A model generated the notes under the pieces. It did no database searches. It saw only the letters and a list, made by a program, of their open reading frames with translations, and was not told where the DNA came from. Both the position numbers and the translations under genes were made by a program. Shown in pieces: positions 1-64,000 of a stretch of DNA of 64,000 nt. The DNA is from Linnemannia elongata. Lineage: Eukaryota; Mortierellomycota; Mortierellomycetes; Mortierellales; Mortierellaceae. The DNA lies in the NCBI GenBank assembly GCA_036320915.1, contig JAXBDG010000008.1, positions 1,426,001-1,490,000 on the forward strand, in the 5' to 3' direction. How positions within the stretch are numbered: the first letter of the stretch is position 1; each line of letters begins with the position of its first letter.

Positions 1-3000
1 CCCTGTCACCACTGCTCAGCCTGCCTACCCCTGGGCCATTCAGCCTGCTCCTCACACCTTCGACCCCACCCGTCCCTCAGAGGCTTACCTCAACTATGGC
101 ACTGACTCGGTCGACAGCTTGCGCGACTGGAACGACGAGCTCCAGTCTCACCGTGAACTCCCCCGCACCAACTTGCAGGAGCGCGTCATGCGCGATCGCT
201 TCCTTAACAAGATCAACGCGGACTTTGCCGATGCTGCTGTCCGTGGCGCCATGGATGTCGTCAACGGCAACGTCGTTGCTTTGAACCCCTTGGAGCCCGA
301 GGAGTCGCACATGTACGTCTACAACAACATCTTCTTCAGCAAGGGCTTTGACGGCCGTAACACTTTCGAGAAGTTGGGAGGCGACGATGCTGCTCACGTT
401 GCTACCGGCAAGGATTTGGAGGGTGTCCGTACCTTGAACGGCGTCGATGTCGAGGGTCTTTACACCTTGGGAACAGTCGTTGTCGATTACAAGGGTATCC
501 GTGTCGTCGCTCAGTCGATCGTCCCCGGTATCTTCAGACAGCAGGAGGAGTCATCGATCGTCTACGGTTCCGTCGACAACGGCCCTCAGGTCAAGTCGGA
601 CGAGAAGTTCCACGAGATTTTAGGCCAGGCTGCCAAGGCTCTCCATATTGCCGAGCACGCTGTCGAGGATGGCGAGGGTAAGTCGACCAACCTTTGGACC
701 TCGTTCGATACTAAGGGACTTATGGGCGCTGACGGTCGTCGTTACCTCTTGGATCTTTACCGCCTTAACCCTGTCGATGTCGAGTTCTTGGAGAACGATA
801 TTGCCGCCAAGGACAACATCCCCGAGTATCCTCACAAGCTGACCTTGATGAGACCCGAGTTGATGTTGCTCTTCTGGGAGCACAAGTTGCGTGCCTGGGT
901 CCAGGAGCGCGCCCTTGAGATCCAGAAGCGCGCAGAGGAGAAGAAAGCATTGGAGGGCGACAAGGAAACCAAGGAGACCAAGGAGGCCACCGCCGAATCG
1001 TCGGAGGAGAAGAAGGAAGAAGAGCCTAAGGAGGAGGCTGCCCCCTCGAACCCCGAGGATGATGTCAACATTCTGGACTTTGATCTTTCCTTCAACGTCG
1101 ACGCCTTCACCTCGGTCAAGACCCCTGCCGATGGCGCTGAAGCCAAGACCCAGCAAGAGCAGACCGTTCGCGAAGCTTCCAAGTTCTTGCGCGAGAACGT
1201 TATCAATGTTCTGGTAAGCATTCACGTCATGTGTTCCTTCTTTGCCTTCTTCTATGATAGTCTACCGTTATTCACATTATTTTCTACATTCAATGTTATA
1301 GCTCCAGGACTTTACCGCCTATGTTGTTTCGCCCATCGATGGTGGTAGCTTGACCAAGGCCATGCACCGCCGTGGTATCAACATGAGATATCTCGGACGT
1401 ATCGCCAACTTGGCCAAGGAGAGCAAGGGCCTTGCCCTTGTCCACATCCACTATTTGGCCATGCAGGAGATGGTTGTCCGTTCTGTCAAGCGTATCATTC
1501 GCAAGGCTGTCCGCGGCCTTCCCACCACCCACATTGCCGACTGCATCTCCCATATCCTCAACTGCTTGTTGGGTCATGAGCTCAATGCCAACCCTATCGC
1601 CACCTTGGCTCAGGACGGATATGCTTATGCTCTTTTCACCCCTGAGAGCTTGCGTGATGCCATCCAGTCTGAAGTCTTGTTGCGTTACCGCTTCGAGCTG
1701 CCTGAGAACTTTGTTAAGAACATTGCCAAGGAGAAGAAGGTCCCATTGTTGCGCGATGTCTGTCTCCGTGCTGGTATCCAGGTCGAGGCCCGCGATTACA
1801 TCTTCTCGCCCCTCTCCGAGTCAACCACCCCCGAGCCCACTGTTACTGCTACCGCTGAACCCGTCGCCGCTTCAGGAAAGAAGGCTGCCAAGCAGGACAA
1901 GGCCGACAAGAACCACGACAAGCAGTCGCGCAAGATTGCAAAGTCAAAGAAGCGTGCCACCACCTTTGAGCCCAGCGATATCTTGACTCTCCTCCCTCTC
2001 GTCAAGCAGGCTTCGACTCGCTCCACCTATGCCGACGAGGCTTTTGAGGCCGGTAAGACCAGCTTGGCCCAGGGTCACCGTCAGTTGGGTCTCGAGTTGT
2101 TGTTGGAGTCTTTGGCCCTCCACGAGCAGACCTATGGTTTCTTGCACCCAGAGACTGCTCGCTGCTACCAAGCTTTGGCTATGATCTACTACCACGCTGA
2201 CGACAAGGAGGTTGCCCTGGATTTCCAGCGCAAGGCCGTCATTGTTTCTGAGAGAACCCAGGGTGTTGACTCTCCCGAGGCCCTTCACAACTACTTGAAC
2301 TTGGGATTGTTTGAGCACGCCTCTGGACGTACCTTGACTGCGCTCAAGTACCTCAAGCACGCTATCCAGTACTGGGATTTGATCTATGGCAAGGGCCACC
2401 CCGACTCTTCTACTGCCGATAACAACGTCGCTGTCATGTTGCAGTCGCTCAGAGATTTTGACACCTCGTGCGTGTTCTTTGAGCGCGCCAAGGCCACCCA
2501 GGAGCTTGCTCACGGCAAGGAGCACACCAACTTGGCCAACTGCCATCACGTCCTCGCCAAGGCCTATGCCCTCAAGGGAGACTTTGAAACTTCTGTCAAG
2601 GAGGAGCAGCTCGCCTACGACATGTACCTCAAGCTTGTAAGTCCAGTTGGAGAATTTTGTGTCATGCATGAACTATTATTTTGTTCTTTTTTTTGTGTAC
2701 TCATAGTCTGTGTCTTGCCTTGTTATTGTAGGTTGGCGCTGAGGATATGAGAACCAAGGAGGCCGAGGTTTGGTTGTCGGAGCTCAAGAACACTGCCGAG
2801 TACACCGCCAACCAGGCTTTGTATGAGAAGGCTGCGCTTGAGCAGCAGGCCCAGCAGTTGCAGCAGCACCAGGCCAGCCACAAGGCCACGTCTCTTTCGG
2901 CTGCCGCTGCCGCAGCTGCCACCAAGGCTGCTTTGGCTGAGGCTGCTATTCGTGCAGCGAATGCAGATGCGCAGGTTGGATCGAAGGGTCACTTGTCGTT

Positions 3001-3106
3001 GAACGAGTTGATGGACTATATCAACAGCCAGCCCCAGGGATCGTCTGCTGGAGGAAAGGGCAAGAAGTCCAAGGCTCAGGCCTCAAAGCGTGTTCAGAAG
3101 AAGTAG
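1..3106 (+). CDS. CLU1: Clustered mitochondria protein CLU1/TIF31, 5' partial
   Basis: The 3' part of a CLU-family gene, open at the left window edge. Exons are 2-1213, 1302-2636 and 2732-3106 (TAG stop); all junctions are phase 0 with GTAAGC/GTAAGT donors. About 973 residues are visible; the family usually has 1250-1300, so roughly 300 N-terminal residues lie outside. The first exon carries the CLU domain and then an acidic Lys/Glu-rich linker (near 930-1050). The second holds the central helical region, a Lys-rich linker (near 1880-1960) and tetratricopeptide repeats (about 2020-2640) with the typical 42-residue spacing. The C-terminus is Ala/Gln-rich and basic. Known role of the family: a cytosolic RNA-binding protein needed for mitochondrial distribution, also found with yeast eIF3. 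An AATAAA lies at 3344-3349. Family assignment is firm; the N-terminus cannot be assessed. Confidence 0.93.
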
Positions 3107-3917
3107 AGCGGGAGTGAAGGTTTTTTTGTAATTTCCTTGGTTTACCTTTTGTTCACGTTCAATTGTTTTTTTTGGGTAGTTCTTATTCCCATGTGGTATA
3201 GAGGTCTTTTTTCTTGTTTTTTTCTTCTTTCATTGTAAACTTTCCATTGTCATTGTCATTATCATCACCATTTTTTTCCACCATTTGTCGTGTTTTGGTT
3301 GTTCATATCCACTTTATCCATTCTCATTTCTTTTTCTTTCTTCAATAAAAAGAAAGAGACGACTAATTGTAATCAAGGTGTCTATATGCGTGTGTGAAGA
3401 GAGAGAGAAAGCGGGTTATGGATGTTGCGGTTTAGAAGAAAGAAACCGTCGCATCTCCTCTTTTGGTTGTCTTTTCTGTTCTTTCTTTTGTTTTTCAGAA
3501 GGCGCCCTTCTTCCCCCCTCCTTCCCCTTGTTTGACGCAGGCACATACGCCCGTCCGACCCAGTGGTCGACAAATGTCGACTGACTTGAAGTTCGCCGAT
3601 TGAATGAGTGAGTAAGTGGTCCTTGGGATACTTTAGACCGTCGAATTAAAACTCCTCTTCCCACCTTTTACACCCGGTGGCACCTCCAGAATGAGTTTTA
3701 GTGTTGTTTTTTTTCTCTCTTTTCTTTGTGTCTGTTTGTCTGTTTGGCTGTCTGTCTGTGTGTTGTCTGTTGTGTTGTGCTTGCAGCAGTGCAGTGCAGC
3801 AAGGATGTCCTGCTTCCAATGACTCCTTCCATTCGCAACTTCTTCCTCTGTCAAAAGAGTAGAACAAAGGGAAAAAGAAAGAGGATGCGTCGTGGGTCGT
3901 TTCCTTCTTGGGAATAC

Positions 3918-4005
3918 ATCTGATAAGTGGCTTGGAGGAGCGTTGTGTCTGTTTGGCTCCCTTCTTTTCCATCTGATAAAAGATGAATGCAGTTCCATCA
4001 GATAA
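3918..4005 (+). promoter_or_regulatory. Cluster of three ATCWGATAA iron-GATA motifs
   Basis: Perfect matches to the nonamer ATCWGATAA occur at 3918-3926 (ATCTGATAA), 3971-3979 (ATCTGATAA) and 3997-4005 (ATCAGATAA), all in the same orientation and 380-470 bases upstream of the FTR1 start codon. This is the recognised site of the fungal iron-sensing GATA repressors (Urbs1, SreA, Sre1, Sfu1 class), which repress reductive iron uptake when iron is replete. Binding here is inferred. Two isolated matches occur elsewhere in the window (60324-60332, and reversed at 61765-61773), so the clustering is what counts. Confidence 0.75.
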
Positions 4006-4350
4006 GCCAAAAAAAAAAGTAGAGAGGCATACCCTTGTTGCCCGTTTTGTTGTTGTTTTTGCTTTTTCTTCTCTCACGCTTCTTTTCTTCTTCTTTCTTT
4101 CCCCTCCTCCTTCTCCCTTTACGCCCTCCCTCTCCTTCTCCTCCACAATAAGAACACTCGCTGTATATTTCTTCCTTGTCTGTTCTTTTTGTCCCCTCTT
4201 CCTCTATTCCTCTCATCACTCTCACGGATTGGACTCTTTTTTTTTCTTCATTCATGCTCTTCACTCATTTTTACATTCATTCATTCATTAATTCATTCAC
4301 GAACCTCGACATCGCATACACTTCAGCATAAACTACTCTCCCACTCCTCC

Positions 4351-4372
4351 ACATACATACATACATACATAC
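4351..4372. repeat. (ACAT)n tetranucleotide repeat
   Basis: About five and a half copies of ACAT lie 15 bases before the FTR1 start codon, probably in the 5' leader. No function is evident. Confidence 0.9.
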
Positions 4373-4386
4373 AATAGCCACGAGCC

Positions 4387-5918
4387 ATGTCGTTGTCCTT
4401 TTCTCTACCAACGTTTTTCATTATTTTTCGAGAAACGACCGAGGCAGCGATCATTGTCTCTGTGTTACTCTCGTTCCTGAGCCAGGTGTTGACTGAGCCC
4501 AAGGACCAGGCCCTGCGCCAGCGTTTGTCTCGTCAGGTAAGGAGCAATGGAGTGAAAAAGCAGACGAAGTAGTTGGGAGAGAGAGAAAGGGAGGTGGGAA
4601 GGGCGTAGACCAAGGATAAATACTGCGTACCGTCGGTTTGTCCTCGCTCCCTTTTCAGGTCGTTAGTTAATAGGGGGTAGAGGGTGTGTGTGTGTGTGTG
4701 TGTGAGAGAGAGATAGGGAGAGGAGAAAGGGTCTAGTCTGCTCAAGGGGGTGGAGAAGGATTATATCTATGTTGTTGTGAGTTTGTCGAGTTTCTTGATG
4801 TGGTGAACTAACATGATTTGTACATCTTGTTGTGTGCCTTGCGGATCGGGTAATTTAGGTCTGGGCGGGCACGGTGTTGGGTTTGGTGGTATCGCTCATC
4901 ATTGGCGCGGGTTATATCGTTGTCTGGTGAGTCTCTCTACTTTTTTTTTTTTGCCTGTAAATGCTCTCACGTTGCATACATGTGCCCCCCACTGCGCATG
5001 GCTTGCTAACCCACAACTATCCATGGTTTAATGCTGCGAACAATAAATAGGAACTTGTATGCGACCAACTTGTGGGCGGCAAGTGAGGGCATCTGGGTCG
5101 GATGCTTCTCGTTCGTCGCAGTCCTGATGATCACCGTCATGGGTCTAGCCATGCTCCGCACCAACCAGATGCAAGCCAAGTGGAAGACAAAGCTCTTCAA
5201 GGCTCTTGACGAAGACAACCACAATCAGATCTCCAACAGCAGCTCCAAGGGTGCCGGCCGCTTCGCTCATCAGTCCCGAAAATACGCCCTATTCCTCCTC
5301 CCCCTGGTTACCGTCCTCCGTGAGGGCCTTGAGGCCGTTGTCTTTATTGGAGGAGTTACCTTCAATGAGGATTGGGAAGCTATGCCTTTGGCTATTGTTG
5401 CAGGTGTTGCTTTGGGTTGGTTGGTGGGATTTGCGATCTACCGTGGAGGAAACCATATGCGTCTGCACCGGTTCTTTGTTGGTTCGACCTGTTTGCTTCT
5501 CCTGATCGCTGCCGGGTTGGTCGCCAAGGGTATTGCCGCCTTTGAGTCGGACCGCTGGAACCGTCTGACCAACGCCCAGGGCGATGATGATGGTTCGTAT
5601 GATCCCCGTGTCAACCTTTGGGCACTCAACTGCTGTGACCCCAAGAAGCCTGATGCTGGTTGGTGGGGTGTCGCTAACGCGTTGGTTGGTTGGAGCAACA
5701 TTGCCTCGTACTGGACTGTGGGTTCGTATATCCTCTACTGGGGTCTCCTCTCGGCCTGGTTGTTCCGTTTGGATGCCAAGAGACAGACCAAGGCCGCCGT
5801 CTCAGGCGAGCAGAGGCCACTTTTGCACAGTGCGGGCCCTGATTCTGTTGCGACTGGCAGTGGTGAGGGAAACAGCAACAACCGAGGCAACAATGATCTC
5901 GAGATCACTCCTGCCTAA
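4387..5918 (+). CDS. FTR1: High-affinity plasma-membrane iron permease
   Basis: Exons 4387-4536, 4859-4926 and 5051-5918 join in frame to 361 residues, close to the usual 350-400 of Ftr1. The protein imports Fe(III) produced by a multicopper ferroxidase (Fet3) at the plasma membrane. The two essential REXXE iron-transfer motifs are present: RETTE near residue 15 in the first membrane segment and REGLE near residue 163. Seven hydrophobic segments are recognisable and the tail is hydrophilic. The ATG at 4387 immediately precedes the first membrane helix, as in known Ftr1 proteins. In many fungi FTR1 sits beside FET3; here the upstream neighbour is CLU1 and downstream is a gene remnant, so no ferroxidase partner is visible. 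The motif cluster at 3918-4005 suggests iron repression. An AATAAA lies at 6089-6094. Confidence 0.95.
4684..4712. repeat. (GT)n(GA)n microsatellite in FTR1 intron 1
   Basis: About ten GT units run directly into about four GA units inside the 322-base first intron of FTR1. This is a simple repeat, likely length-polymorphic. Confidence 0.9.
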
Positions 5919-6504
5919 AATCCCCATTTGTCTGAGCTGTTGTTTTGTTGTGAGTGGCGTCCCTCTCTCTCTTTTTTTTATCCCCAATCCCAAATGCAGG
6001 ACAGTGTGTCCTGCGCACCATGGTGGGGAGGAGAGGAGATGAATTCGCCGACTTGTAGCAACTTGTATTTTGCATATCACGCTTAAAAAATAAATACATG
6101 CGTCGTCAAGAAAGAAACAGAATTGCGTAAAAAAGCAAAAAGTTATAGAATGGGATGCCGTGAGACGAGGAATGAAAGAAGGCAAGGGGATGAAATTTTC
6201 CACGTTTTTTTTTTTTTTTCATTTTCCAACCAGAGTTCCGTCGTCTCGCAACCATATAACTGAAACATACAACAAAAAAACGTAACGTAGACAAAAACGT
6301 AATGAGCCATAACAAAGAGAGGAGAAGAGAAAGAAATAGAGAAAATGTTGGATAATTTAAGCGTTTCGATAAGAACAGGGAGCTTGGGCTTTCGAAATGT
6401 TGTAAGCTTTTTTTATTTCCTTTTCTTTGACCAACTTTGACCTGTGTCACTCAGAAAATGGATGTGCAGCAGGAGATTTTTTCAAAATGATATCCAAAGA
6501 GGTT
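5919..6504. other. Intergenic: FTR1 3' flank
   Basis: 3' flank of FTR1 with the AATAAA at 6089-6094 and a T run near 6204-6219, followed by A/T-rich DNA. No coding sequence is supported. The right end abuts the decayed minus-strand gene. Confidence 0.6.
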
Positions 6505-7527
6505 TTACAGAGCGGATCCTGTGCCACTCTTAAACTCAGCACAGTACAGGAATCGCTGGTTCGGTGCGGCGAACGCAATCAAATCGCCACAGGCATTCGA
6601 GACAATACTCGCCCTTTTCCCAGCAGGCCCAACTTCGGTACCGATCCTCGGGAACCAACACCTTAACAAGGAGTTGGAAATCTTGGCCAATCACTTGTCG
6701 AACTAGATCTCAATGGTGTTGGCGATCACGGCTTGACCATAGTTGCAGTTTAGAAGAATGGAGCCTGTAAGAACTTGAGCCCAAGCGTACCGAAGCTGCG
6801 GCCGAAATTCCAAATCCTAGTTCAAGAGATCGCACATCGACTCGGTGAGTTCAACAAACGCTCGAGTGCACAGGACTTTGGCATAGGGTGACATTGTAAG
6901 CAGGCTGTCCAGACCTGGAACCGAAATGGGAGAGCAGTTCTGACACAAGCTGTCCACCGCGAACTTGCGTTTCCTGGAGTCAGGCATGGTAGCGGAGAAC
7001 TGCAATTGACCCACAGACAGCTTTTTCAGGACGTCCGGGTGTACAAGAGCATTCTGCTCATTACCAGCCGTGTCTTTGAGCACAAATGGTGTCAACCCCA
7101 AAGATTCCGTAATGAAAAGCGTCTTTACCTTGTCACTCTCCGAGGCGTGGATCTGCTGGCAGGCGTAGAGTATAGGTCATCATGTGTCCACGAGTGGCTG
7201 GCGAGAGAACAAGAGGTGTTGCATCCGGAATGGTCACTGGCTCCAGTGGAAGGTCAGGCTCTTGTCCGCACTCGGTGCGCTTCGAGTGCTTGCGAATAGC
7301 GGACTTGGTATTGAACGACTTCTAGTATCTAGGACAGTGAGCAGTCCATCGATTCGAACCAACGTTTCTTTTACATCGCTTGGGAGTTTGACAGTGAAGG
7401 TTGACTGGTGGTACTCCAAGACGTAGGGGTGATTTTGAGCTTCGGTGTCGAAGGTGCTTGAACAGTTAGGGCATTTGAACGTCATGTGAAGTACTGAAAG
7501 GTGAAAGGATAGTGGAATAATGGACAA
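6505..7527 (-). pseudogene. Decayed zinc-finger-type gene
   Basis: Read on the minus strand, three frames carry pieces of one protein. From 7490 a start-like segment has a CxxC...HxxxxxxH finger (FKCPNC...HPYVLEYH) and runs to about 7310. After a frame change a second finger-like segment (SFNTKSAIRKHSKRTEC, about 7310-7255) has lost its CxxC half. A third frame runs from about 7160 to 6505 through in-frame stops at 6817-6819 and two more near 6700. Even so the text stays protein-like, with well-conserved stretches such as CTRAFVELTESMCDLL and CNYGQAVIANTIE on either side of the stops. I see splice explanations for none of these breaks, so a pseudogene is likelier than an intron-rich gene. It may be a dead copy of a multicopy or element-borne family. 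The family is not recognised by name. Confidence 0.6.
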
Positions 7528-8328
7528 GGAGACTAGAAAGGTTGCCCGTGGGCGATGCCACGGGTGTTGATTTTGGTGCTGTGGTGGGAGAGAGAGTGAG
7601 GGTGATTGTTCTTGGAGGCTTCCCTTGGGCTTTCTTGGGTTCTCTGGGATGTAGTGTGATAGGTGTCAGAGAGGATTGCATCCAATGCGACCGCTTTGTG
7701 TTGCTGTGAGGTCTGGCTGGGCATGCTTCTTCGGTGTCTGGAGGGTATGTACCGGATTTTTGTTTCTTCAATGACCTACATTTACTTTATTTGTTCTCTT
7801 CTTTGTGGTGTTATTTTCTGTATGGGTCAAGCGTGGTGAGTGTGGTTCTTTGGTGAGAATGAGTGGAATTTGAACAGGGAACCACAGACAGATCGTGTAC
7901 CACAAATTCTTACACCGCCATAACAAAATATTGTTTGCATTTTTTTCGTTCTTGTATTGACAAGTTGACATGCCATAGACGAACTCGAAGCACAAACCGG
8001 TTTATGGTTTCAAACCTTCCTTCGAGTAAGAGATACGACAGATGGGCATCATTGGAGTATGAAAAAGACACATTTTTTTTGAGCTCAACGAAAGTGAGAA
8101 TAACAAGAGCAACATAAACAGAAAAAAAAAAAAATACTTGTTAATGCACAAGAACCAAAGGAGGTCTAGAATGCTGCAGGCGATTGTTCCGATGCCGAGT
8201 ATTCTTATTTACCACCCGTTCTTCCTTTCGTCTTTTTTTCTTTCTTCTCTCTCCCCTCCCTCTTCTCTACTTATCTCATACCCCTTTTCTTGCTTCCGTC
8301 CGTTGCAAGGAAACCTTGACCCTCCAAC
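7528..8328. other. Intergenic: upstream of pseudogene and of monooxygenase
   Basis: Probably the old promoter side of the decayed gene (left) and the promoter of the flavin monooxygenase (right). The last 100 bases before 8329 are a CT-rich tract typical of this genome's core promoters. No gene is supported. Confidence 0.55.
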
Positions 8329-10258
8329 ATGTCTCCATCGAATAAAGTAACTATCAAGCCGCCTCAGGTTCTAATTGTTGGTGCAGGCCTGGCTGGCCTT
8401 CTCCTCGCCATTGCCCTTCAGAAGGCCAACATCCCCTTTGAGATCTATGAACGATCTAAATTCGTTCGTCCTCTCGGTAACGTCTGCGCTCTACCCTCCC
8501 TCTTGTTCACCCCTGTCTTTAGTCCTTACAGACCGTCACCGCACCGTAAAGAAGAACGACAATAAATGCTTACCATTATTCATTTTCGTCTTTTCAGGTG
8601 GAATTATGGCACTCAATGCAGGAATCTTCCCAGCGCTGGAACAACTCGGCGTGTACGAGGAACTCTTGAAGATCTCTATCCCGAGTGTCGGATTTAATAT
8701 CTACAGTGGCGACATGTCCGAGATTGCATTGCTAAAGACCGAAGGCGAGAAAGAACTGTAGGAAGAGTCTTTCAGGGCGTTTGCCTGCTATAAAAATATG
8801 GCGTGTTATTTTTCCTCGCCTCCATGGTTTTCTGACCTTCCATCATTCTTTTTTTTATGCAAAAATAGAATCGGATATGACAGGGTTGTGTTTGCTCGTC
8901 CTGAGTTCTACCAGCTCCTGTTATCCAAGGTCCCGGCAGAACGGATTCACTACAACAAAAAGGTCGTGTCTGTAATTCAAACCAAGGACGACGTGACGAT
9001 CTCGTGCGCGGATGGAACTTCTTACAATGGTGACATTCTTGTGGGTGCGGATGGAGCGTACAGTGGAGTCCGCCAGGAGATGTTTAAGCAGATGCAGGAG
9101 GAGAATGTGTTGCCTGTCTCGGATACTCAGGAGCTCAATAAGGGATATGTTTGTATGGTGGGAACAACTTGCCCCCTGGACCCAACGGATTACCCTGGTC
9201 TGGATGCCGAGACGTCTTCTGCGTATCAGATCATCGGCAAGAACACTCATTATTCCGTATGTATCTGTGGAGCGTGAAAAGAAAAGCCTTCCATGAACTT
9301 GATGTCCATTGACTCATCCCTTTGTAATCTTTCTTCAACTATGATAGTGGAGCGCGTTTTCGGTGCTGGGCAACAGGATCGGTTGGAATGTGGTGTCGCA
9401 ACTGGCGACCTTGGAGCAATCGGCCGAGGCTAAGTTTGGTAATGCAGAGTGGGGTCCAGAGGCCAACGAAGCCATGATCAAGGACGTCAAAGATTTCTTG
9501 ATCCCCTTTAGTAACACCTCCACCATGGGTGATCTCATCAATGCTACCCCGACTGAGAACATCTCTCGTGTCTTTTTGGAGGATAAGCTGTTTGACAGCT
9601 GGCACCATGGCCGTGTTGTCCTCATCGGCGATGCATGTCATAAGGTATGGGATATAATCTAAATACTGGATGAGGAAGTTGTTCTTGTATGAAAGGATGT
9701 GGTATTCACCCTCAATCCTTGATGGTTCATATACCAATTAGTTGCTCCCTAGTTCAGGACAAGGGGCGGTGACATCTATGCAAGACGCAGTTGTGTTAGC
9801 CAGCCACTTGTATGACTTGACTTCGCTTACATCCGAGGGCATCCAAGAGGCGTTCCAGGCATACCATAAAGAGCGATTCCCTCACGTCAAGGAGCAATAC
9901 GAAGCGAGCAAGATCAACGCAAAGTTGATCTATGGCCAGGTACAAAAAATCAAAACAGTTGACAATTGTGCAACCTTCCTTCCCCCTTTTTTTCACATTG
10001 AATGGCTCGATGTTAACTATATATTTTTTTTGTGATGTTGATTAGACGTTTCTGGAGAGATGTGCAAGATACCTGATCTTCAACTATATGCCGATTTCTA
10101 TCCAGGCTAAGGCATCGAGCAAAGGGATGGCCTATAGACCTCAGGTCTCGTTCCTGCCTCTTGTCCCCAATCTTGGGAGTAGTTATGTCATCCCTCAGAA
10201 GCTCTCCAAGCGATATGAAGAATCACTGAAGGCCAATGGGTCCACCATCGCCGTGTGA
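8329..10258 (+). CDS. FAD-dependent monooxygenase (class A, aromatic hydroxylase-like)
   Basis: Six exons (8329-8476, 8598-8757, 8869-9256, 9348-9644, 9742-9939, 10046-10258) join in frame to 467 residues. The N-terminus has the FAD Rossmann motif GAGLAG at residues 18-23, followed by an Ile-Tyr-Glu-Arg strand end. A second FAD/NAD(P)H motif in the DG style lies in the middle (LVGADGAYSGVR), and GDACHK at 326-331 is the ribose-binding GD motif. This is the layout of single-component flavoprotein hydroxylases (salicylate hydroxylase, zeaxanthin epoxidase class). The substrate cannot be told. There are no neighbouring biosynthetic genes, so no cluster is implied. The second donor (GTAGGA at 8758) is weak but the only one keeping frame. 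No signal peptide is seen. An AATAAA lies at 10308-10313. Confidence 0.85.
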
Positions 10259-10307
10259 AAAATTTAAAGTGAAACTAATTGATCAATCAATGGATTGGGT
10301 TTGATGG

Positions 10308-10313
10308 AATAAA
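10308..10313 (+). terminator. Poly(A) signal AATAAA of the monooxygenase gene
   Basis: Canonical hexamer 50 bases after the stop codon. The next gene starts about 220 bases further on. Confidence 0.6.
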
Positions 10314-10530
10314 TTGCCTCGATAAGCCACTCAGGGCACCATCACTCTGCTGTGTCTTGTTGTAACAGAGTGACAGGACAGGTTGACAGGTTGTCAGTTG
10401 GAGCTGAGTTCGACGTCCACCTTGGCTAGTTTCTTTTTTTTCCTTGTTTTTACTGGTTTGCATCCTTCTTCTCTTTCGTAAACTCATTTCATTCATTCAT
10501 CACCCAACAACAAGGAGACATCCATCAACC

Positions 10531-13362
10531 ATGAAGCAAAGGAAACGCCCCACCGCCCAGGGCTCATCCAACGGACACGAAAGTAACAACAGCAACAGGA
10601 ACGAACAAGGACCAGACTCTGCATCAGCATTCTCTTCCTCAACAGCCTTTCACACTTCTACATCAACTTCCTCCTCCTCCTTTTCTTCCACCACCCCAGC
10701 GTCCAAAACCAGCGTCAAAAGCAACACTACCACAACTACGACTACAACAAGGTCCAAGACAGGTTCCAGCAAGGCAGATGCCAAGGCGGGACTGAAGCCA
10801 GCAGCGGTCCACTCGCAGACCATGCTCCTCGAACTTCTCTTGACCGTCACCCGCTCTTCGTTGGTGATTGTCACACCCTTGGTCGCGGGGATGATCCTCC
10901 GCGTGGCGCCCAGTATGATGGAGCCTATCTATGGCAGCATCTTTATCGAGGAAGGCTTCCTTGAGTATTCTCTCGCTTCTGTCATTGTAGGTGTCGTGCT
11001 GGCCATGATCTACACCTTCCTTCTCAACAAACGTGCAGCCTCTGCCACCGCCGTTCCCTCAACTTCATCATCCCCATCTACGACAGCAACAACTGTAGGA
11101 AGCACACTTTTGACCGCGGAGGATCGATTGGCTGCCGAGGCGACCGCTGCAGGGCTTCGCAAGGACGCAGGACTTCGAAAGGGTATTGTGGTCAGTCTGG
11201 ATCTGTGTGGACTGGTCCTTGCAAGCGCGTTCCTGACGACGCACGTCATGTTCAAGCACAGCGGAGAGTTTGGACCCTGGAGGGGTCCTCACTTGACCCA
11301 ATTTGTCTTGGCATACCCGCTCCTGGCGCTTTTGGGGTTTGCCAATACTCTGGCCTGTGTTCTGCGGTCGTATGAACGCGTCCACATCAGGACATGGATC
11401 AGCTGCGTTTTGATCCAGGCCGGTGCGATCCTGGGACTGACACTGGTGGTCTTCCAAATGGCGCCTCAGGGGCAGAACTGCCCTCGCGTCTACTCCTCTG
11501 CCATCTTGGTTGTAGTCATCTCCAGTCTCCACAAGTGTAAGTCTCATCCTCAATTGTGCTCTCAAAAAGAAATAATTTTGATTGAAATTTCCATCTCCTT
11601 ATCCACTTTCTAATGTATTATTTGATCTCTGTTGACTTTATCCATAGTGCTGGCATTTATCCACGGCGAAGTCGCCATTCCAGATGAGCGCCTCGAGAGC
11701 AGCAGGAGAAAGCCCCAGACGGCATCTAGCCGAGCATCGCTGGCGATGAGCTTTATCCCTCTGATACTGGTCCTAGCCCTGACGGCTCAGAATGTAACTC
11801 GCAACCCTCAATGCCAGGCATCGGTCGTCAAGGCGCACAACCCAGTCAATGGCAATTACACCATCCTGGCAAGAAACGAGAGCGTCACTGGATGGATTAG
11901 CGTTGTTGATGAGAATATTAGCAGGAGGAATGACCTTCATATCCGTGTGATGCGTGCTGGACACTCACTTATCGGAGGCATGTATGCGGAGACCGGAGAC
12001 TCGATCTTTGGAAGCTTTTATATGCCTGAAGGTAACTATCATTTGCAGAGCAATCATATATAGAAGACCATTAGGCAATGGGACAGGTATTAGATAACTA
12101 TTGCGACACGTCAATTGACAACTTGACTAATGACTCTCTATCTACGCCCAAAAATGCAGCTGTTCGTCTGATCAAAAACCGTGAGAAAGGCCACCAAGAG
12201 ACCGTCCTGCAAATGTAAGTGATCGATTTGTTTTTTTTTTTGTTTTCTAAGGACCGATGGCGTTGATTGCAACTACGAAGGAGAGAAAAAAAAAAACTCG
12301 TTTGCCCGTACTGGGGATTTCCGATTGGAAAAACACATACAACACAGACTAAACCTGACCAGCTGATCCGTGCTTTTCTTTGGTTTACCCAATACCTTAT
12401 TTTTTTTCTTTCACTGGGACAACATTTTGCTCACTCTCCTCACTCTCCTCACAAACTAGTGGCCTTGGAGTGGGAATCGCCTCGGGATCGTTGATCCAGC
12501 ACGGCTTACTGGTGGATGTTGTGGAGATTGACCCTGCGGTTGTCGACTATGCGACCGAGTTCTTTGACTGGCCTGCACCCCATGAAAAGTTTATTCAAGA
12601 TGGCCGGCAGTTCATAAAGAGCGCACCTGAGGGCAAATACGACTATGTTATCCACGATGTCTTCACAGGCGGCGGCGTCCCACCCTCATTGTTCTCTCTT
12701 GAGGCGTTGCATGACATTCAGCGGATTATGAGACCCGATGGCGTGCTGGCCCTGGTAAGATGACTCGTTTTGTTTTGTGCGAGGCTGTTGAGGGAAGGGG
12801 TTGCGTATGCCTTTATTGTCACCTTTTCTTTCTCAGGTCCGCTTTTTCTCTTTGGTTGCTAATGATTTATTGGTCGGGGGTTGCTTCTTGTACTCGTTCT
12901 ATTATTTAGAACATGGTGGGTTCAGAGCATCCGATCAAGGCTCAAGCCCTCAACTCGGTCCGGCGCACCCTCCACACAGCATTCAAGCACGTTGTCGCCT
13001 TCAAAGAGTCTCCTGATGATGACGACGCCTACCAAAACATTGTCTTTTTTGCCGCACAGTTCCCTATTGAATTCGACCAATACGAGCCACCACCATTCCC
13101 CACTCAGGAAGAGATGGATTTCTGGATGAAGCAACATCAACAAGGCGGACATAATGGTCATGCCCTCCGACCGAGTGATATGCGAGATTGGATCTTGAGC
13201 TCATTCCAAGATTGGCCTTTAAAGACGCCGTATGACCCGACGAAGGGAGAGCTGATCCTGGATCGGAATAATACGTTGAATGGGATGCAGCGGTTGGGGG
13301 CCGAAGATCATTGGCATGCGATGCGATCGCTGCTGCCTCTTGATTTTTGGATCAATTATTAA
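10531..13362 (+). CDS. Multi-pass membrane protein with spermidine-synthase-like SAM-binding domain
   Basis: Exons 10531-11536, 11648-12031, 12160-12214, 12460-12754 and 12910-13362 give 730 residues in frame. A Ser/Thr-rich cytosol-like N-terminus (about 100 residues) is followed by seven or eight hydrophobic segments between about residues 110 and 420. A short extracytosolic-looking domain and then a Rossmann methyltransferase/PABS fold follow. Motif I (GLGVGIASGS) starts near residue 483 and the acidic strand end is VEIDP. Classical spermidine synthases have a DSSDP-type catalytic motif after this; here the equivalent strand reads HDVFTGGGVP, so the catalytic Asp pair for aminopropyl transfer is not seen. 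A SAM- or dcSAM-binding enzyme of unknown substrate is the safest reading. The ATG at 10531 is chosen because it follows an A-rich leader and starts the hydrophilic region. Confidence 0.75.
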
Positions 13363-13958
13363 GATTCTGGAAGGGGATAGTAAGATTACTCGTAGGAGTG
13401 TAGGAGTGGGGTTGCGTAGATTCTTTATAAACAAAGAAAGATATCATGTTTCAAGGTTCAAGGTTTAAAACACAGAAACAAAAGACGCGTACACAGATTG
13501 CGTTTTTTTCGATCGAATCAAGGGGAGGACTCGTCAGCAGGGAGTGGAACCCGGCAAGAGGTCCGTTTGTCTAAATGCACGTGACTTGTGCCACTTCGCC
13601 CACCTGGACAGCGATCGGGCGGACGGACGGGAAAAAAGAGAAAAAAAAAAGTGATCGTGGAAGGTGAGCATACACGAACATACACAAGAGGCGGTAACTC
13701 TCTTTTATTTTTGTATTTTGATCCCCCGATTGTGCCAGTGGACTTTTTTGTTTGCTGTTCATCATCGCCTTTCTTTCTGTTTGGTTTGAACAACTCGTCG
13801 CCTTTTTTGTTGTTTTGCTTTTCATTTTTTTTTTCTTTCTCTTGCTTTATCGCTCTCTTCTTTTCTCTACCAACATCTCCCTTCCTTCTCTCATCGATCA
13901 TTCTTCACCGCTCTTCACTCTCCACTCTCCACTCTCCACTCTCCCCACTCAAAAAAAC
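13363..13958. other. Intergenic: upstream of DSK2
   Basis: 3' flank of the membrane protein gene and the DSK2 promoter. The last 200 bases are strongly CT-rich, with a short CACTCTC tandem tract (about 13917-13947) directly before the start. No gene is supported. Confidence 0.6.
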
Positions 13959-15150
13959 ATGACCTCCTCCACCTCTCCTCCTTCCATCACCTCCCCATCG
14001 CCCTCACCCGCTCAAGCATCTCCACCCATAACCCTAAATATTCGCGCATCAAAAGGCAACACCTACCCTATCACCCTCTCCCTCACAGACACGGTCCTCC
14101 ATCTCAAAGAGCAAGTCGCATTGGCCTCAAATACTGCCTCGGATAGGATTCGACTCGTCTTTTCGGGTAGGGTCCTCAAAGATACCTATTCCATCGAGAG
14201 CTGTAAACTGGCTCATGGTAATGTTGTCCATATGGTCCGGAGTCCAGCAGCAGCAACAAAAACAACGCCGGCAATGGCATTAGCGAGCGCAGCTGTAGGC
14301 GTGCAGACTTCTATACCCTTCAACAGCTCACCTGCATTGTCTGTATCGGCCCCTTTTGCTAACCCAGATAGTCGGCAACAACCTGCAGGTACAGCCATCC
14401 GCTTTCGTGATAGTGAGTTATGTTTCACTTGTAATGAAGGAAGATGGATGGACGTGTATATCATTTAAGCTAACCTTTTCAAATTCTTGGTTTTCATCAC
14501 TAGGCACGTTCGGTACCCGGACTGGATTTACTTCAACAACACCAACTTCACCAAGCTCAACAACAACACATCCGACAAACACGCAAACAGGTTTCCCATA
14601 TGGAGTCGGCAATGGACAAGGAGGTCAGGGAATGGAGGGGGCGGATATGATGGGCCAGATGATGCAGGACCCCACATTTGCACAGTTCATGTCGTCGATG
14701 CTGCAGAATCCTCAGATCCTTGAATCGATGGTAGCGACCAATCCGATGTTGCAGGCCATGCTGGGACCAGATATGCGACACATCCTGCAGTCACCCCAGT
14801 TCCGGCAGATGGTTGCTAGCCCAGATGCTTTGCGCCAAGTTGCTCAGATGGGAACGCCGATGAGCAGCAGTGGCAGCAATCTAGGTGCGCGTTCGACCAG
14901 TCCTATCAACGCCACTGCAGCATCGCCACCAACAACAGTACCATCACCAACAATGATGTCACATGGAATGGCAGGAATGCGGTTGCCGTCATCACTGATT
15001 GCGGTGAATGCGCCGGAGAAGCGGTTCCAGGTGCAGCTGCAGCAGTTGAGCGAAATGGGGTTCTGGGATCCAACCAAGAACATTAGAGCACTTCAAGTTA
15101 CTGGAGGAGATGTCAATAGCGCCATTGAAATTCTGTGCTCAGGTGTTTGA
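13959..15150 (+). CDS. DSK2: Ubiquilin, ubiquitin-receptor shuttle protein
   Basis: Two exons (13959-14412 and 14504-15150) join in frame to 366 residues, normal for fungal Dsk2. An N-terminal ubiquitin-like domain (about 24-95) ends in the beta-strand NVVHMVR. The middle has an STI1-like Met/Gln/Pro-rich stretch (about 230-290, with repeated PQ/NPM motifs). The C-terminus is a UBA domain (about 324-366) with the MGFWD loop. The protein binds the proteasome through UBL and ubiquitin chains through UBA, carrying substrates for degradation in ERAD and spindle-pole duplication. Only one STI1 region is visible, compared with up to four in animal ubiquilins. An AATAAA lies at 15173-15178. Confidence 0.93.
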
Positions 15151-15311
15151 ATTTGGCGGCAAAAGAAGAAAAAATAAATAATGATGATGCTAATGAATGC
15201 AACGGTGTGGTTTTGTTTCTTTGTGCTCATTTTCCTTGTGCCCTCCTCCTCCGTATTAATGATGTTTTTGTGATGTTTGTAAGTGGAGGAGGAGGGGGAG
15301 TGTGGTAAGTA

Positions 15312-15359
<48 letters not shown>

Positions 15360-16053
15360 GAAAAAAGAAAACGCGGAGGTAGGGTAAGCAAGTAAGCATA
15401 AGGAGGCCTAGCCTGAACGTTACATTTTAGATGGAAAAAAAGCTAATTAAAAGAAACTGATCGTGCCTGGACAACCTCTTCTTGAAATGGACCAATAACT
15501 GTTGTGTCTGATAAACGGTTAAGCTTTTCGTTTATTCAGGAACAATGGTCTCTCTCTCTCTCTGTTACAACTCACAAGGACACGAACAACGAGCAGTAAT
15601 ACCCTGTGCCAAAGAGCTGAAAAGAGAGCAACTGAGTACGTGAGTGAGTGAGCGCCCATTCAGTGGTCATCATCTTCTTCTTCTTCTTCTCCATCCTTCT
15701 TTAAGCTTACCTACTCCTCTTTCCTTCTTCTCTCCTCTTCTCACCTTTTCTCATCCCTTCCTTCTTCAACCCATCCGTCATCCACCACCTTCCTTTCCCC
15801 TTTGTCATCCTCAACCCCGAGGCATGCACTTCCGCCCAATTGCGTTCACGCTTTATTGAACGTCCTTCCTTAACTTTTCACATTCACTCTCACCCATTCC
15901 CTTGTTTTGTCATCCCGCCCTTCACTTCTTCGGGCTCATTGCCGTCTCACCCTTTCTCATACTTTCTCTTCGTACAAGGCTTCTTACCTGTTCGTCTTCC
16001 AGCAACCATACCTCTCACCCCTTTACACATATTTATAAAAGACCTTCCTCAAC
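15151..16053. other. Intergenic: DSK2 to Kelch gene
   Basis: Contains the DSK2 poly(A) region, a 41-base purine microsatellite, a short CT repeat near 15549-15562 and a long pyrimidine-rich promoter (about 15660-16040) ahead of the Kelch gene. No coding sequence is supported. Confidence 0.6.
15316..15356. repeat. (GA)n microsatellite
   Basis: About 20 uninterrupted GA units downstream of DSK2. Confidence 0.95.
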
Positions 16054-19000
16054 ATGGGTCTCTTCACAAAGAAAAAGGAGGACAAGGACGCATCCTCCGC
16101 TAATCACAACAACACACCTCCTGCAAAGCAACGCCCACCACCCTCTCCAAACGGCCTCAACGGCATCTCTAACAGCAACAGCAGTCTCCAGAATGGCATG
16201 CCTTCTAACGGCGCACCCAACGGTGGCGGTTATAACAGCGGATATGCCTCTGACTCGTATTCCAACAACGGTTCAAGGAGTCCCTTGAGCCCCTCATTCC
16301 CCCACCACCAGAACGGTGGTATGAATGTTGGTCATCCTCCTCCTCAGTCACCCATGAGTGGACCCCCCTCACCTATGCAACCTCAGAACCCTGGCTTTGG
16401 TAGTAGTAGTGCCGGTGGACCCCCAAGCTCGACGGCAGCGGCTGCAGGACTTTTGGCGACTCCACAACTGTTCTGGGCCCAGCGTCGGATTCTCGGCACC
16501 AACCCCTTCCCAAGGTTCCAACACACCAGCTCTATTATCGCCAACGGGACTGATATCTTTCTGTATGGAGGCGCTCAACGTGGCATACCAAAGGGTGACC
16601 TCTTTGTTATTGACTCTAGTAAGTAGGAAGAGTACCCTCAATTTTTTGTCTGAAATCAGGTTGGGGTTGAGACAGAGAGAGTCGAGTATGTGCTGTTTTG
16701 GAAGAAGGAGGAGGATTGATGTTCTCTTGGGATGGGTTGCTTTTTTATGCCCAAGAGAAGGTTATTTATCACGAAGAAGCCATGTGCAAAAAGCAGAAAG
16801 TCCATTAGAGCTTTTGTTCGCTGTTCTCCTCGAACGAACTTGTGGTTTTCTGCTACTTTCCTTTGTGTGTTTTGCATTTAATTTTTTTTTTGCGTTCCAT
16901 TGGGCTCACTTGCTGTCAACAAAGTAGTGAAGACAAGTGAAAACCCCGAGAGTCTGACTTATGAGCAAAGAAAAGGGCTCAGCGTTCAAAAAAGAGAGAA
17001 AGGAAAGGGAACCACTCTGTGAGCGCCGTTAGGCTTGCTTTTTTAGATGCTGCTCCAAACTGAAAAAAGCGCGAAACACTTTAATGAATGTGAAAATGGA
17101 TGGTAACACAGGGAGGGAGAGAGGAAGGGATGAACAGTGTTGACCCCCCCTACCACCACGCGGCGATAAAAATAATGAAAAAACACGCCAACGAACACTA
17201 ACTTGATAATTTACCTACGTTGATGACCCACTTTTAGCCTCTTTGCAGTGCCAGGCTGTCGCTGCTGCTGGTGCCGATGCACCTATGCCAAAGAGTGGAC
17301 ACTCTGCCGTCAGTATCGGTCAATATATTCTCTGTAAGCACCCTTTTTTTTGCCTTGTTGTTCTTGTTGTTGTGCATTTTGCATGTGAGCCACCGTAAAG
17401 AAGTAACATTCAGGTACTGTCCGTGTTGTAAAACATCGTGATGCGCTAACCCACTCTCCATCCCATGTTGGTTTATAAATTAGATTTTGGTGGTTGGGAC
17501 TCCATGTCCGGTCAGTGCGATGATACCCTGCACGTTTTGCACACGGCACGAAAGGAATGGAACAGGCCACCCCTCCAAGGACCCTTGCCAACCCCTCGCC
17601 ACTCTCATTCTGGATGCAGCGTTGGAACGACAATGTATATCTTTGGAGGACAGCTCGACAACTTTTACCTCGACGATATTGCAGCCTTTGACATGAAGAC
17701 CAGTAAGGAACAAAACTACAATTGGTCGCGCTTTGATTGCCTTCAATTTTTCGCCAATATGACTTGGATACTGTTACTCACACTCATCACTCATTATCTT
17801 CAATAATGTAGTCACTCAAAATCCAAGGTGGGAGAAGCTGGAGCCTCAAACTGAATCTCCTCCAGGTCGTTCCGGTCACTGTGCGGGTGTTCATGATGGC
17901 AAGATTTACATTTTCGGAGGAGCAGACGCCGACTACTTCTACAACGATATCTGGTGCTTTGACCCTCGCGCCCTCACATGGACCCCAATCCCAGCATCTG
18001 GATACTTGCCCACTGGTCGTCACGGACATGCCTGTACAGTCACCGATGGAACAATGTACATATTTGGTGGAAACAGCCCTGATGGCACCGAGCTGAACGA
18101 CGCATATGCTTTCAAGATTCATGGTAACCTTTTTAGCAAAAGATATCCCTATGTGAAGCAGGTATTTATCACTTGAATTATTTTTCACTCACGCAATGTT
18201 TTTATCGTCACTTTCAAATACGATAGAGCGCCGGTGGTACTTGTTCCAGAATGTGGGACCTGTGGCAAGCCCTCGAAGTGGCCATACCATGTGCGCTATC
18301 AAGGACAGAATCTTTGTCCTTGGAGGAGAATCAGAGCACACCAAGCAGGAAGACTCCGCCTTAATCCATGTCCTCGAATTATGTAAGCCCAAGACTGAGC
18401 TATGAAAACTTAAACGCCTTCCATGCATAATGCTGAGATAACAAGGAACCAAGGACACTGACCAGCTGTATCTCTTGTGAATACTGCTACCATTGTGTCT
18501 AGCTAAAATCCGCTACCCTGATATGGCACCCCAGGTGATCCCTCAACGTCAAGCATCATCTCAGCAGCCACCCTCAATTGGACAACAGCTTTCAGATGCA
18601 CCAGTCTCGACAGGTCCACCAGATCGTCCTGACCGACCTGATCGCCCCGACCGTCGACACACACAGCGACCCACTTCACCTGCGACGTTTGGTCCCGGAC
18701 CTGACCGCCAAGGCTCGTCGACCAATCTTAGCATCTCTCAACAAACCAGCCAGTTGATGAACCCTCAGCTCGGTCAGCGACCCCTGACTACATTTGGAGC
18801 ACCACCACCACGCGGAGCTAGCGCCGGTTTCCAGAATGCAGGAGGAGCAGGAGGTCAGCCCACCAACTATCAGGCGGAGGGTCTCTCTATTGCTACTAGA
18901 CGCCAGACTCTGAAGGACGATTTCCAGGGTGGATATGGAGGTGCTGTGATTGGAACTGCTAATGTTTTGAACAGTCCCAACGGTAACCGCAGGACGATGC

Positions 19001-22000
19001 ACCAGATGCCCATGACCCCGACTTCAGGAGAGCCCAGCCCCTCGCCTTTGCGTGTCATCAACGTCTCCCCCAGCAGCCCGCCAATGTCGGCGCGACCCCT
19101 CCCCAACGACAGCAACAACCATAAACACCAGTTTGCGAATGCAGGTCCTGGTCCGGAAGACAATGCGCCTATCGAGGAGGAGATCAACCCCTATGCCATG
19201 GAGGCTATTACGCCGAGTGCACCTGCACCACTCAACGTCGCCCCTCCTCCTCCCAGCGCTAGCACAGCACCCAGTTATTTCCCACCACCCCCTGGCGGTG
19301 CGAACTTTGCTGTTAGTCCCACCAGCCCTGTGACAACTCCTCAGCCATCCGCCAGTTTCATGCGCAGCAACCTTCCTCCTCCACCCAGCACTCCCTCTCC
19401 TCCCGTGTCAGGAGCGATTAACATCCCCGCTGTCGCTGAGAAGAGGCCCGGTCAGATCTTGCCACCCCCAACTCAGCAGCAGCCCCAACCCCCACAACCT
19501 CCATCATCATCGTCATCATCCTTAGCCCCAGGAGGATCGACACCTATCCCTGGAATTATCGAGAGCAGATCCTCGTCTCCTGGACCCGGTCGCTTTGTTA
19601 CCAGGGGGTCCGGTGGATCGACGTTTGGTTTGGGTATCGGACCAGCCCCATCTTCGCCCATTCCATCGACAACCGGTGAGTTGACCGCACGGACATCAGG
19701 ATCGGATATGGCCAAGATCAGGTCGCTCGAGAGCCGCGCCGAGGCTGCCCAGGACGAGAATGAGCAGCTGAAGCTCGAGATTGAAAAGATGAAGAAGCGC
19801 GAGAACTGGTTGATGACTGAGGTCATTTTGGCTAGGGAGACTTTGCTTTCTTCGGGCAACAAGGATCCCACTATTTCGGAGAATGCTTCGATGCAGGCTA
19901 AGAGAATGTCGATGATCGAGCTGGAGCAGCAGCTTGATAATTCTCAGTTGGAGGGCCAGCAGCTCAAGATCACCAAGGCCTTGATTCGGGTCAAGGAGGA
20001 ACTCAAGACCACCAAGGTAAACTTTCACGACACATGAGGTCTCTTTTTTACGTGTCAATAGATATGCGGATAAAAAGGATGTTGCTAATTATGTGTTTAT
20101 TGAAACGCGCGTGTCGTCTAGATGGCAATCGCAACGCAAGCTCAGTCTGCATCCCTCAAGATCAAGGAGGCCGAGAGGATCAGGACCGGTGCCTTGCAAG
20201 AGGCGGCTTACTTGAAGGCCAAGATTTTGTCAATGTCGAATGCTCAACAAGACCCCGATGCGTTGGCTCGCGTCGAAATGGAGCGGGCGGCCGACCTGGA
20301 GAAGCGTTTGACAAGCGCGCTGAACGAGCTCGAGACTCTCGAGTCCCAGTATACCAAGGTTCAGGAGACTCTGGAGCAGGAGAGAGCTTCTCGTCTTTCA
20401 GCCGAGGAGCGGTCGAATGGTTCTGCGCTCTTGGCCGAACAGGCTCAGTCAGCCCATACGCGCGCATTGTCTGAACTATCCTCCCTCCACGCCAGGGCCG
20501 CCAAGGCCGAATCCGAGTCGAGGGAGTATGCAGCCCAGCTTGCAGAAGTCCAGGCAGGATTCTCTGGACATCAGTCTCAGTCCTCAGGATTGCTCCAGAA
20601 GGTCACGAGCCTGAAGCAACAGGTGGAGCAGCATGAGAAGGCTCTTGAGCGGACCCAGATGGCCTACTCTGCAGCCAATGAGCGAGCCATCCGTGCCGAG
20701 ACCCAGTCGGAGGATGCTTCAAGCAAGGTTGAGAAACTGGAGAGCCTGCGATTCCAGCTCTCGAGTGATGTGGGTCGTTACAAGGGTGAGGCCGAACGGT
20801 TGCAGGCCAAGGTCGAGGAACTCGAGATAAGATGCCAGGTTTCCAAGGATGAGGTCGTCACGCTCCGCAAAGTGGTCGAAGACGGTCTCGGCTCCTTCAA
20901 CCCCCGTGTCAACCAACGGTCGGCAGAGAGGAAGCATGACAGTATCGCTATCCTGAACACCGTTTCTAGGGTCTCAGAGCTTGAGCACGAGCTGGGTTCG
21001 CTCAAGAGATTGCATGCGGCTTCGCAGGATGCCGCTTCCAAGTCGGCCTCAGAGTTGGCCGAGAACATGATGGAGCTCTCTCGTCTCGAGCAGTCTTCGA
21101 TGCAAGCCCGTGCAGAGACTATTTCGTTGCAAAAAATGTTGTCCCAGGAGCGGGAGGCATCGTCCGAACTCAGGAGCGAATTGACAAGAACCGAGGCAGA
21201 GTTGGAGAGCAAGATCAAAGAACTGGAGGCACATGAGGTCCAGCTTGGTCTGCTCAAGGATGTAATGCAGGAGAAGGGCATCATTGCCGAGGATGTCGTT
21301 AACCATGCTCGCGCTCGCGGTACTGGCGAATATGCTGCCACGCTGGAAGAGAAGGTGCGCGAGGCTGAGCAGAGGATCCAGTCTCTTGAGCAGGACCTGG
21401 TCGATTCGCGTGACTACCATACCCAGCAGCTTCAGACGTTTGAAGCCCAGCGTCAGGCGACTATCCAGCACTCGGAAAAGACAGGAATGTTGCTCCGCAA
21501 GCTCAAAGATGATCTTGCAGCTACTATGCGGGAGAAGGACGAGGTCGAACAGGAGTTGAGCCAGTTGCAGCAGGAGCACTCCCATTGCCACGAAAAGGCC
21601 CTCGCATTCTCCAACTCGCAGAAGGGCCAGAAGGCCCAGGACGACGAGCGTGTTCAGATGCTTCAAATGCACTGGGACGAGGAGCGCCGGGAGTTGACTC
21701 GACAGTCGAATGATCTCCAGAACCGCCTGATGGAGGCTGAGATGCACGCTGCAGAGCTTTCTCAGAAGGTGATCTCGATCACCGAGCGCTTGGAGGAGGT
21801 CGAAGGTCTCAATGATTCTATGTCGGAGGAGCTCGAGTCGATGCAAGATCAAGCCGAGGCGATCAAGGTCAAGGCCACGCAGCAAGAGGCTCAACTCAAG
21901 GCCGATGTCGAACGTCTCGTCAGCGAGATCCACCAGACCCAGGAGAAGCTCCACAGCAAGCAACAAGAGCTGGAGGAAGCTGTTGAGATGAATGAGCAGC

Positions 22001-23169
22001 TCGAGACTCAGCTCGATCGGGCTCTCCAAGCACAGGCTGCTGCCACCGCCGCGTCGACCAACAACTCCATGTCCCAGGAAGCCCAGGAAAAGTTGGAGCA
22101 ACAACGTCAGGATCTGGAGCACCGTCTGAAGAAGGCTCTTGTCACCATTCAGGTCTTGGAGGGTGACAACTCGGTCTTGGAGGCAAGGCTCTCGGACTCT
22201 GAAAAGAAGGTCGCTCTGCTTTTGGAGGACATGCAAAGCAATGTCTCCAACCCCAACTCACCCTTCAACTCTACCAACCTCACCAACAACCTTGCCAGCG
22301 TATTGAGCACTCAACAGCAAAAACAACAGCAAGGTACACCTACCTCGGTTACCTCCCCTGTGAACAGCGCCTACCGCTTGGCCGCTGGCAGTGTCACCAA
22401 GAACCATAGCAGTGTCAGCAGCAGCCCTGCCAACGCTCCTTCCAGCTCGCCCTCAAGGAAGACCCCTACCGCCAACCAGGGCTATACGTCGTACGACCAC
22501 GATTACGAAGACTCGACTCTGAACCAGAAGCAACAACACCATCATCAACAGCAGCTTCACGCGGATGAGGACAGCGACGACGATGTCCAGTATGGCCATG
22601 CAAGCTACAACCACTACGGCAACATAAGCAACCAAGGACAGCAGCAGCAAGGTCAAAAGGAGAAAAACTCTCACCGGGACTCTGTCGATTCCATCACACG
22701 GGAGCTCGAGCTGTTGAAGGTTCCATGGAACAGCACTAAGCCCGCGACCAGTCTTCGCGGATTGGGAGTAGCAGGGTCAGTAGCATCGCCCCTTTCCGCC
22801 TCACCCTCATCATCCTTGCCTCCACCCCCTCAACAACAACCCCCTCAGCGCCTCCAGAGTCCTGTAGCCCCCCTCTCCCAGAGCCATCAGCAACAGCAAC
22901 AGAGCTATTCCTACGGAGCAGGAGCAGGTGGACATAGCCAAGACATGCACAGCAGTAACCAATACTATGGCTATGGCGAAGAAGAGGACGACAGCAGCGA
23001 TGGTGACAATGAGGAGGAGTACTTGAACCATCTCCGTCAGCAGCAACAGCAACAACAGCACCAGCACCAGCCACCACACGATACCCACAGTTTTAACGAT
23101 AGAAGCCCCTCGCGGTTGAAGGAGTACGAGCAGATGATTGATGAGATTGAGAATGCTCGGATGCATTAA
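16054..23169 (+). CDS. Kelch-propeller and coiled-coil cell-end protein, Tea1-like
   Basis: Seven exons (16054-16618, 17238-17333, 17484-17702, 17812-18123, 18227-18382, 18503-20016, 20122-23169) join in frame to 1969 residues. After a Pro/Asn-rich N-terminus, about six Kelch blades (about residues 150-450) show the GG doublet with spaced Tyr and Trp (YIFGG, YIFGGN, FVLGGE). A long disordered Pro/Ser-rich linker (450-850) follows, then a continuous coiled coil of about 800 residues (850-1660) and a Gln/His/Ser-rich tail with poly-Gln runs. Kelch head plus coiled coil is the layout of fission yeast Tea1/Tea3 and Aspergillus TeaA, polarity markers carried on microtubule plus ends to growing tips. 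Intron 1 is unusually long (619 bases). An AATAAA lies at 23267-23272. The family is confident; the exact orthologue is not. Confidence 0.85.
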
Positions 23170-23441
23170 AAAAAACACAACGACGCTCGATCCCCATCCC
23201 CTCCATCACTCCCTCCTCCGCCCGCAAAACACGAAACAACACCTTTCTCTTTTCACCCTTTTAACCAATAAATAATACTCTTAATGAACTCTATTCTCCT
23301 TCATGTCAATGTTTAATGTCTACAAAGAGTGAGCCGTGAAGGTCCTCCCCCTTTTTGTTCTCCCCTTGTTGACTTTCCTTGCGAAGTTTGATATAGTCTT
23401 TCCTTTATTCACTTTGTATCTCTCTTTGTGTGCTCCACGCA

Positions 23442-23446
<5 letters not shown>

Positions 23447-23499
<53 letters not shown>
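23447..23499. repeat. (TC)n microsatellite
   Basis: About 26 uninterrupted TC units, 280 bases after the Kelch gene stop. Confidence 0.95.
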
Positions 23500-23501
<2 letters not shown>

Positions 23502-24215
23502 CACTCTTTTGCCTGGCCACCTTCTCTCTCTTGCTTTCGCTCCCCGTCAAGAAAAAAAATACTTCTAACGAACGAAGTATAGAACGAGCAGGTAAAAACA
23601 ATGTCGGAACCTTTCACCGAACCCCCAGCTCTACTCGTTCGTTTTTATCATGCAGCACGCAACGACAAAATCTGTAACACTTCGCCTTAGTTTCCTGAAC
23701 GCGTTGACCTTTTTAGCTCAACCCCTTGACTGTGCAACACAAATACCATATTGACTCTAGGGCATGAGGAAAAAAGGTCCGTGTCCCCTTGCGTTGTGTG
23801 AGTTGAAGTAAGAAGAGTCTGCGTCCTGCGTTTCGTATTTCTTTTCCTTTATGTGGTTGATTGTAGTGTGTTTCTTCGTCGTCCGTTGGCCAGTAGGCGG
23901 CCAATAACGCCTATCGGCCGCTAATTAACAACAAACGACAGCTGGACACTTTTCACGCTGGCAGAATAGATAGAGCGCGCGAGGGAGCAATATGCCGTCA
24001 CTGCTCCCGTTCCTTGCGACAAATGCAAGAGAAAAAGGGAGTCTCCGTCGTTGTCAGCAAAAGTCGACTGAAAAGAAATCTTGCAGGATACAGGATCCAC
24101 CAACCCTATTTACGTGAACAATGTTTGACAGTGATGCATTATCCCTGCCTGCCATGATATTGGGCCATGCAGACCCTCATCCATCTTCTTTCCACTCCAC
24201 TCCACTCCACTTCTC

Positions 24216-24298
24216 CCTCTATACTCTCCCCCTCTTCACTCTCCTCCTCTTCACTCTCCCCCTCTTCACTCTCCCCTCTACACTCTCCCCTTCTACAC
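24216..24298. repeat. Pyrimidine minisatellite, unit about 16-17 bases
   Basis: About five imperfect copies of a CTCTTCACTCTCCCC-like unit in tandem, all C/T/A on the plus strand. Confidence 0.8.
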
Positions 24299-24927
24299 CC
24301 CTCTTTCCTCCTTAGTCGTACAGCCCCTCTCGTCTCAAACAGTCCAAATGACACAACCCTGAAGCTTGCAAGGTGCACACAAAGTCCATATGATCCACGG
24401 TTCCCATTTGTACCAGGTTGCCAGTTCGTAAAAGGAACGAATCTGCTCAGTTGGACAAACCCCTTTATTTCACTCCCTTCTTGGCGATTCATCCCTCGTC
24501 AGAGTGTTAAGTCTTGTGAAAAGAGTGCTTGGACGTGCTGGAAGAAGGTGCCGTGGACCATGGTTGTGGTATCCCAGGCTTGGGTTGAGCTTTCCAGGGA
24601 TGAAATAAGATAGAATAAGGTTTGTTTGAGTGCCATAATCGGTGAACTGATCATTGCGTACAACATCCAACTCCCCTCATTCATTCACTTTACCTCTGTT
24701 GGACGTTAACTCGCTTTGTAATGATTTCTTCAAGTCACTGAAACTTATCCCAAGCGAGCCCTTTCGCTCACTTTTTCTTTACATTCTCATTCTTTCATCC
24801 CAACGCGCTCACTTTTCAAACTTCTCTCTTCTAATATCATCATCTTTAGACTTTCCTCTCTCTTCCACTCCCTCATTCTCCACGCTCTCCTGCCCCTCTC
24901 TATTTCACTCTGTCCCCTCCCCTCCCC

Positions 24928-24951
24928 TTTTTTTTTTTTTTTTTTTTTTTT
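24928..24951. repeat. 24-base T homopolymer
   Basis: An uninterrupted T run inside the pyrimidine-biased block. Its length is prone to sequencing error. Confidence 0.9.
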
Positions 24952-26770
24952 AATCACCCCTCAAGAAAACGCTCTTCTAGCCTTGCAACCTTTTCTGTTG
25001 CCCATCATTCCCTGGTACCTATCCTTCTCCGTCGCTTGCCTCCTTGTATATTTTGCCCTTTCCTTCGTTTTTAATATGGAATTGCTTTTTCGTCAATCGC
25101 TTCCCTCTCTCTTATTCTCTCCCTCGCTCTCCCTTTACGTCCACAAGTTTCCCTGTCATCCCTCGCGCTCGCTCTCTTGATCTTGCCGTCTCAACGCACC
25201 CCTCGTTTTGCTCCCTCGAAATTACCTACACCTCCGTGTTAATCCACCCTCTAATATTCTTGTTCTTGTATTACTACCATTTTTTGTTTCTCTTTGCACC
25301 CTCTTACCCTTCCATTTCTCATCTCTCCTCTCACTCTCTCTTTCTCTCTTCTCTTTTCTCATTCATCCTCTCTCTCTTCATCCATCTCTCGCCCTATTCT
25401 CTTCTTAACTATTGCTTTTGTTGTTTTTACTACATTCATATATACTTTAATTTCTTCTTTCTAATTGCCCACAATCACTATTGTCATTTTGCGTCTCGCA
25501 TTTGCGGTTCACATTTTTACATTCACTCTTCTTCGCATCTCTCACTATCTCAACTTACCTCACGTACTCACCTCCGCCATCGTCAAACAGTCTCCATCGT
25601 CACTCACCATTCCTTACTTGTGAGTCTTCCCTCCCTCTCCTTCTCACCTTCTCCAACAGCGGATCCTGATTTACTTTTGTGATCAAATACTCTTGGTCTC
25701 AATCACTGATTGTGCCTGGTTCAGTATTGCCAAAGGGGTTCGGATTGTGGGTGGCTCGTGCTTTGATCAACAATCGTACTGACCAGCAACACACAACGGC
25801 GAAAGGGGACACGGCGCAAACAATTGACGGACAATCACCTACCTCTTCCTGGCCAGTACAGTTCACTTTCACTGCCCATGCAACTCTCATCCGACTCCTC
25901 TTCATCCTACGAAATCACGTACTTCCCCCCTCTTTCACGTCCAAGAAACAAAACAGACGGGACCGTTCTGGACCCCACTTGATCTCTCTGTCCTTCTATC
26001 TCCACACTTCCACCCTCTTTCACTTATGCGCGATGTTAGTGCCAATGCCACCCACCTTCCTTCTTTCGCCATCCCTTTTTCGCCCTACTCCCTCCTCCTG
26101 TTCTGCCCTTCTATCCCCGCCGATTTTCTCTACCTCCTAGTCCTTCTCCCTTTATTGTCCTGGTCGTCCTCCTGCCCAAAAGAAATAGAGAAAAAGTCGT
26201 TCGAGGATGTTTTGGGCAATTTATATTAGCACCTCATGCGTAGCCTTGGGCTTTGCCCAAGAACCAGTTTTCTTAATTGCCCAAAATGTATCCTTCCCTT
26301 CCCTTCCCTGCTTTGCATTGTTTGCCTGTGGTCTGGCCTGGTCTGTGTGAACAAGCAAAAAAAACAAACACACAAACAAAAAGCACCCCCTTGAGCGCCT
26401 CCACCTCACCCCCTTTGAAAAAATGAGAGGCAGATAGAGAGAGGGAGTGGGAGAGAAAAAAAATACGAAAGAGGGAATCGGCCATGGGTTTGTTATGCGT
26501 GCTTTTAAGTCGGATCCACATTTTGAGAGAGGGGAGAGAAAACGAAAAGTTGTTGAACGTGGAAGCGAAGGATGAAGGGAAAAAAAGATGGACGAACAGG
26601 AGAGGGAGAGGAACAAGGTTGAAGGCGGCAGAATTGGAGGGGTGGGGATGCAGATAGCGAGAATGGGAAGGAGAGGGAAGGAGAGTAATGGGTACATGAG
26701 GGGTTATTGGTCGTTCATAAGCAACAAAAAAGTGGACAACAGTATGTAAGGCATTTTGAGCCTCGTTTTG

Positions 26771-26794
26771 CTCTCTCTCTCTCTCTCTCTCTCT
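26771..26794. repeat. (CT)n microsatellite
   Basis: Twelve uninterrupted CT units about 400 bases before the kinase start codon. Confidence 0.9.
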
Positions 26795-27176
26795 GTGGGG
26801 AAAGAACGGAGGTCCGAACTAAGAGAGTGAAGAGGGGGAAAGCGTTGAGTAATATAGTTCTTTTTAGCACCATACAGTGCACGAATTGACAATGGCGCCT
26901 TCTTTACTAACGCCTTTTGCTTTTGTTAACATTGACTTCGTTCATAGTGAAAGAACCACTCTTCTTGGTTTTAGCAGTTTCTCATTATAACATCCATTCC
27001 TGCCGTACTTTTATTTCGGCGTTTGCTCAACAACCAAGGGAGACATTCTTACTTGCTTACTCCACCTATTCAACACCTTGCTCACTCGCTGCTCAATCAT
27101 CCACTGGCTATTGTCATCGCCAGGTTTCCAACCCCTACCTTCACCTTTTTACTACCACCTATAATACCTACACATC

Positions 27177-30100
27177 ATGGGTGCAGGCTGCTGTAAAGAA
27201 GAGACTATCGACTTTACCTCTGAGAGTAAGTGACACCATTGGCAAACACGAAAAAATGCAACAGTTCACTTGCATGGATTCCACCCCCCTCCCCCTGCTC
27301 TTATATTTATTCATACTCCATGTCAATTAGTCATGCCACATGGCATATTGAAGAGTCTTTCCACCACCAACCCCCTGCCTCTTGCTGCATTCATCAACTA
27401 CATAATTGTCTTCTCGACTCAATTTTTTTTCTGACGTGATAAATAATGCGGTCTACTTGTGGCATATGCTGACACACATATTCGCCCTGTCTTTCTCCCG
27501 CAATTCAACTCTCACACATCCTCACTACCTACTCTACGATCTCTTTTTTCCTTCCTCTTTCCTCGTCTCAGTCGAGCTATCACATTTCCACCTCCTCCGG
27601 TCAGTTGGCAAGGGAGCCTTCGGAAAAGTCCGCGTCGTCCAGCACAAAAAGACCAAAGAGATCTACGCCCTCAAATACATCAACAAGGCCAAATGTATCC
27701 GCATGCGGGCCGTCGAAAACATCATCCAGGAGCGCCGACTCCTCGAAGAAGTCGAGTTTTCGTTGATTTGTAACTTGCGGTATGCGTTCCAGGATGATGA
27801 GAATCTGTTTATGGTCCTGGATTTGATGTTGGGTGGAGATTTAAGGTTTCATTTAGAGCGCGCGGGGCCGATGAAGGAAGAGGTTGTGAGGTTTTATGTG
27901 GCCGAGTTGGCTCTTGCTTTGGACGCTCTGCATTCTCGGAGGATTATTCACAGGTAAGTAACTTTGACCGATAAAAAATAATGACGGCGCATTATGTTTG
28001 TAGTATTGGTGAATGCAAGACTGGACTGTAGCTGATTTCGCACAAAACCATTTTTTTTTTGTATTCTTGTTTGCTTTTTATTATCATCACCCATAGGGAC
28101 CTAAAACCGGATAATGTGCTGCTGGATGAGCACGGCCATGCTCACTTGACAGACTTCAACATTGCGGTCTACTACAATCCCCAAAAGCCGCTGGTCTCAA
28201 TAGCAGGAAGCATGGCATACATGGCACCAGAGGTGCTTATGAGGAAAGGATATTTTGAATCGGTTGACTGGTGGAGTCTGGGCGTCGTCATGTTTGAGCT
28301 CCTCTTTGGTCGGGTAAGTCATCTCCTCTTCCTCTCTTCCTCCTTCCTTTGCAGTTGACACCCTTGTTTTTTTGGTTTTCATGCATCTGACGATGGGGTT
28401 TTTGGATTTGGCATCTATTTTTATTAGCGTCCGTTCAGGGGAAAGAGTAATGACCTGCTCACGAATTCGATCCTGCGGGACCCCTTGCCGCTCCCAGAGA
28501 ATGTCGAGGACATTATCAGTGCTCCTTGTTTAGACGTGCTCTCCAAGGTAAATGCCTCACTCCAAGATAATGTGATGACCTTGTGTATACGCTATCCCCA
28601 CACATCTTTTGATGAGAAAGGATCAGATTAGGACAAACCCTCATGTGACAATGCACGTTTTTTAATATCTGCGTATTTTCAAATTTGAAATAGCTATGCG
28701 AGAGAGATATTAGCAAACGCTTAGGATGTACGCCGGAGGGGCTGGACGCGTTCAAGCAACATCCTTGGTTCCAGGGCATTGAATGGGACAAGTTGGTCAC
28801 CAAGGAAGCGACTCCTCCTTTCGAGCCTGATGTAAATCCATTTCTTGATTCTCCTAGTTGTGTGCAACAATGCAATCCAAACTAATGGATCGAGTGTTCT
28901 AATGACCTTCTTTTCTATATCCCTTTCGTCTCTTGAAAAACACAAAAAATAGTCGAAAAAGGCAAACTTTGACGCGACGCACGAGTTAGAAGAGCTGCTG
29001 ATGGAGGATAACCCGCTCAAGGCCAAGAAGCGAGCACAGACATCTCCCGAAGTCGAGCTCTCGAGTGAGATGCAGTTGATGGAGGACAAATTTATTATTT
29101 ATGATTTCTCAAAGGTCAAGCGGTCGCATTCGCTTAGTCGACCCAATGGTGCTTCGGGCGGAAACAAGAGCTTGCTTCGGTCGGGGTCTACCGGCCATGG
29201 GCATGGGCATGGGAACGGGCACGGGCATCATCATGAGAGCAAGATGAGCATGAGTAGTGCGACGTTGGATGGGGTTCTGAATACGAGGAACAGTTCTGGA
29301 CATTTGCCGTCGATGGCGGGCACTAATGCAACGGGCCCGGGGGTGGCGTCGGCGGCTGTTGCGCAAGGTCCCGCGAAGATATATCGGCCCGAGAGTCCGA
29401 GTGATTTAGTGGGGCAGGAGAGGTTTAATCCAGATGAGGATCAACTTAACTCGACAACGACTACATCTGCGTCCGGCGAACACACTGTTGTTCCAGCTCC
29501 TCCTTCAAGTGGCAGGTCGACCTCGACCTCTCAACATCTTCAACCGTTGTCAAAGACGCCTTCGAGAGAGACGCAGGATACTATTGTCCAGCCAGCGGAG
29601 GACAGTGAATTTCTGCAGGAGGAACAAAGAGGTGTTGAAGAGTCTGCCGCATTGAGGTCAGTCAAGTCCACACCGACCGGTTCGCGAGCCCTGGCTGCTT
29701 CACAACAACAACAGCAGCAAGAGCCACAACCTGCAACATCAACAACAAATCTCGTTCAGTTCCCTTACGCAGATACAACAACCCCATCCTCTCCCGCCAA
29801 CTCCTCGGGTTCATCTGCCCTCTCAACCCCTGCCACAACGTACAACAACTCCCCAGCGCCTACCGATCCACATAAGCATGGCGCTGCAGGAACCGTCTTG
29901 TTCTCGTCACCCGATTCTGGGACCTCTCTGTCGACGATGGGGGGACCTTGTGGGAGTAGTGCCACGCCTTTGATGGATCCGGCGTCGATCCCAAACACGC
30001 CTGCGACGCTGAAGTCTAGAGCATTGAGAGGACGGGAGCCTTCGCTGGGTAATGCTGTAAGTGGGATGCCGCCCAAGGGTGGGCGGGCCTTTGAGTTGAG

Positions 30101-30539
30101 CTCACAGGCCCAACATGAACGCCATCATCATCAGAATGGACAGCAGCAAGCACAGGCGCCTAACCAACAACAACGACAACAACAACAACACCTCACACAT
30201 CAAAAAACCAACAGCCAGATCTCTGGCCATGGACGGCCCATGAGTGCCTACACGACCAGCAACGCCGGGTCCTTCCACGAGGCCATGATGGAGTTCCAAG
30301 AGACCCGTTCGATGACCTTGGCCTATCAGCCTCGGTTGAGAAAGGGTTCTTTGGATGGATTGTGTTCTGGTGGGAACAATAGTAGTCTGCCACCTCCTTT
30401 GCCACCAAACGCTGGGTCCAAGATGGCGGCGACGGATGGAGGGAGCCATGTTGCGGTGGCCACTGCGGAGCCGACATTGTCGGAAGAGGTTATCAGGACT
30501 AGTAGTGGCGGACTTGGTATGGCGACCATCTCTTTGTAA
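27177..30539 (+). CDS. STK32/YANK-family AGC serine/threonine kinase
   Basis: Six exons (27177-27225, 27572-27953, 28097-28313, 28428-28547, 28694-28831, 28953-30539) join in frame to 830 residues. The 16-residue first exon starts MGAGCC, a good N-myristoylation site with adjacent cysteines for palmitoylation. The kinase domain follows: GKGAFG loop at 29-34, catalytic-lysine motif ALK with K51, HRDLKPDN around 143-150, and APE further on. The metal-binding motif is DFN (163-165) instead of DFG. DFN plus a DLMLGGDLR hinge is the signature of the YANK/STK32 branch. After the kinase core, about 500 residues are low-complexity (Gly/His, Ser, Gln). Membrane tethering is inferred. The gene is convergent with eEF3. 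An AATAAA lies at 30604-30609. Confidence 0.9.
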
Positions 30540-30850
30540 ACCTCTGTATGTCCCCGTCCTCGCTCACTCGCTGGCATTTTTTGCATGTTTTGTTTTCGAG
30601 TAGAATAAAAACACCATTACTATTTTGCATGTCAACCCACAGAAACAATTGCCGTGTTTAAGGGAATGGAAAAGTCCTCTTTTTTAATTCTATCGTCTAG
30701 GGATGATTACATATGGATACAAGTTGGATGGGAGAACAGAAAATGCAAAAGTGAAGAAAGAGAGTGGAGTGTGTGTGGATGAAAACATGAAGAAGGTATC
30801 AAAAGAAATGAGATGAAGTAACAAAAAAAAACCGGGGAACCACACACTCC
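30540..30850. other. Convergent intergenic region, kinase and eEF3 3' ends
   Basis: The 311 bases hold both 3' ends, with an AATAAA for the plus-strand kinase at 30604-30609. Transcripts from the two genes may overlap here. No gene is supported. Confidence 0.6.
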
Positions 30851-33800
30851 TTAGTCAGAGTCAGTGTCGGCAGGCTTGGGGGTGCCCTTGTCGGAGGCCA
30901 ACCACTCCAAATGGCGGAGACGGCGACGGACCTCCTGTGCCTTGATATCGTTTCTCGACTTCTTCTTCTTCTTGTTGACGACCACGATGGGCTTCTCGGA
31001 ATCCTCAAAGTTGCTCTCCAGGACGGCGGACTTGCCGTTGCTGGTCAGCTTTCCGGCGTTGACGGTCCAGGTCTCGGGGCAGAGAGCGCCCAAGAACTCG
31101 GTGTTGTGGGAAATCATGATGACGGCTCCGCCCCAGTTGCGGATGGCGACAGCAAGACCTCCGAGGGACTCACGATCCAAGTAGTTGGTAGGCTCGTCCA
31201 GGACCAACATGTGAGGGTTGTTCCACATGGCGGCGGCAATGACGACCTTGACCTTTTGTCCTCCAGAAAGACCGCTGATCATGTTGTGGTCAGCAATGTC
31301 TCCGTCGAGACCGACATCCTCCAAGTGCTTGCGGATCGAGGCTGGGGAGAGGTCACGGTAGCCGAGACCCTCACGGGAAGCCTCACGGTCATCGAACTGA
31401 CGGATCAACTTGTCGAATCCGAGCTCGAGGAGCTTCTCGCGGGGCATCCAGGTGTTGAACTTGTGGACATGGTTCTTCCACTTGATCTCATACTGGAACG
31501 ACTTCTTGAGCTTCTGACGACCCATGATCATCTCGACCTGGCGCTTGGAGCCATCGCCTCCAATGACCCAGGTCTCCATCTGCTCGAGCTCCTCAGGGGT
31601 CATGGCGACCGTGGGCTTCTCAAGGACCTCACGATCGGCACCACCCTGGTAACGCCACTGGATGTAGGCGTTGGGGGTCTTCTCCAAGTGTTGCTCGAGA
31701 TGGTGGAAGGCATGCTGGGCAACGTATCCGATACGGAGGTTGGGATGTCTCCAGACGGTTCCCTCCTGGGGGTAGGTCTCTCCGGTCAACAACTTGATCA
31801 TGGTCGACTTTCCGGCACCGTTGGGTCCGATAACACCGACACGGGAGGAAAGAGAGAGCTGAACAGAGACGTTGTGCATCGAGGGCTTGGCGGCTCCGGG
31901 GTAGGTGAAAGTACAGTTGGTCATCTTCATGATCGCCTTGGTGTTGGACTTGACACCAACCAAGAACGAGGGCTTGGGGAACTCGAACTTGACGGTGGTG
32001 GCGGCAAGGGTGTAGTAGGACTTTGCCTCGGGCTTGACCTTGACGAACTCGGAGAGGTTACCCTTGTACATCTTCAGCTTCTTGCGCTCGTAGTGGAGAA
32101 TGTTGGTGCAGACGTTGTCGAGGAATCCAGAGTCGTGGGAGACGATGATGGAGGTGACGTTGGTCTGGCTGTTGAGGTAGTCCTCGAGCCACTTGATGTT
32201 GGCGACATCCAAGTGGTTAGTAGGCTCGTCCAACAGCAAGATATCGGCGTTCATCAACATGGCACGGGCCAACTCCAGCTTCATCTTCCAGCCTCCAGAG
32301 AGCGACGAGACAGTGTTCTTCTGCATCTCATCCGAGAAGCCGACAGTCCTGAGGGCGTTGACGACATCCTCGCGGGGGGTCGAAGCAAGCTTGACATCCG
32401 AGGCAACAAAGTCAACAATCGCCATCTCGCCCTGGTCACCCTGCAAGGAGTGCTCGACAAAGACAGTGCGGAGGACATCGGACGAAGGGAATCCGTCCAA
32501 CTTGCCCAAGGAGATGGCTCTCATCAAGGTTGACTTTCCGGCTCCGTTGGGGCCGCAGAGACCATAACGGTGTCCACGATGAAGTCTGAGCTTGGTGTGG
32601 TTCAACAACATCATTCCTCCGTAGGCGAGCGAAAAGTCAATGTTGCAGAGCTCCTCGCCTTCCTCGGTATCCTCGACGTTCTTGTCTCCGTTCAACTTGC
32701 GGTCCGCCTCGACGTAGTGCTCAGCAACGGTGTTAACAACAGCCTTGCCATCGGCGGCGGGCATGAACGCAGTGAAGTAATCGCCAAGGATCGAGATCCA
32801 CTCACGGGGAGACAAGTTCTCCTCCTTAAGCAAGACAATCGTCAACTGAGCGACATGAGCCTTGACGGCATCAAAGAAGGTGGGGAAGAATCCAAACTTG
32901 CCAACGGCCTTGTTGACAACTGTGCGGGCCTCGGCCTCGGAGGGGACAATCGAGTCCGACTGGGCAGCGGGGTCGACCTTGGTAGCACCTCCAGCCTTGA
33001 TGAGCGTGTTTCTGGCAGCAGTGGCCAAGGCACGAATCTCGGGGATGGCGGCAATATCAATAATACGCTCCAAACCGGGCAAGAGCTCGGGCAAGAACTG
33101 ACCAGCCTCGGCGGGATCCTTGACGAGCTTGCAGAGGTTGTCGACAATGATGGTGGTCTGGCGCTGGATGTGGGCTGAACGTTCGTTGAGGGCACGGACA
33201 AGAAGGGGGACCATGATGGCGAGAGCGGGGCCGTTCATGTCGGCAACAAAGGTAGTGGCGGACAGCTTCTCCATGACCTGGGGCACCTTCTCGGGGTGGG
33301 CCATGCACTCGCAGAGGTCCTTAAGATGGCGGGCGATATCGGGGTTTCCACCGACGTTGCAGACACGCAACATGGTCTTTGTAGCCTGGTCAGCAACCTA
33401 CGATTGAACAAAAAAAAAAAGATGCATATGTTTAGCGGGCGGGATTCTTTTTTTTCCGTCATCGTCATTGCCGTATCGTATCACTCCTTCAACGGGCAAT
33501 TGGATACTGAATTGAATGTAAAACCCTCCCCTTTAGAAAAGGTCTAGAGGCAGATAGTGAAAAAAAGAATTCCCTCGCTCTCTCCCTTTCTTATCGGTCG
33601 CAAACATAAAACGACGGAATAAGAATCAAAGTCAGCCAAACCCAACGAGCCAGCCTCTCTCTCTTTTTTTTTTTTCTTCCTTGCAGCTAATGAGTGCAAG
33701 GACCCCCTCCTCCCTCCTTGTGCCTCGTTCCTGTGTCCTTGCTCCTGTTGGCTGATTGTCTGTTGCTTAATCCTGTGTTTATGTCGAATCAGGTCCATTG

Positions 33801-34883
33801 CTCGCTAACCCGTGGGCAAAGAGAATGGCGCAGAACCCTTTTTTTCTCTCTCAAACTCTCTCTTTGCGTAAGAAAGAATATTATAATCCTCACGGATGCG
33901 TTATCATGCAACAAGGGGGGAAGGGGGACAAGGAACAAAAAACGCCGATATGAAAGCGAGACAAAGGAGAGAAGGAAACGGGGCACAGACATGAGGCGAT
34001 ATAGAAATAGCGCAGATAGTTGGGGTGATAACTGTGCAGGAAAAAAAAGGGGGGGGACAGGAACATAAAACATAAAAAAAGGATGCAGACACACACACAC
34101 ACATGCAGCCAGCATTCCTTTTGTTATGTTGCGCTCCTCTGTACTTCCAATGAAAATCCCGATCCCTTCACATGTGCGAGACCGACGGGAGAAAGTGAAA
34201 GAGAGAGGCGGAGTAGCTCACACAAGAAAAAAAAAGAGAAAAACACTATTTCCGTTTGACAATAATAATAACAACAAGAGCAAAGAAAAAATATTTACCT
34301 CCTTCTTGGTATCGGAGAGGCAGTCCTTGACAATGGGAATGATCTCGGGAAGGGCGACACCGACTTGGATGGGCGAGGCGTTTGAGAGATCGGCAAGGAT
34401 CTGGAGAGCACCAACTTTGGTCTGCCACTTCTTGCCGGGACCACCGATGCTCTGGAAGAGAATGGGCAAAACAATGGGGGCAGACTGCGAAGGCATGTTG
34501 GCCATGATGGCCAAGGCGGCTCTGGAGGCAGCATCCTGAACGACGGGTCCCTTGTCAGCATAGAGATCGAGGATCAGAGGCAAGAGGGGCATCAAGAAAG
34601 GCTCCGAGGGGCGGCCAAGAACATCAGCAAGGGCACAGATACCGATCAGGGCACCCTCACGGGCAAGACCCGACTTCTTGTTCTTGCATTCGGCCTCAAG
34701 GTTGGCGAGGATGTTGTTGGTCTTGAGGGAGATAAGACCCTCTTTTTGGACACGGGCAGCCATGTCCCTGGCGATAGCATCACATTCTTCAGAGGTGGCG
34801 GCGGTGTAGAGCTGGGAGAGCATCTCGGCGAGCTCGTTCATCTCGGTAGCAGCGGCACCGTTTTGCATCTCAACGGAAGGCAT
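30851..34883 (-). CDS. TEF3: Translation elongation factor 3
   Basis: Two exons on the minus strand (34883-34299 and 33397-30851) join in frame to 1043 residues, essentially the length of yeast eEF3 (1044). The order is HEAT repeats (about 1-320), four-helix region, ABC1, ABC2 and a Lys-rich tail. ABC1 has the Walker A GPNGAGKST near residue 476, the signature LSGGWKMKLELA and the Walker B LLLDEPTNHLD. ABC2 repeats Walker A, contains the eEF3-specific chromodomain insertion (KWKNHVHKFNTW region), and has LSGGQKVKVVIA and LVLDEPTNYLD. All catalytic elements are intact. eEF3 hydrolyses ATP to release E-site tRNA and drive late translocation on fungal ribosomes. The gene diverges from isoleucyl-tRNA synthetase, another translation gene. 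The single intron is long (901 bases). Confidence 0.97.
33398..34298 (-). other. 901-base intron of TEF3
   Basis: Bounded by GTAAAT at 34298 and a T-rich tract ending CGTAG at 33398 (minus strand). Its interior is low-complexity and A/T-rich with short CA and homopolymer runs. I looked for a C/D-box snoRNA layout and saw none that convinces. Introns elsewhere in the window are mostly 70-170 bases. Confidence 0.8.
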
Positions 34884-36290
34884 AATATATGTGTATGTGA
34901 AGGTGTGAGAGGAGGAAGACGAAGAGAGTGGAAGTGCAGTTGCTCAAGGTCGTTGAAGTTACAGCGGTTCAAGCAAAAGTATTATTATTTTGGCGGGGAG
35001 TAGGCCAAAAGGAGGTCGAGAGAGATAGAGAGGGGGGAAGAGAGGGGGGAGGGAGGGAAGGTAATGAGATGGTGGATGAAGAATGGGAAGAGGAAGAGAG
35101 AGGGAACAAACGAAGGACTGATGAGAAGTTTTTTTTATGGGTGCGTGGTTGGGGCCAACAAGGCCAAGGTCAGCTTAAGTGGCCTGGAGGCTGATAGGCT
35201 GAGGGGCTGAATGACATGTTACAAGCCAACGGACTTTTCTCTCTCTCTTTTTTTTTTTTTTTTTTTTTTTTTTTGTTCTTTCAAACACCGCAGAAGAGAT
35301 GAAAAAAAAAAAAAAAAAAAAGAGGCACTTAGTAAACAACAGCAGGACTGCTAAATTAGAGTTCCTTCCAGGCACCATCAGTGCCACATTGATATCATTG
35401 ATGCCATGCCCATGAGGACCAACAACTGAGTGGCAATAAAGGAGCACTGAGAGGAACAGGGGGACTGAAGGCGGAACAAGAAGGATGTGAATACATGATG
35501 GGTGTTAAAGTAACATGGACGACTTTATTTCATTTCAACTGGTGTGCATGCATTACATTTGCATACCTATTTCTGTACCAAAGATAGAGACTTTTACTTT
35601 CTCCCTAGACTGTCGACCTATTGTTATCAATTGGCGATCAGACCCGTCCTTTGCCAGATATCTATCATTCGGTTAGAGCTACATATTCACAGAGCCTGTA
35701 AGCGAACTTATTTTGTATGTCACCAACCATCTGGCAAGTTGTTCGCTCCTGCATTGATTGAACATCTGCCTGTTTCAACTTTGGAATAACAGAACAGTCA
35801 GTATGATGACGGTCTTATTATTGTGCCAATCCTGCACTCTTTCGACAAGCCTTCTGAATTGGTACAACGGCCAAAACCTCAACAAAGGCAGGAGTAATGC
35901 TTGATGTGGAGCACTATAACCGTCAGTATTTAACATAAGAGACGTGGAAGTGAGTCCTCCAGGGCCGTTGAAGTCGACATGGATGTGTGTGCCTCAGGAA
36001 TGAAAGAACGATATAGCAACAAAAGGAAGCTTCAAGCAGCTGCTACGCAAGGATAGGTTTTCCTATGGTCGCGTCCCTAGTCCGTTCCCCACTCCCCGTT
36101 GCAACAGTACTAGTTTGATGTGGGTGGGAAAGGAACGAAGTGACCAGCCAATCAGGCGGCGAAGATTAAGATAAGTTGAGTCATCCAAGCCACCGACAAC
36201 AAACGTGAACAAAGTGAATAAAGAGTGAACCACGCACGCAAGGCCAGTCGGCTTCAGTACCTCTCTCCTCTCTGCAACTTATTCAACACT
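34884..36290. other. Divergent promoter region of TEF3 and isoleucyl-tRNA synthetase
   Basis: 1.4 kb between two divergently transcribed translation genes. The TEF3 side is purine-rich on the plus strand (34930-35110), which is pyrimidine-rich in the direction of transcription. The middle carries a T27 and an A20 run. From 35340 to 36180 the sequence is of mixed composition with no supportable gene. Confidence 0.65.
35248..35321. repeat. T27 and A20 homopolymers facing each other
   Basis: T run at 35248-35274 and A run at 35302-35321, separated by 27 bases. The two runs are complementary and could pair as an imperfect hairpin. Run lengths may be inexact in any assembly. Confidence 0.85.
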
Positions 36291-39200
36291 ATGGCTGACG
36301 GTAAGCACTCAATGCCTCCACCAGCACCAGCAACCATGCAGTCAGTCCGTCCGTCAGTCAGCCAGTCAGTCAACAGCAGCCAGCTTAGACATGTACACAC
36401 AACCATAGCGGCCAAATGATTACCGACAAACGAACACAGATATAAAAGCGTACATTCAGACGTGAGCAGGATCCGGAGTGTGAAGCACGACTGAACTTCC
36501 ATGGCTCACTTCGCAAGAGCTGACTTAGACTTCACTGCATCTACAAGTGCCATGTCTTTACAACAAACTAATTCATTCTTCTTTCCCCCATGACCTGTAG
36601 GATCCGCTCAGTTCAACTTCCCCAAGGAGGAAGAAAAGATTCTCGAGTTCTGGCGCGAGATTGACGCCGTAAGTTTTCATGACCTTTTCGGACAAAAAAC
36701 GCATCGTTTTCCTTCTTAGTGCGCAGGAATAACCCTCCCAGCAAGGCTTACTCATCGTGTGTGAATACATTCCTATACGTGGCCCCCCTTTGTAGTTCAA
36801 GCGCTCCCAGGAACTTAACAAGGACAAGGAGCCTTTTGCCTTCTTTGACGGACCTCCATTCGCCACCGGTCTTCCCCACTACGGACATTTGCTTGCTGGT
36901 ACCATTAAGGTAAGATTATAATAACAGGCGCCAACTGGAGCCCTCGTTCAGTGCATCCCGGATCTTGTTCCTAACCCGCCATTGAACAATTGAACAATGC
37001 TATCTTGTAGGATATCGTCACTCGTTTCGCCCACAGCACTGGACACAGCGTTGAGCGTCGTTTCGGTTGGGATTGCCATGGTTTGCCGGTCGAGTACGAG
37101 GTAGACAAGGCCCTCGGCATCACTGGAAAGGCTGACGTTTTGGCCATGGGTATCGACAAGTACAACGAGGAGTGCCGCAGCATTGTCATGCGTTACGCCA
37201 AGGAGTGGCGCCAGACCGTTGAGCGTGCTGGACGCTGGATCGATTTCGACAACGACTACAAGACCTTGAATGTCGAATTCATGGAGTCTGTGTGGTGGGT
37301 CTTCAAGACCCTCTTCGACAAGGGTCAGGTTTACCGTGGTGTCCGCGTCATGCCCTTCTCGACCGCCTGCAGCACCCCCGTCTCCAACTTTGAGGCTCAG
37401 CAGAACTACAAGGACGTCAGTGATCCCTCCGTCGTCGTCTCCTTCCCTCTCTTGAACGACCCCTCCGTCGCTTTCTTGGCCTGGACAACCACCCCCTGGA
37501 CCTTGCCTTCCAACTTGGCCCTCTGCGTCAACCCCACTCACGACTTTATCAAGTTCTTGGACGAGGCCTCTGGCAACACCTACATCATGATCGAGAAGCG
37601 CCTCTCGATCCTCTACAAGGACCCCTCTAAGGCCAAGATCAAGATTCTCGAGCGCATGAAGGGAGCCGACTTGAAGGGTATCCAGTACGTTCCCCTTTTC
37701 GAGTACTTTTACAAGGAGTTTGAGGCTACCGGTTTCCGCATTTTGAACGACGAGTACGTCGATGATTCTGCCGGTACCGGTGTTGTTCACCAGGCTCCCG
37801 CCTTCGGTGAGGACGATTACCGCGTCTGCATCAACCACGGTGTTATTACCGCCGATGGTCACATCCCCTGCCCCGTCGACGAATCCGGCAAGTACTTTGA
37901 TGTTATCACCGACTTCAAGGGCATGCACGTCAAGGAGGCTGACAAGTTGATCCAGAAGCACATCAAAGGCATGGGCCGCTTGATTGTCCAGACCCAGATC
38001 AACCATAGTTACCCCTTCTGCTGGCGTTCCGACACTCCTTTGATCTACAAGGCCTTCCCCTCCTGGTTCGTTCGCGTCCAGCCCATTGTCGACAAGATGT
38101 TGAAGAACAATGCCCAGTCTCGCTGGGTTCCCGGATTCGTTCAGGAAAAGCGCTTCGCCAACTGGATCGCCAACGCCCGCGACTGGAACATCTCCCGCTC
38201 CCGTTACTGGGGTACCCCCATCCCCATTTGGGCCACCGAGGACTTTTCTGAGATGCATTGCATTGGCTCTTTGGCCGAGCTGGAGGAGCTTTCAGGATGC
38301 GGCAAGTTGACCGACATCCATCGCCACTTTATCGACCACATTACCTTCAAGTCGCCCAAGACCGGCAAGACCATGCGCCGTGTTGAGGATGTCTTTGATT
38401 GCTGGTTTGAGTCTGGATCGATGCCCTACGCTCAGCAGCATTACCCCTTCGAGAACAAGGAGTCCTTTTCTAAGGGATTCCCCGCCGATTTCATCTCGGA
38501 GGGATTGGATCAGACCCGTGGGTGGTTCTACACCCTCTTGGTTCTCTCAACCCACTTGTTCGACACTCCCCCAGCCAAGAACCAGATTGTCAGCGGTCTC
38601 GTCCTCGCCTCCGACGGCAAGAAGATGTCCAAGCGCCTCAAGAACTACCCCGAGGCCAACATTATCTTGGATGCCTATGGTGCTGATGCCCTCCGTCTCT
38701 ACTTGATCAACTCGCCTGTCGTCCGTGCCGAGACCTTGAAGTTCAAGGAGGAGGGTGTCAAGGATGTCATCACCAAGGTCTTCTTGCCTTGGTACAACGC
38801 CTACAAGTTCTTTGTCAACCAGACCGTGTTGCTGAAGAAGGAGTTCAACCACGACTTTATGTACAACGGTGCCTTGAAGAAGAGCGATAACGTCATGGAC
38901 CGCTGGATGTTGGCCTCTTGCCAGAGCTTGATCAAGTTTGTCCGCGAGGAGATGACCAACTACCGCCTGTACACCGTTGTGCCCCGTCTGTTGCGCTTGA
39001 TCGAAGAGTTGACCAACTGGTACGTTCGCTTCAACCGTCGCCGTCTGAAGGGTGAGAACGGTCTCGAGGATGCCACCCAGGCCATGAACACCCTCTTTGA
39101 GGTCCTCTACACTCTGGTCCGCGTGATGTCGCCCTTCACTCCCTTCTTGACCGAGAACATGTACCAGACCTTGAAGAACTTTGTGCCCAAGGACCCCAAG

Positions 39201-40034
39201 ATTGTCGACGATCGCTCGGTTCACTTCTTGGACTTCCCCGAGGTCAAGGAGGAGTACTTTGATGATGATATTGAGCGCGCTATGTCGAGGATGCAGGCCG
39301 TCATTGAGTTGGGTCGTACCACCCGTGAGCGCAAGACCATTAGCTTGAAGACCCCCTTGAAGGAGTTGGTTGTCATCCACCCCGACCCCCAGTACCACGC
39401 CGATGTCAAGTCGTTGGAGTCGTATATTGTCGATGAGCTCAACGTCCGCAGCCTGATTGTCACGTCGGACGAGGCCCAGTATGGCGTCAAGTACACGATC
39501 GAGGCCGATTTCCGTTCGTTGGGAGCCAAGCTGAAGAAGGATGCTGTCAAGGTCAAGAACGCTCTGCCCAAGTTGAGCGAGGAGCAGATCAAGGACTTTA
39601 TCCGCAACAAGGCGATCACCATTGAGGGTCATAACTTGGGTGAGGAGGATTTGACTGTTGTCCGATTCTTTGAGTCGTCCGAGAACAGCTTGGAGACCAA
39701 CTCTGACAAGGATGTGTTGATTCTGTTGGATGTGAAGCGTTACCCCGAGCTGGAGCAGGAGGGATTGGCGCGTGAGATCATTAACCGTGTGCAGCGTCTG
39801 CGCAAGAAGGCTGGTTTGGAGCCTACGGATATGATCCACATGTACTATGAGTTTACTCAAGATCTCAACAATGCGCTGGAGCAGGTCATCAAGGAGCAGG
39901 AGGAGACTCTTGTCCGTGCATTGAAGCGGTCGTTGGAGCCTATTGCTACCAAGAAGGAGGCGGATGCGGTTATTATTGAGGAGGCCCAGGAGGTCAACGG
40001 TTCGACCTTCAACCTTACCCTTGTTCGCGATTAA
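36291..40034 (+). CDS. ILS1: Isoleucyl-tRNA synthetase, cytosolic
   Basis: Four exons (36291-36300, 36601-36668, 36796-36909, 37011-40034) join in frame to 1071 residues, matching yeast Ils1 (1072). Class I synthetase landmarks are complete: the HIGH-box variant HYGH at residues 54-57 and the KMSKR loop at 602-606. The CP1 editing domain lies between them with its Thr-rich and Asp-containing motifs ([21 protein letters not shown]). The anticodon-binding helical domain and the eukaryotic C-terminal extension follow. The enzyme charges tRNA-Ile and edits Val. There is no mitochondrial presequence, as the protein begins MADGSAQ. The first coding exon has only ten bases; it is supported by a GTAAGC donor and frame closure, and no in-frame ATG exists in the second exon before the conserved text. 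Confidence 0.96.
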
Positions 40035-40781
40035 GTCCGCCCTTTTTTTTTTTTTTTTGTTTAGAAAAAAAAGAGAAGATACACTACACATATTAAACAA
40101 CATTACCAAATTGTGAAAAGAAAAGAAAAGAAACAAAGAGAATAGAAGAGAAGAGAAGGAAAAAGGTTTCCTTGTGAAACCATAAGTTCAGGCACCGAGC
40201 GAGGATATATATGTATGTCGTCACATTGTGATCATAAGTTGTGTCTGTGCAAAAAAACTTTCAGTGTCTGTTTGTTCTGCCTGTGTGTGTAAGATCCATC
40301 TGTTTACATTAAGATGGAGGGAAGGAAAAAAGATCAGGCCGACGACAACAATAGGGGCACGGAAGTGAGAGAAGATAAAAACGAGAAAAGAAGGGTGGGA
40401 ACCATGATACACATCAAAATTGCAATGAATGTATTCTCCTACAATATGCTATTGATCCATGATGACCACGTATGCCGTGACACTTCAAATAAAACGCCTT
40501 TTTTGTCTCTTGTTCGTGCTTTTCTCTTCTTCTGCTTCTGCTTCTTCTTCTTCTTCAACTTCTCCTTCTTTAGCTTCTCCTCCTTCTTCAACTTCTCTTC
40601 CCCCTCCTCCTTTTGTCTTCAACTCTATTCTTTAAGTCTTTGACTCCCTCCTCACACAAGCCCTCATTCCTCTCTCACTCACTCTCTCCACTAGAACACC
40701 CATTTCACACCCATTGCATTCACACCCATCACATTCAAACCCACTCACTCTAAACAACTAAAACAAACTACTCCCTTCACA
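40035..40781. other. Intergenic: ILS1 to NTE1
   Basis: ILS1 3' flank, then from about 40500 a pyrimidine-rich NTE1 promoter with CTTCTTCTTCTC-like tracts and a CATTCACACCCAT short tandem (about 40702-40745) before the start codon. No gene is supported. Confidence 0.6.
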
Positions 40782-43700
40782 ATGTCGCTTCTGGTCGACA
40801 ACAACGCTCCAGACTCACTCTTCGCCGCGGCATCGCTCCTCTCCACAGCCGCTACTGCCGTCTTCTCCACAGCCTCTTCTGCTGTCTCTGCTGCTGCTAA
40901 CGCAGTGACAACTTCCTCCTCCTCTACCTTCGTCTCTCTCGCTCCCTCCCCCACAACATCTACAACAGCATTCGCATCAGCTGTCACCACTGCTATTGCA
41001 GCCTTCACCGCCGCTGCTGCTTCGGCCGCAGAGCTACCGCTGGATCCAAAGCCCCCTCATAACAGCAACATCCCTATCAATGCCCATCAGGATAATCAGC
41101 AACAACAGCAACAGGAACCCTATCAACCATCGCACCACCACCATTTCAACCATGGTTCAATCCACGACGCCGAACAACCTGTTACCCCTTTAGGCGCTAT
41201 CCGGTCGCTCTTTTCCTTCTCGGTCACCATGTTGACTTTCATGACAATGACTCTTCCCACAGCACTCTACCGCCTCTTGTCGTGGTCCTTCACACTCCAC
41301 CTCACCTTCACCACCTTGCTCATTGGCATTGCCTTTATATGCTTCCTCGCCTGGGCGGTGATCCGGTACCGCGTCCTCACAAAGTACTCTCGCCTCCCAA
41401 AGACAGGCCAAGGAAAGCACGGTTCTTCGTTCGATTTGCATCCCGACAACCCCTTCAAGAGCCCCCAGGAGGAGAAGGAAGGTCTGAGCTATCCGGACGA
41501 GTTCCTTAGCGCCTTTCTCTCCAGCATCAAAATCTTTGGCTACCTCGAACAACCCGTCTTCCACGAATTGGCTCGACACCTCCAGACGCGTCGTTTGCCC
41601 GCTGGCGACACCATCCTGCAGAACCCAGATCTTGAAAAGTCGTTTTACATTGTCGTCGATGGCTGTGTTCAGGTCTTTGAGCAAGTGGTCAGGGACGAGG
41701 AGGACGGGCATGATGAGGATGAATCAATCGACTCGACCTCTTGGGACGACCCAGATCATGGATACCAACTCTTAAACGAAGTCAAAAACGGAGGCACGCT
41801 CAGCAGTCTGTTTACGATCCTGTCGCTATTTACGGAAAATGTTAAATTACGCCACGAGGATGAGCCCTTGAAAGAATTCAAGAGGTCCGACCCAAGGAGC
41901 AGACAGAACAGCAGCAACAACCTTAACAACAATTGCAATAACGACAACAGCAACAACGATGGTGAGGATCCTACCAGTCCGACAATGACCTCGACCCAAT
42001 CCGACCAGCGTAAGAAGCACGAGGGCAGCTCGTCGCTCTCACCACCCCCCTTCTCTTCAGGGAAAAAGAAGCACTCCTCTGCTGCTCACGGACACGGACT
42101 TCGAACCAAAGCAGCCATCCACACCCCGACCAGTCCGCTCTCCAACCCGGATCACATGGCGCTCTTCGAGGAAGATGGCACCCCTGTGGCAGACTCGCCC
42201 AACGGTCTAGACATGACCCCTCGCCAGTCGGACATTCATGGCTTTGAGGATTCAGAGTACCCACCAGTGTCGAGACAGGAGCAATATCAGCGACAGCAGC
42301 AACAGCAACCATCTCCCACTCCTTCGAGCCATAAATCTCCCAAGATGAAGCGCCGTGTGATTGTCGCCAAGGCTATGGTCGACACCACACTCGCCGTCAT
42401 CCCAGCAGAGGCTTTCCACCGTCTGACACAAAAGTTCCCTCAGGCAGCAGCACATATTGTGCAGGTCATTCTGATTCGGTTCCAACGAGTGACCCTACTG
42501 ACGGGACACAAGTATCTCGGTCTGACCAAGGACCTTTTGCGGATGGAGCGAAGCATCAACGAGATCGGGAGCTATGGTTTGCCACCAGATTTCTTCCGAC
42601 CCCGGACGATGGAGTACCTCAAGGCAAAGTTCAGCGCCGTTCGGGATGAGAGTGACGACGATGACCATCCTATCGCCATCCGCATGAGGAATTCGCGCAA
42701 GCGTGCTAATCGCCTGGTAAGAAGAATACGTGTGAAATGCAGTTGTTACTTGCTGCTTTAAGCTCTGTTTCTTGTGTTTAGGAAATATATCGCTAATTGC
42801 TTAATTTACATTGTGGTTGGTGGTTTTAGGGTACAAAGGGCATAGACGGAAGGTCGGCGAGCAACAGCCCCAACCCAATGTCGCCTACTATTGACAGCGG
42901 TGAGCACGTCCGTCATGGGTCTGGATTCAGTGCCCTAATGGGTGACAACGAGGAAGAGGACAGCTATTTGCGGGATCAAGTCATGGAGTGCCTCTCAAGA
43001 AGCATCGGTCTTGTTCAGTCTCCTACCTCAAAGCCTAATCTACGACCAGACTTGAAGACGACTGGAAGCTCGGACTATTTTTCAGCCATGTTTCAGGCAA
43101 GCATGACGGGCTCGAGTGGGTTTGGCGGCTACCCGATGCGCAAGACTGGATCTTCGACCAACTCGGATACGGCCAGCATGGGCATGGAGGACTTAAACAA
43201 CTCCACCTCGTCCTCGACTGTCCCGTCGGTCATGAGCGAGATGGAGAACGATGTCGAGATCATGTACTTCCCAGCAGGAGCGACCTTGGTCGAGGAAGGC
43301 GAGCGAAATGCAGGGCTGTTCTTTGTCATTGACGGAGTCTTGGATGTCTCGATATCGCCCATGCAGCAATCTAAGCAGGAAAAGACAAAGACGGATTTGC
43401 CAACAAACATGTTTGGACACCACCTCTCCTCCTTGGATCTCAAGGCAAACCTCACTACTTCGGCAAAACCAACTATCACCATGCCCAACAGTGGATCCAT
43501 TCACAAGAAGCGGGCGCACCCACTATTCTCGATCCAGGCAGGAGGACTGGCAGGGTACCTTTCGGCCCTCTCTGGGTACCCGTCTTTTGTGAATGTCAGT
43601 GCACACACCAACGCCTATGTCGGCTATTTGTCCAAGGCAGCCCTTGATCGCGTCATGGAGCGTAACCCAACTGTTCTCTTGACTCTTGCCAAGCGACTCA

Positions 43701-45817
43701 TCACCTTGGTTTCTCCCATCGGTATGTCTTGACAAGTTATAGGCATGGCGAATTCAGACAATTTTATCCGCATCTCAAGTATTGTACTGACGTTTTCGAT
43801 TTACCTATTCACTACTCACTTGCCAGTGCTTCATCTGGACTACGCGATGGAATGGATGCAAGTCAACGCCAGCCAGGTGCTTCATCGACAGGGCGACGAT
43901 TGCGACTCGATCTACATCGTTTTGAACGGACGGTTGCGTACGATTCTGGAGAAGGAGCCAGGCAAGATCGAGATCTTGGGCGAGTTCAGTCAGGGCGAGT
44001 CGGTCGGAGAGATGGAGGTTTTGATGGGCACACCATTCCCTTCGACTCTGCACGCCATTAGAGACACGGAGGTGGCAAGAATGCCAAAGTCGCTATTCAA
44101 CGCGTTGGCACAGCGACACCCAGAGATCACCATTCGCATTTCGAGACTGATTGCTCAGAGAGCTAGCGACGCCCTGAAGATGGGTTCCAACATCAAATCT
44201 GGGGGCGTCACACCTGACTCGGCTATCAACAACTCTAACCTCAGGACCATTGGAATCATGCCCGTTTCTTCACGTGTTCCTGTGGCCGAGTTTGCGGACC
44301 GACTTCGCTCTGCGTTGCTTGGGATTGGGTCTACTGCTACCTTGCTGAACCACAGCACGGTGATGGGTCTCCTTGGCAAGCATGCGTTCACCAAGATCGG
44401 AAAGCTCAAGCTGGACAACTGGCTGAACGAACAGGAGGAGCAGGCGCAGATTGTTCTCTATCTCGCTGACGGTGGCCTCACATCTCCTTGGACTCAGACC
44501 TGTATCCGACAGGCTGATTGTATTCTGCTGATCGGCCACGGTGATGAGGATCCTGCGGTGGGCGACTACGAGCGACTCCTTGTCAGCATGAAGACGACGG
44601 CGCGCAAAGAGTTGGTTCTGCTGCACGCGAATCGACACTGTGCTCCTGGATCGACGGCGGCGTGGTTGAAGTCCAGAGTGTGGGTCCATGCGCACCATCA
44701 CATTCAGATGCCGTACAAGGGTCCGACCATGTTGAGCGACCAGGCCAGGAAAAAGACCATCATGAACCTTAAAGATCATCTGGAAAAGTTCTACACCAAC
44801 ATTCGACACAGCAACTCTCAAAAGAGTCCTGCGTTTAACGGAAACAGGAGTGACTTTGCCCGGTTGGCTCGACGATTGACTGGACAGACTGTCGGCTTGG
44901 TCTTGGGTGGAGGCGGTGCTCGTGGAATCGCCCATATCGGTGTTATCAAGGCACTGGAGGAGGCTGGAATTCCGATTGATATCGTGGGTGGCACCAGTAT
45001 GGGCGCCTTCATTGGAGGTCTCTATGCGCGTGAATCGGACAATGTGGCCATCTTTGGACGTGCCAAGATGTTTGCAGGGCGAATGGCGGCCAAGTGGCGT
45101 ATGGTGGCCGATTTTACGTACCCAGTGACTTCGTGGACGACAGGACATGCCTTCAATCGCGGTATCTGGAAGTGCTTCAGCGACACCCAGATCCAGGACT
45201 TTTGGTTGTCGTACTACTGTAACACCACCAACATTACGTTCTCAAGGATGGAGATGCACCAGGCCGGATACGCGTGGCGCTACATCCGTGCGTCGATGTC
45301 TTTGTCCGGTTTCTTGCCACCGCTGTGCGATAACGGACACATGTTGGTCGACGGAGGGTACATGGACAATCTGCCAGTCGAGTTCATGAGGTCCCTAGGT
45401 GCCAACACCATCTTCGCGGTCGATGTCGGGAGTGACGATGACACGACGCTTCACAACTACGGCGACAGTCTTTCGGGATGGCTTGTCCTCTTGAACCGAT
45501 GGAACCCTTTCTCGAATGTGTACCGGAACATTCCCAACTTGGCCGATCTGCAGTCAAGACTGGCGTATGTGTCGAGCGTGAAGCAGTTGGAGGCGGCCAA
45601 GGCGACCCCCGGACAGTTCTTTTACTTCAAACCCCCCGTCCAGGACTTCGGGACATTGGAGTTTGGACGGTTCTTGGAGATCTGTGAGGTTGGCTATGAG
45701 TATGGAAAGGAGATGCTGGAGAAGTGGAATAAGGAAGGTCGGCTGGGCGACTTGCTGACCGAGAAGGGGAGCGCCAAGGGCCGTAGTGGCAAGCGTATTC
45801 GACGCAACTCGATCTAG
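40782..45817 (+). CDS. NTE1: Lysophospholipase NTE1 (patatin-like, cyclic-nucleotide-binding domains)
   Basis: Three exons (40782-42716, 42830-43721, 43827-45817) join in frame to 1605 residues, typical for fungal Nte1 (about 1500-1700). After a long Ala/Ser/Thr-rich N-terminus, one membrane anchor is seen near residues 165-195. Three cyclic-nucleotide-binding-like domains follow, broken by low-complexity inserts rich in Asn, Gln, Ser and Lys. The C-terminal patatin domain has the oxyanion motif GGGGARG, the nucleophile elbow GTSMG (Ser about 1333) and the dyad Asp in DGG (about 1451). The enzyme deacylates phosphatidylcholine and lysophosphatidylcholine at the ER, releasing glycerophosphocholine. 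Whether the cNMP folds bind ligand is unclear. The gene is convergent with the cysteine-rich gene. Confidence 0.95.
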
Positions 45818-46401
45818 TCAGCTCTTCGAGTTTCCTGCGTTACTTTTCTTTTCCTTTATCTTCGTTCTTTCATTCTCAAAATACAATCCTGTTTTTCTTT
45901 CTTCGATGTCCTTGTACCCTTTTGTTGTCCTTCGGGAGTATTTGATCCGTCGCCCTCAACGTTAATACATTCCAAAAAAAAAAAAAAAAAAAAAAAAAAA
46001 AAGCACATTGGGCATTTATGTTCAAAAAGGGTTTTATTTTACAAGGCGCTCAACTGCTGAACTGTTCATCGGACGCTGTTAGTGTGTTGTTGCTCTGGGG
46101 AGGAAAAAAAAGTGTCGCCAGATCTCTCATACGCTGAAACCCTCCTCTTCCTCCTCTTCCTCTGATCTCGTCGTCATTCGTCGTTGGGTGGTATGTACAA
46201 CTTGCTAGAGATGAGGTATGTCTCTGACTTCGTTCCCTGCGCCTGGGTGAATGTTTTTGCTGGGGATTTTTGGAGGGCGAAACATAACTCCTGTCTCGTG
46301 TTTTTGTTGGCGGGTGTTGAGGTCGCCTTTTTTTTTTGTTTGTTTGTTGGTTGGTTGATTGGTTGGTTTGTAGAATCTCGGGCGCCACGCACTTTTGCCA
46401 A
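45818..46401. other. Convergent intergenic region with A29 run
   Basis: 3' ends of NTE1 (+) and the cysteine-rich gene (-). It contains a 29-base A run at 45974-46002 and a GTTTGTTGGTTGG-like tract near 46337-46372. No gene is supported. Confidence 0.65.
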
Positions 46402-48074
46402 TTAGAAGAATATAGTGCGGGTTTTGTCCTATGAAAAAGAAAAAAAAAAACAAACGGATAATGAAGCGTGATTAATGGTCAAGTTCGTCATGAGAGCATC
46501 GCCACATCATGCCACAACGAAACAAAAAGTGAAAGTGAAGAACTTACGCCAGATATCAACGACTGCGTTGGTGGGACATCCGTGTCGTTCGCGTCTTCAG
46601 AGGTCACCAAACACCTGGCAATGTCCTCAAGACCGGTAATGAATGTGTTGAGTAAATCCTTGAAGAGGTTAAGGAAGGCAAGGTTGATAACAAAAGCCGC
46701 GCCCTTGAGGGCTCCAATGACAATACCGATGCCCGCCGATGAGACGGCATTAAGGCCCTTGGCGATCGCGTCAACAATCCCGTTTATGACGGGGGCTAGG
46801 AGTTTTCCGAAGCCAAAAGGAATGTTGCCGATGATGTAGTCGACCAAGCTCTGGATCAGGATCTTCGCGATCTCGATAGCGCCCATGCACCTGGCCTTCT
46901 TGCCACCGCAGTCTCCTGCGACATCAGCAATGCCCAAGAGGGCGAGGATACCGTCCGTCTGGGATTCACCGGAGGAATCAGCATCCGGGACGAGTCCAAA
47001 CATATTAAGGATCCCGACGAGCATTCCAACGACCCTGCCGACAGCCGCTCCTCCTCCGTTCTGCAAAGTAATCGCGACCTGCTTGATGGCCTCCAAGATC
47101 GGAGTTGTGAAAATGGGTCCAATGACAGGAATGTTGTTGAGGGCCTTTTGGATCCATTCAATGATATTAGCAAGGGCCCCTTGCAACCGATCACCATAGG
47201 CCGAGCACTTGTCTGCGAACACCGTGATATTAAAGCCTAGTTATGCGACGTTAGAAGGTAAAAGGAAAGCAAGAAAAAAAATAACCACAACGGTTAAGAT
47301 TCGCCGTTGGAAAGGCGCATGCTACGCGTCAAATTCCAAATGCCTCCCAAATTCAAATTGAAAAACAGACATCCATACCTTCGCATCTCAAGGCCTCTTT
47401 GGCAGCCTCAAAGTACATGTTGACGGGGTTTGCCGCTTGCTGGTAGATGCTGGCCTTAGCAGAAATGACTCCAATGATTCCGTTGAGGAGCTTTCCGGCC
47501 TCTGGCAGTGTCGAATCGTTGCGCGTCTTGAAGACATCGTCAATGATCATTGTGACATTGTTGATCTGCTGAGTCATGTCCTTGATCGTGACGTTGGCAT
47601 CTCCTGCAGTCTCCGCGAGCTCGTTCAAATACTCAATGGTCTGGTCGTTGAAATCTTTCATAAGCTTGGTGATTCCAGAGCAGTCGGACTTGTTGCCTCC
47701 AGTACAGGCAATCAAGGTGTCGATCAGAGGGATAAGATCTCGCATATCCTGGATAAGAGGCAGAGTCACGTTCACGTTCTCCTTGGGGAAGAGTGGCATG
47801 ATGCTGACCATGACTTTACCGGCTCCGATAATCGTCTTCTTGAACGTACCCGCCTGAAGGCCTAACTTCTCGGGTCTCGCGGCGTCTTTCGTCAAGTCGG
47901 CCTTGATCTGGTCGAGAGCCTTGATGAATGGCGGGTAGGCGTAGAGCGTAACGCTGCCGGCTGGGTTGAACACGTTCGAGGACCCGCTGATATTGATTTT
48001 GTAGGTCTCCATGAGGATCTCCATCTGCTCGATAATCAAGTCGATCTGCTTGGTCACGCTCGTAACCTGAGCAG
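46402..48074 (-). other. C-terminal helical, sequon-rich domain of the giant protein
   Basis: Encoded by most of exon 10, exon 11 and the nine-codon exon 12. It is almost free of the repeat cysteines. The first half is amphipathic helical text with isolated Cys pairs and sequons NIS, NVT, NKS and NDS. The second half has hydrophobic Gly/Ala-rich segments (GGGAAVGRVVGMLVGILNMF, then GIGIVIGALKGAAF). These look membrane-active or able to pack as a helical bundle. No GPI-type end is present in the preferred model, which finishes DKTRTIFF. Confidence 0.65.
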
Positions 48075-51000
48075 AGCAATCGTGCTTGCACGAGTGCTCT
48101 GGCTGTGTGTATTCACAAGCGGATGTGCAGTTCTCGAGCTTGGTGGGAGTTGCTCCAGGTGTAGTACACTCATAAAGGGCAGTCGGTTCAAGCTTGCAGC
48201 TCTGAGCGAACGCAGAACCGCAAGTCTATTGACAAACGATTCAATTGAAGAACATAGTTGTTAGCTAACGAAACATATCAATAATTTGCATGAACATCAT
48301 GTCAATGCTCGACTCCACAAGGGGAAAGGTATACCTTATGGTTGTCCTTGCAGGTACAAGAGTCACCGCACTTCGCAGGTTCAACAGCGTCAGCCTCCAT
48401 AAAGCCAGCTGGAACAACTGTCTCGGAAGTTTCGTCAGCAGCAGCAGTTGGATCGACGCCCTTGATGCAGAGCTTGTCGCCGCAGTCCTCTGCAAGAACT
48501 GGATCCTCTCCATTCTTGCAGTTGTAGACAGCATTAGGAATGAGGTTGCACTTGTCGGCAAACGAGGATCCGCAGACTGCAACATCGGTAGTACACTTGC
48601 ATCCAGTCTTGCACTCTCCATCGGCACATCCCTCGGGGCATGTAGTGATGGCTGTGTGGTTGGGGCACATAACGAGGTCGTCGGGTTTGTAGTTGCATGC
48701 AGGCGGGAAATTGCTGCCGCAGGTAGGTTTCTTGCCAACACACTCGCAGTCGTTCGAGGCTCCGCAGACATCGTTTCCTCCAGCGACCGAGGTACAGATC
48801 GACATTGGGTCGCAGGCCTCCTTCTTGGTAGGGGTGGTCTTGTTTCCGGTGCAGGTGTAGAGCGAGTTGTCCTCAAAGTTGCACTTGGGTGGGAAGGTGC
48901 TACCGCAGGTGTCGCCGTTCTTTCTGCAGGCGCATGGGTCGATCTTGCACTCGTCGCTGCCATCCTTGACCGTACATTCGGTTGTGCATGTCTCCTTCTC
49001 AGTCGGTGTAGAGTTGATGGCATCGCAATGCATGAGAGTGTTTGCCTTGTAGTTGCAGGCTGCATCAAACGTAGACGAGCAAAGCTGTAAGGAAGAATGA
49101 AATTGAGTAGAAAGAATAATAAAGAATGTGTCAGTGTTAGACAGGTACAATATCTTGAAGTAGACTTATAAAAACCAAAGGTGTCGATACTTACATCCTC
49201 GTTGGCGACCTTGCAAGCGCATTTGTCGATACAAAACTCATCGCCAGTGGCATTGGTTGGAGGCTTGTTGTTGGACGAGCAAACGCCAGGGTTGCAGTCT
49301 TTCTCCTCCTTGGGGACTTGGCCAGTGGCACAAGAATAGAGAGTGTTGTCCGTAAGTTTGCACTTGTCGTCAAAGGTGATTCCGCAGTGCTTGCCGTCAT
49401 CCTTGCAAACGCACTCCTCAGGCGTACACTTGGGTCCATAGGTATGCACCTTGCAGGTGTCGGGCGCAGTGCAATCTTCGACCTTCTCGGGCTTGCCGCT
49501 AGCTCCGCACTTGTAGACTCCTTCGGCGGGAAGCTTGCAGGCCGGGGTAAAGTCCTTGGAGCACTTAGTGTCGGTTCCGGTACACTCGCAAAGGTCCTTG
49601 CAGACTGCTGGTTGATCGGCGGCAGGCTTGTCGCAGATCTGGTCCTCTTTGCAGGTCTCTTGGACTTTGGGCGCGGCACCTTTGCCAGAGCACGAGAGGA
49701 TGGTCTCCGCAGGAGTATCGGCGGGGAACACCTTCTTGCAAGTGTCAGAGAGACTCTTGAAGCAAATGGCTTTATCGTCGGTACAGAAGCACTCTTCCAA
49801 TGGTGGAGTAGTATCGCAGGAGTCCAGACCGGGCTGGGCTACACAGACATTAGGGTCGCAAGTCTGGGGATCCGTAGGTTTGGCGCCAATAGCAGTACAC
49901 TTGTAGAGAGATTGCTTCTCAAGGCCGCAGCGCTCGGGGAATGTAGAACCGCAAACCTAATAATTGCAGGGAAATAAATAGTCAGTTGTGAATACTGGCA
50001 GCTTGGAAACGCTCGGGTAGCGAATCATTTCAAATACGCAATGTATATGTCCCAACGTACAAGGTCATCGGCGGTCTCACAAGCACAGTCCTCGGCACAG
50101 GTATCAGTAGCAAGGGCCTTGAACACGGCAGATGCAGCGCCCATTGCAGGCGGAGATCCCGTGCAGTGGCCAGGCAAGCAGTCCTTCTCGAAGACAGGGT
50201 CGCCACCCTTGGTGCACTTGTAGAGCGACGTAGCACTCAGCTTGCAGGAAAGAGGGAAGATGGATCCGCAAGAAGTGCCATCCTCGCTACACTTGCAGTT
50301 GCCACAGAAAGCGCCACTACCGTTAGACACACACTCAGTGCCGCTCGGGCAAGTCTTGTCCTTAATGGGCTCACCACTGTCCGAGCACTTGTAAATGGTG
50401 TTCTTCTCCAGCCCACAGTTGTCCGGGAATTCGTTCGAGCAAACAACCGCCTTGCCTGCGCAGTTACAGCTGTTGCCTCCACACTGGGCACCGTCGGCAT
50501 GGCTGATACAAACAGTTCCTGGGATACAGACTTTCTGGACCTTGGGAGTAGCTCCAGCAGCATCGCAAAGGTAGATAGTCAAGGCGTCGACCGGCAAGGA
50601 TTCGACCGTCTTGCACTCAGCAGGAAGCTCAGAACCGCACACTCTGCCAGCCGCCTTGCACGCGCATGGGTCCTTGGCGCACTCGTCGGCAGCGCCATCA
50701 TCATTAACCTTGCATCCGTTAGCGCACTTGTCCTTAGGGGTAGGATCGGAACCGGCAGCAGAGCACGTGTAAAGGGTCTCCTTGTCGAATCTACAATCGT
50801 CGGCGTACTCCTTTCCGCAGATAGGCTTGTCGTCCTGGCAAGTGCAGTCAGTCTTTGGTGGCGTACACTCGTCGGGTCCATCCTTAATCGTGCAGGAACC
50901 ACTCGGGCAGGGCCTCGTCGCGATCGGACTAGAATCCTTGCCACCGTCGCACTTATAGAGAACATTAATATCATACTTGCAAGTCTCTTTGAAAGCAGAG

Positions 51001-54000
51001 CCACAAACTGGATCGCCGTCCTTGCATTTGCAGTCGCGGGTGTCAGTGTCAGGTGCGCATTGGTCGGAGGCACCAGCGATGATAGAGCATCCCTTGTCGC
51101 AGGTCTGGCCAAGGACAGGATCTGCTCCGGCAGCTGAGCACGAGTAGAGAATGTTATTCTCCAACTTGCAGTCAGCGCCAAAGGCTGAACCGCAGACGTC
51201 TGAGTTGTCCTTGCACTTGCAGTCGTCTTTGCATCTGTCAGCAACACCAGCAGGATTGGTCACGCAGGCGCCAGAAGCACATTTCTCATCGAGGACTGGA
51301 TCCTTACCGGCACCTGAACACGTGTAAAGGGTACCGCTGTCGAGCTTGCAATCAGCGCCAAAGGCTGAACCGCAGACGTCTGAGTTGTCCTTGCACTTGC
51401 AGTCGTCTTTACATCTGTCAGCAACACCAACAGGATTGGTCACGCAGGCGCCGGAAGCACACTTCTCACCGGGGACTGGATCCTTACCGGCACCTGAACA
51501 CGCGTAAAGGGTACCGCTGTCGAGCTTGCAGGTAGGGTCGAAGTTGGATCCGCAAATAGCCTTGTTGCCCGGGCAAGTGCAGTCAGTAGGTGGCGTGGGC
51601 TTGCATCCGTCGTCGCCAGCCACGATTATACACTCTCCAGCTTTGCACTTGTCGCCAGCGATAGGCTTGGAGCCCTTGCCGCCAGCGCACTTGTAGACGG
51701 TATCCTTGTCGAGTTTGCACGATGGTGGGAAGGTAAAACCGCATGCAGCAGTTGAATCCTTGCACCCACATGGGTCTTCGGTACACGCATCGTTTCCGGG
51801 CTCGGACGTGCACTTATTGGAAGCACAAACCTCCTTGAGTTGGGGGGTTGATCCAGCGCCATCCTTGCAAGAGTAGATCGCGCCGATGTTGAACTTGCAG
51901 TGGGATGGGAAAGTGTTGCCGCAGACCTCGTCGGTGTCAATGCACAGGCACTCCTTGCCATCTCCGCACCTGTCATCACCAGGGAGAATAGTGCAGACCC
52001 CGTCCTTGCATTCCTCGATGAGTGTAGGCTCGGCGCCCTTGCCATCGCACTTGTAGAGTCCTCCCTCCTTCAACTTGCAGTGATCAAGGAACGAGTAACC
52101 GCAGGTCTAAGAAAAGTTAACATACAAGACGAGTTAGCATACAACAGAAAACAGAGCGTCTGATACAGAGTGAACACCATAGTAGTAAAATTTGCATATA
52201 CTTACAGGTCCTTCGCCAGAGCAAAGGCAGGAGTTCGTGCAGGTGTCATCGGCCATCTTCTTGAAAATGACAGCAGCAGCCCCAATCGATTCCTTGGAGG
52301 CAGAGCAGCGCTCAGGGTAGCAGTCGCTCTTGGGAACTGGGTCGCCGCCCTTGGTGCAGGTGTAGAGGACCGTGGACTTGAGCTTGCACGATAGACGGAA
52401 GGCCTCACCGCAAACTACTCCATCCTTGTGGCACTTGCAGTCATCAGAGGCGCAAACAGCTTCGTCGCCGATAGCGAGGCAAACTTTTCCAGCAGGGCAG
52501 GTCTCGACTTCCTCGGGCACACCAGTTGAAGAGCACTTGTAGATGTTGTTCGCTTTGAGGCTGCAGTCAGCGGGGAAAGCATCCGAGCACCGCTCAGCCT
52601 CGCCCTTGCAAGTACAGTCGGTACCACCGCAGGCAGCGCCTTGGGGAGCCTCCTTGCTCTGGCAAATAAGACCGGATGGGCAGATAGCCTGGATTTCAGG
52701 AAGTGTGCCTTTGCCCTTGGGGCAATAGTAAATGGCGCCCTTTTCGACGGCAATCTTGCTTTCGCACTCCTTAGGAAGGTCGAAGCCGCAGACAGAGTTC
52801 CAGCCTTCGGGGCATGTGCACTTTTCTTCAATGAAATCAGTGCCACACGTATCGTCGCCGACGTTGACGTTGCAACCAAAGGCGCACTTCTCGCCAGGGG
52901 TTGGCTTGCCGGTCGCTCCGTCACACTTGTGAATGGTGTCCTTATCGTAACCGCAGCTGTCGGGATAGGTTGATCCGCAAGCAACGCTCTTGCCTTGGCA
53001 ATCACAGATGTTGGTAGTGGTGCACTTGTCGTTAACAGCCTCAGCCTCAAAGACGGCAGCAGCGGCAGCCATCGAAGCCTTGGTTGCAATACATCCCTTG
53101 GGGCTGCAGTCCTCCTTAAAGACTGGAGGCTCTCCCTGTACGCACGTGTAGAGATTAGTGGTCTTGAGCTTGCACGAAAGAGGGAAGACTTGACCGCAAA
53201 CGACTCCATCGGATTTGCACTTGCAGTCGTTGTTGGTGCAAATAGGTCCGTCGCTGAGCTTGACGCAGGATTCCGTGGTGTCGCAGCTCTTGACCTTCTC
53301 AGGCTTGCCTCCGGGAGTGCACTTGTAGATGGCGTTCTTCTCCAATTTACATCCATCCTTGAACGAGCTCGAGCAGACTTCCTCATTGCCGGTGCAGTCG
53401 CAAGTATCTCCACCACAGGCAGCACCCTCAGGAGCGTCCTTCTTGATGCAGACAGAGCCAGGCGGGCACGTGGTCAACTCTTTGGGCTCGGTGCCAGTAT
53501 TACCAGGGCAGTGGTAGATCTTGGTGTGATCTGCCTTGCACTCCTTGGGGAGGTCTGAGCCGCAAACGGGTGAAGTGCCGGGGGTTGGGCAGGTACATTT
53601 GCTGGTGGCGCAATGGTCTTCGCCGTTGGTAACAGTGCATCCGCCCTCCTTGCAGTCCTCGCCCTTGGTGGGAGTAGCTCCATTGCCATCGCAGTTATAA
53701 AGGCTGTTGGGCTCCAACTTGCAATCAGGGCTGAAGGTAGAGCCGCAAACCTACATGGACATAATTATATTAAGCCGAGATTAATACTTGACCAAAACAC
53801 CGTACAACAAAACCTAACAACGTTAAAAATAAAAATGACTTACTGATCCCTTGCCAGCGCAAGTACACTCCTTGTTGCAAACATCGGCAGCGGCAGCAGC
53901 CTCGAAAATAGCAGAAGCAGCCAATGAAGCCTTGGATGCCGAGCAGTGGCCAGGAGCACAGTCCTTCTGGAAGATTGGCTCACCATCCTTCGTGCAGGTG

Positions 54001-57000
54001 TAAAGAACAGTGGTCTTGAGCCTGCATGAGAGTGGGAAGACTTCACCACAGACAGTACCATCATCAGAGCATTTACAGTCATTGCTAACGCAGCCGGCAC
54101 CATCACTGACAGACACGCAGGTCTTGGTGGCATCGCAGACCTTGACCTTCTCGGGCTTACCACTAGCGGTACACTTGTAAATCGTGTTCTTCTCGAGACC
54201 GCACTCGCCAGGAAATTGGCTCGAGCAAACTTCGTTATCACCCTTGCAGCTGCAATCGGCGGCACCACAAGCAGCACCCTCAGGAAGAGGCTTTTTAATG
54301 CATATTGTACCAGGCTTGCACTCGGACAGAGGCTTGGGCTCGGTTCCGGAACCACCGGGGCAGTAGTAGATCGTGTTTGCTAAAGCATTGCATTCCTTGG
54401 GAAGTTCAGCGCCGCAAACAGGGGCGGTTCCAGATCCAGGGCAAGTGCACTTGGAGGTCGAGCAGCTATCGTCTCCGTTACTAACAGTGCATCCTCCCTC
54501 CTTGCATCCCTCGCCAAGGACGGGGGTAGCACCGGGGCCATCACACTTGTAGAGAGTGGATGGCTCGAGCTTGCACACAGGGTCGAAGGTGGAACCACAA
54601 GCGGGACCCTTGGTACCGCACTTGCAGTTCGGGATACAAACATCTGCTGCTGCAGCATCAAAAACTGACGCAGCGGCCAGCTGAGACTTGGAGGCAGAGC
54701 AAAATCCGGGAGCGCAGTCCTTCTGGAAGACTGGAGCCTCGCCCTTCTTGCAAGTGTAGAGAGCAGTGGTCTTGAGCCTGCACAAGAGGGGGAAGATCTC
54801 GCCGCAGGATATACCATCCTCGGTACATTTGCAGTCATTAGAACCGCAGCCAGCTCCATCACCAACAGATACACAGGTCTTGGTGGCATCGCAGACCTTG
54901 ACCTTCTCGGACTTACCACCAGCGGTACACTTGTAAATCGTGTTCTTCTCGAGACCGCACTCGTCAGGGAATTGGCTCGAGCAAACTTCGTTGTCACCCT
55001 TGCAGTTGCAATCGGCGGCACCACAAGCAGCACCCTCTGGAAGAGGCTTCTTAATGCACATAGTACCAGGCTTGCACTCGGACAGAGGAACGGGTTCAGT
55101 TCCGGAACCACTTGGGCAGTAATAGATCGTGTTAGCTGTAGCCTTGCATGAGCTAGGAAGCTCGGAACCGCAAACAGGAGCGAGACCAGTTCCGGGGCAG
55201 GTACAAGTGCTGGGGTTGCACTTATCGTCACCATTGTTGACAGTGCATCCTCCTTCTTTGCAGACCTCGCCAGGAGTGGGAGTTGAACCGCTGCCATCGC
55301 ACTTGTAGAGTGTGGATGCCTCGAGCTTGCACTCGGGTTTGAATGTAGAGCCGCAGACCTATTGCATGTTGAAATTCAATAAAGGCTGGTGAGTGCAAAA
55401 TTTACATAGAAAATGGCCCTCACTCCAAGAGGGTGTTGTATATAGCTATCAATACTTACTGGACCCTTGTTCTGGCAAACACATTCTTTGGTACAGACAT
55501 CGGCAGCGGCAGCAGCCTCGAAAACGGCAGCGGCGGCAAAGGATGACTTGGAAGCAGAGCAGAATCCGGGAGCGCAGTCCTTCTGGAGAACGGGGTTGCC
55601 ATCCTTCTTGCAGGTGTAGAGAGCAGTGGTCTTGATCTTGCAAGAAAGGGGGAATACCTCACCGCAGACAGTTCCGTCATCAGGGCACTTGCAGTCGTTG
55701 CTTGCACAGACGGCGCCATCACTGAGCTTGACGCAAGATTTGGTGGTATCGCAGACCTTGACCTTCTCGGGCTTACCACCAGGGGTACACTTGTAGATGG
55801 TGTTCTTCTCGAGGCCACACCTGTCAGGGAACTGACTTGAGCAGACCTCTCCGTTGCCAGTGCAGTCGCAGTTGTCAGCACCACAAGCAGCACCTTCGGG
55901 CGAATCCCTCTTGATGCAGATGGTACCAGGTTTGCACTCAGACAAGGGCTCGGGTTTGCCTCCAGAACCGCCGCGGCAGATGTAGATAGTGTTGGCGTTA
56001 GCTTTGCAAGACAGAGGGAGCACACTACCACAGACAGGAGCAGTTCCGGATCCGGGGCAAGTGCACGTATCGGTGTTGCACTTGTTGTCGCCATTGTTGA
56101 CTGTGCATCCTCCCTCCTTGCAGTCTTCACCGGGAGTAGGAGTAGAACCGTCACCATCGCACTTATAAAGAGTCGACGGCTTGAGCTTGCAGTCAGGGTT
56201 GAATGTGGAACCACAAGTCTATGTAAACAAGTCAGTATTTAAAACAGTGGTCAGCCTAAGAACATTTTCATCTTTTATGTGACAGGCAGATGAAAAACAA
56301 ATTCAATTGAAGCGCAGGTATTGTTTTTGACTTACTGGACCCTTTCCAGAGCAAGTACATTTTTCAGCACACTTGTCATTGGCAGTGGCGGTGAAAACGA
56401 GTGTAGCAGCAAACTGGGCTTTGGAGGCAGAGCAGCGGTCGGGGAAACAATCCTTTAGTAATTTAGGATCGTCGCCCTTGGTACAGGTATACAAAGCAGT
56501 GGTCTTGAGCTTGCAGGAGAGAGGGAAGATCTCGCCGCAGGAAGTACCGTCCTCAGTGCACTTGCAATCAGTGTTGGTACAGCCGGCGCCGTCACCAACT
56601 TGCACACAGGCCTGGGTGTCCTTGCAGGTCTTGACCTTCTCGGGCTTACCGCCGGGAGTGCACTTATAAACGGTGTTATCCTCCAATTTACATTCAGCGA
56701 GGAACTGGTTGGAGCAGACCTCTTTGTCGCCTGTGCAATCGCAGGTACCAGATCCGCAAGCAGCTCCCTCGGGTGAAGGCTTCTTGATGCACACAGTACC
56801 GGGCTTACACTGAGACAAGACCTCCGGCTTGGTACCAGAGCCGCCGCGGCAGATGTAGATGACGTTGGGCAAGGCATTGCACTCTTTGGCGAGATCGTGG
56901 CCGCAGATGGGGTCAAAGCCAGAACCGGAGCATGTGCAGGGGTCAGTGTTGCACTTGTCGTTGCCGTTGTTGACCGTACATCCTCCTTGACCGCAAACCT

Positions 57001-58819
57001 CGCTAGGAGTGGGAGTGGAACCTTCGCCGTCGCACTTGTACAAGGTCGATGCTTCGAGTTTGCATTCGGGCTTGAATGTCGAGCCGCAGACCTATTGCGC
57101 AAATGCAAATAATATCAAGTATGAATAATCATAGGCATATGTACCAAGGAAACAGTAGAAAATAGGATCTCAAAGCATTCATTGTAGCCATGACTTACTG
57201 GTCCCCTTCCAGTGCAAGTGCACCGCGGGACACACTTATCGTTGGCAGTCGAGGTGAAGACGGCAGCAGCAGCCAACTGGACCTTGGAGGCAGAGCAGCG
57301 ATCAGGGAAGCAATCCTTCAGAAGGACTGGGGGTTCGCCTTTCTTACAGGTGTAAAGAGCAGTGGTCTTGATTTTGCAGGAGAGAGGGAAGATCTCACCA
57401 CAGGACGTGCCATCTTCAGAGCACTTGCAGTCATTGTTGGAACAGCCGGCACCGTCACCGACAGACACGCAGGTCTTGCTGCTATCGCAGGTCTTGACTT
57501 TCTCGGGTTTACCACCGGGAGTGCACTTGTAGATTGTGTTCTTCTCCAATTTACATTCATCAAGGAACTGACTCGAGCACACTTCGTTGTCGCCCTCACA
57601 GTCGCAGGTACCCGATCCACAGGCAGCGCCTTCAGGTGAAGGCTTCTTGATGCACACAGTGCCGGGCTTGCACTCGGACAAGGGTTCGGGCTTAGAGCCC
57701 TTACCACCGCGGCAGATATAAATAGTGTTGGGGTCAGCAGAGCAGGAGGCGGGGAGATCATGCCCGCAGACTGGGTCGTCACCAGTTCCGGGGCAGGTGC
57801 AGTCGCCTGGAGGCTCAATAGTGCCACCGCAGATCTTTGCATCGACAAGGACAATAGCTGGGGGCTCGCCGATAGCACTACAGCGGTAGTGGGTCTTGGC
57901 ATCAAAGTCGCATCCGTAGAGCTTGGAACCGCAGAAGTCACCGACGGCAACGCAGAGGTTCTGGTAGAGGTGCTTGTTTTTGTGATGATGGTGGTGACCG
58001 TGACCATGGCCATGACCATGCTTCTTGCCATGGTGGTGCTTGCCATGGTGGTGGTGGCCGTGATGGTGGTCCTTCTTGTGCTTGCCGTCGTTGTTAGTGG
58101 CTTCAAACTCGTTAGCACGTTTGGCTAAGATCGTCTCGCCAGACTCCTCGGTATCTTGGGCAGCCAAGGCACGGGCAGCGGCACAGTTGGAGGGGAGATC
58201 CTTGGAGCAAGGAGTGTCCATGACGATGTAGACCTGCTCGGGAGGAATGACATTGTTCTGGGCTTCGAAAGTGGCTTGATCCTCCTTGGTACTGTGGATT
58301 ATGATGGGAGAGAACTTCCGAGGGCAGCCGATCTTGTCGATAATATACCCATCACAAACAAGGTTGATCTCCTTGTCTATTTTATGGGAAGCATGAGAGG
58401 TGAAATGAAAGAGTGGGGAAAGGAATTAATCCACGTTAGATCACCTGCAAGACGCGAAATTAAGTTGTAGTCGTCATTTGACGCGCGCACACTCGGAGCT
58501 TAGTAAACGTAGAAGAATGAGGACAGGGAAGGATCAACGTACCGATTTGCACCTTGGGGGGTTTGTGACGGTGGGGCTTCTTGTGAGGCTTCTTGTGGTG
58601 GTGCTTGCCATGATGATGCTTTCCATGGTGTTTGTGGTGGTGGTGACCGCTGTGGTCATGGTGGTGCTTCTTATGACCGTTGGTCAGCGCCTCGTAGTCT
58701 TGGTTGGATGGGTTGACTACGTCCGGGGCTTCCTGTCCAAGGACAGAGCGCATCGAGACAAGGCAGGTAACGCTGGCGATAGCCACCAAGGTAGTTAAAC
58801 GCCGCGAAAAGAACTTCAT
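46402..58819 (-). CDS. Giant secreted modular cysteine-rich protein, family not recognised
   Basis: Twelve exons on the minus strand: 58819-58543, 58376-57199, 57091-56336, 56218-55460, 55358-53844, 53750-52206, 52106-50061, 49956-49195, 49084-48335, 48225-47379, 47236-46548, 46428-46402. They total 11151 bases, close in frame and encode 3716 residues. A signal peptide (MKFF start, hydrophobic to about residue 28) leads into two His/Lys/Gly-rich tracts with a Kex2-like Lys-Arg between them. About 48 cysteine-rich units follow, with consensus C-x-C-x6-C-x7-C-x9-C-x12-C-x4-C-x10-C and a conserved LY-x-C. A C-terminal domain of about 500 residues (exons 10-12) has eight N-x-S/T sequons and long Gly/Ala/Ile-rich hydrophobic helices. 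The cysteine spacing resembles peritrophin-type chitin-binding cores, but homology is unproven. Extracellular or wall location is inferred. The tiny last exon is the weakest part. Confidence 0.8.
51181..51540 (-). repeat. Recent 180-base tandem duplication inside exon 7
   Basis: 51181-51360 and 51361-51540 align without gaps. Over the first 170 positions I count seven differences (about 96 per cent identity), all transitions. Each copy encodes one 60-residue unit, so the duplication is in frame. Confidence 0.9.
53844..55358 (-). repeat. Tandem 756/759-base module pair without an intervening intron
   Basis: Exon 5 contains two complete ABCD modules: 55358-54603 (756 bases) and 54602-53844 (759 bases). 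The junction GP-ACGSTF sits exactly where other modules carry an intron. Parts of the two modules (for example 54184-54366 and 54940-55122, offset 756) are nearly identical. Confidence 0.85.
57952..58819 (-). other. Signal peptide and histidine-rich N-terminal region of the giant protein
   Basis: Exon 1 encodes a hydrophobic leader ending near SVLGQ, then an HHHK/GKHHH-rich tract. Exon 2 encodes about 70 ordinary residues with three cysteines, an LAKR site suited to Kex2 cleavage, then a second tract of His/Gly repeats (HGHGHGHGHHHHH near 58000). Such tracts can bind Zn, Cu or Ni, or be charged at low pH. The role here is unknown. Confidence 0.7.
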
Positions 58820-60980
58820 GTTGAGAACTTTTTTCTGGGCGTGTGTACTCTCTCGTTCACTCTAACTGTCTACTCTCACTCTCGCTCTGACGATGAGATG
58901 AAGTGTGTGTTGGATTTATGGCGATGAAAGGGGATGGAGGAGGGAAGGGAAAACTACGGACGGTGAGATGTAGAAAAGGGAACGTGGATTGCCGATGAAT
59001 TGTCTATCAGAGGGGAACGGGCAGACAAAGTATGGACAAAGAGAGAAGAAAATGAAAGTTGTCGTATAGAGTGTTCTTTTAAAGGTCTGGGAAAAGGTAA
59101 ACAGCCATTGACACGGAAACGCCATCCGGCTGGATTGTGCTTTATGGGTCGTAGAGCGATGAGAAAGCGAGTAGAGGGAAAGGAGTTCAATGGTTAAAGG
59201 GGGGTGAGAAAGATCATCGAGTATAGTCTGCCTAGCTCTCAGTCATGAAAGGAGATGCAAAGGGGCGTGAGTACTGTGCTTAGACGACGGACAGAGCAAA
59301 GGAAAGAAAAAAAAAAAGGATGCTTGCACGACTGAGCAACTCAAAGGCAAGGCAAGCGTATTCGAGACGGGGGGTGAGAACAGTTACTTCTTTTTTGATT
59401 TGAGAGGAGAAGAACCAAAACAATGTTCATTATGTCCCCTTTAGATTTTCTTTATTCTTGTTAGAGAAAAAAGGTGAAAGAGACGATGAAAATAAAGCTT
59501 GTCAGACTGACCTTGATATTTTTTCTTCGTTTTCCGTTTGTTCGTTGACTTCAGCTCCACAGGGGAGGGAAGTGGTGTGGAGCAACGAACGCAAAGTGAT
59601 ACTTATGGACGTATGTACAAGCGTAGATTGGAGTGTATGTGGGAGGAGAGTGGATCATATTACCTACCATATGCAAAATGATTATGGGCACGATCGTGAA
59701 GACTGAGGATGAGGCTCAGTGATCCCATCGCAACGATGTGTTTTGTTTTCCTCTTACTCTCTCTCAATGCCATTGAATGATGCAAACTCTTTCCTCTTTC
59801 TCACCCTCCTTTCTATTTCTTTTTCCTTTTTCTCTTTACAGTTTTCCACTTCTTGGGGGATATAAACAGGGGCATATGTATGAAGGGGGAGAGAAAGAAA
59901 GAAAGAAAAAGAGAGAGAGAGAGAGAGGGAGAGAGAGAGTGAGGGAGAGAGTATAGATAGTCCTATGGTGAATGCCTACCTACGTTTATGAGAAAGGGGC
60001 GTGTGTGTCTACTTCAAAATTTCCTACTACCCTCATTATTTTTTTATTTTTTTTCTCCTTTTCCCTCCTCTCTTGCTCTTCCGTGCTTTATTGCTTCCTC
60101 GCTTCCTAGAGCTTGAATCTCGTTAGGCGTAATAGCGTAAGATCAGTCACGGAGCTCTTTCTAGCTGTCGCCACGACCAGGTCAAGGCAGACTTATAGGT
60201 ATGACAAGAATGGTTCAAAGGGAGGAAGTGGCAAGAAGGAGAGATAGCTCAGTCGTTTAATCAATCAAACACGACGACACTTTGCCACATAGAAGGGGGA
60301 AAGAGGTGACGGTAGTGATTCACATCTGATAATGGATCCAGCCAGTGCCTTAACGTTCCTTCATTGGATCTATATCTCTACTATCCACCTCGCGTATGCT
60401 TACGTCTACGAGACTTTATTTGAAAGAAAAGAACAAAATAGAAGCAAAAACGAATCCTCAACCGCCTTTCTTCCCCTCTCCAAGTCAGTTCAGATACCTG
60501 TCTATGTCCCTTTTCCAGCTGACGATTATTAACCGATGGTGCAACTCCGCTAAAGTTGAATTCGGTCAGTCCATGGACCACCGTTCTTATTAGACTGAAT
60601 ACCTTGCCGTACGGTCGGTCACCCGCAAAATTCCATCCTCCCCAGCCGCACTCAACCGCAAGGGAAAATGGCGGGGGAATACGTATGGGCGATATGCAAA
60701 CTCCATTTTGACCAAGACATCTGGTGGCGTCTCTCCCTTCGGACACAAAATAGCCAATTGAGGATGTAAAGAAGGGCTCACCGCCCTGCGACTTTTTTCT
60801 GATATCATTCAGCTATTTCCTTGTCCTCTTTTTTTATTCTATTTCTTTCTCTCTTTTTCTCTCTCTCACTTCCTCTCTTTCTTTTCTCTTCTTCATCTTC
60901 ATCCAACAACAACAACACATCGCATTCTCTTTCCACTCTCTCAATTCCCCAACCAACAACCACTCTACAAATCAATAAAG
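58820..60980. other. 2.2 kb divergent intergenic region
   Basis: Separates the start of the giant gene (-) from the SET gene (+). It contains a purine microsatellite block at 59889-59939, a single ATCTGATAA at 60324-60332, and a CT-rich SET promoter (60800-60900) ending with AACAACAAC before the start. No supportable gene is seen. Confidence 0.6.
59889..59939. repeat. (GAAA)n/(GA)n purine repeat
   Basis: Short GAAA units run into GA units on the plus strand. Simple repeat. Confidence 0.85.
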
Positions 60981-62261
60981 ATGCCTGTCACATACACCAA
61001 GGTCGAGAAGATCACCGATGCTGCCGCCGTCAAGCAGGCCTACAAGCCCACCCACCCCGGCCTCTTTGAGGTCGTCTATGCCGAGGGCGACTACAACTCC
61101 AAGCTGATCGCCTGCAAGGCCTATACCAAGGGTGAGATCATTTGCCCTGTCGAGGGCACCACCCCCGGCCCTAAGAGATATACCAGTGTCCAGACCGGCA
61201 AGGACTCTCACATTGAGCTCAACTCTGACCGTACGTCTCTTTCACTTTTATTGTTCGCAGTTTCTTCTGTTGTTGTTTGGTTTCTTTTTTTTTTTTTTTT
61301 TTACCCCTGTCGGGATGGAAGAATCATCGAACTATTGCAGATTTACAGCAGCAGGATGAACATGACTACAGGGAACAAGGGATCAAGAAAACTAAGGAAA
61401 CAAAGAGACGAAGGAGCAAGGAAGAAAACAGGGATGGACTAATGATGTACGATCGACACCGACGACACCAAGACCGACACTGAGTACAGTGAGCAGACAG
61501 GAAAAGAAGTGGATGCAAGCCGAGGCAAGGACAAGGATGAGACAATAAGCCGATCCGGACCTTCGTTGTTCAAAGGAAGAAGAAGATGAGGAAGAGGTCA
61601 AGATCCACATGCCAACGGACGAATTTGTTGTTGGTGTTTGTTGGCGTGTGTTGTTGTATTCAGGAACGATCAACAACAACGGTCGACTTCGGATTGGACT
61701 AAAGGGGAAAGCGGCCCCATCAGATCAGTTGTTATTACACATACAAAACACGCTTCTGGTCACTTTATCAGATCTAATCATATCATGAGAGAACATTGTT
61801 TGTTAACAACAACAATCCTGTTAACTGCTTCATAACATAGTCGTGTTCATGAACCACTCCTGCAACCCCACCGTCTCCCTCGACACCGACTCCATGACCG
61901 TCGTCGCCGTCGTTGACCTTAAGGAGGGTACGTTCCTTTCTTTTAAAATTAAGATTTCACTTCTTTGTACCTTGTCGTCATCATCTACTGATATCCACTA
62001 TTACTATCGTACCTCATGTGGATTAATCAACCTTCTTCGTTCTGTATCTACTTGACAAAACCAAAAGGCGACAACTTGACGTTCTTCTACCCTTCGAGCG
62101 AATGGGAGATGGACCAGCCCTTCCCCTGCTGGTGCGGCGCCGACCAGTGCGTCAAGAACATCCAGGGCGCCAAGTTCTTGTCCCAAGAGACCATGAACCG
62201 TTACTTCCGCACCAAGCATATTCAAGACCTGTTGACCGAGCGCGATGCTGCCTCTGCTTAA
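60981..62261 (+). CDS. Small SET-domain protein (predicted lysine methyltransferase)
   Basis: Exons 60981-61230, 61841-61927 and 62068-62261 join in frame to 176 residues. The C-terminal SET signature is clear: FMNHSCNP in exon 2 (pseudoknot Asn-His for SAM binding) and a following strand with Phe-Phe-Tyr (LTFFYPSSEW), the catalytic-Tyr region. A CWCGADQC segment resembles a short post-SET zinc cluster. The N-terminal SET strands are short. The protein has little besides the domain, so its substrate (histone or other) is not evident. Intron 1 is long (610 bases) and carries a reversed ATCWGATAA match at 61765-61773; its splice sites (GTACGT and CATAG) are consistent with the reading frame. 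Start ATG follows ATCAATAAAG. Confidence 0.82.
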
Positions 62262-63102
62262 ACGCAGGACGAAGAAACAAAGAACAACGAACGAAAAACG
62301 TGTCTTGTATTTGTCAAAGCATGCATGCATACATTTGTATGTATGTATGACGGAGCTTCAACCACCCCCGTGCCAAAGGCCGGAGGGAGGGGTACCATAG
62401 AGAATTGAAAAGCGAGCCCCTTCTATGTAATATACCACTACTTTTTTACTTTGTATATACTTGATATTCTATCGTTCAATTGTGTGTTAACTGTTGACGT
62501 GAAGAAAAAGGCTACTGAAAGCGAAGGATTGAGAAGCCGAGAGAGAGGAAGAGAAAGATCGAGAGTAGCCCTGTGTCCGGATGAAATGAGGCCGAGGTGG
62601 GGTAGTGTGAGGAAGGAAAGAGGAAATGAATGGAAGTCTAAGCGGATGAAGAAGCTGGTTTGCCGGCGTGGGTGGTGGGAGAGGGCAGAGGGGTATTGGT
62701 CGGGCTCGAATCCAACTGGATCAGCGAGGCAACGGGCGGAAGGGAGGGAGGGAAAAATTTACGATTTTCATGTGGGGAAAGGAGACGAGGGAAAAGTAAA
62801 AAGGAATGGCCGGCCTTGCTTGATATGTGTTCATTCCAGAAATGAGGACTCAACTCCTACTCGACAAAAGAGTTAGAGGGAAGGAAGGCATTGGCAAAAT
62901 AGCAGCCTACAAGGGCACAGGAGGAATAAGGGTACCGGCGGACAGCATTTCGACGGATAATGATCATCCAAGGTTCAATCGCAAAACATTGTCCCCGGAC
63001 TCAACTTCACTCCTCTCCTCTCCTCTCCTTCACCGATCGAACGGTAGTTATTCTCCAACACAACGAGCAAATAAAAAGGACACTCCCTCCCTTTCTGTTT
63101 CG

Positions 63103-63133
<31 letters not shown>

Positions 63134-63188
63134 CTTTGAATCAACTCATCACTCTCCCCTCTCTCATCTCCACAAACACACTTTCACA
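62262..63188. other. Intergenic: SET gene to dehydrogenase
   Basis: SET gene 3' flank with a short ATGC/GTAT repeat (62319-62349), then mixed sequence. A 28-base T run at 63106-63133 and a CT-rich leader precede the dehydrogenase start. No gene is supported. Confidence 0.6.
63106..63133. repeat. 28-base T homopolymer
   Basis: T run 55 bases before the dehydrogenase start codon, probably in the promoter or leader. Confidence 0.9.
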
Positions 63189-64000
63189 ATGTCCGCCATT
63201 GCCGCTAACCGTGTCTCGGTCATCATGAACCACCTCTCCAGCAGTGCCTCGCACCCCGCCGGTCTCTTGGCCGGCCAGGTTGCCATCGTCACCGGTGCCG
63301 GGTATGTGTTCTCTCAGGATCGATCGATACACAATGACTACTCTCCCACGCGCATACACACGCACACGACTTGTCCGACTAACAGATATTCTTAATTCCA
63401 TGCTATATATAATACTTTTAGTCAGGGTATTGGTGGTGCCACCGCTCTTCTCTTCGCCAAGGAGGGTGCCTCCGTCGTCGTCAGCGATCTCGATGACAGT
63501 AAGTCCGAAATACAACCGATCAATTGGAAAACCATATTTTTGTTCACCGTCACCACGAGCTACCGACCTTCTTGATCTGACATATATCTTTCCCCTTTCT
63601 GTTTGATGGCTCATTGTAGACAAGGGCAAGGATATTGCCAACCAGATCATCCAGGCCGGTGGAAAGGCCATTGTCGTCTCTGGCGATGTCACCGACCTTA
63701 CCTTCCCCGAGCGTTTGATCGAGGAGACCGTCAAGTACGAATCAGTTGCTTTTGTTTCTTTGATCCGGAGCTGTGCTTTTGGGTTACCTTCAGTCTGATT
63801 TGCCTGTCTTAACCCAACCACCCTCTCCAATTGGATCGATCATCAAAAACTTAATAGGGCCTTTGGAAAGATTAACATCATTGTCAACAACGCCGGATTC
63901 ACCTTCGACGGCATGCTCCACAAGACCACCGACAAGCAGTACCAGCTCATGCTCGAGGTCCACAACGCTGCCCCCTTCCGCATCATCCGCGCCGCCGCCA
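63189..64000 (+). CDS. Short-chain dehydrogenase/reductase, 3' truncated by window
   Basis: Exons 63189-63301, 63422-63498, 63620-63734 and 63858 onward join in frame; about 149 residues are visible. The N-terminal NAD(P) motif is split by intron 1 and reads GAGQGIGG. It is followed by the acidic strand end SDLDD, a GDVT motif that holds the adenine, and the NNAG structural motif. This is the classical SDR fold, closest in style to 3-oxoacyl-[ACP]/quinone reductases. The catalytic Ser-Tyr-Lys lies beyond the window. About 27 residues precede the Rossmann strand and contain several Ser/Ala, possibly a short mitochondrial presequence, which is a guess. SDRs of this class reduce ketoacyl or other carbonyl substrates. 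Confidence 0.88.

Follow-up and report, generated by a model that had tools for sequence, protein, structure and literature searches.

The 64,000-nucleotide window of the Linnemannia elongata genome analysed here carries a minus-strand gene whose product is best read as a long, cysteine-rich, secreted rod. When rebuilt from the sequence, the gene at 46402..58819 comprises 12 exons that encode 3716 amino acids, including 394 cysteines. This reproduces exactly the length and ends given in an earlier note, which had estimated about 400 cysteines. The protein begins with a signal-peptide-like start and continues with a His tract, a four-cysteine domain, a second His tract, a degenerate unit, 47 eight-cysteine units and a C-terminal domain (Table 1). 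Sequence comparison identifies four further giants of this kind in the same genome, and the resulting family of five is undescribed in the libraries and literature searched.

All 11 introns have GT-AG boundaries and lengths of 93-166 nt, and no internal stops interrupt the reading frame. Introns 1 and 10 are in phase 1 and the remaining nine are in phase 0. A splice-site programme, trained on this gene and then applied to it, reproduced exons 2-10 and 12 identically, chose a later ATG as the start and moved the exon 11 acceptor by 24 nt to a later position. The residues dropped by this shift are present in the database proteins P0031, P0032 and P0033, all of which read CEG(F/Y)(N/D)IT across the exon 11 junction. 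They also terminate PPTQSL-S...TLTFF, resembling the PPTQSLISGDKTRTIFF ending that the window gene encodes via exon 12. Because these proteins match both features, the original exon 11 acceptor and exon 12 are favoured. Evidence for the start is mixed. A homologue of the exon 1 start is found in P0029, which opens MKFLSRRVVALAAAASIACLL like the MKFFSRR start of the window protein, and the annotated P0033 opens at residue 23 of the window protein (MRSVLG). A division of this region into several separate genes is rejected because the open exons connect without a break in phase and because database proteins continue across runs of units and across the joins of exons 10/11 and 11/12, which gives these joins outside support. 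The regularity of the units, the dN/dS ratios of their modules and the related proteins in other species together exclude a chance origin.

Table 1. Features of the giant gene, in window coordinates
Feature	Position	Strand	Remarks
Exon 1	58819-58543	-	signal-peptide-like start, residues 1-28 (by eye); first His-rich tract, ~residues 49-90
Exon 2	58376-57199	-	window gene model
Exon 3	57091-56336	-	one full four-unit module
Exon 4	56218-55460	-	window gene model
Exon 5	55358-53844	-	window gene model
Exon 6	53750-52206	-	window gene model
Exon 7	52106-50061	-	window gene model
Exon 8	49956-49195	-	window gene model
Exon 9	49084-48335	-	window gene model
Exon 10	48225-47379	-	window gene model
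Exon 11	47236-46548	-	window gene model
Exon 12	46428-46402	-	window gene model; 27 nt
N-terminal four-Cys domain (LVCDG..IID..CP ... PCS..LP..C)	58160..58376	-	sequence
Second His-rich tract	57967..58086	-	sequence; ~residues 190-229
Degenerate first unit (LCVAVGDFCG...)	57802..57957	-	sequence; also found in relatives
47 eight-cysteine units, introns included	48076..57801	-	cut at each C-x-C
180-bp unit duplication	51165..51530	.	recent; two-copy repeat within exon 7 (95% matches)
C-terminal domain	46402..48075	-	~470 aa with 8 sequons; modelled as all-helical; no Pfam match over cut-off

Cutting the protein at every C-x-C gives 47 eight-cysteine units plus the degenerate one, in line with the figure of about 48 proposed earlier. 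The fixed spacing that was part of the same proposal did not survive. Each unit does have eight cysteines, but the loops vary according to C-x-C-x6-8-C-x7-C-x9-15-C-x8-13-C-x3-5-C-x4-32-C, and in the front half of the array the last loop is x20-22 in each fourth unit. The consensus of 236 units from the five genes is CxCxxxgxvCGsxFPxxCxlxxxtlYxCxgxGxxPxxxxxCxxgxCxxxxxxdxC. The eight cysteines are conserved in 98-100% of these units, although for the first two this follows from the cutting at CxC; Gly11, Phe14, Tyr26, Gly32 and Pro35 are conserved in 76-94%. The first 28 units form a four-unit super-repeat, in which mean identity reaches 0.67 (lag 4) and 0.64 (lag 8), compared with 0.34-0.35 for lags 1, 2, 3, 5, 6 and 7. 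Among six four-unit modules, dN/dS is ~0.12-0.34 for 14 of 15 pairs (dS is saturated in the other), ratios that are rough because most other dS values exceed 1; by this sequence measure the modules are under purifying selection. An AlphaFold2 model of the exon 3 module has a mean pLDDT of 82.6 and a pTM of 0.70, and its secondary structure repeats with each unit.

The best PDB fold neighbours of the predicted unit, at modest scores, are fusexin domain IV and EHEP, each described as having a peritrophin-A/CBM14-type fold (PMC9259645; PMC10619976). Baculovirus VP91 tops the viral structure library. Epidermal growth factor (EGF) and TNF-receptor chains were matched in Foldseek at E 0.4 or worse; EGF, TIL and hevein are missing from the VIA list, which is no evidence against those folds. 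The criteria used for CBM14 were three plus two antiparallel strands and disulfides I-III, II-VI and IV-V. Taken together, the model comparisons support, without proving, a unit fold nearest to the peritrophin-A/CBM14 chitin-binding fold. The peritrophin resemblance suggested in the earlier note thus gains independent, modest support from fold comparison, but the sequence tests went against it. CBM14 (PF01607) gave no match over its cut-off in exons 2-11, ten of the 12. In the whole genome, PF01607 at E 1 finds two places, both on contig C23 and none in the five giants. These places (G000:C23:2927880-2928014 and 2933081-2933194) belong to two small secreted-looking proteins, 5 kb apart, with CBM14 over the cut-off.

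The six-cysteine spacing given for CBM14 is CX15CX5CX9CX12CX5-9C (PMC10619976), and the unit has eight cysteines. We propose that unit cysteines C2, C4, C5, C6 and C8, together with C1 of the next unit, may correspond to CBM14 cysteines I-VI, in which case C3-C7 would be an added fourth disulfide beyond the CBM14 set. This assignment is based on spacing, a few residues compared by eye and the start points of two structural alignments. Under it, most units have spacings of x14-16, x9, x11-13, x13-16 and x3-4, with longer outliers. Because an odd count of cysteines follows the signal peptide, parity cannot fix the domain frame. CBM19 (PF03427) at E 1 matches ten places genome-wide, all of them outside the five giants. 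The CBM19 proteins of the genome have, by eye, a similar cysteine order and a 'Y/F-S-K-C...C-x-x-G' stretch; unlike them, the window units obtain no HMM or profile support. Neither CBM19 kinship by cysteine order nor CBM14 kinship by profile comparison is supported, the comparison with sequences of the CBM14 and CBM19 genes of this genome giving scores of 0.35-0.58 versus 0.21-0.76 for reversed controls, from profiles of just two sequences each.

Insect peritrophins carry several tandem chitin-binding modules. The window protein resembles peritrophins and other CBM14 proteins in being built of secreted tandem small cysteine-rich modules whose predicted fold is nearest CBM14-type structures. 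It differs in having eight cysteines rather than six, no CBM14 HMM match, ~48 modules, His tracts and a helical C-terminal domain, and in being fungal. Cryptosporidium oocyst wall proteins offer another likeness, as large, secreted, cysteine-rich proteins with His-containing repeats that build a wall. EHEP of Aplysia kurodai also consists of cysteine-rich tandem CBM14-fold domains, and its PAD2 region aligns to one unit; unlike the window protein it is described as a tannin binder with only three domains of six cysteines each (PMC10619976). Fusexin1 domain IV is a single domain of an archaeal membrane fusogen with only two disulfides (PMC9259645).

Outside the units, a signal-peptide-like start (by eye) and the two His-rich tracts given in the earlier note are recognizable. 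A stretch related to the N-terminal four-cysteine domain is present, by eye, in P0003, P0021, P0029 and P0030, and also in the paralogs on C9 and C32. The protein has two tryptophans and 14 N-glycosylation sequons, 8 of which fall in the C-terminal domain. Related C-terminal domains occur in three paralogs (C32, C9 and C2) and in six database proteins, and, by eye, seven cysteines are shared by the domains of P0031, C32 and the window gene. P0034 combines a single unit with the domain, and its model, with a mean pLDDT of 71.5, is entirely helical beyond that unit; residues ~61-290 are mostly >80, the last 200 mostly 50-70, and the single unit only 30-54. The structural neighbours of the domain are helical bundles of various kinds, at scores that chance could give. 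One relative, P0033 (Linnemannia hyalina KI688_008477, 491 aa), has an exon-1-like His-tract stretch fused straight to the C-terminal domain with zero units, reflecting either unit loss or units skipped by annotation.

No named family was found to have the whole architecture, as the earlier note had anticipated. Nothing scored over the cut-off in Pfam (exons 2-11), in NCBIfam (5 exons) or among PDB sequences (exon 5 and profiles of the unit and C-terminal domain). Several weaker candidates were rejected. DUF948 in the C-terminal domain (E 0.0006, 20.3 bits, below the cut-off of 37.2) and ATG17-like and PMC2NT in the same domain, also below cut-offs, are read as helical composition. Weak matches of AF-4, DUF6602, Zip and ZrgA in exon 2 are attributed to composition, chiefly that of the His-rich tract. 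Nine PDB chains were retrieved with the C-terminal profile, among them designed proteins and the ESAG6/7 transferrin receptor; the best is a designed protein at E 0.0065, and all nine are taken as chance among helical proteins. In the Mortierella-group literature, represented by titles and abstract openings with few subscription papers, no description of the giant family was recognised.

A search of the 51.1-Mb assembly (32 contigs, the window gene lying on C31) with exon 3 gave 114 matches on five contigs, namely those in the window gene and in clusters on C32, C9, C2 and C7. Exon 10 is matched over its length on C32 (E 3e-26), C9 (E 6e-20) and C2 (E 6e-7), and only in its unit part on C7. 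By this search and a rough gene model, the C-terminal domain was not found in the C7 paralog. Rough models of the four paralogs encode 3264 (C32), ~5100 (C9), ~2700 (C2) and 3299 (C7) amino acids, those for C2 and C9 having poor tails. Unit-like cores lie in frame within these models in 41 of 41 cases for C32, 28 of 29 for C2, 43 of 46 for C7 and 49 of 52 for C9. In-frame signal-peptide-like starts are located slightly upstream of the C32 and C7 models, and candidate starts lie upstream in C2 and C9. At G000:C32:2692599-2697668 (loci L065 and L066), the C32 paralog carries 28 unit-like cores, all in the same frame, within one open exon of ~5 kb. Many of these cores are near-identical, a recent expansion whose length may differ between strains. 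The C7 paralog (G000:C7:1481214-1496749, loci L059-L061) has 48 predicted exons, mostly of one unit each.

Relatives in other species were found, but not the breadth across Mucoromycota that had been considered, every named relative being from a Mortierella-group genus. The exon 5 database search returned 30 proteins, 11 without an organism name and 19 all from Mortierella, Linnemannia, Podila, Gryganskiella, Lunasporangiospora or Actinomortierella. The C-terminal domain search returned six, all named and all from this group, and a diverse nine-row profile found two, the one named again from this group. All five species checked among the relatives belong to Mortierellaceae. The exon 5 and C-terminal searches scored the best word-sharing candidates, limited by length; because of these limits and uncertain coverage of Mucoromycota in the database, restriction to the Mortierella group holds as found here.

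Introns occur at one place in the unit, in phase 0 immediately 5' of the third cysteine, in all five giant genes as modelled from sequence. This is the position of 8 of 11 introns in the window gene (by eye), 42 of 47 in C7, 4 of 7 in C32, and 18 of 36 in C9 and 4 of 17 in C2, where faulty models inflate the totals with possibly non-existent introns. From the fourth on, 39 of 45 C7 exons are 161-198 nt long, the size of one unit (by eye), and the complete unit exons of the window gene (3-9) hold four to eleven units each. Unit identity peaks at lag 3 in C9 (0.46) and lag 8 in C32 (0.70), with no clear peak in C2 or C7. The simplest history would start from ancestral one-module exons, followed by block amplification and intron loss gene by gene. 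Judging from the 180-bp unit duplicated at 95% identity, array growth is ongoing. With mostly one-unit exons in one gene versus exons of at least four units in another, the set offers a clean record of protein growth through exon duplication.

Our preferred reading, to which we give somewhat less than an even chance, is that the window protein is a secreted multivalent cross-linker of wall or matrix, a fungal analogue of insect peritrophins. A signal peptide would export it from the cell. Its ~48 CBM14-like modules, nearly free of linkers and presumably with four disulfides formed by the eight cysteines of each, would form a long, stiff rod that offers numerous weak binding sites. With these the putative rod would attach to chitin or chitosan and cross-link it within the wall or outer coat of the fungus itself. 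One end may be tethered or cross-linked via metal ions through the His-rich tracts, and the helical C-terminal domain may be a second attachment or assembly point. A wider proposal, which we hold as tentative and rather doubtful, is that the Mortierella group has a peritrophin-like system of its own, a private family of rods exported from the cell. These would have ~30-75 CBM14-like modules with an extra disulfide, cross-link wall chitin or chitosan, carry metal-binding ends in several cases, and derive from one single-exon module that each paralog multiplied on its own, one, three, four or eight at a time.

A rival reading is an adhesin that displays its modules to foreign surfaces such as soil particles, bacteria, hyphae or animals, with array length serving as a tunable reach as in yeast flocculins. 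In its favour, array length varies among the paralogs and grows by recent unit duplication, C32 units average 55% alike between neighbours and 70% when compared at lag 8, and the start looks secreted. However, by eye the final residues (PPTQSLISGDKTRTIFF) show no obvious GPI-type hydrophobic tail of ~15-20 residues, Pfam reveals no adhesion domain over its cut-off in exons 2-11 and the modules are under purifying selection, so we consider this role unlikely. A metal-binding or metal-cross-linked coat, with Zn, Cu or Ni bound by the His tracts and perhaps by the CxC motifs, is also rather improbable. It is favoured by the concentration of 43 of 62 histidines within the first 284 residues and by His-rich tracts in paralogs C32 and C7 and in P0003, P0004, P0029 and P0030. 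The N-termini of C2 and C9, in models that both miss the true starts, are Lys-rich and acid-rich, respectively; since neither is His-rich, metal binding may fall outside the core function common to the family. Moreover, extracellular cysteines in a unit that AlphaFold2 folds confidently are probably oxidised.

A distinctly poor prospect is a secreted shield or decoy comparable to Avr4 or EHEP, which would conceal or trap chitin fragments or plant polyphenols during symbiosis. Known effectors of this kind are small, and the five giants, four of them with a helical C-terminus, look structural. In favour of this reading, tannic acid is a ligand of EHEP, which is among the two best structural neighbours (PMC10619976). 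Mortierellaceae also make membrane-independent ice-nucleating proteins, described as beta-solenoid orthologs of InaZ that have six plus two cysteines (PMC12978214). Identity with these is rejected as highly improbable, as the window units have eight cysteines each, their secondary structure repeats per unit and no repeat family was matched in Pfam with exons 2-11. Pfam includes an ice-nucleation repeat model, and no InaZ-type solenoid family was among the matches at E 1 for ten of the 12 exons.

Walls of Mortierella-group fungi are rich in chitin and chitosan. If the modules of the putative cross-linker are CBM14-like, a chitin-binding design known mainly from animals would have expanded strikingly here, and the giants would be candidates for a protein scaffold of such walls. 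Five unnamed giants in a 51-Mb genome are a major investment by a common group of soil fungi, and the modules could become compact cysteine-rich building blocks.

Elsewhere in the window, adjoining open frames at 40695-45817 (+) have cyclic-nucleotide-binding-like and patatin-like stretches, which we take to be an NTE1-type lysophospholipase. Other open frames are presumably an FTR1-type iron permease (5010-5918, +), translation elongation factor 3 (30851-33397, -) and isoleucyl-tRNA synthetase (37011-40034, +). Pyrimidine tracts at 23447-24298 include TC repeated 26.5 times and a repeat of CCCTCTACACTCTCC, and GC skew is -0.415 at 24001-26000.
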